Shown: one piece after another, positions 1 to 64,000 of the stretch | How the letters are laid out: every line of letters begins with the position of its first letter | Position numbering within the stretch: position 1 is the stretch's first letter | Notes under the pieces: generated by a model | Databases searched by the model: none | Told to the model about the DNA's origin: nothing | What the model saw: only the letters and a program-made list of their open reading frames with translations | Made by a program: the position numbers and the translations under genes | Assembly: GCF_003967355.1 (NCBI RefSeq) | Contig: NZ_BIFH01000060.1 | Span: 1 to 64,000 of the forward strand | Direction of reading: 5' to 3' | Origin: Embleya hyalina | GTDB lineage: Bacteria; Actinomycetota; Actinomycetes; Streptomycetales; Streptomycetaceae | Length of the DNA: 64,000 bases

Positions 1-1
1 G

Positions 2-91
2 GGCGACCGCTCCGCGGAACAAAACACGTTGATGCACCGGATGACGGCCAAGTACGAGTTCTACTGCGGACGGCCGACCCGCTGGAAATAG
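2..91 (+). CDS. C-terminal end of an unidentified gene entering from the left
   Basis: An open frame enters from the left edge and stops with TAG at 89-91, giving 29 residues that end in CGRPTRWK. The segment includes the run LMHRMTAKYEF, loosely like the LLHRMM stretch near the end of the DUF6461 protein at 4615-5223, but this is too short to assign a family. No function can be given. Confidence 0.4.
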   Translation, partial: GDRSAEQNTLMHRMTAKYEFYCGRPTRWK

Positions 92-363
92 GCCATGTCG
101 CCAACGCCTCAGCTTGACTCTGAGCGGTGCTGCCCCATCCTCGCAGTCGGGGATCTTGGGTAGTCAGGTTCAAGTACCGAGGTCCCTCCAGGGCTTCGGT
201 CGGGGGATGTCGTTCTGGTCCGGGAAGATCTGGAACGCGGTCGGTGGTCTCGGCGGTGAGGTGTCCTCGTCCGCAGGCCGGTCGCCGAGGCGTTCGAAGT
301 TCACGGCAATGGCGGTCAGCACGTGATCGATCGTCGCGGGTCGATGATCGAGACCGGGTGAGC
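92..363. other. stretch without supported gene
   Basis: Frames crossing this stretch have arginine-, serine- and glycine-rich translations without recognisable motifs. I see no gene, repeat or RNA element here. Confidence 0.4.
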
Positions 364-660
364 GTGTACAAGGCCAGGGACATCATCCCGCGCGTGGACG
401 CGCCGCTGGTGCAAAAGGCTTTCCCGCCGGTCGTGTTCGTCGGTGTCCATGCGCCGCACGACAGGAACCGACCCCGACAATCGGCCTGCGAGATCGGCCT
501 GTTCGACGAGGTCACCCGTAGCGTGGCCGTCGTCCGGGCGAGCGCCGGCCACGGCACCGGACCCGCCGCGCGGACTCTCGTCGAGGACGCGCTCGCGCCG
601 TACCGGGCGTGGGAGGCCGCCGGTCGGACCGACGTCCGGTGTTGGCACGGCACGCACGGA
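364..660 (+). pseudogene. possible gene fragment of unknown function
   Basis: From the GTG at 364 the plus strand reads about 100 residues with strongly GC-rich third codon positions and plausible composition, including stretches VDAPLVQKAFPPVVFVGVHA and CEIGLFDEVTRSVAVVR. After about 650 the translation becomes arginine-rich and loses coding character, although no stop follows for a long way. I read this as the remnant of a real gene whose 3' part is lost or frame-shifted. The family was not recognised. A coding frame on the opposite strand cannot be excluded. Confidence 0.28.
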
Positions 661-742
661 CGTCCGCGGTTCGCCCGAGGCGGGGGCACCGATATCCCGG
701 CGGACGCCGCCCGCGGGCGGGTAGCGTCGCGGAACGACTCGA

Positions 743-916
743 TTGCGCACGGTCGCCCCGGCCGTGGCAGCCGCCGCGTTCCTCCCGGCAGGCTGCTCCG
801 ACCACGACGGGCCCCACGCACCGGACCCGAACGACACGCCCGTCTACCGCTCCAACATCTACTACCACGGCGGCCCCTCCCCCGGATTCGCATGGCACTC
901 CCCGACGCCACGATGA
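743..916 (+). CDS. small putative lipoprotein
   Basis: A TTG-initiated 57-codon frame begins with an alanine-rich hydrophobic segment ending in LPAGC, a good lipobox, followed by an Asp/His-rich polar part with the run DTPVYRSNIYYHGG. If real, it is an exported, lipid-anchored short protein. A related PVYRSDI motif occurs on the minus strand near 56.2 kb, beside the DUF6461 copy there, which supports a small family. The TTG start is a guess because no strong ribosome site is visible, and the short length may reflect truncation. Confidence 0.35.
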   Translation: MRTVAPAVAAAAFLPAGCSDHDGPHAPDPNDTPVYRSNIYYHGGPSPGFAWHSPTPR

Positions 917-1278
917 CCACGGCAATCCCGCGACCGTCGGGCCCGCCACCCGACACGGGACCCGACCGACGCCTCGAGATCGCGTCAGGGCACCGGGGGC
1001 GTCAATCCCCGCACGGCGTGTTCCTCACGGCGCCTCGGCCCGTGCAACGCGCGGGTTCTCCATCGGCGGGGCCGGGGTGGCACACCGCGCGGGCGACCGG
1101 GATCGTCGGGCTCGGCGCGCGGTCCGGGGAGTCCCGGGACGACGATGCCCGGGCCCACGGCCCACCGGACCCGAGGATCGCGGCGGGCCGTCCCCCGCGC
1201 GCCGGGCTCCCGTCCCCTGGGCCGGCCCGGGAACGGGAACACCCTCGGCGACGGGAACGGCGAGGCCGCATCCCGCGG
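917..1278. other. gene-poor stretch
   Basis: All frames here are dense in proline, arginine and glycine, which is typical of non-coding high-GC sequence. I see no gene, RNA or repeat. Confidence 0.4.
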
Positions 1279-1821
1279 TCAGGCCGCGTGCTCGAGGGAC
1301 GACACCGGACGCGCCGCCGCGGTCACCGGCCGGCCGGAGGCCACCATCCGGCTCCGCACGAGGATCGTGGCCACCCGCGTGACGACCTCGGTGAGCGCCA
1401 TCAACACGAACGCCGCCACCCACGCCTGCCCGGAGGTGATGTCGTGCGCGAGGCTGAAGCGCACGACGTGGTCGGCACCACCGTGGTCGACCCACACCTG
1501 GAAGCCCATCCGCGCGCCCATGCCCAGCACCCACAACACCGCCGAGATCGCACCGGCCTTGATCAGCAGATGCCCGCCCGCGGAACGGATCCGGGTGAAG
1601 ACGCCACCGGCCACGCCGAGCGCCGCGCCGATCGCCATTAGCGTGCCGATCAGCACCAGGTCGTTGCCGGCCGTGGGAATCGAGTCGAGGTACTTGAATC
1701 CCACGAACGCCACGATGCCCAGCGGGACGAGGAACGTCTTGCGGTCCAGCCGCCCTTCCCGCAGCTGCCGGAAGACGACGAGGACGAGGACGATGTCGGT
1801 GATCCAGTCGGCGTTTGTCAT
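1279..1821 (-). CDS. small integral membrane protein, unknown function
   Basis: The 180-residue product starts at MTNADWITD; the open frame extends further upstream, but that part is arginine-rich and non-coding in character. Four or five hydrophobic segments are visible: an N-terminal helix ending near VVFRQLREG, FLVPLGIVAFVGFKYL, LIGTLMAIGAALGVAGGVF, KAGAISAVLWVLGMG, and a last one near AWVAAFVLMALTEV. A polar Arg-rich tail follows. It resembles unannotated actinobacterial membrane proteins of 150-200 residues. Nothing points to an enzymatic role. It is separated from its neighbours and is probably monocistronic. Confidence 0.72.
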   Translation of the reverse strand: MTNADWITDIVLVLVVFRQLREGRLDRKTFLVPLGIVAFVGFKYLDSIPTAGNDLVLIGTLMAIGAALGVAGGVFTRIRSAGGHLLIKAGAISAVLWVLGMGARMGFQVWVDHGGADHVVRFSLAHDITSGQAWVAAFVLMALTEVVTRVATILVRSRMVASGRPVTAAARPVSSLEHAA

Positions 1822-2214
1822 GTCCTCACACTGTCGCCGCCGCCTTATCCGCACCTGGACCCACGGGTGGAACAACGGGTGGAGACACGGGTGGACCCCA
1901 CGACCACCCCCGCGCCCCGGCAACCGCTCGGGGCGGTCCGAGGCCACCGAACGCGTCAAGGCGGCCACGACCATCCACACTCCGGGGCTCCCTCCGGGGA
2001 ACGGCGGGCGCTGTCGAACCGGGTGTCGGCGCCCGGGACGGAGACCACCGCCCGCGCCCGCGCCGACGACTTCACCGGGTGCCGCGACACCGATCCCGGC
2101 ACACCGCCGACGCGACCCTCGCCCCGGATCCGGGGCCGGTGCCCGCGCCCACCAACGACGGCATCGGCCGACGCGCCGCAGGCCGGGCGGCCGAACGAAC
2201 GGCACGAGCACGCG
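1822..2214. other. intergenic stretch
   Basis: This lies between the membrane protein start and the DUF2716 stop, both on the minus strand. Frames are Arg/Pro-rich. No gene, terminator with a U-tract, or repeat was recognised. Confidence 0.4.
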
Positions 2215-2769
2215 TCACCGCCGCGGGGCGGGTCGATCGGCGGGTACCCCGTCCCGGCGCAGGGGTCGTCCCAGGATGTGGTGCACGTCCTGTTCGATCT
2301 CGTTCAGGAGTTCCGCGCCGAATACGCAGAAGGTGTGTTCCCAGGGGTGCCCGAAGGTGCCGAATCGCAGGTCCTCCGCGAGGAAGACGTGGTAGTCCCC
2401 GTCGGGGTACGGGCCGAACGGCCAGCCCTCGCGCGAGCGTCCTTCGAGGACGCGCGGCAGGAACATGTCGGTCTCCGGGACGTCCGGGCGCAGCCGGTGG
2501 CAGGTGTGTTGCCAGTCCAGGAGCCACAGCGACTCCCCCGGCCCGCAACGGGTGGCGAGCCCGTCCTGGACGACGTCCACCAGACGGTCGAGATTCCGAT
2601 CGCCGGGGTCGTCGCGCAAGGCGTCCAGGCTCCACGTGATCGACGGCGAGGGCTCCGTGATCCCGGGAAACTCGCACACGCTGGGTCTGAAGGCGAAGCG
2701 GGCGTCGAAACGGTCCCAGACATCGGTGTATTCGGGGCCGGACAGGAGGCGCAGGCGTTCGACCGTCAC
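2215..2769 (-). CDS. DUF2716-like protein
   Basis: This 184-residue cytoplasmic protein carries a motif series I associate with DUF2716: WLLDWQH, then PYPDGDYHVFLAEDLRFGTF followed by a conserved His-Pro-Trp-Glu and CVFGAELL. No signal peptide or membrane segment is present and the length matches small single-domain members. The biochemical function of the family is unknown. It lies in the same cluster of small actinobacterial proteins as the DUF6461 and VGPLRFGMT genes. The start MTVERLRLL is the first plausible start before coding composition begins. Confidence 0.75.
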   Translation of the reverse strand: MTVERLRLLSGPEYTDVWDRFDARFAFRPSVCEFPGITEPSPSITWSLDALRDDPGDRNLDRLVDVVQDGLATRCGPGESLWLLDWQHTCHRLRPDVPETDMFLPRVLEGRSREGWPFGPYPDGDYHVFLAEDLRFGTFGHPWEHTFCVFGAELLNEIEQDVHHILGRPLRRDGVPADRPAPRR

Positions 2770-3095
2770 CCGGCGAACCTATCGTCACACGGCCCGCCCG
2801 CCGACGCCTCTGCGGTCATCCCTCCCCCGCCGGGGCCACACGGGGCACAAGCGCCATCGGCGGGCGCCGGCGTCGGTATCCCGGGACTTCGACGTCCGGG
2901 CGTGTGCCCTTCGCGGGCCGGGTGCCCGGGTGGCGCGGGTCGGGTTCGAGGTGTCGCGGCTGGGGAAGGGCGCGTTCGCCGTGGGGCGGACGCGCCATCA
3001 CCGCGTATGGCGGACGAGTGTCCACGCCCCCCGGGACGGCGGTGCCGCGCGTGTGGGGACCGTCCGTCGGTTCTCGCGCACGGAGCGCACGGCCC
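2770..3095. other. intergenic stretch
   Basis: No frame has coding character and no repeat or hairpin stands out. It separates the DUF2716 gene from the frame-shifted gene ending at 3096. Confidence 0.4.
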
Positions 3096-3649
3096 TCAGT
3101 CGTGGATCGCCCAGGCCTGCGGCGGCAGCCGGTGGGGAAGGTCGTCGAGTGCCTCGGCTGGGTGGAAGATCGGCCGGGTGAGGAGGCGGTCGCCCTCCCG
3201 TTGCACGTTGATCGTCACGCCCAACGACTCGCAGGAGGGAACACCCGCGCTCACGTACGCGAGTTCGGTGTACGGCGGGCGGGTCTCGGCACGGTCGAGC
3301 ATCCATTGCTCGATGGCGGAGGGCACGCGGCCGACCGGCGCCGTGCCGTCCGCGAGGACCTGTGGTCCGCACAGGGCGTCGACCGCGACGCCCGCGAGAC
3401 GCTCGCCCCGGTGGTACAGGCGCAGACCGAACTCCCGATACCCCCCTCCTCGACCGTGTGGACGCTCGCGCCCGGCGGACAACCACGCCTGTACCGCTCG
3501 CATTCCGCGGTGACCTCGCTCATCGCGCCCGCCACCTCGTCGGGGGTCATGCCGAAGCGCAGCGGCCCCACACCCACGAACGGCGCCGGCACCCACGCCC
3601 GCCGCTCTTCGTCCGCCAGCACATGCCACCAACCCTTGAACACGATCAC
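3096..3649 (-). pseudogene. VGPLRFGMT-family protein, broken by a 1-nt deletion in a G run
   Basis: Two overlapping minus-strand frames together encode one protein of about 184 residues. The first begins MIVFKGWWHVLAD, carries VGVGPLRFGMTPDEV, and runs to VEEGG. The second resumes at YREFGLRLYHRG and continues through GVAVDALCGPQVLADG to WAIHD and a stop. The switch is at the six C residues at 3441-3446 (G on the coding strand); a seventh G would restore one continuous frame. The neighbouring plus-strand gene at 3862-4417 is a paralog with the same motif order. This may be a decayed gene, a phase-variable gene or a homopolymer read error. The function of the family is unknown. Confidence 0.72.
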
Positions 3650-3861
3650 CGAACCTACAGGTGCCCACGAACATCGACCGAGCCGTCCACGCCGCCCGCC
3701 CCATCACCGAACGCGCCGCGGCCCCGTCAGTCCTCCAGCTGGGTCCGCGGCGGGGTGGGGTACGCGGGCCGGGTTGTCGCCCCGTGCCCGTAGCCTCCCC
3801 GACGGGCGGCGCGCATCGGTCGCGCGCTGCGGGATCGACGGACGAGCGGCGGGGGTTCGAC

Positions 3862-4417
3862 GTGGCGGGTGTGTGGGACGTGGTGGAGGAGTCGCGGCGC
3901 GCGGTGTGGTCGTTCACGCCGTTCGAGCACGTGGGCCCGCTGAGGTTCGGCATGACCCACGAGCGGGCGGCGGCCGCGCTCGACGGGGTCCTGGAGACCA
4001 TCGGATCGCTTGAGGACGGCACCGGGTGGGTGTCGCGGGCCGACATGTGGCCCGTCCACTACGGCGGGGGAGCCGGGGTGCACCTGTACTACGACCGGGG
4101 GGGTCGGCCTGGCCGCGATCGCGATCGACGCGCGGATGGGCCCACAGGTGAACCTCGACGGGATCCCGCTGGTGGGCCGGGTGCCGTCCCTCCTGGAGGA
4201 CGCGTTGTTCGGGCATCTCGCCGCACACGGCCTTCAAGCGGTGTTCTCCCTGGAGGCGAACCTGTGCGCGCCCGACCTCGGCGTCGTGATGCGTGTCCAA
4301 CGCGCCGGGGACCGCGTCCTGACCCGGCCGGTCCTCGTCGCCCGGGAATGGGCACCCCGATGCGCGGACTCGACGCAGAGCCGCATCCCCGCCGACGAAT
4401 GGGACAGCTTCTCCTGA
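3862..4417 (+). pseudogene. VGPLRFGMT-family paralog, broken by a 1-nt insertion in a G run
   Basis: The GTG start at 3862 gives VAGVWDVVEESRRAVW, then HVGPLRFGMTHERAAAAL and GVHLYYDRGG. The seven G residues at 4097-4103 then shift the frame. With six G the protein continues as VGLAAIAIDARMGPQVNLDG through VGRVPSLLEDALF to a C-terminus EWDSFS, about 184 residues. Motif order and length match the minus-strand gene at 3096-3649, so the two are paralogs now facing away from each other. Having both copies interrupted in a G/C run, in opposite directions (one lost, one gained), is notable. Cytoplasmic; function unknown. Confidence 0.72.
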
Positions 4418-4614
4418 AGCGCACGCGGAGTCCTGCGGCGGGTACCGGTCGAGGCGGGCCGGGCGCGGAAGGGAATTCGCCCGACACGGCGTGCCGTTCC
4501 CGGCCGCGGACATCGTGCGCCCCGGCCGCCGGGAGGAGGGAGCGGGGTCGTGTCGGGTCGCCCGGGTAGCCTGCCGAGTCCCGCGACGGTCGGAATATTT
4601 GAAGGAGTCGAGCC

Positions 4615-5223
4615 GTGGATGGCGACACTGTCGAGTGGCTGCAGGACTCCTACTTCACCGAGTTCGGGTACTGCGTGACCTTCGCACGCGGGCTGTCGGC
4701 GACGGAGCTGCTGCGGCGCATGGGCTGCGATATGTCGCGCACGGCCCGCAAGAGCGTGATCGACGCGAACCACTGGATCGAGGACGTCGCCGAGGAGTTC
4801 GGCCACGCCGCGGTCGCGGACAGGGAGAGGGTGATCCGGGGCGGCGAGGCCGACGGGTGGGCCTTCGCCGTCGAGGACGCCGGCAGCCGCGGTACACACC
4901 GCGACATCCTCGCCGCAGTGTCGGCCGGCACGGTGGCCCTGAGCACCTTCGAGAACATCAACGCGCTCACGATGTTCCACTACGCGCAGTCCGGGAACGT
5001 GGTGTGCGGGTTCGACCGGCCCCGGGACCGCTGGGGCTCCGACCCGGATCGGCTGGTTCCTCACCTGACCCGCGCGGGCCTGCTGCTCCCCGACGGAACC
5101 CAACCCGACCTCGGCATCGACGCACGGCAACGACTCCTCCACCGCATGATGCACACCGAGTTCGGCACCACACTGCCCCGCCGGGACGTCGAGTTCGGCG
5201 AACTCCTCGCAGCGATGTACTGA
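4615..5223 (+). CDS. DUF6461-family protein
   Basis: The 202-residue product starts at GTG 4615, preceded by a strong site, GAAGGAG, in an AT-richer leader. Family-typical features are the N-terminal WLQDSYFTEFGYCVTFARGL with a following ELLRRMG, a central GWAFAVEDAG (a W in a beta strand), and CGFDRPRDRWGSDPDRLVPH near residue 140. There is no signal or membrane segment, so it is cytoplasmic. The role of the family is unknown; it is often multicopy in actinomycetes. Other members in this window are at 6721, 32752 and 56320, with a fragment at 43151 that matches this gene's 3' third most closely. Confidence 0.82.
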   Translation: MDGDTVEWLQDSYFTEFGYCVTFARGLSATELLRRMGCDMSRTARKSVIDANHWIEDVAEEFGHAAVADRERVIRGGEADGWAFAVEDAGSRGTHRDILAAVSAGTVALSTFENINALTMFHYAQSGNVVCGFDRPRDRWGSDPDRLVPHLTRAGLLLPDGTQPDLGIDARQRLLHRMMHTEFGTTLPRRDVEFGELLAAMY

Positions 5224-5319
5224 ACCCCCGTGGCGCACTGAGCGGATGTGCGCGGCGGGGTGGGTTGCGAGTGCGCAACGACCGGCGATGCGGGCGTGGT
5301 TGCGGGCGACGATGGGGGC

Positions 5320-6021
5320 ATGTCTTCGCGTCCGGATACGCGGCCGATGGGTGGTTGCCTGTTGTGGCTCGGCCGGTTCGTCCTGGCCGTGATCACCCTG
5401 GCGGTCGTGACCTTCCTCGGCGGGCTGTACGCGTGTCAGCGGCAGTTCGCGGCGGACGAGAGGGAGGAGCACGAGAGGCATCGCGCGGAGGAACGGCTTG
5501 CGCGGGTCGAGGTGGAGGTGCCCTTCCGGGTCTTCGGCCGGCCGGCGGGTGCGGAGTTCGAGCGTTTCGTCTTCGACCGGTGCTGGCGCGACACCACGCC
5601 CCGGATGAAGCCGCGGGCGGGCATGACGGGCGTGACATGCACGTCCACGGTCGTGTACTTCTACGGTACGGACGATCCCACGACGTCGACGACCGCGTTC
5701 GAGCGCGAGGCGCGCAGGCTCGGACTGACGCCGGACACGGCGACCTGGGCGCGGCCACAACCGGTTCCGGACCTGCGCCCCCCGGACCCGACGCCACCGC
5801 CCGGGGCGGGCGAGCAATACGGCCCGCTCGCAGGGAGCGGGAGCAGCCCGGACGCCGAGCCCGTGCGATGGCAACACGCCTACACCGAACACCCGTTCGT
5901 CGTCCGCGCATCCGCGACGATCCACTACCGGACCGAACGCACCAGGCCGAAGCCCATCCCGCCGCACACCCCGATGCTCCCCCAACCACCCGCCACCTGC
6001 GCAGGCGGCAACCGCCCGTGA
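5320..6021 (+). CDS. membrane-anchored protein of unknown function
   Basis: This 233-residue protein has one N-terminal membrane helix (LGRFVLAVITLAVVTFLGGL, about residues 17-36) followed by a charged Glu/Arg/His linker and an extracytoplasmic domain. That domain contains two cysteines, in FDRCW and VTCTSTVVYFYG, and a Pro-rich C-terminal tail. The ATG at 5320 was chosen over an upstream in-frame start at 5248 because the upstream part has no coding character. It follows the DUF6461 gene on the same strand after 96 bases, so co-transcription is possible. No family was recognised. Confidence 0.65.
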   Translation: MSSRPDTRPMGGCLLWLGRFVLAVITLAVVTFLGGLYACQRQFAADEREEHERHRAEERLARVEVEVPFRVFGRPAGAEFERFVFDRCWRDTTPRMKPRAGMTGVTCTSTVVYFYGTDDPTTSTTAFEREARRLGLTPDTATWARPQPVPDLRPPDPTPPPGAGEQYGPLAGSGSSPDAEPVRWQHAYTEHPFVVRASATIHYRTERTRPKPIPPHTPMLPQPPATCAGGNRP

Positions 6022-6129
6022 CCCGCGACGGCCTCTCCCCGCGGGCGCTTCCGCGCCGGAGCTTCGTGACCATCCCGGCGGGCCGCCTCCCGGGGCCGCC
6101 GCGGATCACCCGGCCCGGGCCACGACGCC

Positions 6130-6589
6130 GCCGACGGCGCGGGATGCGCTGACCCCCTGGGCCGTCGCCGAGGGCGAGGACTTCCGACGACACCATGCCT
6201 CGGCCCGGGAGCGGCCAGACCGTGACGTGGACCAGGATCCCCTTGCCGCTGGGGAAACGAACGGTGTCGATACGGGCGACACGATTGTTGTCGGTGCGCA
6301 CACGCTGTCGTGCCCGACACGATTGGCCGCGGCCGTGCCCCGGGGTGCCCGGGAGATCGCGACAACCGTGCTCGTCCGGCATCCGCCCCGGCGCCACCAC
6401 GGCGAGGTTCGTGCTGTTCGCGGCGACGAAGACCTCGACGTACGTCCCATGGGATGCGCCGATCCTCACGTCGCTCGCCGGCGCGTTCCGGTCGAGCAGG
6501 TCGACCCGGACCACGGGAACGGCGTCGAGATCGACCGCGCCCGGCAGGACGTCCCCGCTCCACGGGGCGCCCCCCTGACCCGACGGCAC
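6130..6589 (-). pseudogene. probable gene remnant, unknown function
   Basis: Reading down from the GTG at 6589, the minus strand has GC-saturated third positions and natural composition: VDLDAVPVVRVDLLDRNAP, GTYVEVFVAANSTNLAVVAP, then after a less convincing middle VRFPSGKGILVHVTVWPLPG. The middle, around 6300-6370, is better explained if the frame changes there twice. No stop occurs at the expected end; the frame runs on antisense to the gene at 5320-6021, so the true 3' end is probably lost. Family not recognised. Confidence 0.35.
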
Positions 6590-6720
6590 CGCACTCGTCG
6601 CGGGTGCCCCTCCGCGCGAGGAGGGGCGAACCGTGCGGTGCCCCGACCCGCCGCCCGGTCGCCTGGCGGGCCCCTCACACGCATCGCGGGGCCTCTCGCG
6701 CGACGCGTCCGGTTTGCTTC

Positions 6721-7506
6721 CTATGTTTCGTCCCGGCGGAGGGGCCGGCCACGCTGCGTCCGGTGGTGCTGCAACGCGTGCTCGACATGCTCGCGGATCA
6801 CTTCCTTGTGGAAGCCGTCACCGTTCGCGTCGGTGAAATCGATCACGACGCCGGTCCCATCCTCGTCGGCGGGTTCCTCCGGGACATGCCCCAGCCGGTA
6901 CGCGGAGGTGTCCAGCAGGTCCTCGGTCAGCCGCACGCCGGTCAGCCGTACGGCCAGTGCCAGGACCGCGGCCTTGCGGTCGTAGGTGTCGGCGTCGGAC
7001 TCCTCGCCCATGTCGAACCCGGCCTCGTGCATCAGCGGCACCAGATCGTCGGGGGTGCTCCCGTGGCGGAGCGTGGGCCAGTCGAAACCGGTTCGCAGTT
7101 CGCCGTCCTCGTACCATGCGAACGTGTGGATGGGCTTCCCCCCGTTGCTCGCGTGCGTGACCGCGCGCGACCCCGCCGACAGGACCTCCAGGAACCGCGG
7201 CCGCATGCCGATGCCCCCGTCGAAGTGCAGGACCAGGGCCCAGTCCCCGCCCTCGCCCGGCACAGCGCACACACCGGCGAGGAAGGACTCGTCCCACTCG
7301 TCGGATCCGGCGAAAAGCTCCTCCTGGCGCTCGAAGAGTTCCACCGCGCCCCGACACCCCCCGCGCGGCTCGGCACCCATCACCCGCAACACCTTCTCGG
7401 GTGGGACACCCCGCACCAGCATCAGGCAGTACCCGACCTCGATCCCCTGGGGGAACACGAACGAGGAACGTATCCAGCCGTAGTCGGCCGCGGTCGCCGC
7501 ACTCAT
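6721..7506 (-). CDS. DUF6461-family protein, copy A of a duplicated locus
   Basis: This 261-residue protein begins ATG SAATAADYGWIRSSF behind a GGGAGG site. It has the family signatures VGYCLMLVRGVPPEKVLRVM, WALVLHFDGGIGMRPRF and EDGELRTGFDWPTLRHGS. Compared with the 202-residue members it has a longer C-terminus ending in a His/Arg-rich tail. The gene at 56320-57102 is a close paralog over its whole length, and the similarity continues upstream of the start, so a larger segment was duplicated. The ATGA overlap with the small frame at 7503-7712 suggests translational coupling. Cytoplasmic; function unknown. Confidence 0.82.
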   Translation of the reverse strand: MSAATAADYGWIRSSFVFPQGIEVGYCLMLVRGVPPEKVLRVMGAEPRGGCRGAVELFERQEELFAGSDEWDESFLAGVCAVPGEGGDWALVLHFDGGIGMRPRFLEVLSAGSRAVTHASNGGKPIHTFAWYEDGELRTGFDWPTLRHGSTPDDLVPLMHEAGFDMGEESDADTYDRKAAVLALAVRLTGVRLTEDLLDTSAYRLGHVPEEPADEDGTGVVIDFTDANGDGFHKEVIREHVEHALQHHRTQRGRPLRRDET

Positions 7507-7712
7507 GCGCACACCCTCCCAACGACCACCGACACCAGGGAGCCGACTCCCCCGAGAACGGCCCGCCCCCGCCCCACGACAGGCACGTCCCGCCGGGCGA
7601 CATCGGGCGCGACTTCCGGGCCCCCGCGGTCGCGAAACAACGTCGAACACGGCATCACCCACGCCGGCGGGTACGGCACCGGGGGTGCGGACGGGGCGAA
7701 GTCACCGACCAC
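7503..7712 (-). CDS. small upstream frame overlapping the DUF6461 start
   Basis: This 69-codon frame ends in VLGGVGSLVSVVVGRVCA, and its TGA overlaps the ATG of the DUF6461 gene (ATGA). The same ending, GGVGSLGSVVAGKVCA, precedes the paralogous DUF6461 gene near 57.1 kb, although the stop has changed to TGG there. Conservation of position and sequence suggests a real small partner gene or a translated leader, but similarity could also simply follow from duplication of the DNA. The N-terminal half is Pro-rich and unconvincing. Confidence 0.3.
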   Translation of the reverse strand: MVGDFAPSAPPVPYPPAWVMPCSTLFRDRGGPEVAPDVARRDVPVVGRGRAVLGGVGSLVSVVVGRVCA

Positions 7713-7877
7713 ACCGCTCCGTCGGACTCGGGGACGAGCATCCTTCGGATCCCGTCCTTCTCCAGACTTCGCGATGTCTCATGAGACATGCCCACCACCC
7801 ATCGGTTGGTGGGCAAGTGCCCGCGAAGAAGAGCCGATGGTTGCGGCTCAATGGTCGAACCCTGGAGGGGGTTCCCC

Positions 7878-8274
7878 GTGCGCATGCGCAACAAGCTTGC
7901 CCTTGCCGCCGCCGGAGTCACGGCCGCCGGCGCCGTGTTCGTCGGTGTCGCCGTGGCAGCCGACTCGACCGACACCGTCAACCCCCCACGCCCAGGTGAC
8001 GGTCTCGGTCGACAGGACCGGCACCGTCACCCGCAAGGCCGGCTCTGTCGAATCGGTCGGCAAGGACGGAGCCGGACGCTACTGCGTCACGCTGAAGAAG
8101 ACCGTCGACGTGGCTCGCTCCGTGCCGATCGCGACGCTGGACAGCGCGGCGGACTGGAAGAGCGGGATCTACGTCGGGCGCACCGGCGGAGTCTGTCCGG
8201 CGAACTCCGTTCGCGTGACCACCGGCACCGACGGCGTCGCGCAGGACCAGCCCTTCACCCTCATCGTCCCCTGA
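7878..8274 (+). pseudogene. small secreted protein with a 1-nt insertion in a C run
   Basis: GTG at 7878, seven bases after GGAGGGG, starts MRMRNKLALAAAGVTAAGAV, a clear signal peptide ending at VAVAADS. At the six C residues 7982-7987 the frame breaks. With five C it continues HAQVTVSVDRTGTVTRKAG through GAGRYCVTLKKTVDVARSV and GGVCPANSVRVTTG to a stop at 8274, giving about 131 residues. Two Cys in the mature part could form a disulfide. It resembles small secreted actinomycete proteins of unknown role. A strong hairpin follows the stop. Broken as written; phase variation or a sequencing error are alternatives to decay. Confidence 0.68.
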
Positions 8275-8280
8275 CGGCTC

Positions 8281-8314
8281 CCGTACCGGGCGCCGTGCCG
8301 TGCGCCCGGTACGG
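8281..8314. terminator. hairpin terminator
   Basis: A perfect 13-bp stem (CCGTACCGGGCGC at 8281-8293 with its complement at 8302-8314) encloses an 8-nt loop and is followed by TTTCGG. It starts six bases after the stop of the secreted-protein gene on the plus strand and also lies downstream of the four-gene minus-strand operon, so it could serve both directions. Confidence 0.65.
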
Positions 8315-8561
8315 TTTCGGCCGCCCCTGGCGGGCCCGGGTGGCCGTGGGGACAAGCGCGGCGCGGCCGCCCGACGGGTCGGGTTCTCACACCTCACCCT
8401 GCCTGTACGGGCGAGCCCCGGCGGCCGGAAGGCGTGCCGGGGCTCGGATCGGCGGAAGGTCAGCCGACGCGGTCGGCCGGGGCGTCGGCGTACGTACCGT
8501 GCTTGAGGATCGGCCCGTCGTAGCCGGTCTTGTCGTCCCGGTGGGCGGCGGGGCCGCTCCG

Positions 8562-10199
8562 TCAGGCGGGCGAGGCGGACTTCTCCGGGGTCTCCTCGGG
8601 TTCGGAGTCCGGCGGGTCCACGTCGCCCGCGACCGAGGACGGCGTGATGCCACCCTTGCCGAACGGCACCCAGACGAGCCAGGCGGCCCTGAATTCGGGT
8701 CCGCTGTCGCCGCCCTCCATCCCGAAGTAGACGCTGCACGAGGCGCCCTTGCGAATCGGCAACACCGCCACGTTGGCGGCCGTACGACCGTCGATACGCA
8801 TTGCGGAGGCTCTGACGTTGGTCCCGTTTCCGGAGAGTTTGACGATGGAGTTCCGGGAGTTGCCGGTGGTGTGGACCTCGCCGATCGCCAGGCCCGCCGT
8901 CGGCGCGGTGAACGCCAGGGTCCGGCCGAACGTCAGCGGGAAGACCTGCGCGGGGCCGACGATGTCCATGGTGGACACGGTCGCGGCGAATGGTCCCCCG
9001 ACCGTGAGGCCGTCGGCGCCCGCCACGATCTTCGCCGCGGACAACTGCTTGCCCGTGGCCACGGTCACGTTGCCGTTGAGCAGGCTGGTGCCGGACACCG
9101 TGAGGTTGCCGGCGATCGTGACGTCGTTGCCCGGCAACACGTTCGTGTTGCTGTTGATCGTCAAGGCTACGGCGGACGGTCCTCGCAGGTCCCTGATCCG
9201 CACGATCGAACCGCCTTCGGTGACGGAGACGTCGTCCTTCGCCGTTGTGGTGCCCTCCACCACCAAAGGCCCCTTGACGGTGGTCGTCCGGTCCGACGAC
9301 GACAGGTTGAGGTGTCCGCCGACGTCGATCGTCGGATTCTGCCCCAGCCCCATCATGGTGCGCGCATACAGCGTCCTGTCCTTGTCCACCGTGACGTCGC
9401 CCTTGGCGGTGGTCGTGCCGTGGACGACGAGATTCCCGACCTCCAGGTCCGGCTTGACGACCGTCACCTGGGCGGCCAGGATCCGCACCACCTGGTCCGG
9501 GGCCTGACCCACGGTGCCCCGCAGGTAGAACGTCGTGTCGGACGTGACGTTCGTGATCTTCCGGGTGGACACGTTGGTGACGGGCAGGCACGTGCGCCCG
9601 TACAGCAGTTCATAGGCCGCGTTCGCCGAGCGCTCCCACGTCAGGGTGACGTCGCCACCGTTGTCGATCACCAAGGGGTCACACATGAGGTTCCGCATGT
9701 AGAAGCCGGGCGGAAACTTGCCCACGCTGAACACCAGTTCACGGTTGCGGAAGGCACTGTTGCCCGTGCGCGAGCGCTCGGTCACCGTCACCGGACAACT
9801 GCCGACCTTCCGGCTCACCGGAAGCTCCGAGATCCGGATGGTGATCGAGGTGTCCGGGCCGATCGTCTCGTACTCCGCCACCGGCGTGAACACGAACTCC
9901 TCCGTGGACGAGTTCAGTGCCACCGACCACCCGGACAGGCTGATGGACGCCACCGCCCTGCTCAGATCGAGCGCGAGGTCGGGGGCGGCCGTGCCGGCCG
10001 GGATCTTCACCTTGATCGACGCCACGTCGGCCGCCGTGCCACTGCGCCGCGACGCCACGATGATCAGTTCGCAGGTCTCCGGCGGCATCTGCGGGTTCTC
10101 CGGTGATGCCTCCACCGGGTCCGGGGCGGTCGTCAGGTCGTACGACAGGAGCGGTTCGTCTGCGGACACGACGGTGAAACTCTGTGTGACCAGACCCAT
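8562..10199 (-). CDS. tail-fibre-like beta-repeat protein, last gene of four-gene operon
   Basis: This 545-residue protein has no signal peptide. Residues 1-230 look like beta-sandwich domains; near 200 the run GDVTLTWERSANAAYELLYG followed by TNVTSDTTFYLRG resembles Ig-like domains of surface proteins. From about 250 to 430 there are short repeats of valine-glycine-threonine type (LVVHGTTTAKGDVTVDK, LVVEGTTTAKDDVSV, NLTVSGTSLLNGNVTVATGK) as in phage tail fibres and beta-helices. The C-terminal domain, with CSVYFGMEGGD, ends in an acidic tail. GGGAG precedes the ATG. It starts 6 bases after the stop of the 1152-residue gene, so it is translationally linked. A binding or structural role is inference. 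Confidence 0.82.
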   Translation of the reverse strand: MGLVTQSFTVVSADEPLLSYDLTTAPDPVEASPENPQMPPETCELIIVASRRSGTAADVASIKVKIPAGTAAPDLALDLSRAVASISLSGWSVALNSSTEEFVFTPVAEYETIGPDTSITIRISELPVSRKVGSCPVTVTERSRTGNSAFRNRELVFSVGKFPPGFYMRNLMCDPLVIDNGGDVTLTWERSANAAYELLYGRTCLPVTNVSTRKITNVTSDTTFYLRGTVGQAPDQVVRILAAQVTVVKPDLEVGNLVVHGTTTAKGDVTVDKDRTLYARTMMGLGQNPTIDVGGHLNLSSSDRTTTVKGPLVVEGTTTAKDDVSVTEGGSIVRIRDLRGPSAVALTINSNTNVLPGNDVTIAGNLTVSGTSLLNGNVTVATGKQLSAAKIVAGADGLTVGGPFAATVSTMDIVGPAQVFPLTFGRTLAFTAPTAGLAIGEVHTTGNSRNSIVKLSGNGTNVRASAMRIDGRTAANVAVLPIRKGASCSVYFGMEGGDSGPEFRAAWLVWVPFGKGGITPSSVAGDVDPPDSEPEETPEKSASPA

Positions 10200-10205
10200 G
10201 TCTCG

Positions 10206-13200
10206 TCAGCTCCCTTCGTTGGAACGGGTGTGCGCCGCCGCGTTGTCCAGGGTCAGGAACCCGGACCTGATCTCCGGGTCGGCGAGCGGCAGGTCGGTCG
10301 CGTCCTGTGGCTGGATGGCGAGCTTCTCCCACACTCCGCGGCGGTTCTCGGTCCAGGACCACTCGCCCAGCACGGTCGCGGGCACGGGCATCAGGACGGT
10401 TTCCTGCGGTTCCCGGGACGGGCCGTACAGGTTCACGCTTGCGGCGAGGAGGTCGCCGGTGCGGAAGTTCACCGACATACGTGCGAGGGCGGCGTCGGTG
10501 AACTCCTGCGGGACGAGGACCTTCTTGGTCGCGAGAATGTCCGTGGTGGCGTGGGCGGCGGCGCGCGGGTCGACCAGGAGGGTGAGCACGGTCGTGTTGC
10601 GGTCGCCGAAGTTCAGCCACAGCGCGGGCACGTCACCGATGGGGCGCAGGTAGTCGCCGGCGCCGGCCACCGGGTCGACGACGGTGTCGAAGTGCTCGTA
10701 ATCGCCGTCGGTGACGTAGCCGACGACGCCGTCGTCGGTCTGGTCCGCCTCGCCCATGCGTACCACCCAGGGGTAGGAGGGCAGTTCGCGTACGGTCTCC
10801 TCGAACAGCATCCGCCAGCTGACGTCGGAGGCCGGCGGGCCGTGGGCCTCCATCTCCAGTCGGGTCCGGACCAGGGCCAGCGGGCGACCCAGCAGAAAGC
10901 CCAGGCCGGGATCGGCGGGGCCTTCCGGGTCGATGGTGTGCAGGGCCTTGTCCACGGTGGCCCGGAAGGCGTCGAACGCCTCGGGCCCCCTGGTCTTGAC
11001 GGGCTCGAGAAGGTCGTAGGCGTGTGCCGAGACCGTCCGGAGTTGTTCGAAGTCGGTGATGTTCGATCCGGGGAGCACGGACCAGGAGACCTCCCTGGTC
11101 GACCGGGAGTCGAGCGTCACGCGCAGTTCGCCGAGAACCAGTCCGGTCGGTTCGTACACCACCAGCGACTTGTCGAGCCGGTTGTGCACCAGCCACGCGC
11201 AGACGGGGTTGTTTCCGGGGGCGAGTTCGACGTCCTCGTCGCCGTCCGCGGACAGGAAGTCGAAGCGCAGCCGGGCCGGTTGGAGCAGTCTGGGGCCGAG
11301 TTCGATCAGTCGGTCGGCGTCCTGTTCCTGGGCGAAATACTCGGGTTCCATCGTGCGGACGATCTCCGGCCGGAAGTGCAGCGCATCGCCGATCAGGTCG
11401 ACGGCCCGGCCGAACCGGTCCACGACCGACAGGTCGAGGAAGGCCATCTGTCCGGCCCGCAGTTCCTGGAACCGCGACGGGGGCCACGGATCCCAATCGT
11501 CGGCCGGTGCGCCGCCGGGGTCGGGCGGCGCGAAGTCGCCGTCGCCCAGCAGGGCGGCGACGTCCGGAGGCGGTTGAATGGCGCCGGCCGGCTGTCGTTG
11601 CGCGATCGCCGCCCCGAAGCCGTCGAGGACCTGCGACAGGACGTTGGTCTCCTTGGCGTCGGATCGTAGCCTGCGCAGGGTTTCGGCCGGGATCAGGCCG
11701 TCGCGGCGGCGTGCGTGAATGGCGATCTCGCCTTCCAGGACGTGCCCGGCGGTGGGGGCGAGCATCTGTCGGCCGGAGGCGGTGATGGTGGTGATCTCCT
11801 GCGGGGGGCCTTCCTCGGGCCAGCCCTTCCAGCGGTAGCGGGAGCGTTCGATGAACTCCCAGTGGTCGCCGCCCTCGTCGTGGAAGGGCAGCGGGAAGTA
11901 TTCCGCCTTCCACATGAGGAACAGCGGCTGCCAGGGCATCTCCCACTCACTGGTGCCGAAGGTGGGCATCGTGCCGATGACGTTGGTGTAGTTGCCGGTC
12001 TTCAGCGCCTTGTCGAGGATGAAGAACTCGGTGGCGAGGGCCGGGAAGCAGGGCGGGAGGTTGGTGAAGGTCACCTTCGCGACCAGCGGGGCGACCTGAC
12101 TGCCCGTCACTCCGGATGCCGCGGTGACCAGGCGATCCGGCGTGCGGCAGGGCAGGGATTCCTTACGGACCAGTGGGGCGTGCAGGTTGGCGCCTTCGAG
12201 GGCGAGGACCGGATCGGCGCTGTATTCGAAGTCCTGGCGGGGCGCGCGGATCAGGGTTCGGGCCGAACGGGCCTTGTACTGCGGGTACTTGCGTTCGATG
12301 TCGGCGGCGAGTTGGTCGGCGGTCCTGCCGGTCGGCAGCCGGGAGTCGCGGGCGGTATCCGCGGAGAGCCGATCGACCTCCGCCTTGGCCTGTGCCAGTG
12401 CGTCCTCGATGCCTTCGTGGAAGATGTCCGGCTGGTCCTCGCGTTGGGTGAGCCACCACAGCTGGTAGAGGCGTTCACGGGCGGCGCGGAGTTCGCGTTC
12501 GCGCCCGTCCGCCCGGGCCTGGAGTTCGTTGAGTTGCCGGAGCAGGGTGTTCTCCTCCTCGTCCCGAACGAGGAAGGTCCGTCCGGCGGGTGCGGAGGGG
12601 GCGTCGGGTTCGATGGCGTCGCGGGCGCCGATGAACCAGTGGTAGCCGCCGGGGACGGGGCCGAAGCCGATGTCGTGGGCGCGGCGGTCGGTGAGGATGT
12701 CCGCTTCGGGGAGGTCCCGTTCGGCCAGCGCCTCGGTTCCGCCGAGCAGGAACGCCCGGAAGAGTTCGGCCTCTTCGACGGAGAGCACACCCTCGGCGGA
12801 CGTCCCCGCCTCCCCCACGGCCTCCATCACGCTGTTGGCGACGGTCGCGGTGACGTCGCGGCGGTGCGGGCACTTCGACCGCGGTACTCCGCCGTCGATC
12901 TGCCAGTCGAGGCCGAGGACGGTGCCGGAGTAGACGGACCTGCGGATACCGCTGCCGGATCCGGGCGGCGCCGTCCAGCCGAGATCGTCGAGCAGCTTCG
13001 AGAGGTCCTCGGTTCCGGCGAGGATGTCGCTGTCGGGCTGGGCGTACCAGCCGGCGACGAAGTAGCCGAGCCGTTCGACGGGTTCGACGCCGGTCAGTGT
13101 GTCGTGCATGGAGAAGACGTTCGTGTTGTACGGCTGGAAGACGGAGAAGGTCGGCAGCCCGGGGCCGATCGCCGTGAGGAACGGGGTGTGCCGGTCGTCG

Positions 13201-13664
13201 GGTTCGCGCCAGGCTTCGGTCAGATCGTGGCACTTGCCGATCTTTGTGGCTTCGGGGTGCTCGGTGTCCGGGGTCTGGAAGGAGACCGTGCCGTTGGTGG
13301 GGTCGAGGTAGTCGCTCTCGACGATCCACGCCCTGACGTTGGAGGTGCCGTCCTCGTGCCGCACCACCAGCCAGCGGTTGGGGACGAGCGGGAAGTCGCC
13401 TACGCCCTCGTCCTCGTCGTGCCGGCCGCGGGTGAGGGCGGCGGGCAGTTCCCACTGGAGGTAGACGCCGAGCCGGTCTTCGTCTCCGCGCCACTGCTCC
13501 AGGCCCATGAAAGGAGCGGGTTCGGGCGGGTTGCCCTGGGCGACACCTCGGAAATTCGTGTTCCAGCGCTGGATGACGTGATCGTCGCCGGTGTCGCGGG
13601 TCTGCCGGTTGACGGCGAGTGCCGCCACCTCGACGGGAACGACCAGGGTGGTGTCCGCGGACAT
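10206..13664 (-). CDS. very large hypothetical protein, four-gene operon
   Basis: This 1152-residue protein lacks signal and membrane segments. Near residue 75 it has YLQWELPAALTRG, then FPLVPNRWLVVRHED and AWIVESDYLDP, a series I recall from memory in other very large uncharacterised bacterial proteins. Residues about 375-450 form a charged coiled coil (LNELQARADGRERELRAARE). The second half is Trp- and acid-rich with motifs such as WQPLFLMWKAEYFPLPFHDE and VCAWLVHNRLDKSLVVYEPT. The start ATG has an AAAGGAGG site in the 14-base gap after the 734-residue gene. Probably a structural or scaffold component; no catalytic motif was seen. Confidence 0.85.
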   Translation of the reverse strand: MSADTTLVVPVEVAALAVNRQTRDTGDDHVIQRWNTNFRGVAQGNPPEPAPFMGLEQWRGDEDRLGVYLQWELPAALTRGRHDEDEGVGDFPLVPNRWLVVRHEDGTSNVRAWIVESDYLDPTNGTVSFQTPDTEHPEATKIGKCHDLTEAWREPDDRHTPFLTAIGPGLPTFSVFQPYNTNVFSMHDTLTGVEPVERLGYFVAGWYAQPDSDILAGTEDLSKLLDDLGWTAPPGSGSGIRRSVYSGTVLGLDWQIDGGVPRSKCPHRRDVTATVANSVMEAVGEAGTSAEGVLSVEEAELFRAFLLGGTEALAERDLPEADILTDRRAHDIGFGPVPGGYHWFIGARDAIEPDAPSAPAGRTFLVRDEEENTLLRQLNELQARADGRERELRAARERLYQLWWLTQREDQPDIFHEGIEDALAQAKAEVDRLSADTARDSRLPTGRTADQLAADIERKYPQYKARSARTLIRAPRQDFEYSADPVLALEGANLHAPLVRKESLPCRTPDRLVTAASGVTGSQVAPLVAKVTFTNLPPCFPALATEFFILDKALKTGNYTNVIGTMPTFGTSEWEMPWQPLFLMWKAEYFPLPFHDEGGDHWEFIERSRYRWKGWPEEGPPQEITTITASGRQMLAPTAGHVLEGEIAIHARRRDGLIPAETLRRLRSDAKETNVLSQVLDGFGAAIAQRQPAGAIQPPPDVAALLGDGDFAPPDPGGAPADDWDPWPPSRFQELRAGQMAFLDLSVVDRFGRAVDLIGDALHFRPEIVRTMEPEYFAQEQDADRLIELGPRLLQPARLRFDFLSADGDEDVELAPGNNPVCAWLVHNRLDKSLVVYEPTGLVLGELRVTLDSRSTREVSWSVLPGSNITDFEQLRTVSAHAYDLLEPVKTRGPEAFDAFRATVDKALHTIDPEGPADPGLGFLLGRPLALVRTRLEMEAHGPPASDVSWRMLFEETVRELPSYPWVVRMGEADQTDDGVVGYVTDGDYEHFDTVVDPVAGAGDYLRPIGDVPALWLNFGDRNTTVLTLLVDPRAAAHATTDILATKKVLVPQEFTDAALARMSVNFRTGDLLAASVNLYGPSREPQETVLMPVPATVLGEWSWTENRRGVWEKLAIQPQDATDLPLADPEIRSGFLTLDNAAAHTRSNEGS

Positions 13665-13677
13665 CTCGGGCCTCCTT

Positions 13678-15882
13678 TCACAGGCGGGTGAAGGACTGGA
13701 CCTGCGGTGCCTGGATCATCTGCAGGGCGAACTGGGCCGAGGTCAGCCGGACGCCGCCGTGCGCGGTGTCGAGACCGTCGAGCAGGGCCGTGCCGGAGCC
13801 GCCGATGTTGAGCACCCCCGTTTCCCGGTCGCGAAGGTATGCGCCGAAGTCGGCATCCGCCGGGAACTCGCCCATCGGGTATCCGATCCGGGGGCCGTCG
13901 ATCTCGCGGAGTTCGATGGTGCCGACGTTGCCGACGCCGAAGCAGATGCCGCGCGGGGGTTCGGCGATCTCGAAGCGGTCGATCACCCGCGGGTACAGCA
14001 CGAGTCGAACGTCGGTGCCGTAGTCGGCCGTTCGCAGCGGCTCGACGTCGACCTCGGCGCGCAGCCCGGTGAAGATGGTGGTCGGCCAGCCGGGGATCAG
14101 CGACGACCGCACGAGCACGCCGCACTCCGGGACCGGCCCGCCGTCCACGGCGAGGCTGTTGAGATCGGCGTCGAGGGCGTGGCCGACGCCGACGCTCAGG
14201 GCTCCGTCGACGGCGGCGCGGATCCACTCCGGATCGACGTGGAAGAAGCGGATGCTCTCCTGGGGCAGCATCCGGGTGTCCGGGACGAGGTTGTCGAAGG
14301 TCGCGATCTCCAGCAGGCGCAGCCGATCGAGCCAGGCCCGTACGCCCTCGAACTCGTCGCCGGCCGCTTCGCGGACGAGGGACCGCACGGAGGTGTCGGC
14401 CAGCAGTGTCCCGATGTCGCCGGTCGTGCGCCGGGCCCGCGTCGTCGTGCGACGGCGACCGGCGCGCATCGCGGCGGGGGCTTCGCGGACGGCGCGGCCG
14501 AGCCGGGCACCGTCGTCGTCCAGGAGCATGCGGTCGAAGGATTCGATCGCGAGCGGTGCGGTGAGCTGCCGGGCCGAGACGGCACGCCCGACCAGACGCG
14601 GATGGGAGGCGAGGCGGCGTACCGCGAACCGGGCGGCTTTGCGGAACTCCAGCAGGGCCTTCCGGTAGTCGGCGTCGGCGAGGGCGAGTGTGCGTCCGGT
14701 GGTGAACGCGGCGGCGTACGAGGTGTCGAAGACGCCGTACTTCTCCAGGTAGACGAGTGCTTCGCCGGAGGAGTCCAGGCGTACCCGGCCCTCGCCGGGG
14801 TCGGGCAGCGGCTGGGGTTTGAGGGCGGTGAAGGGTCCGCGGTGGAAGGCGATCGTGCGTTCGCCGGTGGGCAGGCGCTGCGGGAGGGTGGTGGCGCCGC
14901 CCGCGACGCGGTCGAGCGCTTCGCGCTGGGGCTCCGTCACATTCGCGGGCTCGGTGACGGGGACGCGCAGGCGCAGGTCCCGGCGTGGCGTGACGCCGTC
15001 GGTCGTGGCGAGTCGTTGCACCATGTCACCGAAGCCGGTGCCGTCGTCGGGTCGGGTCTCGAAGGTCCAGGAGGTGAGGGAGACCAGCCGCACACCTTCC
15101 TCGGCGGCGGGTTCGGTGAGGGCGTCGTCGTGGCCTTCGAGGCTGACGAGGTGGCAGACGTGCAGGCCGCCTCGGGCGTCGGGGAATCGGTTGGCGACGA
15201 CGACGGCGTTGAGCTGGTCGATGTCGGGTTCCGGGCTGCTACCGGCGCGTGTGGCGTCGGGTTTGCCGCCCTCCCGGACATGGGCGAGGTAGGCCATTTC
15301 GGTCGGCAGCGGCTTGACGCGGTCGAACAGGGCGGCGGGGACGTGGATGCTGACGCAGTTCTCGTCGCACTCGTCGGGGCGCAGGCTTTTCGGGTCGATG
15401 TCCGGCGGGCGGCCGGGGCCGTGTTCCCCGGCGAGCAGTTTGCGTACCGTGTCGACGGTGACGGCGCCGACCGCCTCCAGGTCTTCGTCGAGTTCGCCGG
15501 GGCGGAAGACGAACAGGGCCATCCACGGGATGCTCTCGTCGTGTTCGCCGAGGTCGCCGAGCGGCCGGGCCCACGGGAGTTCGGGGGTGTCGAGGTTGAT
15601 GTGCGGCAGGACCTCGCTGTACGTGCCGACGGCGTCGGGCACCGGGTAGCGGGCGTTGACGGCGGTGGGGGCGATGGCGAAGCGGGGTTGGATGACGTCG
15701 AAGGGCTGGGGTGTGCCGTCGAGCGGCCGGTCGGCGCCGTCGGTGTCGCGGAGCAGTTGCCCGTTGTGGATCTCGTAGCGGCCCGCGTGGAGCGAGGGGA
15801 TGCGGTGGTCGAAGAAGCGGGTGCGGTGGGCGGTGGCCGGGCGCGGTGGGTCGGAAGCCCCGGCCTGGGGTGCGGTGGTCAC
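13678..15882 (-). CDS. large hypothetical protein, four-gene operon
   Basis: This 734-residue soluble protein starts at GTG behind AGGAGG, 22 bases after the DUF6603-like gene. Visible features are an N-terminal RFFDHRIPSLHAGRYEI, a region LPWARPLGDLGEHDESIPWM with FVFRPGELDED, a basic segment near residue 470 (RAGRRRTTTRARR), and a C-terminal beta-rich domain with DVRLVLYPRVIDRFEIAEPP and a glycine-rich end. There is no recognised catalytic or secretion motif. Its strict position between two very large proteins indicates it acts with them, perhaps in a complex. The family was not recognised. Confidence 0.84.
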   Translation of the reverse strand: MTTAPQAGASDPPRPATAHRTRFFDHRIPSLHAGRYEIHNGQLLRDTDGADRPLDGTPQPFDVIQPRFAIAPTAVNARYPVPDAVGTYSEVLPHINLDTPELPWARPLGDLGEHDESIPWMALFVFRPGELDEDLEAVGAVTVDTVRKLLAGEHGPGRPPDIDPKSLRPDECDENCVSIHVPAALFDRVKPLPTEMAYLAHVREGGKPDATRAGSSPEPDIDQLNAVVVANRFPDARGGLHVCHLVSLEGHDDALTEPAAEEGVRLVSLTSWTFETRPDDGTGFGDMVQRLATTDGVTPRRDLRLRVPVTEPANVTEPQREALDRVAGGATTLPQRLPTGERTIAFHRGPFTALKPQPLPDPGEGRVRLDSSGEALVYLEKYGVFDTSYAAAFTTGRTLALADADYRKALLEFRKAARFAVRRLASHPRLVGRAVSARQLTAPLAIESFDRMLLDDDGARLGRAVREAPAAMRAGRRRTTTRARRTTGDIGTLLADTSVRSLVREAAGDEFEGVRAWLDRLRLLEIATFDNLVPDTRMLPQESIRFFHVDPEWIRAAVDGALSVGVGHALDADLNSLAVDGGPVPECGVLVRSSLIPGWPTTIFTGLRAEVDVEPLRTADYGTDVRLVLYPRVIDRFEIAEPPRGICFGVGNVGTIELREIDGPRIGYPMGEFPADADFGAYLRDRETGVLNIGGSGTALLDGLDTAHGGVRLTSAQFALQMIQAPQVQSFTRL

Positions 15883-15904
15883 GGTGGTCCTCCTGAAGAG
15901 CGGC

Positions 15905-18469
15905 TCAGGCCGGGATGAGCATCGGGTCGGCGGTGAAGGCGGTGCCGGCGGCGGACGCGTAGGCGGTCAGGTCGGTATCGACGGGGCCGCGGTCGAAGAG
16001 GCCGAGGTTCCCGGCGGCGTCCACGAGGGCGTTGCGGCGGTCCTTGACGGCGGGGGTGTTCACCCCGGTGGCGAGGATGTCGACCACGCTCCGGGAGGGC
16101 CGCCGCGGTACCGGGCCGACGGGGGTGGCGGCGGGATCGAGGGGCTGGATTCCGGGCGGGGTGACCGGGTCGAAGGAGATGCCCTCCTCGTCGATGAAGC
16201 CGGTGTCGGTGCCGTTGTCGACCGGTGGTGAGGCGAGTTCGACGCCGATGACCTGTTCGGGGATGAGTTCGCCGCCGTCGCCGCTGTCTCCCCAGCGGGC
16301 ACGTGGGACCGGTCCGCGGAGGATGCCGCGTCCCCACTCCATGAGGTCGTAGGTGTCGTCGCCGTTGAAGGTGACCCACACGCGCAGTTCGCTCTGCCGG
16401 TCCTTCAGCGCCATGGGCAGGATGTCGATCGGTGGGCCGCCGACGACGTCTTCGGTTCCCGTCCTGCTGAGGTAGACCTTGCTGACCGGTACCTGGGTGT
16501 CGGCGGTGAATCGGAAGCCGGCGTTGTCCACGATCCACGGTTTGCGTCCGCTGCGGGTGGTGCCTGCGGGGGTTTCGCCGATGAGGCCGGCGCCGGCGGT
16601 GGAGCGGACCATGTGCTGGGGTACGGGCAGGGTGCCCTGGAAGCCGAACCAGCCCAGCGGTGGCGGGGTGTCGTCGCGCTTTCGGCCGAAGCCGATGGTG
16701 AAGGAGATGAACCACAGGTGGACGGTGGCCTCGCCGCCGACCGGCGGCCCCCAGGCTCGTACGCTGACGCCGACCTCGATGGAGATCCTGATCCGGACGA
16801 ACCAGATCGGGATCGTGGCGGACACTCCGACGCGGACGCTGATACCGACATCGAAGTAGAACGGCTTCCATTGCAGGAAGGCGTCGATCCTGGCGATGAG
16901 CCAGGCACGCAACATGCCTGACTCGAAGACGAGTTCCAGGGCGCCGCCGGCCATCAGGGACTTGGGGGTCAGTCCGGCGTAGGCGCTGCCGGAGACGGTG
17001 ACGGTGGAGCCCAGGGCCCAGGTGAGCGCGGCCTCGGCGCCCCGGGGATAGCGGACGGGGAGCTCGCGCCCGGCGGGGATGCGGCCGAGGATGAACGCGA
17101 AGTCGCCGGCGTTGGGATTGGCGCCGAACCACACCTTGAGCCCGATGCCGCCGCGGACCTTGCAGTCCGGGTCGATGACGAAGGTGTTCTCGGTGAGGCC
17201 GACGCCGAGGCTGAGTTCGCCGGAGGAGGGGCGGATGGTGGCCTCGACGCCGATTTCCACCCGGGCGATCTTCTTGGTGCTCTTGGTGGGCAGTTCCGCG
17301 CCGCCCGCGCCCAGGAGGCTGATGACGAGGTCGTCGCCGAACTGGACGATGGCCATGGCGCGGCCCTTGATGAGTTCGAAGACGCTGAAGGCGAAGCCGG
17401 CGGCGATCCAGATGTTGCCTTCGGAGGGTTGGACCCAGGCGAGGCTCCCGCTGCCGACGAGGGTGGCGAGGATGTCGAGGGGATCGGTGGCCTCCTCGTC
17501 GTGGCCGATCGAGCCGGGGTCGTCGAGGGCCTGGAGGAACGGGAAGGTCGCGAGCGCCTCGGCGGCGGGGACGCGGACCTTGCTGTTCCAGCCGAATCCG
17601 GCCGAGACACCGTTGAGTTCGAGGGGCGGGTAGCCGAGCAGCGGGTCACCGCTGAGCGCGGCGTACACGAACATCGAGGGGTCGGTGCCGCTGTCGGGCA
17701 CGACGTACGCGCCCATCGCGGTGCCGGTGTACGTTCCGACGCCGACGATGAGCAGGCCGGCGATGGTGGTCTTGTACGGCGGGGTGGCGGGAAGCGCGGT
17801 CAGCGCGCCGACGAGACGGAACGTGCGGCGTTCGAGGTTGATGCTGATGCCGTTGGCGCCGGGTGGCGGTTCGGGCGGGGACCAACCGCGGACCATCGGC
17901 GAGTCGAGCACGGTGACGCCCTTGCGGCGCACGGCCGCGGCCCGGGGGACGACGATGCCGCGCGAGGTCACCAACGCCCGCGGTTCGCGTCGTCGTTCCT
18001 CGGCGGTGCGGAGCCGCCGGGGCGGCAGCGGTCGGCCGAGCCCGTCGCGGCGCTCCGGATCGGTGTCGGGCTCGCACCGCGGGGGCGCGGCCAACGGCAG
18101 GACCCGATCACCCGTCACCAACCAGGCGCCGGGCCGCGGCCCGTCACCGCTCGGCACTCCGTCGACCAGAACCAGGCCGACGGTGCCACCCAGGTCCACG
18201 AACGCCCTGACACCGGAAACGTGTTCGCCGTCCCGGCCGAAGTCGACCCGTACCGGCAGGGGTCCGTCGGCGGCCGTGGTGACCGCCCGACCGGCCGCGC
18301 GCAACTCCTTCGCATCGCACACGACGCCTTCGATGTGCAGCACGCCCCCGGGGAAGACGAGAGCCGCGTCCGCGCCGAGGAGTTCCGGCGCGACGTCGAG
18401 AACTCCCCCGGGCCGTGTGTCGTCGAACAGCTTCCGCAAGGTCTGGACCTGTATCGCCACAGCCGTCAC
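15905..18469 (-). CDS. DUF6603-like large beta-rich protein, first gene of operon
   Basis: The 854-residue product starts at GTG (MTAVAIQVQTLRKLFDDTRP) behind a modest AAGGTGGG site. After an N-terminal domain (about 1-150, with LVFPGGVLHIEGVVCDAKEL) and an Arg-rich linker, residues about 230-620 form a long beta-rich region with alternating hydrophobic strands. Examples are LQWKPFYFDVGISVRVGVS, FVRIRISIEVGVSVRAWGPP and EATVHLWFISFTIGFG, the pattern I associate with DUF6603. The C-terminus (about 700-854) is Pro/Asp-rich. No signal or membrane helix is evident. The DUF6603 name is from memory; function is unknown. As first gene, its upstream region 18470-18640 should hold the operon promoter. 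Confidence 0.8.
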   Translation of the reverse strand: MTAVAIQVQTLRKLFDDTRPGGVLDVAPELLGADAALVFPGGVLHIEGVVCDAKELRAAGRAVTTAADGPLPVRVDFGRDGEHVSGVRAFVDLGGTVGLVLVDGVPSGDGPRPGAWLVTGDRVLPLAAPPRCEPDTDPERRDGLGRPLPPRRLRTAEERRREPRALVTSRGIVVPRAAAVRRKGVTVLDSPMVRGWSPPEPPPGANGISINLERRTFRLVGALTALPATPPYKTTIAGLLIVGVGTYTGTAMGAYVVPDSGTDPSMFVYAALSGDPLLGYPPLELNGVSAGFGWNSKVRVPAAEALATFPFLQALDDPGSIGHDEEATDPLDILATLVGSGSLAWVQPSEGNIWIAAGFAFSVFELIKGRAMAIVQFGDDLVISLLGAGGAELPTKSTKKIARVEIGVEATIRPSSGELSLGVGLTENTFVIDPDCKVRGGIGLKVWFGANPNAGDFAFILGRIPAGRELPVRYPRGAEAALTWALGSTVTVSGSAYAGLTPKSLMAGGALELVFESGMLRAWLIARIDAFLQWKPFYFDVGISVRVGVSATIPIWFVRIRISIEVGVSVRAWGPPVGGEATVHLWFISFTIGFGRKRDDTPPPLGWFGFQGTLPVPQHMVRSTAGAGLIGETPAGTTRSGRKPWIVDNAGFRFTADTQVPVSKVYLSRTGTEDVVGGPPIDILPMALKDRQSELRVWVTFNGDDTYDLMEWGRGILRGPVPRARWGDSGDGGELIPEQVIGVELASPPVDNGTDTGFIDEEGISFDPVTPPGIQPLDPAATPVGPVPRRPSRSVVDILATGVNTPAVKDRRNALVDAAGNLGLFDRGPVDTDLTAYASAAGTAFTADPMLIPA

Positions 18470-18640
18470 CCACCTTGAAATCGCGACGAAGGGTTCGGCG
18501 CCGGAAGCAGTACGACAGGACTGCGACAGTCACTCCCCGGCGTCGCTCAACAACTTGACGTCACGGACAAGAAGTAAGCAATCACACAAATGATGACTGG
18601 CCCGATTGCATCATGTAATGACGTGTTCTCATCCATCGAG
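18470..18640 (-). promoter_or_regulatory. likely promoter region of the four-gene operon
   Basis: The region upstream of the first operon gene contains the most AT-rich stretch nearby (about 18560-18620), including an inverted ATGATG/CATCAT at 18590-18595 and 18609-18614. I cannot assign -35 and -10 boxes with confidence, and no regulator gene is adjacent. Confidence 0.25.
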
Positions 18641-18923
18641 CTGGAAGGCTCCCGGCTCCTCTGGAACGCCCGTGCGACATCCGCGCGGCCGCCGCCGGGA
18701 ACGACACGAAGCCCACGGCGAGGCGCGGCCCTTCGCCGACCCGATCCCGTCCGTCGACGACTGCGCCGCGCGCGGCATCGGCGACGGATGTGGCACGGGC
18801 GGCGTGGGCGAGCATGCTCGTGTGCCGGCACGCCGGCACGTCCCGCCCGCTGCCGTCAGTCCTTGATAGTGAAGCGACCCGGCGTCATGCCGGCGGCGAA
18901 TCACAGCTCGCCGTCCGAGTCGA

Positions 18924-19565
18924 TCAGGGACGATTCTTGTTCCCGCCCTGCCACAGCTCGTGGCAGCCGCCCTTGTCGACGAACCAGACGGGGTCGGCCC
19001 TGCTGCTCACCGCTCTGACCCATCGTCGGATGAATCGATCCACCTGTCCTTGTTGCGGTCGGATTCGACGCGAAGACGTCCACCCCAGCAGTCGCCTTCG
19101 TCCCAGCTGTCGATGCACTTGACCTACACGACCGAGTCCGCCTCGGCCGAGAGCAGGTCTCCTTCGGGCGAGAAGGCGACGACGGCATCGCATCGAAGCG
19201 CGCCGCGGCATGCGCGGCGTCGTCCGGCAGGCCGGCCCTGATTCCGCACAGGCTGCCCGGGAGTTCCACCAGCTCGCCGCCGATGTGGGTGATCAGTACA
19301 GGGTCGCCGTGCTCGGCCATGATGCGCGCCCCCTCCGGGTCGGGCCGATCGTCGCCCACCAGTGTGCGCCGCCACCTCGAGGCGCCGACAGTGGCGCACG
19401 GCGGCGCGTGCGGGGGCGTGACGGTGGTAACGGACACCAGCCGCAGGTCGGAGGCGGTCCAACCGTCCGGATCGATGGCGAACAACCCCGAGGCGGCGCT
19501 ATCACGGACGAGGCCTGGTCCCGCTCCTCGCGGTCCCGGCCGTCGAATCCATTCCCGAGGCATCC
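18924..19565 (-). pseudogene. degenerate gene, paralog of 20764-21397
   Basis: Joining minus-strand frames gives a coherent protein: RDREERDQA, then LVRDSAASGLFAIDPDGWTA and SDLRLVSVTT, LITHIGGELVELPGSLCG, RFDAVVAFSPEGDLLSAEAD, CIDSWDEGDCWGGRLRVESD, and finally DPVWFVDKGGCHELWQGG with a TGA at 18924. It is interrupted by frame changes near 19515, 19195 and 18995 and by an in-frame TAG near 19124. At the first break, GGCCTC replaces the GGCCCT found in the paralog, a single lost C. The number of lesions indicates a true pseudogene. The GLFAIDPDGWT motif is shared with 20764-21397. Original function unknown. Confidence 0.6.
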
Positions 19566-19738
19566 CCGAAAGGGCGAATCCCGGCCCGGCGGCGCATGAG
19601 GCGGACCGGGGGCGGAGAAGTCACACCCCGGATGAGTGATCGCGATACGGCCTCGCCGCAGAGATGTCGGCTGCCGGTGGACGAGGTGCCGGCGGCGCCG
19701 CGCGGCCGGGGCTCCCGACGAGAGGATGACGGTACTCC

Positions 19739-20233
19739 ATGAGGTTTCGTGTGTTCGGCAGGGCGTCGTCGGTCGCCCTGACCATCCTGGCCGCGGTGGC
19801 GAGCGGGGTCCCGGCCGCCACCGCGGCACCCGCGTCCGCGGGCACGTCGGCGCGGGTTGCGTCGTCCGTCCAGGAGGGGCGCGACCCCATCGGCTTCTAC
19901 GTGCAGCGAGGGTATTCACGCGGGTCGTTCCAGGGCGAGGTCACGTGGACGGGCGACGGCTCCTACGCGATCGGCGGGTACCTGAGCGTGAACTGCGAGG
20001 CGACCTCGCGTACGACGGCGTGGATCCAGCACGGCGGGGCGAGCCAGTCCTGGAAGGACTCCGAAGAGGTCGGCTGCAGCGGCGTGGGCACCTCCGAGTC
20101 GAAGGCCATCCACGTCACCGGCAGACTGACCAGGCACGAGAAGCTGCACATCCGGCTGGGCACCTGGCAGTCCAGCTTCCCCGCCGGCACCTGGGAGCAC
20201 AGCGCCAAGTACGAGGCCGACGTCTTCTCCTGA
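19739..20233 (+). CDS. secreted protein, unknown function
   Basis: This 164-residue protein has a textbook signal peptide (MRFRVFGRASSVALTILAAV, cleavage likely after ATAAPASAG). The mature domain is beta-rich with repeated Ser/Trp/Gly strands: GSFQGEVTWTGDGSYAIGG, then VNCEATSRTTAWIQHGG, VGCSG and IRLGTWQSSFPAGTWEHSA. Two cysteines probably form a disulfide. The start is an ATG about seven bases after GAGAGGATG. It resembles small extracellular beta-sandwich proteins of streptomycetes; no enzyme motif was seen. No operon partner is evident. Confidence 0.8.
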   Translation: MRFRVFGRASSVALTILAAVASGVPAATAAPASAGTSARVASSVQEGRDPIGFYVQRGYSRGSFQGEVTWTGDGSYAIGGYLSVNCEATSRTTAWIQHGGASQSWKDSEEVGCSGVGTSESKAIHVTGRLTRHEKLHIRLGTWQSSFPAGTWEHSAKYEADVFS

Positions 20234-20617
20234 GCGAGGTCACCGGCCGGCGGGCGTTCCTCGCCCCCGATCCACGGACGTCAGGCCACGACCGCGGCGC
20301 CCGGGGACCCGGACGGGCCATCAGAGGCTTCGCGTGAACGCGGCCGGGGTAGCGGGTCGACACGTCCGGGTCGCGGCGAGGTCTTCGTGCGCGTGCCGCC
20401 CCTCACACGTGCGAACGGATGGCCCGCTCCGACCCGGACCCTGGAACACGTTGCGCTGAATTCCTGGCCTGCCCGCACCGTCCTGCGGCTGCGTGCCCGG
20501 CCCATTCGAAGGAGAGCGTGTGACAGACCAGGCCGAGCAACAGGAAGACGACCGGAACCCGTGGCGGGCGATGTGCACCACCGACGGCGGGTGGAGTCCG
20601 GCGGTGGTGTTCGCCGA
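20234..20617. other. intergenic stretch with a doubtful plus-strand start
   Basis: A GTG at 20520 with a good GAAGGAG site begins VTDQAEQQEDDRNPWRAMC and reads sensibly for about 45 codons. It then runs antisense to the small membrane-protein gene at 20618-20839 and becomes Arg-rich. It may be a real short gene or a truncated one; I do not call it as a full CDS. Confidence 0.3.
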
Positions 20618-20839
20618 TCACCCGTCCGTCGACGTCGCCGGCCAGTCCCAGGGCTTCAAGATCGTCTCACTGCCCCTTCCGGGCTCACCTCGGCCGAACC
20701 CCTGGAAGGTCCAGGACCAGTGTCCGGTCGCGATCCACTGGACGATCAGGACGACCACACCGATCAGGGGAATGACCAAGACGGGGATCGCGGCTGCCGC
20801 CACGCAGCAGACGAGGCCCTGGGCTCCGCTGTCCGACAT
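20618..20839 (-). CDS. small single-pass membrane protein
   Basis: The 73-residue product starts at MSDSGAQGLVCC behind GGAAGG. Residues about 9-33 form one strong membrane helix (AAAAIPVLVIPLIGVVVLIV), followed by WSWTFQGFG and a polar tail. The in-frame ATG at 20857 lacks a ribosome site, so I chose 20839. Its 5' end overlaps the 3' end of the decayed gene 20764-21397 in another frame. Unknown function. Confidence 0.5.
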   Translation of the reverse strand: MSDSGAQGLVCCVAAAAIPVLVIPLIGVVVLIVQWIATGHWSWTFQGFGRGEPGRGSETILKPWDWPATSTDG

Positions 20840-21397
20840 GCCTTCCACGGTAGACATCCGGCGATCGACCGGCGAACGGAACGCTCTTCTGTCACCCGCC
20901 GCAGGTCGGAGGTGGTCCAACCGTCCGGATCGATGGCGAACAACGCCAGCGCGGCGCCATCGCCGACCAGGGCCTGGTCCCGCTCCTCGCGGTCCGCCTC
21001 GTCGATGCCGGCGGGTTCGGCGGGCGCGAAATCGACGATCGTGAGCAGGTCGAGTTGACGCGGCCCGTCGGCGTCGGGTGCCTCGGCCGCGACGGCGAGG
21101 ACGCGGATGTCGCCGCTCTCGAATCGCAGGGTGGCGCCGGCAACGTAGTCGATGTCCGCGTCCCGATACCGAATCGGCCGGACGGAGACGATGCGCCGAT
21201 CCAGAACGGCTCATGGGGAAGTCCGGAGGATCGTCCTCCACGGTGACGTGGCGGTACTCGTCCAGGTCGTAGTGATCGTGGGGTTCGTCCAGGTGCAACC
21301 ACATGTGCAGGAGGGACGGTTCGGTGTCCGGGTAGTGGTGCCGGGACGTCGTGACCCGCAGGAGCCGGCGGCCGCTCGGGTCCTCGGCGTTGATCAT
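20764..21397 (-). pseudogene. frame-shifted gene, paralog of 18924-19565
   Basis: The frame from ATG 21397 reads MINAEDPSGRRLLRVTTSRH, LLHMWLHLDEPHDHYDLDEY and VTVEDDPPDFP. It then must shift by one base near 21213 to continue AVLDRRIVSVRPIRYRDADI, IRVLAVAAEAPDADGP, LLTIVDFAPAEPAG and LALFAIDPDGWTTSDLRRV to a TGA at 20764. Codon quality is good on both sides of the shift, so the change is recent or a read error. The FAIDPDGWT motif links it to 18924-19565. Cytoplasmic protein of about 210 residues; family unknown. Confidence 0.58.
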
Positions 21398-21409
21398 TCG
21401 TGGATGCTT

Positions 21410-21817
21410 GCACGACCGCCTGCGATTGGGCACCGGTTTCCAGGAGGCCCCGTGCCGTGGCCGCGTAGCGGATGGCGGTTTTCTCGTCGATGCCGAAGAC
21501 GAGGGCGAGTTGGAGGGGTTCGAGGCCGTGGGTCAGGGCCCTTCGAGTTGGCGGTCGACGCGGAGGCGTTCGAGGGTCGCGGCCATGTTGCGGGTGGCTT
21601 CGGTTGCCGAGAGCCCCGACGGGGCCGAGTTCGACGGCGGTCTTTGGGGTGATCAGCAGGTGTGGGTTCGCGGTGTTCGGCCGGCGGGTTCGCCGATGAT
21701 CGAGCCATTCCACGATCGCGTGGTGGGTGAGGTCGTCCAGTGGACGGTTGTGTCCGGCAATCGTGATGCGGCGGTTGCCGAGACCGTCGGCACCATCCGC
21801 TGTCGGTGGTGAGTGTC
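21410..21817 (-). pseudogene. tyrosine recombinase/integrase C-terminal remnant
   Basis: The minus strand reads NRRITIAGHNRPLDDLTHHA, VEWLDHRRTRRPNTANPHLL, then after a short frame disturbance ALTHGLEPLQLALVFGIDEK and TAIRYAATARGLLE. This order matches the C-terminal part of actinomycete site-specific integrases and is parallel to the remnant at 25440-25940, which has the same NRRITIAGH start. The N-terminal and catalytic core are missing. It marks an old mobile-element insertion. Confidence 0.6.
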
Positions 21818-21936
21818 GTCGACGCTTCGTCGTGTTGGTTCCTTCGGGTGGTGGCGGCAGTGGTCCGACGTGTGTCGGGTCGGTCCCGTGGTAGGTGTCG
21901 TGGCACACCGTCGGGAACATGCATTGGGAGTGTGGG

Positions 21937-22680
21937 ATGAACACGTCCGAGAAGCCGGCCTCCTCCGACGCCGACGCGACCGGAGGCGACGACTGCGCGT
22001 ACTGGCGGGGGGTGCTCGATCGGGCCCTGCAGGGGCGCGACCCCGACCATCCGTACCGGGAATGGGGTGCCGCCGCGGAGGCCTGGCTCCAGCTTCTGTC
22101 GAAGGGGTGCAGCGACACGTACTGGTGGAAGGGCGGTGACGTCGATCCGACCGCAGACCACGTGAAGACGTTCGTCGTCGTCGAACCGTCGGGCACCGAC
22201 CGGCCCATCGTCATGACCGCGAAGCCCTACCCCCATGGTCCCTTCGAGGGCTTCTACATGAAGGACCTCCCCGGCCGGGCCGACCGAACGAGCGAATGGA
22301 CCGTCGCGGACGCGCACTGGGACGACGTGCAGATGGACCTCGCACAAGCGCACGTCGAGCGCCGACTGCTCTTCCACATCAAGGGAGTCGGCGGCTACCA
22401 CGCCGGCGACTACGTCGTGGGCTCCGACGACGGCTTCGGCGGGCACGTACGCGTGACCGGCGAGTGCGACCACGAACGCTACTGGTGGACACTCGTTGCC
22501 GACCACGACGGCGCCGGCCCCGGGTTCCTGGTGGCACGGGTACAGAAGAACAGTGGATATGTCAGCACGAACACCGGCCTCATGGGTTACAACCCGGTGA
22601 TGTACGACGACGGCTACACCGGCTGGGCCGACGTGTACCCGCAGAACTGTCGCCGCCGGCGCTTCGTCGGGATCTCGTAG
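21937..22680 (+). CDS. hypothetical protein, 247 aa
   Basis: The ATG at 21937 follows GGGAGTGTGG and begins MNTSEKPASSDADATGGDDC. The product is acidic and Trp-rich: CAYWRGVLDRALQGRDPDHP, AEAWLQLLSKGCSDTYWW, GFYMKDLPGRADRTSEWTVA, HAGDYVVGSDDGFGGHVRV, YWWTLVADHDGAGPGFLVAR and GYNPVMYDDGYTGWADVYP. There is no signal peptide or membrane helix. Coding quality is high throughout. Its stop at 22680 abuts an IS21-family remnant, and the final Arg-rich residues (NCRRRRFVGIS) may have been altered by that junction. Not recognised. Confidence 0.68.
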   Translation: MNTSEKPASSDADATGGDDCAYWRGVLDRALQGRDPDHPYREWGAAAEAWLQLLSKGCSDTYWWKGGDVDPTADHVKTFVVVEPSGTDRPIVMTAKPYPHGPFEGFYMKDLPGRADRTSEWTVADAHWDDVQMDLAQAHVERRLLFHIKGVGGYHAGDYVVGSDDGFGGHVRVTGECDHERYWWTLVADHDGAGPGFLVARVQKNSGYVSTNTGLMGYNPVMYDDGYTGWADVYPQNCRRRRFVGIS

Positions 22681-22683
22681 ACG

Positions 22684-22973
22684 CCGACTCGCAACCGCGT
22701 CGAGGTCACCGTCTCCTCTCCGTCGGGCACGGACGACCCCGGGGCACCGGCGGCCTGGATCCGGCGCTCCGAGCGGCGCCTGGCACGATCGTCGCACTCG
22801 GCCATCAACAGCTCGGACAGGGAGCCGAGATAGGACATCTGCTCACGGGCGGCGCTCTCGGCGTGCTCGGGGAACCGGGAGCGGATGGTGGGCAGCCGCA
22901 ACATCCGGCATGCCTGGTCGACGGCGGCGGTGGCGGCCCGCTCGGTGAGTCCTCGCCGGCGGGGGAAGGTCAC
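22684..22973 (-). pseudogene. istB: IS21-family IstB helper ATPase, N-terminal remnant
   Basis: Starting at GTG 22973, overlapping the istA stop, the minus strand reads MTFPRRRGLTERAATAAVDQ, ACRMLRLPTIRSRFPEHAE, REQMSYLGSLSELLMAECDD and RARRRSERRIQAAG. This is the N-terminal domain of IS21 IstB proteins. After about 75 residues the similarity ends before any Walker A motif and the sequence becomes unrelated. The helper ATPase is therefore truncated and non-functional. Confidence 0.75.
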
Positions 22974-23335
22974 GGCTTGTCTCCTTCAGGGGTCGGGCGG
23001 TCCCGTCGGCGGCGTCGCAGTAGCTGGTCGTAGTGGGCGACCCAGGGCAGCGGCCTGGTGTCGGGCGGAAGCCGGGCCTGGCGCCGCTCGGCGAGCGAGA
23101 ACACCGCTGCCCGGTTCATGGCGGGCGGTTCCGGTTTCATCGGGGCTGTTGTGTCGGCCTCGGCAGCTTTGCGGGCCTCCAGCGCGACGGCGTCCCAGGT
23201 AAGCGCGCCTGAGCGAAGAACCGCAGCGACGCCGGCAACGAGGTGTTCAGGGGCAGATGGCGGCCCAGCGGCAGAACGTCGATGAGCGCGCGCGTCCCGT
23301 CGCACTCTCCGTGGGTGGCAGCGACACCTGACCCA
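22970..23335 (-). pseudogene. istA: IS21-family IstA transposase, C-terminal remnant
   Basis: The C-terminus reads EHLVAGVAAVLRSGALTWDA, VALEARKAAEAD, FSLAERRQARLPPDTRPLPW and a basic end, with its TGA at 22970 overlapping the istB GTG in the usual IS21 arrangement. Further upstream the sequence ECDGTRALIDVLPLGRHLPL fits the same transposase but lies in another frame, so a frameshift is present near 23220. The catalytic DDE domain is absent. It is the leftover of an IS21 element cut at both ends. Confidence 0.68.
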
Positions 23336-23951
23336 CACGGCCGAGTACCTCCCGAGCAGGCCGAGCGAGGCGAGCGACCCGGGTGGGACAGGCTGAACGC
23401 GGCGCAGCGCGAGCAGCTGCGCGCGCTCGGTCTCACCCCGCCCGCGTCGGCGAAGCCGAGGACTCCGCGCTCGGCGGCACGGTGCACCTCGGGGAGGTGC
23501 TGGTGGTGTGGGACCCGGGCGAGTGGCACGGCATCTCGTCACACGGAACGAGCGACGACACCGCGACCGTGGCGCCGGCCGCCGAGCGGGTCGCGGCCGA
23601 GGCGTCCGACGGGCGGTGGATCGTGGCCGGCCCGGACGACGACGAGGCGTTGCCCCGGCGGCCGGGCGGGACGAGTCGCGGCGGGCGGTGCGCGCGGCCC
23701 GCGGGGACGGCCCGGACTTCTGGTCGCTCGGGTCGGGTGTGCGTGGGTGGGTGTGCCACCGTTCGCCGGCCGGCGCCCGCTCGATCGGGTCGACGGCGCG
23801 CTCCGTCGCGGCGGCGCGGGATCCCTCGTACTCGTACATCCGCAGCAGTCCGTCCATGGCGTACACGGGCGCCCTGTGCTGCGGTTCCGGGCCGTGGCGG
23901 CCGGCGCCGGGCGATGGGGTGTCACCGCCCGGCGGCCGGCGCGCCGGGGCT
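23336..23951. other. mosaic of short coding-like fragments
   Basis: On the plus strand WDRLNAAQREQLRALGLTPP (about 23385-23445) resembles helicase-associated domains of Streptomyces. It is followed in another frame by TVHLGEVLVVWDPGEWHGIS up to about 23690. On the minus strand MYAMDGLLRMYEYEGSRAAA (about 23720-23866) also has coding-like composition. None forms a complete gene. I read the stretch as recombined debris next to the IS21 remnant. Confidence 0.35.
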
Positions 23952-24431
23952 TCAGGTCACCGTCACCGGTTGGCACACGGCGTAGACCACGTAGGAGCCC
24001 GTGGTGCCGGCCGAGTTGTTGAAGGACACCGTCCACGTGTCGGCGGCGGACGGATAGGACTCGTACACCTGGGCGGTGAGGTTGTTGCCTCCGAGGGGCG
24101 TCTTGAATCCACCGCCCGTGATGGCCGTTCCCGACGGACACATCGCGGTTCCCGTGTTGAGCCCGGACGTCAGCGTGTAGGTCATCTGGACGATCTGGGT
24201 CGGCCGGGTCGGCCCCGCAGGACCGGCAGGCCCCGCGGGTCCGGCGGGTCCGGCGGGTCCGGGAGGCCCCGGAGGGCCGGGTTTTGCGGCCGGGCAGTTG
24301 TGCGGGCAGTCTCCGCCTCCTCCGTGCCCGTCCGCGTGCTCGGCCGCGGCGGGGTGCGCCACGACTCCCGTAAGCAGTGCGGCGGCCAGCAGCGACGGGG
24401 CGGCGTTCCGCAGCAGAGTCAGGTATCTCAA
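23952..24431 (-). CDS. secreted collagen-like protein
   Basis: The 159-residue product probably starts at TTG 24429-24431, five bases after GGAGGA; no ATG or GTG fits as well. A signal peptide (LLRNAAPSLLAAALLTGVVA, cleavage after HPAAA) is followed by CPHNCPAAKPG, then a short run of Gly-X-Y triplets (GPPGPPGPAGPAGPAGPAG). A C-terminal globular domain carries TGLNTG-like SGLNTGTAMCPSGTAITGGG, a Cys motif, and YVVYAVCQPVTVT. It is likely an extracellular or surface protein whose triplets could trimerise. The GXY tract is encoded by near-identical 9-bp units, so its length may vary. Confidence 0.8.
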   Translation of the reverse strand: MRYLTLLRNAAPSLLAAALLTGVVAHPAAAEHADGHGGGGDCPHNCPAAKPGPPGPPGPAGPAGPAGPAGPAGPTRPTQIVQMTYTLTSGLNTGTAMCPSGTAITGGGFKTPLGGNNLTAQVYESYPSAADTWTVSFNNSAGTTGSYVVYAVCQPVTVT

Positions 24432-25286
24432 CGTGTCCTCCAAGGGGGTATCGGCCTTCGAGGTTGCCCGTACGACGAGCGCGAGAAACAGACGGGCGGA
24501 TGGGCGTCTCCGACCATGTGTGATCGTGTACAGCCGTCCGCGACCCGTGCGTGGCGGCTGCGGCCGGAGACCGACCGCGGCAGCCTGCCGGTCGTCCCCG
24601 AGCGGGGCCAGAACTCTCCCGGGGCCGTGAACGGGACCGGTCCGAACGGCAGTTCGGTTCTCCACTCCGAGGCGCCGAACCCACCCACGGGTGGCCCTGA
24701 AAGGTGGCCGGGGGGCCGGGGGCTTGTGAATCTGGTCGCATCCGTCGAAACGGTTTTCGCGGATCGGCCCCGGGGAGAAGGGACACCCCAACGACACCAA
24801 CACGGGCTAGCAGGTCCCCGCCCCACGCGACAACACCCCCGGAGCCGCCATCCACGCCTGGGCAATCTGCCTACCGATCGGATAAGCCCCCGCGCCCACC
24901 CGGCCAGGCCCCGGGATCCTCGCGTCGCGGGCCGGCGCCGCGCCTCGGACCGCGTGTCGCGCGGATCGAGTGGGGCGGTACCGCCCGACGAGGGGTCGTG
25001 GACCCGGGGCGCGCGACTTTGGGAACCGACCATTCTCGTCCGACCCCGTCCGGCGGCGCCGACCGTGTCCCTGCCCGCGCCGACCGATGCGCGGCTCACG
25101 CTGCGAACCGGTCCGGTGGCGTCGGGATCGTGGGCTTCGTGTGTAATCGTGTCGTATCGTTCGGGCGAATCGGCCGTGTCCGGGGGCGGTTTGCCGGCGC
25201 AGGGTGGGTGGGGTGTCCCTCGCGGGGTCCTCACATTCGTCTCGTGGCGTGGTGTGCGGGCTGTGCCCCACGACACGGACACCGAA
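24432..25286. other. long intergenic stretch
   Basis: No frame has convincing coding character. It contains a G-run-rich section (24700-24790), and every translation is Arg/Pro-rich. The promoter of the collagen-like gene should lie at its left end, but no clear boxes were found. Confidence 0.4.
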
Positions 25287-25318
25287 CGGCCCCGACCACA
25301 CGTACGCGGTCGGGGCCG
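25287..25318. terminator. perfect inverted repeat, possible terminator
   Basis: An 11-bp perfect stem (CGGCCCCGACC at 25287-25297 with its complement at 25308-25318) encloses a 10-nt loop. No T-tract follows, which is common in actinomycetes. It lies in non-coding sequence upstream of the integrase remnant. Confidence 0.45.
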
Positions 25319-25439
25319 CGACCGTTCCCCGCGTGGGGGGGCCGCCGTCGCGGCGGCCGTGCGCTACGTCGCGGGTGGACAAGCCACCACACGAACCCGG
25401 TACCGGTGCCGACGACGGGTACTCGAAGCGGGTTCGGGC

Positions 25440-25940
25440 GCCGACGTGCCGGCCGTCGAACGGATCGCCGTCACCCCGGGGCAACGGTTGATCGTTGCCC
25501 CGGCCGCTATCCATGCCGCCCGCGCCAGAGCCATCCATCTCACGCTGGACGACTTGGACATGCCCAACCGGCGGATCACGATCGCCGGACACGCCCAAAG
25601 GCTTGGCGAACTCGCCTACCAGACCCTGCGGGCCTGGCTCGACCAACGCCGCACCACCTGGCCGAGGACTCCCAACCGACACGTCCTGATCAACGCGATG
25701 ACCGCGCCGAGAACCGAACCCGTCAGCGCCGAGTACCTCAAGCGGCACCTGCTGCACCAGGGTGTCCACCTCGAACGCATCCGCGGCAACCGGGTATTGC
25801 ACGAAGCCCTGACCGTCGGCACCGACCCGCTGCACCGCGCCCTGGTCTTCAACCTGTCCCACATCACCGCGAGCCGCTACGCGACCATCGCCCAGGACCT
25901 GCTCGACGACCAGATCGAGCAGCCCGCCAAGAGCGGATGA
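25440..25940 (+). pseudogene. tyrosine recombinase/integrase C-terminal remnant
   Basis: The plus strand reads IHLTLDDLDMPNRRITIAGH, AQRLGELAYQTLRAWLDQRR, RTPNRHVLINAMTAPRTEPV and LHRALVFNLSHITASRYATI, ending at TGA 25940. This is a C-terminal integrase-type sequence with the same motif order as the minus-strand remnant at 21410-21817. The first part of the protein is missing. The two remnants are on opposite strands, so they are independent insertions or an inverted duplication. Confidence 0.62.
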
Positions 25941-26646
25941 GTATCCTGCCGACAAGGGAGGCGACCAACCCGCCACCCTTGCGGGCACGCCTGCAGAAAA
26001 CGCCGTGGGTTCCCGGTGAACGTCCCTCGGTCACGCTGAACTCACGGCGGACGTGCCGTTAACGAACGGCGATCCAGCCGACACGTGCCTGAGCGGCGGT
26101 TTGGGGCTGCCCGGGAGGCAGGTCGGGGGTGTTGTTCGCCGGCCGCGCCTCGCCAGATGGTCCCTCACCAGCGATCAGCAGCACAGTGTCAGATCCGCCG
26201 GTCAGCGCGGTGGGCACCCGGCCACGTCGACTCGCCCATGGATATGTGGCAGCGCGACCCCGACGGCCCCGCGTGCGGTGGCCCGCTCCTTGTGGCGCCT
26301 GCACGCGGACGCGCGGCGATTTCCGAACGCGAGTGCGTCCGGGTGGGCTCCGAGTCGGGGTGATGCGTTGCGTAGGTGTTCGTGGTGCGGAAAGTCCCGG
26401 AGCCGTGGGCTCCGGAGCCGCCTGGTTCCGTGAGGTGGACTTGGCCGGCTGGTGGAAGCGGCCGCCCGGTACAAGGCGCGGGTGCGCACGGTGAGATGCG
26501 CCTCCGCCTCGCCGATGTCCCACGGCGTCCGTGGTCCCGGTCGGGCCGTGAGGAATCGGCGCCGCCCGGAGCCGGCGGGTGCGGGCCCGGGCGATGTCGC
26601 AGGGCGGCGCGGCCGGGGCGTGAACCGACTGGTTGATACTGATCGC
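25941..26646. other. intergenic stretch before the two-component operon
   Basis: No supported gene. Frames are Arg- and Pro-rich. The promoter of the kinase-regulator pair should lie in the last 200 bases, but no confident boxes were recognised. Confidence 0.4.
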
Positions 26647-27903
26647 ATGGACGAGGACGGGACGGGGACGGTGCGCGAGGTGCTGAGGACTGTTCGCAGG
26701 GATCTGCTGACGCCCGTCCCGCAGCCGATGCCGCCCATGGGCGGGCCGAGGCCACTGAGGTGGCTGCCGCATGTCGCGGTCGTCGCGGTGGCGGTGTTCG
26801 CGGCGGTCTCCGCCACCGAGGACATCCCGCTGAGGCCCGTCGGGATGATCCACGCGGCACTGCTCGTGGCCGCGTTGCGCCGGCCGCTGCCGGCCTGGTG
26901 GCTGTCCCTGGCGATGTTGCCGGTGTTCTCGCTCTGGGGGCCATTCGGGCCGTACATGGGATGGGCGTGGGCCGTGCACGCCGGGCTCCTGTTCCTCGTC
27001 GCGCTGCGCAACCCGCCGCGGGTGACGGCCGAGACGGTGTTGCCGAGCCTCGCGCTGCTGCTGGGGCTCCGGGTGGCGGGCGCCGGGATGGGGCCCTGGT
27101 ACTTCACGGTGATCGTGCTGGTGATGTTCGCCCTCGTCTGGATCGCGGCGACCGGGGTGCGCAGGACGAGGGAGGCCCGCACCCGGTTCGCGGAACAGGA
27201 GGTGGCGCTCGCGCAGGAGCGGGCGCACCGCACCGTCCTGGAGGAACGCGCCCGCATCGCCCGCGAGTTGCACGACGTGGTCGCCCACCACATGTCCCTC
27301 ATCGCGATCCGGGCGGACGCCGCCCCGTACCGGGTCGCGGATCCGCCCCGGGAACTGGTCGCGGAACTGGCCGGCATCCGCGCGGGCGCGCTGGAGGGAC
27401 TGACCGAACTGCGTCGGCTCCTCGGCGTGCTGCGTGCCGAGGACCATTCCGGCGGCCACGCTCCCGAGGCGCCGCAGCCCACCCTGGAGCGGCTCGACGA
27501 CCTGCTCACCGGCGTCCGGGCGGCCGGGCTCGACGTGCGGGCGGTGACCTCCGGGGTCCGCCGCCCGCTGCCCGAGGGCGTGGAACTGTCCGCGTACCGC
27601 ATCGTGCAGGAGTCCCTCAGCAACACCCTGCGCCACGCCCCCGGCGCCGCGGCCCGCGTCGAACTCGCCTATGCACACGACGCACTTCGTGTGCGGATCA
27701 GCAACGGCGCCGGAGGGCGGACCGCCCGGCCCTCCCCGGGCGCCGGACACGGCCTCCTGGGCATGCGTGAACGTGCTGCGATGCTCGGCGGAGAAGTCTC
27801 CGCGGGCCCCACCCCCGAGGGCGGCTACGAGGTCACGGCCGTGCTGCCGGTGCCCGCCGTCCCGGCCGTCCGAACAGACACAGACAAGGAACACACCGAA
27901 TGA
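26647..27903 (+). CDS. NarL-type sensor histidine kinase
   Basis: This 418-residue kinase begins MDEDGTGTVREVLRTVRRDL. Four to six hydrophobic helices at about 40-180 (LPHVAVVAVAVFAAVSATED, LLVAALRRPLPAWWLSLAML, PWYFTVIVLVMFALVWIAAT) form the membrane sensor. The HisKA_3 box ERARIARELHDVVAHHMSLI supplies the phosphoacceptor His near residue 220. The HATPase lobe follows, with YRIVQESLSNTLRHAPG as N-box and GAGHGLLGMRERAAMLGG as G-box. The TGA overlaps the ATG of the response regulator (ATGA), so the two are translated together. The signal is unknown; no periplasmic domain of note is present, suggesting sensing within the membrane. Confidence 0.92.
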   Translation: MDEDGTGTVREVLRTVRRDLLTPVPQPMPPMGGPRPLRWLPHVAVVAVAVFAAVSATEDIPLRPVGMIHAALLVAALRRPLPAWWLSLAMLPVFSLWGPFGPYMGWAWAVHAGLLFLVALRNPPRVTAETVLPSLALLLGLRVAGAGMGPWYFTVIVLVMFALVWIAATGVRRTREARTRFAEQEVALAQERAHRTVLEERARIARELHDVVAHHMSLIAIRADAAPYRVADPPRELVAELAGIRAGALEGLTELRRLLGVLRAEDHSGGHAPEAPQPTLERLDDLLTGVRAAGLDVRAVTSGVRRPLPEGVELSAYRIVQESLSNTLRHAPGAAARVELAYAHDALRVRISNGAGGRTARPSPGAGHGLLGMRERAAMLGGEVSAGPTPEGGYEVTAVLPVPAVPAVRTDTDKEHTE

Positions 27904-28574
27904 CGATCCGAGTGTTGATCGCCGACGACCAGGCGATGATTCGCGAGGCATTCTCGGTGCTTCTCGGCGCCCATCCCGACATCGAGGTCGTCGCGACCGC
28001 CCGGGACGGCCTGGAGGCGGTGGCCGAGGCCGAGGAGCTTCGGCCCGACGTGATCGTCATGGACATCCGGATGCCCGGACTCAACGGCATCGAAGCCACC
28101 CGCCGCATCACTCGGGAGACCGACCTGGCGACCAGGATCCTGGTCCTGACCACCTTCGATCTCGACGAGTACGTGTACGAGGCGCTGCGGGCCGGTGCGA
28201 GCGGGTTCCTCCTCAAGGACGCCTCGGGCGTACAACTGGCCGACGCCGTGCGCGTCGTGGCCGCCGGGGACGCTCTGCTGTCGCCCGGGCTCACCAGGCG
28301 ACTCGTCACGGAATTCTCCCGACTGAGCGGCTCCGCGAAACCGCCGGCCCAGGTGCGGATCGACGTGCTCACCAACCGCGAGAGCGAGGTCCTGGCGCTG
28401 GTCGCCCAGGGATTGTCCAACGTGGAGATCGCCGCCGAACTCGTTGTCGCCGAGCAGACCGTCAAGACCCACGTGGGCAACATCCTGCACAAGCTCCAGC
28501 TGCGGGACCGCACCCAGGCGGCCGTCTTCGCCTTCGAGACGGGCCTGGTCGTTCCCGGCCACACCAACCTGTGA
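27900..28574 (+). CDS. NarL/LuxR-family response regulator
   Basis: The 224-residue partner of the upstream kinase has a receiver domain (residues 1-120): acidic pocket ADD near residue 9, phosphoacceptor in VIVMDIRMPGLNG near residue 54, conserved Thr in LVLTTFDLDEYV and Lys in GFLLKDAS. A LuxR-type helix-turn-helix follows (LTNRESEVLALVAQGLSNVE, IAAELVVAEQTVKTHVGNIL). It should bind DNA as a phosphorylated dimer. Targets are unknown; the exported hydrolase gene 230 bases downstream on the same strand is one candidate. Confidence 0.94.
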   Translation: MTIRVLIADDQAMIREAFSVLLGAHPDIEVVATARDGLEAVAEAEELRPDVIVMDIRMPGLNGIEATRRITRETDLATRILVLTTFDLDEYVYEALRAGASGFLLKDASGVQLADAVRVVAAGDALLSPGLTRRLVTEFSRLSGSAKPPAQVRIDVLTNRESEVLALVAQGLSNVEIAAELVVAEQTVKTHVGNILHKLQLRDRTQAAVFAFETGLVVPGHTNL

Positions 28575-28804
28575 TCCCCGCGCAGTGCGGCGGCGAGGGC
28601 CCCGACGTCTTCCACGGACCTCATACCTGAGAACCAGAGCAGGGAATGGCTCCGTGGCGGGAGGCCGGAGCGGGTGCCCGGTTTCTACCTTTCTTGCGTG
28701 AGTCGATCCTCGCCGCCCGACAGGTGGCTTCGAGGGCTTCGCGGCTCGCGACAAGTCCGCGGACGGCGGAAGCCGCCGCACGCACCATCGCCGGGAGTAC
28801 AGCC

Positions 28805-30004
28805 ATGACCATGCCCAGAAGCTCCGCCGCGTCGACCGGCCGGCCGATCCGGATCCTGCGGGGCGCCTCCGCCGTCCTGGCCTCGTTCCTCGCGTTCCTG
28901 ACCCTTGCCATCGTTCTCGGCGCCTACTTTCCCGGCATCCCCAAGGCGGGAGTGATCGGGCCGGTCCTGGGTGGGCAGTATCCGTTCCACGTGGCCCTGA
29001 TCGCCCTCGTCGCGGCCGTCCTCGCCGGGCTCGCCTGGCGGGCCGGCCTGGTGCGCTGGGGACGCGTGGTCACGATCGTGGCGACGCTGTGCTCCGTCGG
29101 TGCGCTGGCCATCGGCGGAACCCAGCTCCGGACCGCCTGGAACGCGGGCGTCGACGTCTCCCTGAACCAGGTGTTCACCGAACTCGGCTACCCGGCGGCG
29201 AAGCCGAACGCCACCGAGACGTACGCCAGTCCCGAGGGCAGGCCGCTGCGAGTGGACGCGTACCTGCCCGGGAACTCCCCGGGCAAGAAGGTCCCGGCCG
29301 TCGTGCTCGCCCACTCCGGCGGCTTCCACACCTTCGACAAGAGCGACCTGCGCGGCACCGGCCGCTGGCTCGCCGACCACGGCGTCGCCGTCTTCGCCGT
29401 CGACTACCGCCTGGCCGAACGCGATCACCCCACCTGGAACCAGGCCCCCCAGGACCTCGTCTCCGCCCTGGGCTGGGTGCGCAAGAACGCCGACGTGTAC
29501 GGCCTCGACAGCTCGCGAATCTCGCTCGGCGGCATGTCGGCCGGCGGCACCCTGGCGATGAACGCCGCCTACCGCCTCCACAACGGCACCATCGAAGCCT
29601 CCGAGGGCACCACCCCCGAACCCCCGGCCTCCGTGATCGGTTTCTACCCCGGCACCGACGTCACCGACATGTGGAAGAACGACGTGGCCGGAACCCGCGA
29701 AGCGGCGGAACTGTTCACCGGGGGCACGCCCCAGCAATACCCCGACCGCTACCGCGAGGTCTCCCCGACCTCAGACATCCGCGCCGGACTGCCCCGCACC
29801 CTGCTCGTGGTCGGCGACCGCGACCGCAGCGCCCGCCCCGGAACCGTCACCGACTTCGGCGACGCGCTCCGCAAGAACGGCGTCCCGGCAGAGGTGCGGA
29901 AACTGCCCTTCGCCGAACACGCCTTCGACGACGCGTACGGCAGCCTCACATCCCAGACCAGCCGACGGATCCTGCTCGACTTCCTCACCCGGGACGCCCA
30001 CTGA
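28805..30004 (+). CDS. membrane-anchored alpha/beta hydrolase (esterase/lipase type)
   Basis: The 399-residue protein starts at ATG 28805 behind GGGAG. Residues 1-100 contain three membrane helices (VLASFLAFLTLAIVLGAYFP, FHVALIALVAAVLAGLAWRA, VVTIVATLCSVGALAIGG). An alpha/beta hydrolase domain follows, like carboxylesterases of the BD-FAE/hydrolase_3 group: oxyanion motif LAHSGGFHTF, nucleophile elbow GGMSAGGTLAMN, acid in VVGDRDRS, and His in PFAEHAFDD. The catalytic domain is probably on the outer face of the membrane. The substrate, perhaps an acyl or acetyl ester, cannot be told from sequence. Confidence 0.85.
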   Translation: MTMPRSSAASTGRPIRILRGASAVLASFLAFLTLAIVLGAYFPGIPKAGVIGPVLGGQYPFHVALIALVAAVLAGLAWRAGLVRWGRVVTIVATLCSVGALAIGGTQLRTAWNAGVDVSLNQVFTELGYPAAKPNATETYASPEGRPLRVDAYLPGNSPGKKVPAVVLAHSGGFHTFDKSDLRGTGRWLADHGVAVFAVDYRLAERDHPTWNQAPQDLVSALGWVRKNADVYGLDSSRISLGGMSAGGTLAMNAAYRLHNGTIEASEGTTPEPPASVIGFYPGTDVTDMWKNDVAGTREAAELFTGGTPQQYPDRYREVSPTSDIRAGLPRTLLVVGDRDRSARPGTVTDFGDALRKNGVPAEVRKLPFAEHAFDDAYGSLTSQTSRRILLDFLTRDAH

Positions 30005-30256
30005 TCCCGGGGTTCCCATGCGGGCTCCCCCGGCACGAGCACCGACGAATGCGGGCCTTCGGCCGCAGTCGTCGCCGCCTACCCGACCCGGAAGTCGTAA
30101 GGAAAACCAGACAGAAATCCGAGCGACGCCACAGGAACCACCACACTCGCGGCGCCGGTTCGGCGCAAATCAGTGCGGGCTTGGGCGTTGCCTGTTGCAC
30201 CGCACTGTGGTTGATCCTCTCGCGCAGTGGGCCATCGACATCTAGGTTGCTGAGGC

Positions 30257-30745
30257 GTGGAGTTGCTGACGCTGGTGGGGACCTTGACCGGTGCCGTCCT
30301 GGGCGTCGCATCGACCATGGCGGCCGAGGCGTTTCGGGCGCGGCGGGACCGGCGCGCCCGGCTCGATACGGTGCGGCGCGACGGCTATGCCCGGTACCTC
30401 CGGGCGTTGGCCCGGACGGACGCCGCCTTGCAGGAGGCCGCCGCCCGGCGCCCGGGACCTCTGGGCAAGGACGAGGCGCTGGACGCCTTCCGGTCGGAGG
30501 ACCTGCTGGGACGCCGGTACGAGGTGGGCCTGATCGCCTCGCCGGAGGTCGGTCGGGCGGCGGACGAGGCGTACCGGCGGCTCCGGGACATTCGGGAGGC
30601 GATGATCGCCACACACCTGGAGACAAGCACGGTCGCGACGCGGGACGACAACCGGACAACGACCTGGCGTGCCGTCCATCGCCCGTACGTCACCGCTCTG
30701 GAGGAGCTCAGGGAAGCAATGCGACGCGACATCCAAGGCGATTGA
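30257..30745 (+). CDS. hypothetical protein with N-terminal membrane segment
   Basis: The GTG at 30257 gives a 162-residue protein: a hydrophobic start (MELLTLVGTLTGAVLGVAST) followed by a highly charged, helical region rich in Arg, Ala and Glu (RRDRRARLDTVRRDGYARYL, EVGRAADEAYRRLRDIREAM). The form, one short membrane anchor plus a cytoplasmic helical coil, is common among unannotated streptomycete proteins. No catalytic motif was seen. Coding quality is high over the whole length. Confidence 0.7.
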   Translation: MELLTLVGTLTGAVLGVASTMAAEAFRARRDRRARLDTVRRDGYARYLRALARTDAALQEAAARRPGPLGKDEALDAFRSEDLLGRRYEVGLIASPEVGRAADEAYRRLRDIREAMIATHLETSTVATRDDNRTTTWRAVHRPYVTALEELREAMRRDIQGD

Positions 30746-30807
30746 CCCGTATAGTCCCGAATCCGGTGCCGGTCGAGGCTCGACGTCGGTGTGCTGCGGT
30801 GTCGGCT

Positions 30808-31971
30808 TCACCCGATCGTGATCGGCGCGGGCGTGGGAAGGGGCCATCGGGGGCCGGTGTCGGAGTCGCCCGCCCAGACGAACTGCTCGTCGTCGGCCGT
30901 GACGGTCATGCCGTGCTCGTACAGGCCGATCGCGCCCGCCGCGGTCCACGCGTGCCACGCGGCCTCGAGTTCGTCGACGAGCCGACGCGGACCGCCCTGG
31001 GCGGCGATCGCGGGCCCGGTCGGCGGCGTGGAGATCGTCGCCCAGGACTCGGCGCCGTCGTGGAGGCGGGCGTGGACGCCGCCCGTGTCGACGGTGGTGT
31101 CGAACAGAATGTCGGGTAGCCGCAGGCGCAGCGCCCACATCAGGTGGGCGTTGTCGTGCAGGGGGCGCGGGTCGCGGGTGAGGGGGCGTTGGTGGTCGGG
31201 GTCGCGGTCGGCGCGGACCTGGCGGTGCGTGGGGGCGGTGGGGGTTCCGCGGGCGTTCATGAACTGGGCGAGGCCATGGAGCCACCCGCTCGCGGAGCGT
31301 CCGTCCTTGGCGGTGGTGAGGGCGAAGTAGCCCAGGCGGGTCCAGGGGAGGACGATGTCGCCGCCAGGGGTGGTCTGTTCGATCCAGGCGCGGGGGACGC
31401 GGTCGACCGCGTAGGTGGCGATCAGCCGGTCGTAGGGGGCGTTCGGGACCCAGCCGAGGGCGCCGTCGCCGATCCGAACGTCCACGCGTGCTCCGGCGCG
31501 GGTCAGGGTCGCGGCCGCGCCGATGGCGAGGGCGGGGTCGGCCTCGACGCTGGTGACGTGGCCGGTGGGGCCGGTGCGGTGGGCGATCAGGGCGGCGTTC
31601 CAGCCGGTGCCGGTGCCCAACTCCAGGACGCGGTGGCCGGGTTCGAGGTCGAGGGAGTCGAGCATGTCGACGACGATCGACGTACACGACAGGGACGACG
31701 ACGGGACGCCGTCGGTGATCTGGGTGATCGTCGCCTCGTCCGGGTCGGCGTGGACGAGCCGGGCCCAGTCTTGCGGGTCCTCGGCGCGGTCGACCCGGCG
31801 CCAGGCATGACCGTCCCAGGTCCACACCGTGTCGGGCGCGAACACGTCCCGAGGCAGGGCGTCGACGGCGTCACGCAGCCACGGGGATTCCTTCGGCCAC
31901 GCGTTGCCTGCGTCCATCGCCGCGAGCGCGCGGCGGCGATGGACGGCGAGGTCGTCGGGAACGGCGCTCAC
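30808..31971 (-). CDS. protein methyltransferase of PCMT type (ATP-grasp peptide maturase-system-like)
   Basis: This 387-residue SAM-dependent methyltransferase has the PCMT-like layout: DALPRDVFAPDTVW, SCTSIVVDMLDSL, SAM-binding motif I VLELGTGTGWNAALIAHRTG, acidic motif VTSVEADPALA, then GDGALGWVPNAPYDRLIATY and a GGDIVLPW strand. It resembles methyltransferases associated with ATP-grasp-modified peptides, from memory, and an extra C-terminal domain of about 150 residues fits. Its GTG start overlaps the TGA of a 41-codon peptide gene (GTGA), implying coupled translation. No ATP-grasp gene is adjacent, so the pathway assignment is inference. Confidence 0.82.
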   Translation of the reverse strand: MSAVPDDLAVHRRRALAAMDAGNAWPKESPWLRDAVDALPRDVFAPDTVWTWDGHAWRRVDRAEDPQDWARLVHADPDEATITQITDGVPSSSLSCTSIVVDMLDSLDLEPGHRVLELGTGTGWNAALIAHRTGPTGHVTSVEADPALAIGAAATLTRAGARVDVRIGDGALGWVPNAPYDRLIATYAVDRVPRAWIEQTTPGGDIVLPWTRLGYFALTTAKDGRSASGWLHGLAQFMNARGTPTAPTHRQVRADRDPDHQRPLTRDPRPLHDNAHLMWALRLRLPDILFDTTVDTGGVHARLHDGAESWATISTPPTGPAIAAQGGPRRLVDELEAAWHAWTAAGAIGLYEHGMTVTADDEQFVWAGDSDTGPRWPLPTPAPITIG

Positions 31972-32093
31972 TCCTGCCGGTCCTTCTTGTGCTTGCCCTT
32001 CGGGTCCTCGGGCTTGGGAACACGACCGTCGCCGTTTCCGGGAGGCGGCTCACCCTTGTCCAACGGCTGCTCCGGCTTGCTGTGATCACCCAC
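31968..32093 (-). CDS. 41-residue charged peptide coupled to the methyltransferase
   Basis: From GTG 32093 (or 32096) the minus strand encodes MGDHSKPEQPLDKGEPPPGN followed by GDGRVPKPEDPKGKHKKDRQ and E, then TGA overlapping the methyltransferase start. The peptide is rich in Lys, Asp, Glu, Pro and Gly and lacks hydrophobic residues. Overlapping stop and start strongly suggest it is translated. It could be a modified-peptide precursor or a translational coupler. The Asp-rich composition would suit a carboxyl methyltransferase substrate, but this is inference. Confidence 0.5.
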   Translation of the reverse strand: MGDHSKPEQPLDKGEPPPGNGDGRVPKPEDPKGKHKKDRQE

Positions 32094-32229
32094 CACACGC
32101 CCCCAAGCTCGTCACGGTCCGAAGTCTCATGATGACGCGGAACACACCCCGAGAGGAACAGAACCGAGAAACACCCGAGATCGCCGCCGCGGCATCGACC
32201 GTGGCCGGGTGCCCGCACGGCAGATCGAG

Positions 32230-32580
32230 TCGAAGGGCTGACGCGGCCGGATCGAGCGTGGCCCGGGAAGCGATGCAGGTCCGCGTCCGAGAGGGCGGGA
32301 TCCGGCTGGTCCCGCGACTCCTGCTCCCGCGCCCGGTCCACGAGGCCGACCCTATGCGCGGTGTGCACCTGCTCGATGCCGATGTCGGTGAGGGTCGCGA
32401 TCAGCTCCGCGCGAGTGTCGCCGAGGCTGCGATAGCGGTTCGCGGGGGGGCGAAGGAGGAGGCGGTCTCGGCGGAGAGTCGAGCCGGCCGTGGCAAGTCC
32501 GTCGATCAGCCACCGCACGAACGGCCGGTCCCGGGTGCGCCGGTCGGGGTCGTAGGGTGTTGCCTCACTGCGGGCGTGGG
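32230..32580 (-). pseudogene. coding-like fragment, unknown
   Basis: The minus strand in this interval has GC-rich third positions and reads RDRPFVRWLIDGLATAGSTL, ANRYRSLGDTRAELIATLTD, IGIEQVHTAHRVGLVDRARE and PDPALSDADLHRFPGH. No clear start is present, and the frame degrades into Arg/Ser-rich sequence before reaching the small peptide gene. It is probably the 5' part of a gene once upstream of the peptide and methyltransferase. Family not recognised. Confidence 0.38.
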
Positions 32581-32751
32581 TGTGTAGGGCGCCGGACCAT
32601 CGCGCACCGCCGCCCACAGGGAAGTCGGCCGTGGGAGGCGGGCCGATCCGCCGCCCCCCACCGTCGGCTCCCGGTGGGGATCGGCGGATGGCCCGACGCG
32701 AAGCAGAGCCACGCCCGCGTGTGCTCCGTTCCTTCCGTTGCCCGGGTTGCT

Positions 32752-33360
32752 TCATCCGTTCGTCGCCGGTTCGGGGACCGCGGCGGTGGGTGCCGGGCCG
32801 CTCAACATCTCGGCGGTCACGGAAACGCCGGTCACCTCCTCGGCGAGGGCGAGAAGCATCGCGGCCGCGTGGGCGACGTACTCGGGCTCGTCGTCCGGAT
32901 CCTCGAACTCGGGGCGGGAGTCGAGGCCGATCCGGCGCATGGCGGCCGCCAAGCCGTCGGGTCGGCTCCCGAAGCGCGTGCCGGCGTCCAGCGCGTCGAA
33001 GTCGGTGCGAACGTCCCCGTCGACGATATGGGTGAAGCGGTGGTGCGCGAGAACATCGGTGTATACGGTGACCAGTTCGGTCCCCGCCGACAGCGCGGTC
33101 ACCGCGTTCTCCCCCGGGCCGTCGTGACAGTCGTCCTCGATCGCCAGGGTCCAGCCGCCGAGATCGTGCACGCAGACCAACAACCACGATTGCGGGTGCG
33201 ACGAACGCTCCTCGAGCGTCATCGACCTCACGGTGCCCGGATCGGCGCCGAAGCGACGCAGGACCTCGTCCGGCTCCAGACTCCGCACCAAGGTGAAGCG
33301 GTAATAGACGGGTAATCCGGGTTCGTTGATCCACGCGTACGACTGGTGACCGACACTCAT
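32752..33360 (-). CDS. DUF6461-family protein
   Basis: The 202-residue protein starts at ATG 33360, nine bases after GGGAGG; the longer upstream frame was rejected because it precedes this site. Family features: YAWINEPGLPVYYRFTLVRS with a following LEPDEVLRRFGAD, GGWTLAIEDDCHDG, AGTELVTVYTDVLAHHRF, and FDALDAGTRFGSRPDGLAAA. It ends in a Pro/Ala tail. The length matches the 4615-5223 member, and it is more divergent from the duplicated pair. Cytoplasmic; no operon partner; function unknown. Confidence 0.8.
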   Translation of the reverse strand: MSVGHQSYAWINEPGLPVYYRFTLVRSLEPDEVLRRFGADPGTVRSMTLEERSSHPQSWLLVCVHDLGGWTLAIEDDCHDGPGENAVTALSAGTELVTVYTDVLAHHRFTHIVDGDVRTDFDALDAGTRFGSRPDGLAAAMRRIGLDSRPEFEDPDDEPEYVAHAAAMLLALAEEVTGVSVTAEMLSGPAPTAAVPEPATNG

Positions 33361-33990
33361 GCGCTCATCCTCCCGGCGGTTCCTCGGCCCGGGCACGGGT
33401 GAGCCGGACGGCGAGTGCGCCGAGCCTGCCGGGTCGAGCCGACATCACGCGGCGGGTCAGGAACGGGCCGGCGGACGATCCTTGGGGCCCGCCGGTAGTC
33501 GAACCCGCGTCCCCGTGAACCGCAGTGGCCGACCGCGGACGATACTCCGGACCCGGGATCCGTGCGTTCGCGTGTCGAGGTGCCGTGCGGCGTAGCCGGG
33601 GCGAGTCTCGACTCGGGAATGGTGCCGAACGCGGTCCGAGTCCGCGTCCGGGGCGGTGGGATGCGGGGATGAGGATCGGTATCCGGCACGCATCAGCGGC
33701 ACGAAGTGATCCCCGGAATGCCGCACGTCGTCGGTGGCGGGGACTGCCGGGCGCCACGCGACTGTCGGGCGGCGCGTTGCAGTACGGCCACGGCTGGTCG
33801 GCGGGCCACTGGAGCGGCCCGCCGATCGAACTGTCGTGTACGGACGGGGACACGGGACACGGGTGCGGCCGGGTTGCCGTGTGCGCGAGTGGGGTCGACT
33901 GAGGGATGAGTGCGGGGACGTCGCGAGGCGGCAGTGGGGTGGTGAGACTCTCCTCGGCTCCCGTGTGCCCGAACCGGCGGGGATCTCGGG
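33361..33990. other. gene-free stretch
   Basis: No frame has coding quality. It separates the DUF6461 gene from the stop of the secreted nuclease-like gene. No repeat or strong hairpin was noted. Confidence 0.4.
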
Positions 33991-35946
33991 TCAGTTGCCG
34001 AGGTTGAGCGTCCCGGTGTTCCCCAGGGTATTGGTGACGTAGACGTTGGCGAACGCCTTCTCGGTCACTCCGCTCGCTCGTTCGACGTGGGCGCTCATCG
34101 TGACGCCCACCGGGACGGTGCTCTCGTCGTTCTTGTAGACGGGTGTCACCTGGTAGAAGACCGCTTCGTCCGTTCCGATACCGGGCGGCTTGCCCTTGAT
34201 CAGTTTTTGCGCGATCGCCTCGTAGGTGCGCATGCTGGGCGTTCCCGTGTTCAGGCCGGACTGCCAGCAGGGGACGAGGTTGTACCGAGTGGGCGCGTCG
34301 TTGCCTCGTCCACCGAGGATGCTTGCGATGAGGTGGCATCGGGACAACCCGGCGGTTTGCCCGTTCTTCGTCTTGAAGTCCTGCGCGTCCTCCCAGCCGG
34401 TGATGGGATCGCTGGTTCCTTTTCCCTCGGGGGTCTTCAGGCCCAGGCACGCCGTAGCCCGGGTCGGCCGCAGTCCGGGCCCGCTCGCCTTGTCGATCCG
34501 GTTGATCAACGGAACCGCCTCGGTCGTGTTCCTGAACCAACCGCCCTCGTTGCGAAACGAGTCGTCCGGTGCGGGTTTGTTCAGGCAACGGATCTGCGGG
34601 CCGGTGTCCGGTACCGAGACCGCCAGTTCGAACCTGTCGGCGTCGATCACCCGTTGGTCGACAAAGCCGTCGGCGAGCTGCGTGTCGGCGAACTGCTTCT
34701 CGGCGGGCTTGACATGGGCTTGCACACAGGGTGCGGCGGGGTTCAGGACATGGCCGTCGTTCAGGACGTACGTGTCCCATTCGCCGTCGCCGAGGTTGGG
34801 GATCACCTCGGCGCACTGCGCGCCTGCGGCACCGCCCTCTTTCGCCTCGCCGAAGGGGAAGTCACCGCAGGTGTCGGCAGTGACGAGCTCCGGCTGAGCC
34901 TTGAAGCCGCCGCACGTGCCGGCGGTGCGGGCGGCCACGCCGTTCGTCGACCGGGTCAGCGGGCTTCCCTTTTTCCCCCAGGCGCCGTCGAGGTTCTTCT
35001 GCGCCCAGTCGTAGGCCGAGACTGCGCCGCCGGGGTCCGCGTTCGTCGTTTTCATCGGCACGACGGGCATGACCGAGGGAACGGCACAGCCCGCGCGCGA
35101 GGTACCTCCGAGCGCGTCGTCACAGCGGATCCTGCGTGGGTTGTCCCACGAGGCATTCGGGTCGACGGCTGTGGCGCCCGGGGAGGTGACGTACATCTTG
35201 TACGAGGTGGTGAACTCCGCGACGGCGCCCGCGGCGGGGGCCGAGGAGTAGGCGACGGTGCCGCCGAGGGACTGGCCGAGCGCCAGGTCGCCGCCGTACC
35301 AGGGTGCGGTCTTCGTCGCCGTGCAGCCGGTTCCGCAGGAGGCGCGAAACTTGGCGTTGAGTGTGGTGACGTCGCCGCTCGCGCCGATCATCTTCACCGT
35401 GATCTGCTCGTTCCACGTGGTGCCCTTCGCGGGCAGTGACGCACGGGTGGCGATCTCCAGAGTGCCGCGCCCGATCTCCGCGCCGTTGTTGTTGCGCAGG
35501 ACGTAGAGGACGTCCACCCCGGTCACGCAGTACTCGAAGCGCTCGTACGAATAGACGCCGGGGCCGGCGTTGTCACAGCTGCCGGCTGCGAGGCCCCGCA
35601 CCTGCGCCGCGGTGCGTGCGGCCGGGGCGGGGCCGACACTCACACACGCCTCGACGGCGCCCGCCCTGCGCTCCTTCGAGCCCGCCTTCGTGGACTCGCA
35701 GTGCTCTCCGGCCCCCAGGGGGAAGGAGCTGGTTTCGGTGGCCGGGGTCCGAGCATCGGGCCGGTTCGATGCGGCCACCACTTCGCGGGCCCGCCGTGGC
35801 TTCTCGTCGGTGGCCTGCCGTATCGGGGTCATGCCTGTGGTCGCGAGTCCCACCGTCACCGCGATCAGCACGGCGAGTACGGTGGAGCGGGCACGTCGTC
35901 TGGCCGCACGTATTCGGGCAGTGCTCCCGGGACGTGACTCATGCAT
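33991..35946 (-). CDS. secreted protein with NucA/NucB-like and NS-type nuclease-like domains
   Basis: This 651-residue exported protein has an N-terminal anchor or signal (VLAVLIAVTVGLATTGM after an Arg-rich start). Residues about 95-290 are a beta-rich domain with many Cys. Around 360 the sequence DTCGDFPFGEAKEGGAAGAQ resembles the NucA/NucB DNase signature. Near 560 GLSRCHLIASILGGRGND followed by RYNLVPCWQ resembles the His/Asn motif of DNA/RNA non-specific endonucleases; the preceding Arg and Gly are replaced by SRC. It may be an extracellular nuclease or effector. No immunity gene is obvious on its 5' or 3' side. Activity needs testing because both motifs deviate from the canonical form. 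Confidence 0.78.
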   Translation of the reverse strand: MHESRPGSTARIRAARRRARSTVLAVLIAVTVGLATTGMTPIRQATDEKPRRAREVVAASNRPDARTPATETSSFPLGAGEHCESTKAGSKERRAGAVEACVSVGPAPAARTAAQVRGLAAGSCDNAGPGVYSYERFEYCVTGVDVLYVLRNNNGAEIGRGTLEIATRASLPAKGTTWNEQITVKMIGASGDVTTLNAKFRASCGTGCTATKTAPWYGGDLALGQSLGGTVAYSSAPAAGAVAEFTTSYKMYVTSPGATAVDPNASWDNPRRIRCDDALGGTSRAGCAVPSVMPVVPMKTTNADPGGAVSAYDWAQKNLDGAWGKKGSPLTRSTNGVAARTAGTCGGFKAQPELVTADTCGDFPFGEAKEGGAAGAQCAEVIPNLGDGEWDTYVLNDGHVLNPAAPCVQAHVKPAEKQFADTQLADGFVDQRVIDADRFELAVSVPDTGPQIRCLNKPAPDDSFRNEGGWFRNTTEAVPLINRIDKASGPGLRPTRATACLGLKTPEGKGTSDPITGWEDAQDFKTKNGQTAGLSRCHLIASILGGRGNDAPTRYNLVPCWQSGLNTGTPSMRTYEAIAQKLIKGKPPGIGTDEAVFYQVTPVYKNDESTVPVGVTMSAHVERASGVTEKAFANVYVTNTLGNTGTLNLGN

Positions 35947-36264
35947 GTTTCGTCGGGTCTCCTTCTTCGTCTGATGAGGGGGCGCACCGGACGCTGGGCG
36001 CCCCGGGGCAGCGGACGCCGGCGCCGCTCCCGGTGTCGGCGGGGCCGGTTCCGCTTCGGCTCCGACGTCGTCCTCACCGATCGCACCGGCATCGGCCGGC
36101 CCGACCCGGCCGGTGAAGCCCCCTACGTCCGTACCGCCATCGGCGCTCGACCCGGCACCGTCCTCGTCCCGTGGGCCGCGACCGCGCCGACTCCCGGGCG
36201 GGGGCGCCCCCGGACGGCGACGGCCGCCCGCTCGGGGCCGGTGGAGGCTTCCGGGCAGGGGGAG
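35947..36264. other. intergenic stretch between two secreted-protein genes
   Basis: This is upstream of the nuclease-like gene and downstream of the trypsin-fold gene, both on the minus strand. It should carry the promoter of the former. No confident promoter boxes, repeats or additional genes were seen. Confidence 0.4.
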
Positions 36265-38493
36265 TTACCGCGCCACGTGACCGAAGCGGTCGCCGGTGGC
36301 AGGGAGGCCGCCCGTGCCGGGCTGGTAGGTGGTGGTCTGGCCGATCGTGCCGCCCGCGGTCGCGTTGCCCATCGGCAGGACGTGGAGCGCACCGTAGTCG
36401 GACGGACCGTAGGGCATGCCGACGTACAGTCCGGTGCCGGTGAAGTGCATGTTGTGGCCCAGGTACTGGTTCGTTCCCGGGGTGCCGGGGATGCCGACCA
36501 TGCCCGCCTGGATCCAGTGGTCGGAGTCGCCGGGCGTGCCGAGGAGCGAGAAGGTCTGGATGGCGCCCGCGTCGGTGGCGGTGTTGATGTCCTCGCCGGG
36601 GATGCCGACGGCGATCCGCATGGTGGCCGCGGTGCTCTGTGCTCGCGGTGCGGTGTTCACGACGCCGACCTGGTCGCCGAAGTGGTCGCCGCGTTCGGCG
36701 GTACCGGCCACCGCGTCGTCGCCGGTGCCCTGCCAGAAGTTGTTGAGTTGGCTGAAGGCGCCCGTGGCGGTGATGCGGACGGCGACCACGCGGCCGGCCT
36801 CGGGTTGGTCGACATTGTTGACGCCCAGACTCTCGCCGGGAGAGCCGATGGCGAGTACCGACTCGGTGGCGGCCGCGGCACCGGCCGGGCGGTAGTCGGC
36901 CATGGACAGTGAGGCGCCGAACCTGTCGCCGGCCTCGGAGCCGCCGTCGATGATGTCGGAGTCCTGGTCGATGCCGTGCAGAGGGGTGGGGATGCCGTCG
37001 GTGTTCACCTTGTGGTCGAAGATCCACACGGCGCCGGCACCGGCCTGGTCCTTGATGGCCTCGTCGGGGGCGCCGATGGCGAGGTGGTTGCCGTCGGCGG
37101 CAACGCTTGTGCCGAAGCCGTCGTTGGCCTCGCTTCCGCCGGGGACGGTCGAACTGTCCTGGGTGATGGAGGTGTTGGTGGTGCCCCGCAGGTAGAAGAC
37201 CATCCCTGCCTTGGCCAGGTTGCCGGAGCTCTGGCCGGGAACGCCGATCAGCAGGTAAGGCTCGCCCGCGGCGGTTCGGCCGGCGGCGACCGAGTGGCCC
37301 ATGCGGTCCCCGGTCTGGGAGGCCGCCGCAGCGATGGCCCCGGAGCCGGTGCCCTGTTCCAGGTGCAGGGTTGCGGGTCCCGTCCCGATGCCGTTGCGCG
37401 CGCCGTAGAGCACGTCGACCGTGCCTGCGTCGGTAGCGCTGCCGAGGTCTTCGGCGGGGGTGCCGACGACGAGGTCGGTGCAGCCGTCCTCGTTGTGGTC
37501 GGCGGTGTCGAACACCTCGCCGAACCAGTCCTCCGGTTCGGCGTTGCCGGGAACCCAGCCGAGGTCCTGAGTGATCTCGGCGGTGCCCTTGCCGCCGCCG
37601 TAGACCACCCGAATCAGACCCGCCGCGGCCTTGCCGCCGACGGTCGCCTTGGGGTCGCCGATCGCGATGTCCTCGACGCCGTCGCAGTTGAAGTCGGCGA
37701 CAGGGACGGCGCTCACCTTCGAGTTCACCCAGGGGGCCAGGTCGTCGACGCGGGTGGCGATTCCGCCGGTGCGGGTTTCGGCCGGATCGGTGTTGTAGCA
37801 ACCGCCCTGGTAGGAGCGGCTGTTGAGGGCGACCAGCTGGTGGGTGCCGTTCGTCGTGCGGACCACGGGGCCGCCGGTGTCGCCCAGACATACGGCCGCA
37901 CCGTCCCTGCCGGTGTACGTGGCCGTGGTGGCGGTGGACGCGTTCACCGAGAGCGCACCGGTGTGCAACTGCAGCGGCGCCCACTCGGTGGCCGTCCGCC
38001 CGTATCCGGCGAACGTCAGTTCCTCGCCCGTGCCGGGCGTGGTGGAGGCCATGGCGATCGGGGTGACGTTGGCGACGGGTCGGGACAGGCGGCCCAGCAC
38101 CAGGTCGCGGTCGGTGCGCGGCACCAGTTCCACGATCTCGCGCACGGCGCCCTGACTCGTGGCCGGGTCGGGGCGGCCGATGGTCGCGGTCGTCCTCAGC
38201 TGCGGCTTGCCGGCCGGCACGGTGAGGCTCTGTGCGGGGTCGTCGACGAAACAACTGGCCGCGGTGAGTATCCATTCGCTGTCTATCAGGACTCCGGAGC
38301 AGCCGCGTGTGGCGCCACCGATGTCCAGGCGCGCGGTGTAGTCGTGAGTGCCTGAGGAGTCGGCGGGGCCGGTGACGGCGTGCGCGGGTACGGCGTTCAC
38401 CGCGAAGGTGCCCGCCAACATGCCTGCGGCCAACACGGCTCGGAGACCGTGTCCGCGGTGCCGGGCGAAGTCGGTGTGCCGGGTACGAGACAT
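36265..38493 (-). CDS. secreted trypsin-fold pseudoprotease with FG-GAP repeats
   Basis: The 742-residue protein starts at ATG 38493, nine bases after AGGAGG. After a signal peptide (LRAVLAAGMLAGTFAVNAVP) comes a trypsin-like domain (about 45-250): the active-site His motif reads WILTAASCF (Ser instead of His) and the Ser motif reads CLGDTGGPVV (Thr instead of Ser), while the Asp site RDLVLGRL remains. Catalysis by the normal triad is therefore unlikely. Residues about 265-735 hold at least seven FG-GAP/integrin-alpha repeats (DFNCDGVEDIAIGDPKA, GDRFGASLSMADYRPAG, GDHFGDQVGVV), forming a predicted beta-propeller for binding. It forms an operon with the 171-residue exported protein. Confidence 0.9.
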   Translation of the reverse strand: MSRTRHTDFARHRGHGLRAVLAAGMLAGTFAVNAVPAHAVTGPADSSGTHDYTARLDIGGATRGCSGVLIDSEWILTAASCFVDDPAQSLTVPAGKPQLRTTATIGRPDPATSQGAVREIVELVPRTDRDLVLGRLSRPVANVTPIAMASTTPGTGEELTFAGYGRTATEWAPLQLHTGALSVNASTATTATYTGRDGAAVCLGDTGGPVVRTTNGTHQLVALNSRSYQGGCYNTDPAETRTGGIATRVDDLAPWVNSKVSAVPVADFNCDGVEDIAIGDPKATVGGKAAAGLIRVVYGGGKGTAEITQDLGWVPGNAEPEDWFGEVFDTADHNEDGCTDLVVGTPAEDLGSATDAGTVDVLYGARNGIGTGPATLHLEQGTGSGAIAAAASQTGDRMGHSVAAGRTAAGEPYLLIGVPGQSSGNLAKAGMVFYLRGTTNTSITQDSSTVPGGSEANDGFGTSVAADGNHLAIGAPDEAIKDQAGAGAVWIFDHKVNTDGIPTPLHGIDQDSDIIDGGSEAGDRFGASLSMADYRPAGAAAATESVLAIGSPGESLGVNNVDQPEAGRVVAVRITATGAFSQLNNFWQGTGDDAVAGTAERGDHFGDQVGVVNTAPRAQSTAATMRIAVGIPGEDINTATDAGAIQTFSLLGTPGDSDHWIQAGMVGIPGTPGTNQYLGHNMHFTGTGLYVGMPYGPSDYGALHVLPMGNATAGGTIGQTTTYQPGTGGLPATGDRFGHVAR

Positions 38494-38507
38494 GGCGCGC
38501 GGCCTCC

Positions 38508-39023
38508 TCACTTGCTCGTGCGGATCTCGAGCAGGGCGAACTCACGGCTTTGTGGATCGGCGGATTCGCCCACCGGGGTCCAGGTGTCCTTGCCGACCTC
38601 GATGTCCTGGCGGGTGCTGTCCGCGGCGGTGAGGGTGACGTCGGCGGACTGCGCGGCGGCGCCCTTGACCGCGTACACCGAGGGGACCTCGAGGGTCAGC
38701 AGGCCGGAATCACCGATGACGCGGAAGCAGAACTGGCCCTTGCCACGGGCCCACACCTCCAGCTGCCCGGTCCCGGCGGCGCAGCCGGTCAGCAGGATGT
38801 GCCCGTCACCGCGCTTGAGGAGGATGCCTTTCTCCGTCTTGATCTTGTCCGCGCCCGGGTAGGCGAAGTTCTCCACGGCGTAGCCGGGTTGGTCGTCGGC
38901 GACCGCCCCGGTGGACGGCGCGGACGCGGCCGGGGCGGCGGTGGGGGTGGCGAGGGCGAAGAGCGCGGCGGCACCGGCAGCCGCGAGCGCACCGGTGGCG
39001 ACGATCCGCCGTAGAAATCTCAT
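38508..39023 (-). CDS. secreted protein, unknown function
   Basis: The 171-residue protein begins MRFLRRIVATGALAAAGAAA, a signal peptide ending near TPTAAPAASA. The mature part is a compact beta domain: YAVENFAYPGADKIKTEKGI, DGHILLTGCAAGTGQLEVWA, GQFCFRVIGDSGLLTLEVP, VKGAAAQSADVTLTAAD, REFALLEIRTSK. Two Cys may pair. Its stop lies 14 bases before the ATG of the trypsin-fold gene, so the two are co-transcribed and may act together outside the cell. An arrangement with a pseudoprotease suggests a regulatory or binding role; this is inference. Confidence 0.82.
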   Translation of the reverse strand: MRFLRRIVATGALAAAGAAALFALATPTAAPAASAPSTGAVADDQPGYAVENFAYPGADKIKTEKGILLKRGDGHILLTGCAAGTGQLEVWARGKGQFCFRVIGDSGLLTLEVPSVYAVKGAAAQSADVTLTAADSTRQDIEVGKDTWTPVGESADPQSREFALLEIRTSK

Positions 39024-39170
39024 GGAGAGGTCCTTGGGTGTAGAGAGAGTGAACACCAACCGCCGGGAGCGGGGAGTGCCGAGCCCGCCGGCCCCTGGTG
39101 GCATGCGGGATTCGCGTGCGGGAGGCGGGGAAAGAGGCGGTTGCGCTCCCGTGGGAACGCAACCATCCAG

Positions 39171-39250
39171 GCTTCGGGCCTCAGGCCTCGGGCCTCGGGC
39201 CTCAGGCCTCGGGCTTCGGGCTTCGGGCTTCGGGCTTCGGGCTTCGGGCT
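39171..39250. repeat. tandem 7-nt repeat, 11 units
   Basis: Eleven consecutive heptamers of the types GCTTCGG, GCCTCGG and GCCTCAG run from 39171 to 39247, with a partial twelfth. The array sits two bases beyond the stop codon of the ALF-repeat gene (minus strand). The last five units (39213-39247) are identical, which indicates recent slippage. Since 7 is not a multiple of 3, a change in copy number would change any reading frame crossing it. Confidence 0.9.
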
Positions 39251-39252
39251 GT

Positions 39253-42200
39253 TCAGGCCGCCAGGACGTAGTCCAACTGCTTCTTGGCGAACTTGAAGGG
39301 CCTGTATCCCCCGCGTGTGACGGTCGTCAGGGCGAAGCCGCCGAGTGCCCTGCCGAATGCCGAGCTGCGGAAGCCGTATTCCAACCCGGTGAGCCCGGCC
39401 CTCACGCCGCTGGCCCCCATCGCGATATTGGAGGCGACCGCCGCCACGGTCCCGGAGACGGGTGCGGTGGGTGGTGCCACGACGGCGACCACGCAGGCTC
39501 CGGCGGCGACGACCCCCGCCCCCGTCTCCACCCAGCCGGCCACCTTGATCCAGGTGTCCATGTCCTCCCACCAGTGGTCCTGCTGCCTGACCCGGTCGTT
39601 GTCAGGCGTGTCGGAGGGATTGACGTTGTTGTCCCGGTCCTGCTGGGCCTTGCGCTGCGCTTCCAGCGCCCGCCTGCGTTGTTCGTCCTCCCGGGCCTGC
39701 AGCCCGATACGGTGGGCGTCCCGGGCGGCGGCCTCCGCCTCAGCGGCACTCTTGCCCGCGCGGAGCTGATCCTGGCGGGCCCGCTCGGCCGAGGCGCGGG
39801 CCCGGCGCGCGGAGTTGTCGGCATTCTCGGCGGCTTGCAGAGCACGGTTCGCGGCGTAGTTCGCGGTGCGCGCCGCGGCACGGGCGATCGTGGCGGCGGA
39901 TCTGGCCTTCTCGGCCGAGGCCTTGGCCTCTGCGGCAGCCTTGTCCGCGATGTCGGCGTTGTTGCGGGCCTCGGCGGCGGAGTCGGCGGCGTTGCGGGCG
40001 GATGCCTGAGCGGCGGCGGCCCACCTCGCGGCCTCGGCCGCGGCCTTGCGTGCCTCGGCGGCCACCTTGGAGGCCAGGGCGGCGTCCTGCTGTGCCTCGT
40101 GAGCGATGCGGGCGGCTGCCGCGATCGCCCCCTTCACGGCCGCGACATGGGCGTCGGTGTCGAGGTCCAGTTGCGCGGCGAGGTAGCGGACCTTCTCCAG
40201 GAACTGCCGGCGCATCCAGGACGGGCCCTCCATGGCGATCTCGCCCAACACCCGCATGTACACCCCGGCGCCGTTGAGCAGGGCGGCGATCTTGACCCGA
40301 TCGTCCTCCATGAGCAACTCGGGGAACTCGACGTCGAGGAAGTGTTGCAGCGCCTCCGGGGTGTTCTTGTTCAGCGCGTCCTCCGCGCCCTTGCGCACGG
40401 CGGGCCCGGGGTCGTCATTGATGATCTTCAAGATGGCGCGTCGATTGTCCTCCTGCGACGCCTTGACACGTCCCGAGGTGTTGAAGTCCCCCACGGCCGT
40501 CGAGGTGTCGTCGGTCAACGCCCGCGCGGCCGCCTCGGCGACGGCGGGGCTGCCGACCTGCGCCAGGTAGAGGGCGGTCTCACGGTCGTCCTGGGCCTGT
40601 GCCAGGGCCCGGTCGAGATCGATCCAGCCGAGGATGGCATCGTCCGTACCCGCCAGGGCGAACTGCGCGGCCTCCCGAGTCCAGGTTCCGCTCGCCTGCA
40701 ACAGCCCCACGGCCGCCTTGCGACCCGCGACGGCGGCCGGCGCCAGGTCACCCTCCTTCAACGCCTGCTCGGCTTGGCCGAGGAGGTCCAGGATCTCCTG
40801 GTTGATCTGTTGGACCTGGTTGAGCCTGCCCGCGTGGGCCGTCAGCGTCTCCTTCTCGACGCGGGCGAGTTCCCGGGCCTCGGCGATGCCCTCCTGGCGC
40901 TCCATCTCCAATTGGGCCGCCTCGGCCTCACGGGCCTTGGCCTCCACCTCGACGGCGTCCGCGACGGCCTTGGTGGCGGTGTCGGCCGCCTTGATCGCCT
41001 CGGCCGCGTGTGCGGTGGACTTGTTGGCGAAGTCCCGGGCCTGGCCGGCGTACTTCACCGCCTCCTCGGCCGCGTCCGCGGCCTTGTCGGCGTGCACGGC
41101 GGCCGAGTTGGCGGCGCTACGCGCGGACTGCGCCGCACCGGCGGCGGCCTCCGACAGCGCGTCGGCCCTCGATGCGGCCGCGCCGGCCTGGCGTGCCGCG
41201 GAGGAGGCGATGTCCGCCTGACGGCGCGCCTGTTCGGCCGCACGGCGAGCCTCGCCCGAAGCGGCGCCGGCCTCGGCGGCGGCAGCAGCCGAGGCATCCG
41301 CCGCACCGGCGGCCCCGGCGGCGGCAGCGGCAGCCTGCTTGCCTGCGGCCTTGGCCCGTCCGACCTCTCGAAGGACCTTGTCCAGCCCCGCCACCATCTC
41401 GCGGGCCCTGGCCGCGGCGTTGCGCGCGGCGACCGCCGCGTTCTTCGCCGTCTCCGCCGTGTTGGCGTCCTTCGAAGCGTCGATCGCCGCCTTGTACGCC
41501 CGCGACGCCGCGGAAGCCGCCGCCGACGCGGCATGCTGGGCGGCCGTGGCCGCCCGTGACGCCAGCCGCGACGCCTCCGTCGCCACCTGGGACGCGCGCA
41601 CCGCGGTCCGCGCCGCGTCCGCCGCGCCCTGTGCCGACGAGATCGCGCGCCGGGCCGCGGCCGCCGACTTGCGCACGTCCTGCTGGGCCGCCCTGGCCTC
41701 CTCCGCGGCCTTCTCGGCGGCCTCCTTGGCCTTGCCGGCCGCGGTGATCGCCTGCTCGGAAGCGGTGACGGCCATGTCCGTCTGGGACTGGGCGGTGCGT
41801 CCCGCCCGGGCCACGACCGCGACCAACTCCTCGATCCTGGACGCCTCCTGGTCCCGGGCGTGGGCGATGTTCCGGCCCACCTCCAGGAACCACTCGACAT
41901 CGTCATCACTGCCGCCGAGCGCGCGCGAGGCGTACTTGCGCGCCTCGGGTCCGGCCGTGGCCATGTACTTGGTGACCTCGACGCGCATGTCCTCGGCGCG
42001 GGCCGAGAACTGGCCCTCGGTCAGGAACGTGTGCAGTGTGGCGGGTGTGCCGTCGTTCAACGCCGCCTGCGCGGACCGGGTCAGGGCCTGACCGCCCTCG
42101 TTCATGACCGTGGCGGCGGCCACCCGGTAGTCCTCCAGCACGGACGCCCTGAAGCCGTTCGCGACGAACGCCGCGATCGCCGTGTCACCGGCGTTCAAGG

Positions 42201-42561
42201 CCGCGACCGCGTCGCGCTGCATGCCCTTTCCGGCCCCGGCCAGGAACGCCATGATCGCGACCCGGTCGTCCTCCGCCCCCACCTTCGGCAGCGTCTCGGA
42301 CAGGAACAGCGCGACCTCGGTATCGCTGCCGGCCAGCGCGTGACCGGCCGCCGCTTTCGTCGCCCTGCCCCCCGTCATCCACGCCTCGACCACCTTGGCC
42401 CGCTCGGTGTCGGGCAGACCGAGACCGTCCCCTGTCTCCACATCGCCGCCCTCGGCGGCCCGGGCCCGGGAGAGACCCGTCATCGGCAGCGCCGCCGCCG
42501 CCATGCCAGTCGCCACGGCGGCTATCACTCGGCGCCGGCTCCAGAACGTCGTAGGCTCCAT
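39253..42561 (-). CDS. Tat-exported ALF-repeat, coiled-coil giant protein
   Basis: The 1102-residue protein starts at ATG 42561; earlier in-frame starts precede non-coding sequence. The N-terminus WSRRRVIAAVATGMAAAALP is a twin-arginine-type signal. Residues about 40-220 contain four or five ALF repeats (AAGHALAGSDTEVALFLSE, AVAALNAGDTAIAAFV, AQAALNDGTPATLHTFL). Two long Ala-rich coiled-coil stretches (about 225-570 and 795-930) flank a second ALF block (about 600-770). The C-terminus has WWEDMDTWIKVAGWVETGAG, a hydrophobic helix pair and a basic end. The layout is that of polymorphic-toxin stalks, but no toxin domain follows, so the tip may be lost or short. Confidence 0.88.
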   Translation of the reverse strand: MEPTTFWSRRRVIAAVATGMAAAALPMTGLSRARAAEGGDVETGDGLGLPDTERAKVVEAWMTGGRATKAAAGHALAGSDTEVALFLSETLPKVGAEDDRVAIMAFLAGAGKGMQRDAVAALNAGDTAIAAFVANGFRASVLEDYRVAAATVMNEGGQALTRSAQAALNDGTPATLHTFLTEGQFSARAEDMRVEVTKYMATAGPEARKYASRALGGSDDDVEWFLEVGRNIAHARDQEASRIEELVAVVARAGRTAQSQTDMAVTASEQAITAAGKAKEAAEKAAEEARAAQQDVRKSAAAARRAISSAQGAADAARTAVRASQVATEASRLASRAATAAQHAASAAASAASRAYKAAIDASKDANTAETAKNAAVAARNAAARAREMVAGLDKVLREVGRAKAAGKQAAAAAAGAAGAADASAAAAAEAGAASGEARRAAEQARRQADIASSAARQAGAAASRADALSEAAAGAAQSARSAANSAAVHADKAADAAEEAVKYAGQARDFANKSTAHAAEAIKAADTATKAVADAVEVEAKAREAEAAQLEMERQEGIAEARELARVEKETLTAHAGRLNQVQQINQEILDLLGQAEQALKEGDLAPAAVAGRKAAVGLLQASGTWTREAAQFALAGTDDAILGWIDLDRALAQAQDDRETALYLAQVGSPAVAEAAARALTDDTSTAVGDFNTSGRVKASQEDNRRAILKIINDDPGPAVRKGAEDALNKNTPEALQHFLDVEFPELLMEDDRVKIAALLNGAGVYMRVLGEIAMEGPSWMRRQFLEKVRYLAAQLDLDTDAHVAAVKGAIAAAARIAHEAQQDAALASKVAAEARKAAAEAARWAAAAQASARNAADSAAEARNNADIADKAAAEAKASAEKARSAATIARAAARTANYAANRALQAAENADNSARRARASAERARQDQLRAGKSAAEAEAAARDAHRIGLQAREDEQRRRALEAQRKAQQDRDNNVNPSDTPDNDRVRQQDHWWEDMDTWIKVAGWVETGAGVVAAGACVVAVVAPPTAPVSGTVAAVASNIAMGASGVRAGLTGLEYGFRSSAFGRALGGFALTTVTRGGYRPFKFAKKQLDYVLAA

Positions 42562-43150
42562 GAAATACCTCTCTGCCGGCCTGGGAACGAAGAAGAAACA
42601 GCCGGGAAAGCCGCCTCCACAAGGGAGCACGACTTTCCCTGGAGCAAAATCTCGAACGTCGGCGCACGTCGCACAGAACGAGAACCGTCCGGCCCGAGAC
42701 GGGGCAACGTCGACAACTGCCCCCGGCCGGAGCCGGACCGTCGTGTGCGGGCTACTCGAGCAAACGCAAGCAAGGGCCACACGCGGCGGTGAGTCCTGCC
42801 TGCTTCCGGCGCCGCCTTGGTGCCCCAACCACGGTCGGCGCCACCGGCGCCGCATGTGTGCCCTTTCCATGCGCCGCGGCACCTGTTCCTGTCCGCACTT
42901 GCCCACCGCCGCGGCCCCCTCGGCGAGGATCCGCACAGGAGCGCCCCGGCCGTGCCGGGCGTACCGTCTCACCTGCGCCCTGATCAGATGGCTCATCCGT
43001 GCCCCCCGTGGCAATGCGGCGTGCGCGTGTGCTCCTGCGTGACGCGTGTCGATTCTTGCCGTCGACGAGGAAGCCCGCATTGGCACACAGCGACCATGTC
43101 TTGGCACTGGGCGCACAGCCGTCCCGCGACTTCCGGGCCTGGATCATTGA
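42562..43150. other. gene-free stretch upstream of the ALF-repeat gene
   Basis: The first 60 bases are AT-richer (runs of A near 42590) and may hold the promoter and leader of the ALF-repeat gene. Beyond that no gene is supported. Confidence 0.4.
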
Positions 43151-43282
43151 TTCGACCGGCCCCGAGACCGCTGGGCCTCCGACCCGGATCGGCTGGTGCC
43201 GCACCTGACCTGCGCGGGTCTGCCGCTCCCCGACGGGACGCAACCCAATCCGGGCATCGACGAATTCGCCCGCATCCCGTAG
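43151..43282 (+). pseudogene. DUF6461 C-terminal fragment
   Basis: From 43151 the plus strand reads FDRPRDRWASDPDRLVPHLT followed by CAGLPLPDGTQPNPGID and a TAG at 43280-43282. The DUF6461 protein at 4615-5223 has FDRPRDRWGSDPDRLVPHLT at the corresponding place, and the DNA is similar too. An in-frame TGA lies immediately before the fragment and the rest of the gene is absent. It is debris of a former copy. Confidence 0.72.
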
Positions 43283-44404
43283 CCGGGCCCGTGGAGGAGT
43301 GATCGCCTTTCCGGCCGTCTCCCGAGGTCGCGCCCCGCCCCATGCCGTCCGATGGCCTTCCGCGCAGCGCGGGCGTTGCCACGGTGTCGGTGCATGGAGT
43401 TGCCCCCGTCCACCCGCGACCGGCCCATTGGGCGACTTCGAACCGCACCGGGCAGTGACATGGAGTCCTTCTGCACCGACTCCGCGCCGATCCCAGCCGC
43501 CGTCCGGGTCACCGACCCGACACTTCCCGTCGCCAACTGACGCCAGACGGTGGCGACTTCATCATGGGGATCTCGAACTACGCACCACACGCGCCCGATC
43601 GGCGACCGCTCACCTCCCCCGGATCAGCGCTTGCGCTTCCTGAGGTAGTGCGGGATCAGAAAAACGCGATAAGCACCTATACCGCCACGAACGCGTACGG
43701 GAACCAATTCGGCCCGTCCGGACGACCACCCGTCAACAAGCCACCCTGAGCGGCGAATATCGCTCCATCCAAACCCATGATCAACGGCCTCCTTCCCGAA
43801 GTCTCCCGCCGGACCGACACGCGAACGGCCCGGCAGGGTGGCCCCATTGGCCCGAACGGCGCCTACCCGGCTCTCGCCGAAACGCGCCCCCGCGCAGCGC
43901 ACCGACTCCCGGAGCGTGGCTTGTGGCATCGGCAAGCGTTCCGGCCGATCCCACCCTCTGTGCGGCAGAGGTGAGCGAGACGCACGGATGGGCGCACGGG
44001 GACTGAGAGTCGCACCTCGGTTCTCGGCGGTGGCGCCGGCGGCGAACTTCATGGGATGACGAGCCAGTTCGCCGGGTTCAGGATGGGTCGAAGGTGTAGG
44101 CCTGCGACGTGTCGAAGGCGCGATCGGCAGTCGACTCGCCGACAGAGAGCGGTTGTTGGTACTGCACGATGGAGGAAACGCCGCGTCGATGCCCGTCATG
44201 GTGGTGTCGGGGAAGTCGCGTCCGAGGTCCCGAATCTGCCACAGGGCTTCGTTCGCGGGTTCGCCGATGGCATGTACGAACGGCACGAGGCCGTGTCTAC
44301 TGCGGCGTTCGACGAATGCCGTGGACGAGCGCCGAGCCGACGACTACGCCCTGGAGCGGGCGTGGACGCTGATGTCGCGCAGGTCGAGCTCGCCGGCGCA
44401 GCGG
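43283..44404. other. gene-poor decayed stretch
   Basis: No complete gene is supported. A minus-strand frame ending at 43624 (VDHGFGWSDIRRSGWLVDGW to a Lys/Arg-rich end) could be a gene end, but it lacks a plausible start. The stretch lies between two pseudogene fragments and reads as decayed sequence. Confidence 0.35.
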
Positions 44405-44680
44405 TCGATCAGGCGGACAGCGCCGGGGCGCCCCGAAAGCCGGCCGTGGAGGCGATGCCGACGATGGATCCGCCACCAGCCTCGGTCGTCATGCCGATCG
44501 GCCGCACACTGTGCGCCGGTTCGTTGAGACCGCCGAACCGGGACACGGCGGTCTTGAGGCCCTTCTGCCGGTCGGCTTCGGAGGTCACGCCGAGCTGGAC
44601 GTAGCGGGCGTCGTCGCCGAGCGTCCAGCCCTGTTCGTCAAGCAGGTCGCCGAGGGCGACGAAGTGGCGGACATGGGATC
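44405..44680 (-). pseudogene. SDR-family dehydrogenase remnant
   Basis: The minus strand reads VALGDLLDEQGWTLGDDARY, VQLGVTSEADRQKGLKTAVS and RFGGLN, then skips directly to GGGSIVGIASTAGFRGAPAL. These are the SDR segments around the adenine-binding Asp, the FGGLD strand and the catalytic-Ser strand, with the expected NNAG-containing stretch of about 50 residues deleted. A later frame gives LIDRCAGELDLRDIS. The TGxxxGxG cofactor motif and the YxxxK motif are missing, so it is non-functional. Confidence 0.6.
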
Positions 44681-44859
44681 GCCGTGGAAGTCGTCGCCGA
44701 CCTCGCGCCGCCGCCGATCGCCGGTCGACGCCTCGAAACGTGCGGCCGGGTTGCTCGACGCGGGCACCGGCGGAGGCGTCGACTGCGACGTGGGCGCGCC
44801 CCGCTGCGACTCCTGCCGACCCGACCCGACCCGGCGCGGCGCGGGCGGCGCCCTGGCGG

Positions 44860-46401
44860 TCAGCTGCCATCGATCAAACGGGTGGCGAGGTTCGGGTCGA
44901 AGGTGCCGGCCGCGACACCTGGGGCGATACCGCACGGGCCATCGGAGTCACCCGGCACCTTGATCCACAGTTCGTACTCGGCCCCGCCGGTCCCCGCCCG
45001 GGACGGTTTGCCGAGCTTGCTGCCGGCCGGGTTGCACCACACACCGTTGGCACGGCCGTTGCCGTTGCGACTGGTGTCGATCAGGTAATTGGCGGTTCGT
45101 GCCCCGCCGTTCGGCAGCGCGGCGCGGACCTTCTCGGCGTAACCGGCCGAGTCCGCCGTGGTCTTGTGGTTCGAGACGTTGACCGCGAATCCGCGCACAT
45201 TGGCCACTCCGGCCCTGGCCAGCCGCGAGGCCATGGCGGTGGGTTCGATCCAACCCGCGTTGCCGCCGTCGAGGTAGACCTTGGCGTTGGGTGCCTTGGC
45301 CTTGAACTGCTCGGTGGCGTAGCGCAACAGGGCGAAGCGAGCATCGCGTCCCTGAGTCGACATGCAGTCGACGTTGGCGACGGCGTCGGGTTCGATCACC
45401 ACGATCGCCGAGCGGTCGCCGACCGCGCCGGCGAAGTCGGAGATCCAACGGCGGTAGGCGTCCGAACCGGCGGCGCCGCCGGCGGACGCGCCGCCGCAGT
45501 CCCGGTCCGGGATGTTGTAAGGCACCAGGATCGGCGTGCTCCGCGTGGCGGCGGCAGCGTCGACGTACGTACGCACCGCCGTGCCGATGTCCCCGCTCCA
45601 GGCGCCGAACCAGCGTCCTCCGGCCTGCGAGGCGATCGCGGTACGAATCTTCGCCGCACGCGGGTCGGAGCCGTGCTCCCGTACCCACGCCGCCGCGTTG
45701 TTCATCGGGTCGGTGTAGAACTTCTCGCCCGGACTCGCCGGAGGGACCTTGATGGCGGGCGAGGACGTCGTCGCGCCGGCCGGCGGGGAAGCGGAGGACG
45801 GTCGGGCAACGGGGGTGTCGGCCGGCTTCGCACCGGGGCGGGAAGAGGCCGAGGGTTTCGCGGGCACTCCGGGGATCGGCGAACCGGTCGGCCGCAGCGA
45901 CACGTTGTCCACGGTCGCCTGGAACCCCTTGGCGCGCCCCCCGAATTGGAAGGTGACCTGGGTCGCGTCGATGCCGGGCATGGCCAGGAAGCGCAGCGTA
46001 TGCCCGGCGGTGTTCTCGGCGAACGTGACGGTTCGGTCCAAGACGGTCCTGTAGGGCGGGAGATGCGACTGGACGGTGATCCGAACCTTGGCGGTCACGG
46101 TCGCCGAGGCGTCGAAGGAAAGCGTGTACACGGCGAGATTCGTCAGATGCAGACCACCTTGCCCGAGCATCGAATCCCAGGGCGCGCTGGTGCGGTCGGG
46201 CACCGTGATTCGCGCCCGCCCCTCCACGGTCTCGGCCGTGGTCGCACCGGTGGTCCACCAATAGTCGGGTTCCGGCTCGAAGGCCCCGTTGGTGACGAGA
46301 TCCTCCTTGCCGGCCGCGGGCGTGGCCTGCCCGACGCCCGCCAGGCCCACGACACAAGTCATCGCCAAGATTGTCGCCGGCATCGTGCGCCGAGCATGCA
46401 T
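44860..46401 (-). CDS. secreted GH6 glycoside hydrolase (cellulase) with N-terminal carbohydrate-binding module
   Basis: The 513-residue protein starts at ATG 46401 four bases after GGAGGACA. A signal peptide (TMPATILAMTCVVGLAGVGQ) precedes a beta-sandwich of CBM4/9 type (about 33-180: DLVTNGAFEPEPDYWWTTG), a Pro/Ser-rich linker, and a GH6 domain (about 225-510). GH6 marks are WFGAWSGD, VPYNIPDRDCGGASAGG, AIVVIEPDAVANVDC, VYLDGGNAGW, FAVNVSNH, NYLIDTSRNGNG, NGVWCNPAGSKLG and LWIKVPGDSDGPCG. It should cleave beta-1,4-glucan with inversion, outside the cell. The order CBM then catalytic domain is common in actinomycete endoglucanases. Confidence 0.93.
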   Translation of the reverse strand: MHARRTMPATILAMTCVVGLAGVGQATPAAGKEDLVTNGAFEPEPDYWWTTGATTAETVEGRARITVPDRTSAPWDSMLGQGGLHLTNLAVYTLSFDASATVTAKVRITVQSHLPPYRTVLDRTVTFAENTAGHTLRFLAMPGIDATQVTFQFGGRAKGFQATVDNVSLRPTGSPIPGVPAKPSASSRPGAKPADTPVARPSSASPPAGATTSSPAIKVPPASPGEKFYTDPMNNAAAWVREHGSDPRAAKIRTAIASQAGGRWFGAWSGDIGTAVRTYVDAAAATRSTPILVPYNIPDRDCGGASAGGAAGSDAYRRWISDFAGAVGDRSAIVVIEPDAVANVDCMSTQGRDARFALLRYATEQFKAKAPNAKVYLDGGNAGWIEPTAMASRLARAGVANVRGFAVNVSNHKTTADSAGYAEKVRAALPNGGARTANYLIDTSRNGNGRANGVWCNPAGSKLGKPSRAGTGGAEYELWIKVPGDSDGPCGIAPGVAAGTFDPNLATRLIDGS

Positions 46402-47079
46402 TGTGTCCTCCGTGAGCCCGAGCGAACGGTTGGCTTGCCGAAAAGCTAGGACCTCGCCCACGGCATCGCTATCCACCGAACGCGAATCGAGGAACCGGTG
46501 CGGGGTCGGGAAGCGGGAATCGACGGGCGGGCGCCTCGCGTTCCGGTTGATGGGGCCCGGGTGGTGTATGCGGTTCGCCGCCGATCGACCGGAGCGTCTG
46601 TCCGACGAACCCCGGTTCGGCACTCCCGCCGGGCGGGTACGGGTGGGCCGAGTTCCTCACCGAAGCCGACTGGCGCGGACCGATCCGCGACGAACATGCC
46701 CTGATGGGCTGCTCGTTCCGGAGCGGCCTGCGCGTTGCGTACCCAACGGGTTTATGGCGTGGTGCTGGGACCATGCCGCCCTTGGTCGTCGCTTGGCGTG
46801 GTTGTGGACGGTGGCCGTTCGGGGCGCCGCTGACGCCGAGCCTGTTCGGGGACCTGTCGGTAGGCGGCTGTGTCGAGGTGGTACCGGCGATCGTGCTGAT
46901 CCGCCCGGCTTCGCCGCTGGTGTCGTTGGTCGGTACCCCAGTGGTGATTCGGCGCGTCCGTGTCGCCGGTCCGGCCGCGCCGGCCGGGAGGCCGCCGGGG
47001 TTCGCCTCGCGGGCGGCAGCACGCCCGGAGTTCGGGGTATGTCGACGGCGCCCCGGGCGTTGCGGGGATGGCGCGGGGT
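46402..47079. other. gene-free stretch
   Basis: No supported gene. The promoter of the GH6 gene lies at the left end. A plus-strand frame at 46704-47093 has Gly/Val-rich composition without motifs and is not called. Confidence 0.4.
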
Positions 47080-47229
47080 TCAGTGGTGGGTGATCCACCA
47101 CACGAGCCGCGTGCCGGCGGCGGTGCCCACGCCGGTGGCCACGCCACGCGCTGCGGTCGCGGTCGCGGTCGCGGTCGCGGTCGCGGTCAGGAAACGTACG
47201 GCCCGAACCAAGCGTGCCCACGCGGTCAT
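47080..47229 (-). CDS. possible 49-residue membrane peptide
   Basis: From ATG 47229 the minus strand gives MTAWARLVRAVRFLTATATA, a TA-dipeptide repeat, and an end TRLVWWITHH. The start is amphipathic or hydrophobic with basic residues and the end has a Trp-Trp-Ile motif, so a small membrane peptide is possible. The TA repeat is encoded by six tandem GCGGTC hexamers and may simply be a simple-sequence expansion. No strong ribosome site is present. Confidence 0.3.
   Translation of the reverse strand: MTAWARLVRAVRFLTATATATATATAARGVATGVGTAAGTRLVWWITHH
47153..47188. repeat. hexanucleotide repeat (GCGGTC)6
   Basis: Six perfect tandem GCGGTC units. On the minus strand they encode alternating Thr-Ala inside the small frame 47080-47229. 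Being a multiple of three, length change would not alter the frame. Confidence 0.9.
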
Positions 47230-47419
47230 CGCGGCGGACGGGCCCGCCGGGTGATCGGGGGCGTCGAGGGCGTCGAGGGCGATGGTGGTCGTGCGTGCCT
47301 CCCGAGGCTTGACGTCTCCGGGTGACAGGTGTCTGCCATGAGCCTCTGGAACACGCTCAAGACATGTCAGCGCCCGATTGCCGCTGTCGCTCTGCGTAAG
47401 GGAGCGGCGGCCTGCAGCG

Positions 47420-48354
47420 CGCCAACGAATCCCTGCCTCTGGAAAGCCGTCGATGTCGCCGTCCAGCGCAGCCCTGAGTTCGCCGGCTTCGCGGCCGGTG
47501 CGGACGTCTTTGACTGCTTCGCCAGGAAATAGGACGTAAGAACGGTTGGAGTCGTCGCCGCTCCGGAAACCGTCACTGTCGTCATCAAGAACGTGTGCGT
47601 TGGCCCATCCCGCTTGATGACCGTGCCGAAGCAGCTTTGCCCGGAGGACTTCCATGGCACCGGCCTTGTTCCGCCCTTGGGTGCGTTCGTTCTGACAAAT
47701 TACGACAATGCCGGTCGGAATGTGTGTGATCCGGACCGCCGAGTCGGGAGGGATACCGAAACAACGGGCGCCCGAGGAACGGGAGACATCGACGCGCAGT
47801 TCGGACGCGTCGAATTCGACGTGATCAGTTTTCTCGGCGACCGGTAGCACCTCGACACTCGCCAAGGAGATCGAGTAGCGGCCCTGGCTGTCGAACGGCG
47901 ACCTGTGCACCAGCCGGTGCGCTGCCTGCCTTGCTCCGTGGAAAGCGAGCCGTACGCGTAAGGCGCCTTCACGACGAAGGTGGTCGACCGGACGCCGACC
48001 GTTTCCGCGTACGAGGTCTCGTATACCTCGGTCGATTGGCCATGGCGCTCCGCCCGGCGCAGATACATGCGCTGGAGCAGCCGCTCCGCGAAGTCGAAGG
48101 CGTCGGTGCCTCCGGCCTCCGCGCGGATGTCGACCAGCGCCTCGCGCTCGTCGTACTCGCCGGAGAGGAGAGTGCGGACTTCCATCTCGTCGAGGGCCTC
48201 GCGGACGGCCGTGAGCTCCGTCTCGGCCTCGACCCGGATGTCCGGGTCGTCCATCTCCTCGGCCGGCTCGAACAGGATCGCCAGGTCGTCGATCCGGCCG
48301 CGCGGGGCCTCCGCCTTGCGGACCTCGGCCCGGAGGCGGGAAAGCTTGCACGTG
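47420..48354 (-). pseudogene. release factor 2 (prfB-like) pseudogene without GGQ
   Basis: The first frame reads [60 protein letters not shown] and [12 protein letters not shown], the RF2 N-terminal domain. After an insertion near 47915 the next frame continues [14 protein letters not shown] (with the SPF stop-recognition tripeptide), [40 protein letters not shown] and YVLFPGEAVKDVRTG. The peptidyl-hydrolysis motif expected as SSGPGGQ reads SSGARCF, so GGQ is lost. Frame break plus loss of GGQ make it a pseudogene; the functional prfB must be elsewhere. It is clearly a second, decayed copy. Confidence 0.85.
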
Positions 48355-48443
48355 ATCTTCTGCGCCGGACTTCTTCAGGGGCAAGTAACCAGGTGCGATG
48401 CCCTCTTCGAACGATCCTGCGGCGATTTACCGATGAAGGAGTG

Positions 48444-48500
48444 AGGGCCTTCCGGATTCGGTAGGATGGTGAAACTCCCACTCGACGACCGGAAGGCCCT
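48444..48500. repeat. perfect 12-bp inverted repeat
   Basis: AGGGCCTTCCGG at 48444-48455 is perfectly complemented at 48489-48500, with a 33-nt spacer. It lies just beyond the 3' end of the secreted-protein gene at 48522-48929 (minus strand), so it may terminate it. It could also be the scar of a small mobile element. Confidence 0.6.
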
Positions 48501-48521
48501 GTTGCCCATTGGGGGTCGGTG

Positions 48522-48929
48522 TCAGGCCTTGGCCTTGACTGCGCTTTCACTCCAAGCCATGGGGCCGCAATCCGAACGGTCGGAAAGCCACCGGCATGCC
48601 CGGAACTGGACGGTCGCGCCCTCGGGGATCTCGCTGCGGCCGATGGCGACCATGGTATTGGCACCGCCCCAGTGAACCATCGTGATGGTGTTGGAATTGT
48701 TGACTCGATACTGGACGGCCACCCCCCAGCCGTCGGCGGCCAGGTCGTGGATGTAGAACACGTCACCGTTGTGCTGGAAATAGACCTTCGCGGCCTTGGC
48801 ACCGGTGTAGGAGTTGTAGCCGTAGTCCGTGGCATTCGTGCCGGCGTTCGCGACACTGGCAGTGGCGACCATGCCCACCGACATCGCCACGGCACCGAGA
48901 CCGACCGTCAGTTTGCGCGCGTGCTTCAT
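48522..48929 (-). CDS. small secreted protein
   Basis: The 135-residue protein starts at ATG 48929 (MKHARKLTVGLGAVAMSVGM), a signal peptide with cleavage after ASVANA. The mature domain is short and beta-rich: KAAKVYFQHNGDVFYIHDLA, DGWGVAVQYRVNNSNTITMV, EGATVQFRACRWLSDRSDCG. Two Cys near the C-terminus probably pair. It resembles small extracellular proteins found in many streptomycetes; function unknown. It is monocistronic, with an inverted repeat downstream. Confidence 0.82.
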   Translation of the reverse strand: MKHARKLTVGLGAVAMSVGMVATASVANAGTNATDYGYNSYTGAKAAKVYFQHNGDVFYIHDLAADGWGVAVQYRVNNSNTITMVHWGGANTMVAIGRSEIPEGATVQFRACRWLSDRSDCGPMAWSESAVKAKA

Positions 48930-49222
48930 CGTGTCCGTCCTCCGCGTACTCGGGAACGGCCCCGACAACAGCGAGCCGTCGTAGCGATATTCGCAGCCTA
49001 CGAACAGCAGGACTATCCGGCGGGTTGCCGGCGAGCCGCGCCATCGGGATAGCGTCGGCGTCGAGTGTGTATTTCCTGACAGCCGACTCACCACGTGTAG
49101 ATATCTCGGGGTCAGAGCGGGTGCGGTCGGGAGAACGCGTTCGCGTCGATCACCTGCCGGTGATCACGCCACCGCCCACCCCGCCGGCGTCCGGTCCGAC
49201 AGCAACGGCAGGTGACCTCGGT

Positions 49223-50521
49223 ATGAGTCGTCCGGGTCCGAAGATTCCGCCGTTGTCGGTGACCGATGCCCAGCGGGCCGTGCTGGAGGGCTGGTTGCGT
49301 CATCGCACGACGGCCCAAGCGTTGGCTCAGCGGTCGCGGATCGTGCTGGAGTGCGCCGAGGGGCACTCGGTCATGGAGGTGTCACGCCGGTTGGGCATTG
49401 CTCCGGACACGGTCCGCACGCGGCGGCGGTTTCCGGAACACGGCCTGGACCGGTTGGGGAACGAGCCGAGGCCGGGTGTCCCACGGAAGATCACCGACGC
49501 GGATGTCGAACCGGTGATCGTCAAGACTCTGGAGGAGACGCCGAAGAACGCGACACACTGGTCGACCAGGTCGATGGCCGCGGCGACCGGGATGTCACAG
49601 TCGACGGTCTCCGGGATCCGGCGGGCCTTCGCGCTCGCGCCACACCGATCCCAGACGTTCAAGTTGTCCACGGATCCGCTGTTCATCGACAAGGTCCGCG
49701 ACGTCGTCGGCCTCTACCTCGACCCGCCGGAGAAGGCCCTGCTCCTCTGCGTTGACGAGAAGTCGCAGATCCAGGCCCTGGACCGGTCCCAGCCGGTCCT
49801 GCCGATGATGCCGGGCGTTCCCGAACGCCGCAGCCACGACTACATCCGCGCCGGTACCACCACGCTCTTCGCCGCTCTGGAGGTCGCGACCGGCAAGGTC
49901 ATCGGCTCACTCCACCGCCGCCACCGCGCCGCCGAGTTCAGGAAGTTCCCGACCAAGCTCGACAAGGAGGTCCCCGCCGGTCTACAGGTCCATCTGATCC
50001 TCGACAACCATGCGACCCACAAGACACCGGACATCAAGAAGTCGCTGCCGGCACACCCGCGGTTCCACCTGCACTTCACACCCACCAGCGCGTCCTGGCT
50101 GAACTTGGTGGAGCGGTGGTTCGCCGAGCTCACCCGCAAGAAGCTCAAGCGCGGAGTCCACCGCTCCGTCCAATCCCTCGAACGAAACATCCGGTCCTGG
50201 CTCACTGCCTGGAACGAACAGCCCCGGCCCTTCGCCTGGACGAAGACCGCCGACGACATCCTCGACAAAGTCGCCGCCTCCTGCCACCGAATCTCTGACT
50301 CAGGTCACTGGCTCCGAGCCCACTGTTCGTTAGTCGACGACACACACCAACCACGGGCCCGCGTGCACGCGGGCCTGCTGCTCCACGTCGAGACGGGTGC
50401 GCGGGGGTGGCGGCAAGGGCCTTCGAGCGGCCACGCCGCAAACGCCTGGCTCGTCGGAACGATCCGCCGTCGGGATCGAAAAAGGGGAGGCGGCGTAGGG
50501 CGACCGTGCAGGATCCGGTGA
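49223..50521 (+). CDS. IS630-family transposase
   Basis: This 432-codon frame starts MSRPGPKIPPLSVTDAQRAV. An N-terminal HTH region (GHSVMEVSRRLGIAPDTVRT) precedes the DDE domain: first Asp in LLLCVDEKSQIQALDRSQP, second in VHLILDNHATHKTPDIKK, and Glu in TPTSASWLNLVERWFAELTR. Family members usually end shortly after FAWTKTADDILDKVAASCHR and ISDSGH; here TGG replaces the expected stop after the His, so the frame runs about 70 extra codons into flanking DNA. The catalytic triad is intact, so activity is possible. Terminal repeats were not defined with confidence. Confidence 0.88.
   Translation: MSRPGPKIPPLSVTDAQRAVLEGWLRHRTTAQALAQRSRIVLECAEGHSVMEVSRRLGIAPDTVRTRRRFPEHGLDRLGNEPRPGVPRKITDADVEPVIVKTLEETPKNATHWSTRSMAAATGMSQSTVSGIRRAFALAPHRSQTFKLSTDPLFIDKVRDVVGLYLDPPEKALLLCVDEKSQIQALDRSQPVLPMMPGVPERRSHDYIRAGTTTLFAALEVATGKVIGSLHRRHRAAEFRKFPTKLDKEVPAGLQVHLILDNHATHKTPDIKKSLPAHPRFHLHFTPTSASWLNLVERWFAELTRKKLKRGVHRSVQSLERNIRSWLTAWNEQPRPFAWTKTADDILDKVAASCHRISDSGHWLRAHCSLVDDTHQPRARVHAGLLLHVETGARGWRQGPSSGHAANAWLVGTIRRRDRKRGGGVGRPCRIR
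50356..50375. terminator. perfect 20-bp palindrome
   Basis: GGCCCGCGTGCACGCGGGCC is fully self-complementary. It lies about 50 bases past the expected end of the IS630 transposase and may be its terminator or a protein-binding site. Confidence 0.5.
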
Positions 50522-50628
50522 TGGCGAACCGTCGCGTGTATGTGGACCTGAACCAGGTCACCGAGGCACACATCCCGGTGACCACGGAGTTCGGCCCCGG
50601 CATCCTGGTCTGGTCCAACTCCGACTGA
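50521..50628 (+). CDS. possible 35-residue peptide
   Basis: The ATG at 50521 overlaps the stop of the extended transposase frame and encodes MANRRVYVDLNQVTEAHIPV followed by TTEFGPGILVWSNSD. Codon composition is good. It may be a small gene or the 3' end of a gene disrupted by the IS insertion. Unknown function. Confidence 0.35.
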   Translation: MANRRVYVDLNQVTEAHIPVTTEFGPGILVWSNSD

Positions 50629-50794
50629 ACTCGCCACCGGAGAAGGAGGAACAGCCCCGATGGGACCGTGTCCCCGGCACGCGACCACCCCGGCGAGGGT
50701 CGGCGCCCGCCGCCGGCATCCGCGGCACGGGTATGTCGGTGTCGTTGGGGGTGATCGTTCGCATGACCGACACCCCGGCGCCGGCCGCCGCACG

Positions 50795-50895
50795 CGATCG
50801 GGCACGACCAGGTCGACATCGAGGGCATCGGCGGTCGTCTCGTCACCCGACTCGTCGACACCGGGGCCGTCGCGGACGTGGTCGACCTGTTGCCG
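50795..50895 (+). pseudogene. NAD-dependent DNA ligase (LigA-like) fragment joined to the ABC ATPase
   Basis: In the same frame as the downstream ATPase the sequence reads [20 protein letters not shown] followed by [10 protein letters not shown]. This matches the LigA segment DIEGLG..LV..LV..G.V.DVADL near the zinc-finger/HhH junction, from memory of the family. Only about 35 residues are present. It runs without a stop into [10 protein letters not shown] of the ABC ATPase, so the two genes were joined by an illegitimate recombination. Confidence 0.55.
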
Positions 50896-51357
50896 CTCCA
50901 GGTCGCCGGGACCCGCTCCGACCCCGCGCACATCGCCGGACTGATCGAACTGGTCGGCCTCGGCGGTTTCGCCGCGGCCCGACCCGCGCACCTGTCCGGC
51001 GGCATGCAGCAGCGTGTCTCGATCGCCCGGGCCCTGGTCTCCGATCCCGACGTCCTGCTGTTGGACGAACCCTTCGGCGCGCTCGACGACATGACGCGGC
51101 GGCGACTGAATCCGGAACTGCAACGCATCTGGACCGAACGCGGGATGACCACGGTGTTGGTCACGCACGGCATCGACGAAGTCGTGCTGCTCGCCGACCG
51201 CATCGTCGTGATGAGCGCGCGTCCCGGGCGCATCAGGGCCACGATCGACGTCGACCCGCCTCGACCGCGTGACGCGCGGACCCAGCGCTCCGCCCGGTTC
51301 CGTGAACTCTGCGATCAGGTGAGCGCTCTGCTCTTTCATGGAGGTGACCCGGAATGA
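50878..51357 (+). pseudogene. ABC transporter ATPase, N-terminally truncated
   Basis: The longest frame with a start (GTG 50878) encodes 159 residues corresponding to the C-terminal part of a nitrate/sulfonate/taurine-type ATPase: [20 protein letters not shown], signature [15 protein letters not shown], Walker [14 protein letters not shown], and switch His in [11 protein letters not shown]. Walker A and roughly the first 100 residues are missing, replaced by a DNA-ligase-like fragment. ATP hydrolysis is therefore not expected. Its TGA overlaps the ATG of the intact permease (ATGA). Confidence 0.85.
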
Positions 51358-52925
51358 CGGTATCGGTGGATGTGCGCCGGATCCTGGTACCGGCGGTGTC
51401 CGGCCTGCTGTGCCTGGGCCTGTGGACGCTGCTCGCGCGGACCGTGGTCGAGGCGGACGCTCTGGTGTCGACCCCGCTCGCCGTGGTCTCCGAAGTGTGG
51501 GACGAGTGGGACTCCATCGGCCCGCACGCGGGAGCCACCGCGCGCGCCGCGATCGTGGGCTTCCTGATCGGCAACGGCCTGGCGATCCTCGCGGGTTCGA
51601 TCGCCGTACTCGTCCCCGGCCTCGAACCCGTCCTGGCCCGGCTCGGGTTGGCCATCTACTGCATGCCGATGACGGCCGTCGCCCCGATCCTGCAGATCGT
51701 CTTCGTCGGCCGTGCGCCGCTGGTGGTCATGACTGCTCTGTTCGTCTTCTTCACGACCTACGTCGCCACCGTGGTCGGGCTGCGCCGAGCCGACGACGCC
51801 GCCCTGGCCGTCGTACACGTGGCGGGCGGGGGGCGCCTGGCACAACTGGTGCGGGTGCGCATCACCTCCGCGCTACCCGGCATCACGGCCGGCCTTGCGG
51901 TCGCCGCGCCCGCCGCGGTCGTGGGCACCATGCTCGGCGAGTACATGGGAAGCAGCACGGGCCTGGGCGTGGCGATGGTGCAGGCCCGGTCCGCCCTGCA
52001 GGTCGAGCGCACCTGGGCACTGGGCGCGACCGCCGCCGCGCTCACCCTGATCGGCTACGTCGGTGTACGCCTTCTGGGGCGACTCGCCACCCCGTGGGCC
52101 CGCGACGGCGCGCACCTGGCCGTCGGTCCGGCACCGGTCACCGTCGCCGGCTCGTGGCGCCGGGTCGCGGCCGCCGCGGGCACGGTCGCGGCGACCGTCG
52201 CGGTCGCGCTCGGCGGCTGGCACCTGTTCGTGCGGGCACTCGGTCTCGACCCCTACTTCGCGAAGACCCCGGCGGACGTGGCACGCCTTTTCACCCAGGG
52301 CCCGGACGTACACACCCACTGGTCCGACCTGGCCGACGCCTTCGAGACCACGGCCGGACACGCCCTCGTCGGTCTCGCCGCCGGTTTCGCCGCAGCCATC
52401 CTCCTGGCCGTCGCCGTCGCGCTGTCGCCCGCGCTCGACCGGCTGCTCGCGCCGTACCTCATCGTCCTCGCCGCCATCCCGATCGCCGCGATGGTCCCCG
52501 TCATCGCCCTGGTGCTGGGCCGCGGCCAGACCTCGGTCGCCGTCGTGGTCGCCCTGCTCACCTTCCTGCCCACCTTCGTCAACGCCTCACTGGGCCTGGA
52601 CGCGGCGCCCAGTCAGGCACGGGAATTGATCCACGTCAACGGCGGCTCCCGCCTCCACGTGCTCGCGCTCGTCCAACTCCGGTACAGCGTGCCGTGGTTG
52701 TTCGCTGCGGCGCGCATCGCCGCCCCCGGCGCGATCGGTGGGGCACTGGTCGCCGAATGGCTCATCACCGGTGACGTCCTGGCCGCGCTGTTGCAACGCA
52801 GCCGCAACATGGGCGACTTCACGGCCATCTGGGCCTACGGCGTCGCGGCAGTCGTCGTGTCACTGCTCGTCTACGCCGTGGTCACCGCATTGGAGACCCT
52901 CGCGTTGCACCCCGAGCAAGCCTGA
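51354..52925 (+). CDS. ABC transporter double permease (nitrate/sulfonate/taurine or thiamine-precursor type)
   Basis: The 523-residue protein contains two tandem BPD_transp_1 domains. The first (about 60-245) has the EAA-type loop [20 protein letters not shown] and [20 protein letters not shown]; the second (about 310-515) has [20 protein letters not shown] and [20 protein letters not shown]. About twelve membrane helices are visible. Fused double permeases form a full channel with two ATPase subunits. With the adjacent ATPase broken and no substrate-binding protein gene nearby, the importer is probably inactive unless another ATPase substitutes. The frame itself is intact. Confidence 0.9.
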
Positions 52926-52939
52926 TGACCGCGACGACT

Positions 52940-53037
52940 CCGACACCACCGGCCGACCGCCACCGCCGGACGTAGTGGTCGTCGGCTCCCCCAACCCCGC
53001 CTTCACCCTCCACACGGTGGCGGTTGCGGGGTGTCGG
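52940..53037. terminator. imperfect inverted repeat between convergent genes
   Basis: CCGACACC (52940-52947) and GACCGCCACC (52955-52964) pair with GGTGGCGGTT (53016-53025) and GGTGTCGG (53030-53037). It lies between the permease (plus) and the carboxypeptidase-like gene (minus), a typical place for a bidirectional terminator. Confidence 0.4.
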
Positions 53038-53184
53038 TCGGTGTCGGGTGCGTCCGAGCGGGACGGGGTCCGGTGTTGCCGACGCGGTCATCGGGCTTCG
53101 TCGAGGCCGCGAACCTCGGGACGTTTCCCGGGTGGGTGAACCGCATGTTTCGTCGTACGACGAGTCGCCGGCGGTCCGGGCCCC

Positions 53185-53997
53185 TTACGAGTCGAGGGCG
53201 CTGGGCAGGCGCGGGGGGCAGCCCCTGGTGTACGAGGCGTTGTACTCGAAGTGCCACACCTCGTTGTCGTACAGTCGGCACCAGCCGTACTCGCTACCCT
53301 TGGCCTGGAGCCAGGCCTGGGCGTCGGCCGGGTAGATGTCCACCGCGACGCCCTGGACGTGCATCGACTTCTCCGGCGGCAGCACCCAGTGCAGCGCCGC
53401 CTCACGGGAGCCGACCTCGGCGATCTTGTCGTCCAGGAGCTTCTGCTGGTGTCTCCAGCCGCGTTTGCCGGAGTTCAGCTTCAGCTTGATGCCCTCGGCC
53501 GCCATCGCCTGGTCGATTCGCTTCCACGCGGCGTAGGCGGCCGGCGTGAGCGCCTTGGGGTTCTTGGGCGAGTCCACGTCGTTGGCCGGCGGCTTCCCCG
53601 CCGCAGGCGCGGTGGAGGCCGTGGGCGTGGGGGCAGGCTCCGCGCCGACCGCCGTATCGGCCCGATCGTTCTTGCCATCATCTCGCAGGAACAGGGTCGC
53701 CCCGATCCCGGCCCCGCCGAGCACCAGTACACCGGCCAGACCCCACACGATCGGCGTGCGCAGGCGGCGCCGGCGCGGTCCCCGACCGTTCGCGCGTCGG
53801 CGTTCGGCGGGCTCGGCCGGGGTCTCCGGCGCGAACGCGGGCCTCAAAGTCGGCGCGGGCGACTGGTCACGCAGGTACCAGTCGGCGGGAATCGGCTTGG
53901 TCGCGGCGGTGAACGGGCCGGGCGCGCCCACCGTTTCGGCTTTGTCGGGCGGGTCGCCTTCGCCGAGCCGCGCATCACTGCCCGTTGCGTCTTCCAC
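53185..53997 (-). CDS. membrane-anchored D-alanyl-D-alanine carboxypeptidase-family protein (VanY-like)
   Basis: The 270-residue protein starts at GTG 53997 after GAGGAGG. A Pro-rich cytoplasmic part precedes one membrane helix (IVWGLAGVLVLGGAGIGATL, about residues 82-101), then a Pro/Thr linker and the peptidase domain (about 150-265). Zinc-site motifs are SMHVQGVAVDIYP (His and Asp) and NEVWHFEY (His). KLNSGKRGWRHQQKLLDDK matches the SGxR region. It should trim D-Ala from muropeptides at the outer membrane face. The HVQGxAVD form is as in actinomycete D-alanyl-D-alanine carboxypeptidases. Monocistronic. Confidence 0.88.
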   Translation of the reverse strand: MEDATGSDARLGEGDPPDKAETVGAPGPFTAATKPIPADWYLRDQSPAPTLRPAFAPETPAEPAERRRANGRGPRRRRLRTPIVWGLAGVLVLGGAGIGATLFLRDDGKNDRADTAVGAEPAPTPTASTAPAAGKPPANDVDSPKNPKALTPAAYAAWKRIDQAMAAEGIKLKLNSGKRGWRHQQKLLDDKIAEVGSREAALHWVLPPEKSMHVQGVAVDIYPADAQAWLQAKGSEYGWCRLYDNEVWHFEYNASYTRGCPPRLPSALDS

Positions 53998-55213
53998 CGG
54001 TGAACCCTCCTCGTGGGGAGCCGGGAGCCTTTCCCGGTTCACCGTCCGCACTCGCCCGCACGCCTCGAAGCCGATGTGGGAAAACCCACCGCAACCGACA
54101 CCGGCCGGCCTGCGTTCCCCCCGAAACACAGGGCCGACACGTTCGACGTTCTCGTCGACAACCGCCCGCGAACTGCTGCCGGGGCGCCGGCAACCCGTCG
54201 CCGAACGCCGGATCCGCATCGACCACCGCACCCCGACCGCCACCGGCTCGTCGCACGGCGCCTCGGGCGTTGCGAAGTGGCCCGTGATCGACGTCGGTTC
54301 ATAGCACGGGCACGGCGGTACAACCAGCTACTTTCGTAGCCCCGTCGTGCAACCTTGGTGACTTCCCGTGTGGGCCCGGTCGTTGCAATCGTGTAATCGT
54401 TCGTACGCACCGCGTATGAGAGCCCCGCACGGACACTCGTCAACCCGAAGAACTTGGAGGCGCGTCCATGTCGATGCCTCGCCGGCACGCACGCGTGGCG
54501 ATACCCCGGCGCCGCACGAGGTGGACATCGGCGAACGAGCCCACCATGGGAGGCATCGATGTGATTGAGGAAACCGATCTCGGGCCGTGGCACCCGAGGC
54601 GCCGGCGTCGCCCTTCGGCACCACACGCGTGTTGTCGATGTACAGGCACAACGGCACCGTCGTGCGGGTACTTCGGACCGACGTGCACGCGGGGATGCGG
54701 CCGTCGGCGGCGAGCACGTGGGCCGAGGCCACCTGGTACCCCCAAATGTGCGGAGAGGCACTCGGGTCGGGGAAAGGCGTTGCTCGGGCGTGGGAGCGGA
54801 TGTGCACCCAGCACGATTTCCCATTTCGTCTCCCCGGTCCGCAACGACGCCTTGGCCGGCACCGACTCGCGTCGGAACAGCCATTTGTGCCGGACCGCCT
54901 GCGGCGCCTCACGGCGCCTCCGAACTTGTTTCTCGAGTGTGCCGTGAGGACTGAGGGCGAGTTTGGGTCGGCAGGACCGACTTAATACGGTGCCGCGCAG
55001 ACGGTGAAAGTTCCGGCGGCACTTCGATGTCGCTTTTCGGGACATGAGACGAACCGCGCGGCGAGTTGCGTCGGGCTTGTCGAAACAATCGGACGACATC
55101 AAAGTCGGGGCGATTATCCGGCGCCGGAACGAACCCGGCGGAGTTTCCGGAATTTTGGGTGGGTGGTATTCGGAAAGAAGCCGGTGCACCCATGGTCGTC
55201 GAGATCTCATGTA
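53998..55213. other. long gene-free region
   Basis: About 1.2 kb with no supported gene. From about 54950 the sequence becomes clearly more AT-rich than the rest of the window. Short minus-strand frames (ASAHVLAADGRIPACTSVRS near 54650) may be gene debris. No known family was recognised. Confidence 0.4.
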
Positions 55214-55291
55214 AAGAAAAAGTGTCATCGCTTCCTTCTTTCCCTTATGCATACGCACTCGGGGAAAGGAATTAGCGGTGACACTTTTCTT
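55214..55291. repeat. long AT-rich inverted repeat (hairpin)
   Basis: AAGAAAAAGTGTCATCGCT at 55214-55232 pairs with AGCGGTGACACTTTTCTT at 55274-55291, with one G-T pair and one bulge. A second, weaker pairing (TCTTTCCC with GGGGAAAGG) lies inside. The predicted stem is about 30 bp with a loop around 55249-55258. The AT-rich arms contrast with the genome. It may be a strong bidirectional terminator or a miniature inverted-repeat element. Confidence 0.65.
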
Positions 55292-55764
55292 GCCGTTGCG
55301 CCGATTTCTTCCGCCGCGGAGCGCTCCACTCGGCCGGGGCTGATCATCCACGACTCGTCGGGGACGACGAACAGGTCGATGGTCGGAGGACCGCGGCGCG
55401 GCTTCACATGTGGCAGATCGCGGGGATGCACCCTGGGCGGCCACGACGCGATGGTGCCCTGTCCGCTCGTGTGAGCAGGCAAGGCACCACTGTTGCGGGA
55501 CAAGACCTCGGCAGGGGCGGGTCAGCAACCGCCACGCGAAACCGGGTGGATGCGCTACGTGTGCGATGGCCTTTTCTGATTCTGCCGCGATTTCCGTGAA
55601 ATCCGGAATGTTGATCTTCCCGGTTCCCGATCATGCGGTGTTTCCATATCCGAGTCGACCGCCATTCTTGGCCCTCGCGATACGCCTGCCGGATCCGGCC
55701 CCGCCCGCCGTGGCAGATCGCGCGGGCAGGTGGTCGCGCGATTCCTACGCGGTGGGTCGGCGGT
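55292..55764. other. intergenic stretch
   Basis: On the minus strand a short frame, PPTIDLFVVPDESWMISPGR followed by VERSAAEEIGATARK, has coding-like composition next to the hairpin but no defined start or stop. Otherwise nothing is supported. Confidence 0.3.
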
Positions 55765-56301
55765 TCACCCAGGCGCCGGTAGGTGTCGACCATCGGGTCG
55801 ACCCTTGGTCGACCCGAACGCCGTGTCCGAGTAGGAGGCGTGGTCGGTCGCGATCATCTCGGGACGGACCCCGCCATCGAGGTTCAGGAGGGTGTCCGGG
55901 GTGTAGGGGGCTGTCACGCGCGGCGCCGCGCACGAGCATCGCGCGGCGGTGGCGATGGAAGGTGGGCGAGGACCCTGCCCTCGTCGCCCCGGTCGACCTG
56001 GGCCCGGGCGTCGGGGATCACCTCGAACCGGCAATGCGGTCCGGTCGGTTCCTTTGGTGTGACGGAACTCCTCGGCGATGTCCGGCCGTGCGCCCGGGGC
56101 GGCCACACCGCCGCAGCCCTGCGGGACCCGCGCCGAGGACGTGACGATGCCGGCCGGGGTCGGAAATCCCGCAGCGACGCTGCGGCTTCGCGCCGGGCGG
56201 TTCGCGGCTCGGCGGATGTCGGACCGGTAGACGGGAGCATCGGGGTCGGGGCTTTGCCGCTCGTCGGCGGAGCGTCCCGCCAGGACGAACACGGCGGCCA
56301 C
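55765..56301 (-). pseudogene. degenerate lipoprotein-like gene
   Basis: The frame starts MAAVFVLAGRSADERQSPDP followed by DAPVYRSDI. The first part looks like a lipoprotein signal in which the lipobox Cys is Arg (LAGR), and PVYRSDI resembles PVYRSNI of the small lipoprotein at 743-916. A middle portion (FEVIPDARAQVDRGDEGRVL) fits better in another frame, and the end (PYTPDTLLNLDGGVRPEMIA) returns to the first. These features suggest a broken gene. It follows the DUF6461 gene on the same strand after 18 bases. Confidence 0.4.
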
Positions 56302-56319
56302 CGCAGTGAGGGCAACCCC

Positions 56320-57102
56320 TCATGGTTCGTCCAGGCGGAGCGGCCGGTCGCGGTGTGCTCGATGGTGCTCCATGGCGTGCTCGACCTGCTCGCGGGTGAC
56401 TTCCTTGTGGATGCCCTGACGGTTTGCGTCGGTGAGGTCGATCACGACGCCGGTCCAGTCGTCGGCGGGTTCCTCCGGAACGTGTCCCAGCAGGTACGTG
56501 GAGTTGCCCAGCAGGTCCTCGGTCAGTCGCACGCCGGTCAGCTGCTCAGCGAGTGCGAGGACTGCGGCTTTTCTGTCGTACGTGTCGACGTCGGATTCCT
56601 CGCCCAAGTCGAACCCGGCCTCGTGCATCAGTGGCACCAGGTCGTCGGGGGCGCTGCCGTGGCGGACCGTGGGCCACTCGAAACCGGCCCGCAGTTCACC
56701 GTCTTCGTACCATTCGAACATGTGGATGGGCTTTCCTCCGTTACTGGAGTGCATGACGGCACGCGACCCCGCCGACAGGGTCTCCAGGAATCCCGGCCGC
56801 ATGCCGATGCCTCCGTCGAAGTGCAGGACGAGGGTCCAGTCCCCGTCCCCGCCCGGCACCGCGCATACGCCGGCGAGGAAGGACTCGTCCCACTCGTCGG
56901 ATCCGGCGACGAGTTCGTCCTGCCGCTCGAAGAGTTCCTCGGCGCCCCGGCACCCGCCGCGCGGCTCGGCCCCCATCACCCGCAGCACCTCCTCGGGTGG
57001 GACACCCCTCACCAGCGTCAGGCTGTATCCGACTTCGATCCCCGAGGGGAACACGAAGGAGGAACGTATCCAGCCGTAGTCGGCCGCAGTCGCTGAACCC
57101 AT
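56320..57102 (-). CDS. DUF6461-family protein, copy B of a duplicated locus
   Basis: The 260-residue protein starts at MGSATAADYGWIRSSFVFPS; ATG 57102 is preferred to GTG 57108 by comparison with copy A at 6721-7506. Signatures: VGYSLTLVRGVPPEEVLRVM, WTLVLHFDGGIGMRPGF, EDGELRAGFEWPTVRHGSAP. It is closely similar to copy A along the whole gene, differing mainly in the C-terminal 40 residues (TDANRQGIHKEVTREQVEHA here, with a His-rich tail). GGAAGG lies upstream. The two copies are on the same strand, 50 kb apart. Function unknown. Confidence 0.82.
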   Translation of the reverse strand: MGSATAADYGWIRSSFVFPSGIEVGYSLTLVRGVPPEEVLRVMGAEPRGGCRGAEELFERQDELVAGSDEWDESFLAGVCAVPGGDGDWTLVLHFDGGIGMRPGFLETLSAGSRAVMHSSNGGKPIHMFEWYEDGELRAGFEWPTVRHGSAPDDLVPLMHEAGFDLGEESDVDTYDRKAAVLALAEQLTGVRLTEDLLGNSTYLLGHVPEEPADDWTGVVIDLTDANRQGIHKEVTREQVEHAMEHHRAHRDRPLRLDEP

Positions 57103-57325
57103 GCGCACACCTTCCCAGCGACCACCGACCCCAGGGAGCCGACTCCGCCGAGAATGGCCCGCCGGCCGTCGTCGACCGTGGTGGTCCAGGTACCCACGGC
57201 GAACCGGACGCCGATGATGAGGGCCTCGTGGGGGCGGCCGGGGTCCAGTTCGCGACGGGGCATTGCTTCGGGTCGTCCTTCCGGCGCACGCCGCCCTGGT
57301 CCTGCGTGCTGGTGTAGTTCGCCAC
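57103..57325 (-). pseudogene. small gene upstream of DUF6461 copy B, broken by a 1-nt deletion
   Basis: From the GTG near 57325 the frame reads VANYTSTQDQGGVRRKDDPK then QCPVANWTPAAP. At the five G residues at 57229-57233 (C on the coding strand) the frame must shift to continue HEALIIGVRFAVGTWTTTVD and GGVGSLGSVVAGKVCA; a sixth C would restore it. The stop that overlaps the DUF6461 start in copy A (TGA at 7503-7505) is TGG here. A conserved small partner gene is possible, now inactivated. Confidence 0.45.
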
Positions 57326-57364
57326 CGTCGCCGGATCGGCGGATATGTGCCGTCCGATGCGTCG

Positions 57365-58168
57365 CTAGATTGCGGTGAATCCGCCGTCGGCGGCGACCAC
57401 GGCCCCCGTGACGAAACTGGAGCGGGGCGAGGCGAGGAAGCACAGGACCTCGGCGATCTCCTCGGGCTGCGCCACCCGTCCCAGGGGCTGCGCGGCGGCG
57501 AAGGACGCCAGGTAGGCGCGACTGTCGGGGCGGATCGTGTCGAGGAAGTCCGTTTCGATGACGCCCGCGGCCACGAGGTTGGCGCGGATGCCCAGCGGGC
57601 CGCCCTCGACGGCGAGCACTTTGGTCAGCTGGGCCAGAGCGCCCTTCGACGCACTGTAGGCGACGCCTTCGGGCAGGGCGACGGTGGAGGCGTACGAGCC
57701 GGTGCTGACGATGGCACCGCCGCCGCGGCTCTTCATGGCCCGGAACGCCTCACGGGCGCAGAAGAAGGAGCCACGGGCGTTGACCGCCATCACGGTGTCC
57801 CAGTCCTCTGCCGTGGTTTCGGTGAGGAGCTTGTTCTGGGTACGCCCGGCATTGTTCACGAGGATGTCCAGTCCGCCGAAGGCATCCAGGGCCGTGGCCA
57901 CCGCGCGGTGGGCGGTCTCCTCCTGGGTGATGTCACCGATTGTCGCGACGACGCCGGGAAACTCTCCCGCCAGGTTCGTGACGTCGGGGCGGAGGTCGAG
58001 GGCGACCACCCGAGCCCCGCGGGCGTGAAGGAGCGCCACGGTCTCCCGGCCCACCCCTCGCGCGGCTCCGGTGACGAGGGCGATCTTCCCGGCGAACTCG
58101 GCGAACTCGGTGGATTCGGTGGGTTCGGTGGATTCGGATGTTGTGGCGGACGTGGTCGCAGGTGTCAT
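57365..58168 (-). CDS. SDR-family oxidoreductase
   Basis: The 267-residue protein starts at ATG 58168 with a Thr/Ser/Glu-rich N-terminus. Classical SDR motifs follow: cofactor loop VTGAARGVGRETV near residue 35, acidic residue in VVALDLRPD, LVNNAGRTQNKLL, catalytic Ser in IVSTGSYAST, and YSASKGALAQLTK with Tyr and Lys. The C-terminus SSFVTGAVVAADGGFTAI is typical. Asp at the end of the second strand suggests NAD preference. It lies downstream of another SDR on the same strand (153 bases apart). The substrate is unknown. Confidence 0.93.
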   Translation of the reverse strand: MTPATTSATTSESTEPTESTEFAEFAGKIALVTGAARGVGRETVALLHARGARVVALDLRPDVTNLAGEFPGVVATIGDITQEETAHRAVATALDAFGGLDILVNNAGRTQNKLLTETTAEDWDTVMAVNARGSFFCAREAFRAMKSRGGGAIVSTGSYASTVALPEGVAYSASKGALAQLTKVLAVEGGPLGIRANLVAAGVIETDFLDTIRPDSRAYLASFAAAQPLGRVAQPEEIAEVLCFLASPRSSFVTGAVVAADGGFTAI

Positions 58169-58321
58169 GGTGCGGTCCCGGGAGAAGGTGAGTGTGAGTG
58201 CGGGCGCCGGTGCGAAGCACCTGGAGTGCTGTGCTGTGCTGCCGTGCGGTGTACCGATCGGGTGGGTCGCGCCGTCGATGCACCACGGCAGGCCCACGTG
58301 GACGTCGTACGGCCGGGTTGT

Positions 58322-59080
58322 TCAGTGCGCGGTGAGCCCGCCGTCGACCACCAGTTCCGCGCCGGTGATGAACGAGGAGTCGTCGCAGGCCAGGAAGAGG
58401 ATCGCGGGTGCAATCTCCTCGGCGCGGCCGGCACGGCGCATGGGGGTGCGTTGGATATCCGGCTGCTGGTCGCCCTGTTCGTCCAGAAGGTCCTGGATCA
58501 TGGGGGTAGCGATCACCCCGGGGTGCAGTGAGTTGATGCGTACTCCCTGCCGGGCGTACTCGACTGCGGCGGTTTTGCTCAACAGGCGCACGGCTCCCTT
58601 GGACGCCTGGTAGGCCGCAGCCGCACCGCTTCCTACCAGGCCGAGTACGGACGACGTATTGATCACCGACGCGTTGCCGCTCGCACGCAGGAGCGGCATC
58701 GCCGCCTTCATGCCAAGCCAGGTGCCTTTCTGGTTCACGTCGATGACGCGGTCCCACTCCTCTTCCCGGGTGTCTTCGATACCCGGCCAGTCGAGGATGC
58801 CGGCGAGGTTCACCAGCACGTCCAGCGTTGTGAACCGGTCGCGTACGACGGCGACCACTTCGTCCCACTCCCGCGCGGAGGAGACATCGAGGCGGGCGGC
58901 GACGACGTCCACACCGCGTGCCCCGATCCGGTGGGACAGCTCTCGCAGGGGGCCTTCGGCGATATCGGTGATCACCAGGCGGGCGCCTTCGCGGGCGAAG
59001 AGTTCGGCGGTCGCCGTGCCGAGGCCGCCGGTCGCGCCCGTGATCAGCGCGACCTTCCCCTCAAGTCGTCGTCCTGTCAT
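58322..59080 (-). CDS. SDR-family oxidoreductase
   Basis: The 252-residue protein MTGRRLEGKVALITGATGGL has the SDR cofactor motif TGATGGLG, ITDIAEG (Asp, NAD-type), VLVNLAGILDWPGI (NLAG in place of NNAG), catalytic Ser in VINTSSVLGLVG, and YQASKGAVRLLSK. The end SSFITGAELVVDGGLTAH is usual for the family. It belongs to the 3-alpha/20-beta-hydroxysteroid-dehydrogenase-like group by overall pattern. It is transcribed in the same direction as the SDR at 57365 and the Atu4866-type gene, divergent from the MmyB-type regulator, so these are likely the regulator's targets. Confidence 0.93.
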   Translation of the reverse strand: MTGRRLEGKVALITGATGGLGTATAELFAREGARLVITDIAEGPLRELSHRIGARGVDVVAARLDVSSAREWDEVVAVVRDRFTTLDVLVNLAGILDWPGIEDTREEEWDRVIDVNQKGTWLGMKAAMPLLRASGNASVINTSSVLGLVGSGAAAAYQASKGAVRLLSKTAAVEYARQGVRINSLHPGVIATPMIQDLLDEQGDQQPDIQRTPMRRAGRAEEIAPAILFLACDDSSFITGAELVVDGGLTAH

Positions 59081-59223
59081 GGATATCGTCCTCGATTCTC
59101 ATTGCTGCCGGCTGACCGGCTGACTGGCTGACCGGCTGCTGTATCGGGTCTTTTCGTCCGCCGAAGGCGGATTCGCCTCCCGGCGCCAGGGCGGCCGTGG
59201 CCCGGCCTTTCCTACGACCGGTT

Positions 59224-59478
59224 TCACTCCCGGTAGAGCACGAGGTGCTCGTGATGGAGCACTCCATCCCGGATGTCGCCCGTGGCGGTAAAGCCGGTGT
59301 CGTCGACGTAGTCCAGGTGGCTCCCGGTCACCGTGTACCGGCCGGTGTACGCGCCGGCCCGGCCGCCGCGGGCTTCCTCGTAGCGGCCCTCCGGCAGCAG
59401 TTCCTGCCGGATGTGACCATCCGCGGTCACCCACATCCCGACCACGTCGACGTGGTCGTCCTCAACGGGCCCGGCCAT
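59224..59478 (-). CDS. Atu4866-domain protein
   Basis: The 84-residue protein MAGPVEDDHVDVVGMWVTAD continues GHIRQELLPEGRYEEARGGR, AGAYTGRYTVTGSHLDYVDD and TGFTATGDIRDGVLHHEHLV, ending LYRE. This is the single beta-barrel domain I know as Atu4866. The longer upstream frame overlaps the divergent regulator start and was not used. In other actinomycetes and rhizobia such genes commonly sit beside SDRs and an HTH regulator, as here. A small-molecule binding role is suspected but unproven. Confidence 0.85.
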   Translation of the reverse strand: MAGPVEDDHVDVVGMWVTADGHIRQELLPEGRYEEARGGRAGAYTGRYTVTGSHLDYVDDTGFTATGDIRDGVLHHEHLVLYRE

Positions 59479-59618
59479 GGCGGGGCTCCTCTCGTCGAAC
59501 GGTGCGGTCCTTCCCGCTCCACCGAGTCTGCGCAGGTCGGCGGCCGTCAACCAGGACGCGTGCCGCCGGGGTGCAGCACACCCAGGCACCACACCGAGCC
59601 GCCGCCTAACCTGCATAC

Positions 59619-60467
59619 ATGGACGACAACCACCTGGGAGACTTCCTGCGCACACGCCGCGCCGGCCTGCGGCCGGAGGACGTCGGCATGACGAGCCACG
59701 GGGTCCGCAGAGTCACCGGACTGCGCCGCGAAGAGGTCGCCGTTCTGGCCGGGGTGAACGCCGACTACTACACGCGCCTGGAACAAGGCCGCGAGCGCAA
59801 CCCCTCACCACAGGTAATCGACGCACTCGGCCGCGCGCTGCGCCTCGACGCGGACGCACGCGCGCACCTGTACCGGCTGGCCGGGGCCACGCCGAACGAC
59901 GGGCCCTCCGCCCATGCCGCCGAACGAGTCGGCTCTTCGCTGCGACAGCTGATGGACGGCTACCCGAACACGCCGGCGTTCGTCATGAGCCGGGCCCTGG
60001 ACCTCCTCGCCGTCAACGCCCTGGCCGATGCCCTCTACGCTCCGTTCAAGCCGGCGGACAACCTGGCCCGCATGACCTTCCTCGACGCCGCGGGCCGCGA
60101 CTTCCACATGGACTGGGACCGGGCGGCACAGGCCACCGTCGCCAACCTTCGCGAGGCAACCGGATTCGACCCGGACAACCCACGGCTGCGTGAACTCGTC
60201 CGCACCCTCACCGAGCACAGCACGGACTTCGCCCGCCTCTGGAACGCCCACACCGTGCGCGGCAAGACCCGGGACGCCAAACGCTTCCTCCACCCGGACG
60301 TCGGCCCTCTCGCCCTCACCTACCAGGCTTTCGACGTACGCGACGCCCCCGGCCAACAGCTCGTCATCTACCACGCCGAACCAGGCAGCCCCAGTGCCCA
60401 GTCCCTCAGTCTGCTCGGTTCCATCCACGCCACCCGGCGCCGGCCCGCCTCCGGGCCCCATCGCTGA
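59619..60467 (+). CDS. MmyB-family helix-turn-helix transcription regulator
   Basis: The 282-residue protein has an N-terminal HTH_31 domain: LGDFLRTRRAGLRPEDVG, GVRRVTGLRREEVAVLAGVN, ADYYTRLEQGRERNPSPQVI and ALGRALRLDADARAHLYRLA. The C-terminal MmyB ligand-binding domain (about 105-270) has NTPAFVMSRALDLLAVNALA, NLARMTFLDAAGRDFHMDWD and LRELVRTLTEHSTDFARLWN. In this family the regulator is often divergent from SDR genes it controls. The 140-base gap to the Atu4866-type gene should hold the shared operator. Confidence 0.93.
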   Translation: MDDNHLGDFLRTRRAGLRPEDVGMTSHGVRRVTGLRREEVAVLAGVNADYYTRLEQGRERNPSPQVIDALGRALRLDADARAHLYRLAGATPNDGPSAHAAERVGSSLRQLMDGYPNTPAFVMSRALDLLAVNALADALYAPFKPADNLARMTFLDAAGRDFHMDWDRAAQATVANLREATGFDPDNPRLRELVRTLTEHSTDFARLWNAHTVRGKTRDAKRFLHPDVGPLALTYQAFDVRDAPGQQLVIYHAEPGSPSAQSLSLLGSIHATRRRPASGPHR

Positions 60468-60539
60468 TCAACCGACGGAACAGGGAGATGGGTCGGCGAT
60501 ACCGGCACCGACCGGCACCGATTCCCAATCGGCTGATGT

Positions 60540-60566
60540 CTGTCCGAGCTGTCCGAGCTGTCCGAG
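60540..60566. repeat. tandem 9-bp repeat, 3 units
   Basis: Three perfect copies of CTGTCCGAG lie about 30 bases upstream of the GNAT gene start, in its leader. Confidence 0.75.
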
Positions 60567-60595
60567 GCAGTGGATGATCGACAAGGATCGTTGCC

Positions 60596-61141
60596 ATGAC
60601 CTACGTGATCGAATCCGCTCGACCGGACGACGCCGCGGGGTTGGGGGCGTTGCTGCTGAGAGCGTGGCTGCAGACCTACCCCAACCCGGAGCTGGGGATC
60701 GACGAGTACTGGATCCGTGAGCATCGGGGTTCGTCGGCCACGGCGGAAGGCATCGCCCGGTGGCGGAAGTTCGTCGAGGCACGGAACCGGCAACCGGACC
60801 TGCTGTTCTGCCGTGTCGTGCGTTCCGATACCGGGATCGTCGGCGTTCTGTGCGGGCGCCGCGGCGAGATGGTCACCCTCGGGCCGATGTATCTGCTGAG
60901 CCACGTCCAGGGCCGGGGGCTCGGCGCCCGCATGATGACCGAGTTCCTCACCTGGGCCGGAGCCGCACCCGTATGCCTGTGGGTCACCGAGTACAACGAC
61001 GACGCGATCCGCTTCTATCGACGCCACGGATTCGAGATCACGGGCGAGCGAGAGCTGTGGCGGGGAAGGCTGCCGAACCTGCGCATGACCCGCGAGCTCA
61101 CATCCGGCGTCGACCACAGCCGAGTGGACCGCGCGGGGTGA
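60596..61141 (+). CDS. GNAT-family N-acetyltransferase
   Basis: The 181-residue protein starts MTYVIESARPDDAAGLGALL. The acetyl-CoA-binding motif A is visible as MYLLSHVQGRGLGARMMTEF, with the pyrophosphate loop Q-G-R-G-L-G. Motif B includes VCLWVTEYNDDAIRFYRRHG and FEITGERELW. The overall pattern is of a single-domain acetyltransferase acting on an amine or an N-terminus. The substrate cannot be deduced. It lies 128 bases after the MmyB-type regulator on the same strand and may be transcribed separately. Confidence 0.92.
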   Translation: MTYVIESARPDDAAGLGALLLRAWLQTYPNPELGIDEYWIREHRGSSATAEGIARWRKFVEARNRQPDLLFCRVVRSDTGIVGVLCGRRGEMVTLGPMYLLSHVQGRGLGARMMTEFLTWAGAAPVCLWVTEYNDDAIRFYRRHGFEITGERELWRGRLPNLRMTRELTSGVDHSRVDRAG

Positions 61142-61499
61142 TCACGCCGATGGCACAGGCGCCGGGCGGATCGGCCGGTTGGGCCGGTTGGGCCGGGGGC
61201 GGGCCGACGGCGCCGGCCCGGGAACGGGCATCGAGCGCGTCCCGACCGAGGAACGCGAACCGTACACCACCCGCGCCGACCCCCGTCGACGGGCGGGCTG
61301 TGGGCCCCGGTTCGCGGGGCAAGCACACGATGGGTGAGCCTCCATCCGTCCTCGGTGACCTGTGACCAGCCGTCGGCGCGCAGGAGGGCGACGTTGCGGA
61401 CGACGACGGGGCTGGTCCACATGCGTTGGTTCATCGACGGCGCGAAGTGCACGCCGGGTCCGTGTACACCCCGACGCGCACGTCCGCTCCCACCTCCGC
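61142..61499. other. stretch with doubtful minus-strand coding frame
   Basis: A minus-strand frame with VHFAPSMNQRMWTSPVVVRN and VALLRADGWSQVTEDGWRLT (about 61330-61480) has coding-like composition but is in a different frame from the gene ending at 61500. It could be the continuation of that gene after a frameshift, or debris. Not called as a gene. Confidence 0.3.
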
Positions 61500-61814
61500 T
61501 CACTCGAACGCGACCGTTTCCCACGCGTCGACGACGCTGTTGCGGGCGCGCAGCATCCCGTAGTTCCCACCGCGGTAGTCGAGTTCGGCGGACACGTACC
61601 TGCGGTTGGCCCAAGACCGGATGGTCACGTTCGTCCGGCACTCCGCGGACTTCGCCGACGCGAGCCGGCTGACCACGGCGGACAGGGACTGCGTCGTGGT
61701 CGCGGGCGGCGACGAAGCGAACGAGGCCCATGCGTGGGGAGCGAGCACGGAGGTTGACACGGTCACGGCGGCCGCCAGGGCGAGTGCTCGGTCCACTCCG
61801 CCTGTGGCGACCAT
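61500..61814 (-). CDS. small secreted protein, possible fascin/beta-trefoil fragment
   Basis: The 104-residue product has a signal peptide (VDRALALAAAVTVSTSVLAP, cleavage near AWASFA) followed by RTNVTIRSWANRRYVSAELD and YRGGNYGMLRARNSVVDAWE. The motif IRSxANxRYVSAE followed by GMLRARxSVVDAWE is that of fascin-like/actin-crosslinking (beta-trefoil) repeats, one repeat only. Full proteins of this kind carry three or more repeats, so the gene may be truncated by a frameshift after VAFE. Probably extracellular and carbohydrate-binding, by inference. Confidence 0.62.
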   Translation of the reverse strand: MVATGGVDRALALAAAVTVSTSVLAPHAWASFASSPPATTTQSLSAVVSRLASAKSAECRTNVTIRSWANRRYVSAELDYRGGNYGMLRARNSVVDAWETVAFE

Positions 61815-61886
61815 TGGTCGTCTGCGAAGGCCGAACTCATCCGAGACCTCACCGCCACCTGTCTCGAGCTGAAGAACTCGACTTTA

Positions 61887-62160
61887 TGATCGGAAGGTTC
61901 ACCTCACTATCGGCCCCCGTCCCTGGAAGTGAAATCGGGCGTATGGAATGGTTCACGGCCGTCCGCGAAACCGAACCGCGCCACCCGCACGCCTTCACCG
62001 ACGGCCTCGAACTCGACAGCGCGGCAGTCGATGCCGCCCTTACGCCGTCCCCCACAACGCACGCACCGAAGATGTCATTACCCTGACCAAACGCATCATG
62101 AGGAAAAGGCACGGAAGAGCAGGATTCAACCTCCTCCGCCACCGCGTCCTTCTCCCGTGA
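61887..62160 (+). pseudogene. ISL3-family transposase C-terminal remnant
   Basis: The first frame reads FTDGLELDSAAVDAALT; after a one-base frame change near 62040 the sequence continues PHNARTEDVITLTKRIMRKR followed by HGRAGFNLLRHRVLLP and TGA. This matches the ISL3 transposase end, typically LPHHNGRTEGVNTKTKxIKR followed by MYGRAGFxLLRHRVLL. The rest of the element is absent. It is a dead remnant. Confidence 0.78.
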
Positions 62161-62389
62161 CATTCACGCTGAGCCACAGCATGGTCGGGCGCGTCGGTCG
62201 AGTGCCGGGGTGTGATAGTGGTGAACTCACGTATTCGACTGTCGCGAGTGCCGCTGCCCAAGCGGTCGTTGTAGTCCCTGTGCGTGCCGGGGTGTCGCAG
62301 GGACATGATCTACGCTGTTGAACAAAGGGTGTCGATGGTCACGGCGAACGCCCCGGTGCCGCAATCTCGCATGAGAGGAGAGGACGCCA

Positions 62390-62779
62390 ATGGTTGATCC
62401 GAGCGCGGGCTGGGCCCTTGGGACGGGCCTGATGGCGTTGGGCGGGGCGGTCCACTTCGTGCGGAACGAGGTGGCGAGGGGAAACATCCGTCGCAACTCC
62501 GCGGTGGGCATCCGGACGAAGGCCACGATGGCCTCCGACGTGGCGTGGGAGGCCGGTCACGCCTCTGCGGGACCGCTGCTGACCGCGACATACCTGACCG
62601 CTTACGCGGCCGGGGCTGCCGCTTTCACCCTGGCTCTGGCGGTGTCCTTGAGCGGTGGGGGCAACTCGGCGGTCCTCGTCGTCCCGTTGGTGGGCATGGC
62701 CGCCGTTCTCGGGCTCCTGACCGCCGCAGCCGTCAGGGCGAACACCGCTGCTCGTCAGGCAGCTCGTACCAGCGGCTGA
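62390..62779 (+). CDS. SdpI-family-like membrane protein
   Basis: The 129-residue protein MVDPSAGWALGTGLMALGGA has three or four hydrophobic helices (LLTATYLTAYAAGAAAFTLA, SAVLVVPLVGMAAVLGLLTA). The loop NIRRNSAVGIRTKATMASDV followed by AWEAGHASAGP is the SdpI signature (N..+GIRT.AT..SD.AW..gH). In Bacillus, SdpI gives immunity to the toxin SdpC and senses it; actinomycete relatives are uncharacterised. It is a single gene with no toxin partner visible. Start ATG 62390, with GAGAGGAG upstream. Confidence 0.8.
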   Translation: MVDPSAGWALGTGLMALGGAVHFVRNEVARGNIRRNSAVGIRTKATMASDVAWEAGHASAGPLLTATYLTAYAAGAAAFTLALAVSLSGGGNSAVLVVPLVGMAAVLGLLTAAAVRANTAARQAARTSG

Positions 62780-62865
62780 ATCAGCCGCTTCGAACATCAC
62801 TGCCAAAGAGCGGGGACATGCGGGCTTTCGGTTCGTGCAGGGCAGTTGTACGGGTGGAACGCTGC

Positions 62866-63412
62866 ATGAATACGTCGCTCACCGGCCGGACGAACGCTCC
62901 GGGACGACGCCCCACAACCACCTCCACGATCATCGCGGGAGAGTTGTTGGGCGCGGCGGGGTCGGAGGTGGACGACCTCGTGGTCACCGTCCACGAGAAG
63001 ATCGTTGGCGCCGATGGTGCGTACGACTTCGACGCCACCGTCCGATACAGGTCCGCGGGGATGGCCTTCCTGGTGGTCGTCGAGGCCAAGCTGCACCGGA
63101 ATCCAATCAAGCGTGAACTCGTCCAGGTGCTTCACCAGAAGATCCACAGTGTCGGGCGCGCACAAGGGTGTAATGGTTGCCACTTCGCCGTACCAAAGTG
63201 GTGCTGTCGAGTTCGCGGCGGCGCATGGTATTGCTCTGGTGACGGTCACCGAGAGCCGCTTCGTATTCGCGACCAGGGACACCGCGACCGCGCGCCCCAC
63301 GTTCGTGGCGCATTACGGCGGTGGGGCGGGCTCGCGGAGTCTGGTGCTGTCCGCCGACGACGATGACCATGCGGCTTGTGTCGCGACGTTCCTGTTGGGA
63401 CGGCCGGCCTGA
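62866..63412 (+). pseudogene. Mrr-type restriction endonuclease-like protein, frame-shifted
   Basis: The first frame reads STIIAGELLGAAGSEVDDLV, VTVHEKIVGADGAYDFDATV, MAFLVVVEAKLHRNPIKREL and VQVLHQKIHSVG. The ExK-type site (VEAKLHRNPIKR) and the preceding Asp fit the Mrr_cat nuclease core. Near 63150 the frame shifts by one base and continues AHKGVMVATSPYQSGAVEFA, AAHGIALVTVTESRFVF and a C-terminal part ending FLLGRPA. As written the protein would be truncated after the ExK site. An alternative start is ATG 62818. It would cut DNA if the frame were restored; methylation dependence is unknown. Confidence 0.72.
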
Positions 63413-63422
63413 CATCCTCCGG

Positions 63423-63740
63423 CTACGTGCCGACGTGGATGTGCGACGCCCACGCCGATGGGTCATCCGGCCATCGGTCGCGCATTCGGCGGGTCGCGCC
63501 GTGGACAGCCTCGGCAACGCCCGCGCCGTCGGCGATCGCCGAGTAGATCAGGTCGGCGACGTCCACCGGCTGCCAGTCACCGATCCGCCACAGAGTGCCG
63601 ATCACGTGCCGATAGCCGGCGAGTTGGAAGGCGGAGGCCAGGTGGATCGCCTCGTCGGCCGGCCGACCGCTGGGACGCGCGGTGGAGCACGCGGACAGGA
63701 ACGCCGGTTCGGCGTCGTCCATCCGGAGCCGGTGCGGTGA
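63423..63740 (-). pseudogene. CHAT-protease-domain C-terminal remnant
   Basis: The minus strand reads DAEPAFLSACSTARPSGRPA, DEAIHLASAFQLAGYRHVIG, TLWRIGDWQPVDVADLIYSA and TRRMRDRWPDDPSAWASHIH, then a stop at 63423. LSACSTA carries the catalytic Cys of caspase-like CHAT domains, and GTLWRIGD is the family signature. The His-containing part and the N-terminal repeats that usually precede are missing upstream, where composition changes. It is a truncated copy, although expression from an in-frame start cannot be excluded. Confidence 0.75.
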
Positions 63741-63788
63741 CCGCGGATCTGTCGAAGAGACCTCACCGAACGCATCCGCGCGACGTTC

Positions 63789-64000
63789 GTGTACGCGGGC
63801 ATCGACGTGACCGCCACACCGTTGTTCGCGGGTGCACGCGGGGCGCAACTCGCCGAACGGGCCTCGCTGGTCGAGTGCGGGGCGTTCCCCGCACGGTCGG
63901 GGAAACGCGAACCGTTCACGGAGTCGATCGCCGGAGTGGAAGCCGCCCTCGACCCGAAGCGCGCACCGCGCACCGCGCAGGTACACCACCGCCGTCGAGG
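63789..64000 (+). CDS. partial gene running off the right edge, unknown
   Basis: From the GTG at 63789 (coding character begins a little earlier, at LTERIRATFVYAGIDVTATP) the plus strand reads LFAGARGAQLAERASLVECG, AFPARSGKREPFTESIAGVE and AALDPKRAPRTAQVHHRRR to the window end, without a stop. Third positions are strongly GC-rich. An in-frame TGA lies upstream, so no larger 5' part exists here. The family was not recognised. Only about 70 codons are visible. Confidence 0.4.
   Translation, partial: MYAGIDVTATPLFAGARGAQLAERASLVECGAFPARSGKREPFTESIAGVEAALDPKRAPRTAQVHHRRR

Follow-up and report, generated by a model that had tools for sequence, protein, structure and literature searches.

A conserved operon of large soluble proteins, with a fibre-like and variable fourth member, in Embleya hyalina and its relatives

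What do four very large adjacent genes of Embleya hyalina encode, and do their products belong together? The genes, here called A, B, C and D, lie in the window, i.e. the whole stretch of 64,000 nucleotides that was analysed, on contig C60 of a genome assembly of 12.05 Mb in 78 contigs (table 1). The initial annotation described four minus-strand genes with gaps of 22, 13 and 6 bases, and open reading frames were found at the positions and with the sizes that it gave. Their composition was of the coding type (third-position GC 0.89–0.91, second-position GC 0.48–0.53). A good ribosome site had been claimed for every gene, which holds for two of the four: those of B (aggagg) and C (aaggagg) are clear, but that of D (agggag) is weaker, as is that of A, where aggtgg abuts the GTG start. 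Since aggtgg touches the annotated GTG, translation of A perhaps begins at the next in-frame GTG. A scan of positions 7600–19800, of a kind that suits a GC-rich actinomycete poorly, detected no sigma-70-like promoter and no terminator-like site. By a composition heuristic, the nearest gene on the A side lies at 1270 bases and on the opposite strand, and the nearest on the D side at 900 bases and on the same strand.

Table 1. Positions in the window of the four genes and of the parts of D.
Feature	Position	Strand	Description
Gene A	15905..18469	(-)	854 aa; DUF6603 protein, common to both operon classes; 49-row alignment
Gene B	13678..15882	(-)	734 aa; no known family; N-terminal part common with class II B
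Gene C	10206..13664	(-)	1152 aa; no known family; class I operon marker
Gene D	8562..10199	(-)	545 aa; fibre-like: anchor, stalk, tip
D anchor	9450..10199	(-)	about residues 1–250; two beta-sandwich domains, the second Ig/FN3-like
D stalk	8949..9449	(-)	about residues 251–417; short-strand repeats, VxGTTTAKGDV type
D tip	8610..8948	(-)	about residues 418–530; variable beta-rich end, TAPTxG...PIRKG...WVPFG

The first gene had been likened to DUF6603, and A is indeed a member of this family by profile, with PF20248 matching residues 203–657 (E 3.7e-104; 349.5 bits against a gathering cut-off of 27). The function of DUF6603 is unknown, and relatives also occur in fungi. Above cut-off, Pfam returned DUF6603 only for A and no family for B, C or D, and NCBIfam gave no match for any of the four; no Tc toxin family was among the matches. 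For C, a motif series shared with large orphan proteins of other phyla had been noted. This series is real and extends to at least one other phylum, since W71, P74, P95–L99, R102, W113, S117, D118 and L120 are invariant in an 11-row alignment that includes the window and one Paenibacillus sequence.

Profile searches against solved structures gave nothing usable for A, B, C or whole D: A and D had no match, and the best E values were 1.3 (B) and 1.7 (C). An AlphaFold2 model of A, made with five sequences, had a mean pLDDT of 27 and was too poor for any inference. DUF6603 was absent by name from 5.39 million open-licence papers, and nothing on the operon itself was found in this literature, which does not prove novelty.

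Profiles built on the four window proteins were run against 64 loci, and 59 of these hold C (a number that still includes L051, the same locus as L006, and L057, a close relative of the window). A, B and C occur in this order at 56 of the 59 C-bearing loci (the exceptions are L018, L092 and L093), and D follows C at 52. The order test used positions only, and the shared strand was read from separate profile results. The Paenibacillus sonchi copy (L018) has no A match and a C that is split over two frames, and is probably decaying. No D match was obtained at L017, L018, L023, L025, L030, L093 and L094; L025 is cut by a contig end, and in the genome of L030 (G246) D was later found beside C, with two matches. 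The annotation had presented the genes as a joint unit, in agreement with the order kept here.

This set is found in streptomycetes and also in Paenibacillus, there without D. A second copy lies in the same genome on contig C41; its A, B and C are roughly 32–39% identical to those of the window, and its D is 24% identical. Scanning genome contigs with C yielded four loci (L005–L008), all with A-B-C-D, and C was present in eight plasmid records (four Streptomyces, two Embleya and two Paenibacillus). Plasmid pSCL4 of S. clavuligerus ATCC 27064 bears a relative of the operon (L019). The survey of other phyla was based on the plasmid records and this one scan of genome contigs. Within the family, C was present in at least 40 of 249 genomes, a lower bound, as two candidates were scored per genome. 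A further full A-B-C-D copy (L117) was seen in genome G440, outside this count; the same genome also holds a D gene near what appears by eye to be a fragment of a gene for a metallo-beta-lactamase (MBL)-fold protein (L118).

A second operon class was recognised, in which DUF6603 and a B-like protein stand beside different giant proteins, C2 and D2, wherever the locus is uncut. These class II DUF6603 loci comprise L024, L026–L029 and plasmids of Rhizobium, three haloarchaea, two Streptomyces and one Nocardia; plasmid records matching class II B also came from Gemmatirosa, Natrinema, Paraburkholderia and others. C2 carries the motif LLPVRLETRF and D2 the motif DPLWLLxRQWQxGEFxGEDAG. The B proteins of the two classes align over 200 columns (hhalign probability 96, E 2.9e-9). 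No profile match was found between C and either C2 or D2, nor between D and D2, and D2 is not claimed as the counterpart of D. Searches of solved structures with class II B and C2 profiles gave nothing usable.

The association of A with B was also seen in genomes sampled across the phylum. DUF6603 occurred in nine of 296 Actinomycetota genomes. The class II B profile, which reaches window B at E 1.8e-7, found seven of these nine and zero others of the 296, and the remaining two (G204 and G246) carry class I B; every DUF6603 genome of the sample (9/9) therefore has B. The reverse association is less certain, as B was sought outside A-bearing genomes through the class II profile, which missed the two class I genomes; a Fisher value for A and B supposes that B is absent elsewhere and is given no weight here. 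C was present in four of the 296 genomes, all four among the nine with DUF6603.

C and D were also linked, though not strictly. The D-anchor profile matched 61 of the 249 family genomes, i.e. 38 of the 40 with C and 23 others, of which six matched weakly and in the FN3-like part only. With these six excluded, 38 genomes had both C and D, two had C only and 17 had D only (Fisher p 4e-29). At 11 places away from known C loci, D was alone or paired with another D in the fetched stretch; eight of these (L112–L116 and L119–L121) are in genomes without detected C, and three (L122–L124) in genomes with C elsewhere. None of the 11 stretches contains A, B or C, and L122 is a tandem D pair. D is thus not strictly tied to the core, since 17 of the 249 genomes have D and no detected C, and seven of 59 C loci gave no D match in the order test. 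The initial annotation had held that homologues occurring independently of this gene order would speak against a joint system; within the searched set A, B and C stayed together, and D did so only in part.

The D protein falls into three parts (table 1). Its AlphaFold2 model, built with six sequences, had a mean pLDDT of 47.6, was fair only in the anchor (75–88 for residues 171–230) and was of low confidence in the stalk. For the stalk, profile matches among 72 D proteins were to bactofilin (five), Fil_haemagg (five) and FapA (three), and the adenovirus fibre-shaft model matched one of the 72 weakly (E 0.0025). A tip pattern defined by our own regular expression, TDG...VPVRKG...WxPxG, ends 41 of 91 D rows. 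Named binding modules were seen in one of the 72 proteins each, a PLAT domain (E 8e-16) and an F5/8 type C (discoidin) domain (E 7e-10). Tips also matched two designed proteins, 8bl6 and 8bl3 (E 3.4e-5), a likeness that is read only as beta-sandwich-like; the tips may also resemble C1q/TNF-type heads. Short D proteins of 162–180 aa, with the first part of the anchor only, lie beside full D genes at L070, L071, L072, L084, L089 and L092.

D genes are frequently arranged in arrays. Without L051 and L057, which were left out of the D statistics and the large alignments, 82 D genes were counted in 50 loci, with one, two, three, four or five D genes at 29, 14, 4, 2 and 1 loci, respectively; the array of five is L077. 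The anchor was taken as the first 255 residues and the tip as the last 110, and tips with a global alignment score of 15 or less were called unrelated; fragments below 230 aa (same-locus pairs) or 331 aa (cross-locus pairs) were omitted. Anchor identity was 60–98% in 30 of 38 same-locus pairs; the tips were unrelated in 26 of the 30 and related in four. The other eight pairs, with anchors 27–38% identical and related ends in four, are older duplicates. Over all 38 pairs, mean identity was 73% for the anchor and 29% for the tip, and the extremes were 98% against 24% (L077) and 97% against 23% (L052). Anchor DNA was 83–98% identical within three arrays.

We read the same-locus pattern as probable duplication of the anchor with replacement of the tip. 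Between loci, three of 2737 pairs had tips that were 57–76% identical on anchors of 32–35%, two of the three sharing a tip type, which we read as likely transfer of tips between lineages. Clean tip replacement is common, not universal, since eight of the 38 pairs are old duplicates and eight have related tips. The annotation had proposed that the last gene could be a binding tip, and D, with conserved anchors and variable ends, does behave like an exchangeable one. At the level of sequence, then, A-B-C form a conserved gene unit, and in D a conserved anchor is followed by a repeat-bearing stalk and by a tip that varies strongly.

The explanation that we prefer, at somewhat under even chances, is that A, B, C and D make up one machine, an A-B-C assembly that displays exchangeable binding fibres. 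A, B and C would build a large soluble particle or scaffold, to which the Ig/FN3-like anchor would attach the D fibres, and the ligands of the tips would be glycans or proteins of varying targets. The cell would keep a repertoire of specificities and, much like phages with their tail fibres, would refresh it by recombining at the anchor. No secretion route was seen, and the lack of a recognisable signal peptide on A–D suggests that release is by lysis of the cell or by an unconventional route. Hydrolases encoded just upstream of A at some loci may be cargo or effectors; as none was called beside the window operon, this copy would be a bare binding form. Besides the kept gene order and the tip pattern, the binding modules of single D proteins and the matches of some D relatives to phage families speak for this explanation. 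Against it stand the loose tie of D to the core, the same-locus pairs that show no clean tip replacement, the lack of a phage or viral-contig match for the window tip, and the low frequency of PLAT and discoidin tips (one of 72 each) and of MBL-fold companions (11 of 64 loci).

A wider reading is put forward more tentatively, and we hold it to be possible but doubtful. DUF6603 plus B would be the core of a machine class common to bacteria and haloarchaea, combined with either of two sets of giant partners and acting as a non-contractile extracellular particle for targeting or delivery, not as a known phage part. Class I would carry arrays of tip-swapped fibres, and the hydrolases that accompany some lineages of both classes (MBL-fold, PhoD-like, M64 or S8 peptidase) might be cargo.

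If A-B-C do assemble, the core would have no recognised relatives beyond DUF6603 and would bear renewable binding fibres. A machine of this type would be carried by about one in six of the sampled family genomes (at least 40 of 249) and would be a further kind next to Tc toxins, injection systems and the tails of phages. The fixed partners would make DUF6603 function testable, and the D arrays would provide a natural record of binding-tip exchange.

The companion genes bear on another explanation, an intracellular immune or conflict system in which A-B-C form a scaffold, D tips sense invader proteins and MBL-fold-type companions act as effectors. MBL-fold relatives were found in 11 of the 64 loci (weak in L078, partial in L080 and L023), and in nine of the 11 the MBL gene lies directly before a long A of 1413–1810 residues. 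In the second copy on C41, an MBL-fold gene (Lactamase_B, E 4.1e-10) lies 20 bases upstream of A, and its product resembles LmuA and RTasMBL (PADLOC E 2e-10 and 5e-7), which speaks for an immune role. The patchy spread and the plasmid homes are also consistent with this role, as is the lack of a membrane helix in A–D, which had been claimed before and agrees with the maximal Kyte-Doolittle means over 19 residues (0.99–1.58). However, none of A–D matched a PADLOC family of known anti-phage defence at E up to 0.01, Pfam gave no NTPase, nuclease or TIR family within them, no effector or hydrolase companion was called next to the window operon, and the tip types that can be named are binding modules. 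We regard an immune system as unlikely.

Other companions were more varied. Class II neighbours include a PhoD-like phosphatase (L097), an M64 peptidase (L026) and a subtilase (L103); a hemopexin-repeat protein precedes one class I set (L076), and several other upstream neighbours had no Pfam family. The one haloarchaeal class II D2 that was scanned contains a Lamin Tail Domain (E 1.7e-29). Lamin Tail Domain proteins are described as occurring with MBL-fold hydrolases (PMC5118699), and the domain in this D2 and the MBL companion at some class I loci are features in common with those systems. The match of window D to the Lamin Tail Domain (E 0.032, 15 bits) was below the gathering cut-off of 34.3.

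Another unlikely explanation is that the proteins cover hyphae or spores as a structural coat or an adhesive layer, with A-B-C as a sheet or fibre and D providing stickiness. The beta-rich, repeat-bearing nature of D would suit such a layer, as would the BGTF surface domain annotated on two large class II haloarchaeal proteins. The anchor model aligned with Ig/FN3 and pilin/adhesin domains, but many of these and unrelated rows lay within about 1 Z of each other (first row 3ml6_B, Z 10.0), and no family is claimed for the anchor because of these ties. The best match of the anchor profile among solved structures was a chitinase A1 FN3-type chain (E 0.07). The anchor also shares its fold with domains of the Aureispira grappling hook protein GhpA (VIA-align Z 9.2–9.6, rmsd 2.4–2.9 over 77–82 residues), but this is a very common beta-sandwich and the comparison is by fold only. 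A coat is disfavoured by the absence of a membrane helix and of any obvious signal sequence in A–D, as read from the sequence, and by a patchy distribution and a turnover of tips that exceed what a coat would need.

The fibres of phage tails and extracellular contractile injection systems have a conserved anchor, a stalk and an exchangeable tip, with tandem alternatives, and D is built and arranged in the same manner. The operon might be what is left of a phage tail or injection system whose core proteins are unrecognisable, which we consider very unlikely. Some D relatives do match phage fibre or baseplate families in PHROGs (phrog_20516 in five of 72; phrog_4549, tail fiber, in two, best E 0.001; a baseplate-hub family in one, E 2.1e-4). 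Sheath-family genes occur elsewhere in the host genome, with PF04984 matches at C25:80011, C21:207078 and C53:20712 and one below cut-off at C41:89898, and these loci may be injection systems. On a Paenibacillus polymyxa plasmid (L017), positions 1–3000 contain a baseplate-V gene with a GH-E nuclease, and an ankyrin gene; this region is some 9 kb upstream of A-B-C, perhaps by chance. An unverified phage-labelled record from human faeces (L102, MT835531.1), which may be bacterial DNA, holds a class II B-like protein with 34% identity.

Against such an origin, window A, B and D matched no PHROG family (D searched to E 1), and C gave a single stray match at E 0.18. Relatives of C were absent from 50,697 phage records and from pattern scans of viral contigs; when C, its alignment, class II B and the D tip were used to scan viral contigs, no relative could be confirmed, and the window tip had no match in phage records or viral contigs. 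The annotation had stated that sheath, tube, baseplate and AAA genes are lacking. For the sheath, the gene that marks a contractile injection system cluster, this stands for the whole of contig C60, where PF04984 had no match; for the other components it extends to A–D, in which Pfam matched none of them, and to ten other window genes that were scanned. Membership in phage or injection-system fibre repertoires is not supported.

Polymorphic toxin systems, as described in PMC3482391, combine a constant N-terminal part with a recombining, variable C-terminal part. D likewise has a constant N-terminal and a variable C-terminal part, but its variable part resembles a binding tip.

That the four are separate enzymes in an accidental neighbourhood is barely credible, even though D is also found away from A-C, because the A-B-C order is kept in 56 of 59 loci and A and B are associated in two operon classes.

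The same-strand gene 900 bases beyond D is a DUF6461 gene, and four DUF6461 copies are present in the 64 kb (4615–5223, 6721–7662, 32752–33396 and 56320–57108; Pfam E 4e-26 to 2e-78), a local expansion of this family. A 1287-aa ALF-repeat protein (39253–43116) and a trypsin/FG-GAP protein (36265–38511) are encoded close together further along the window.
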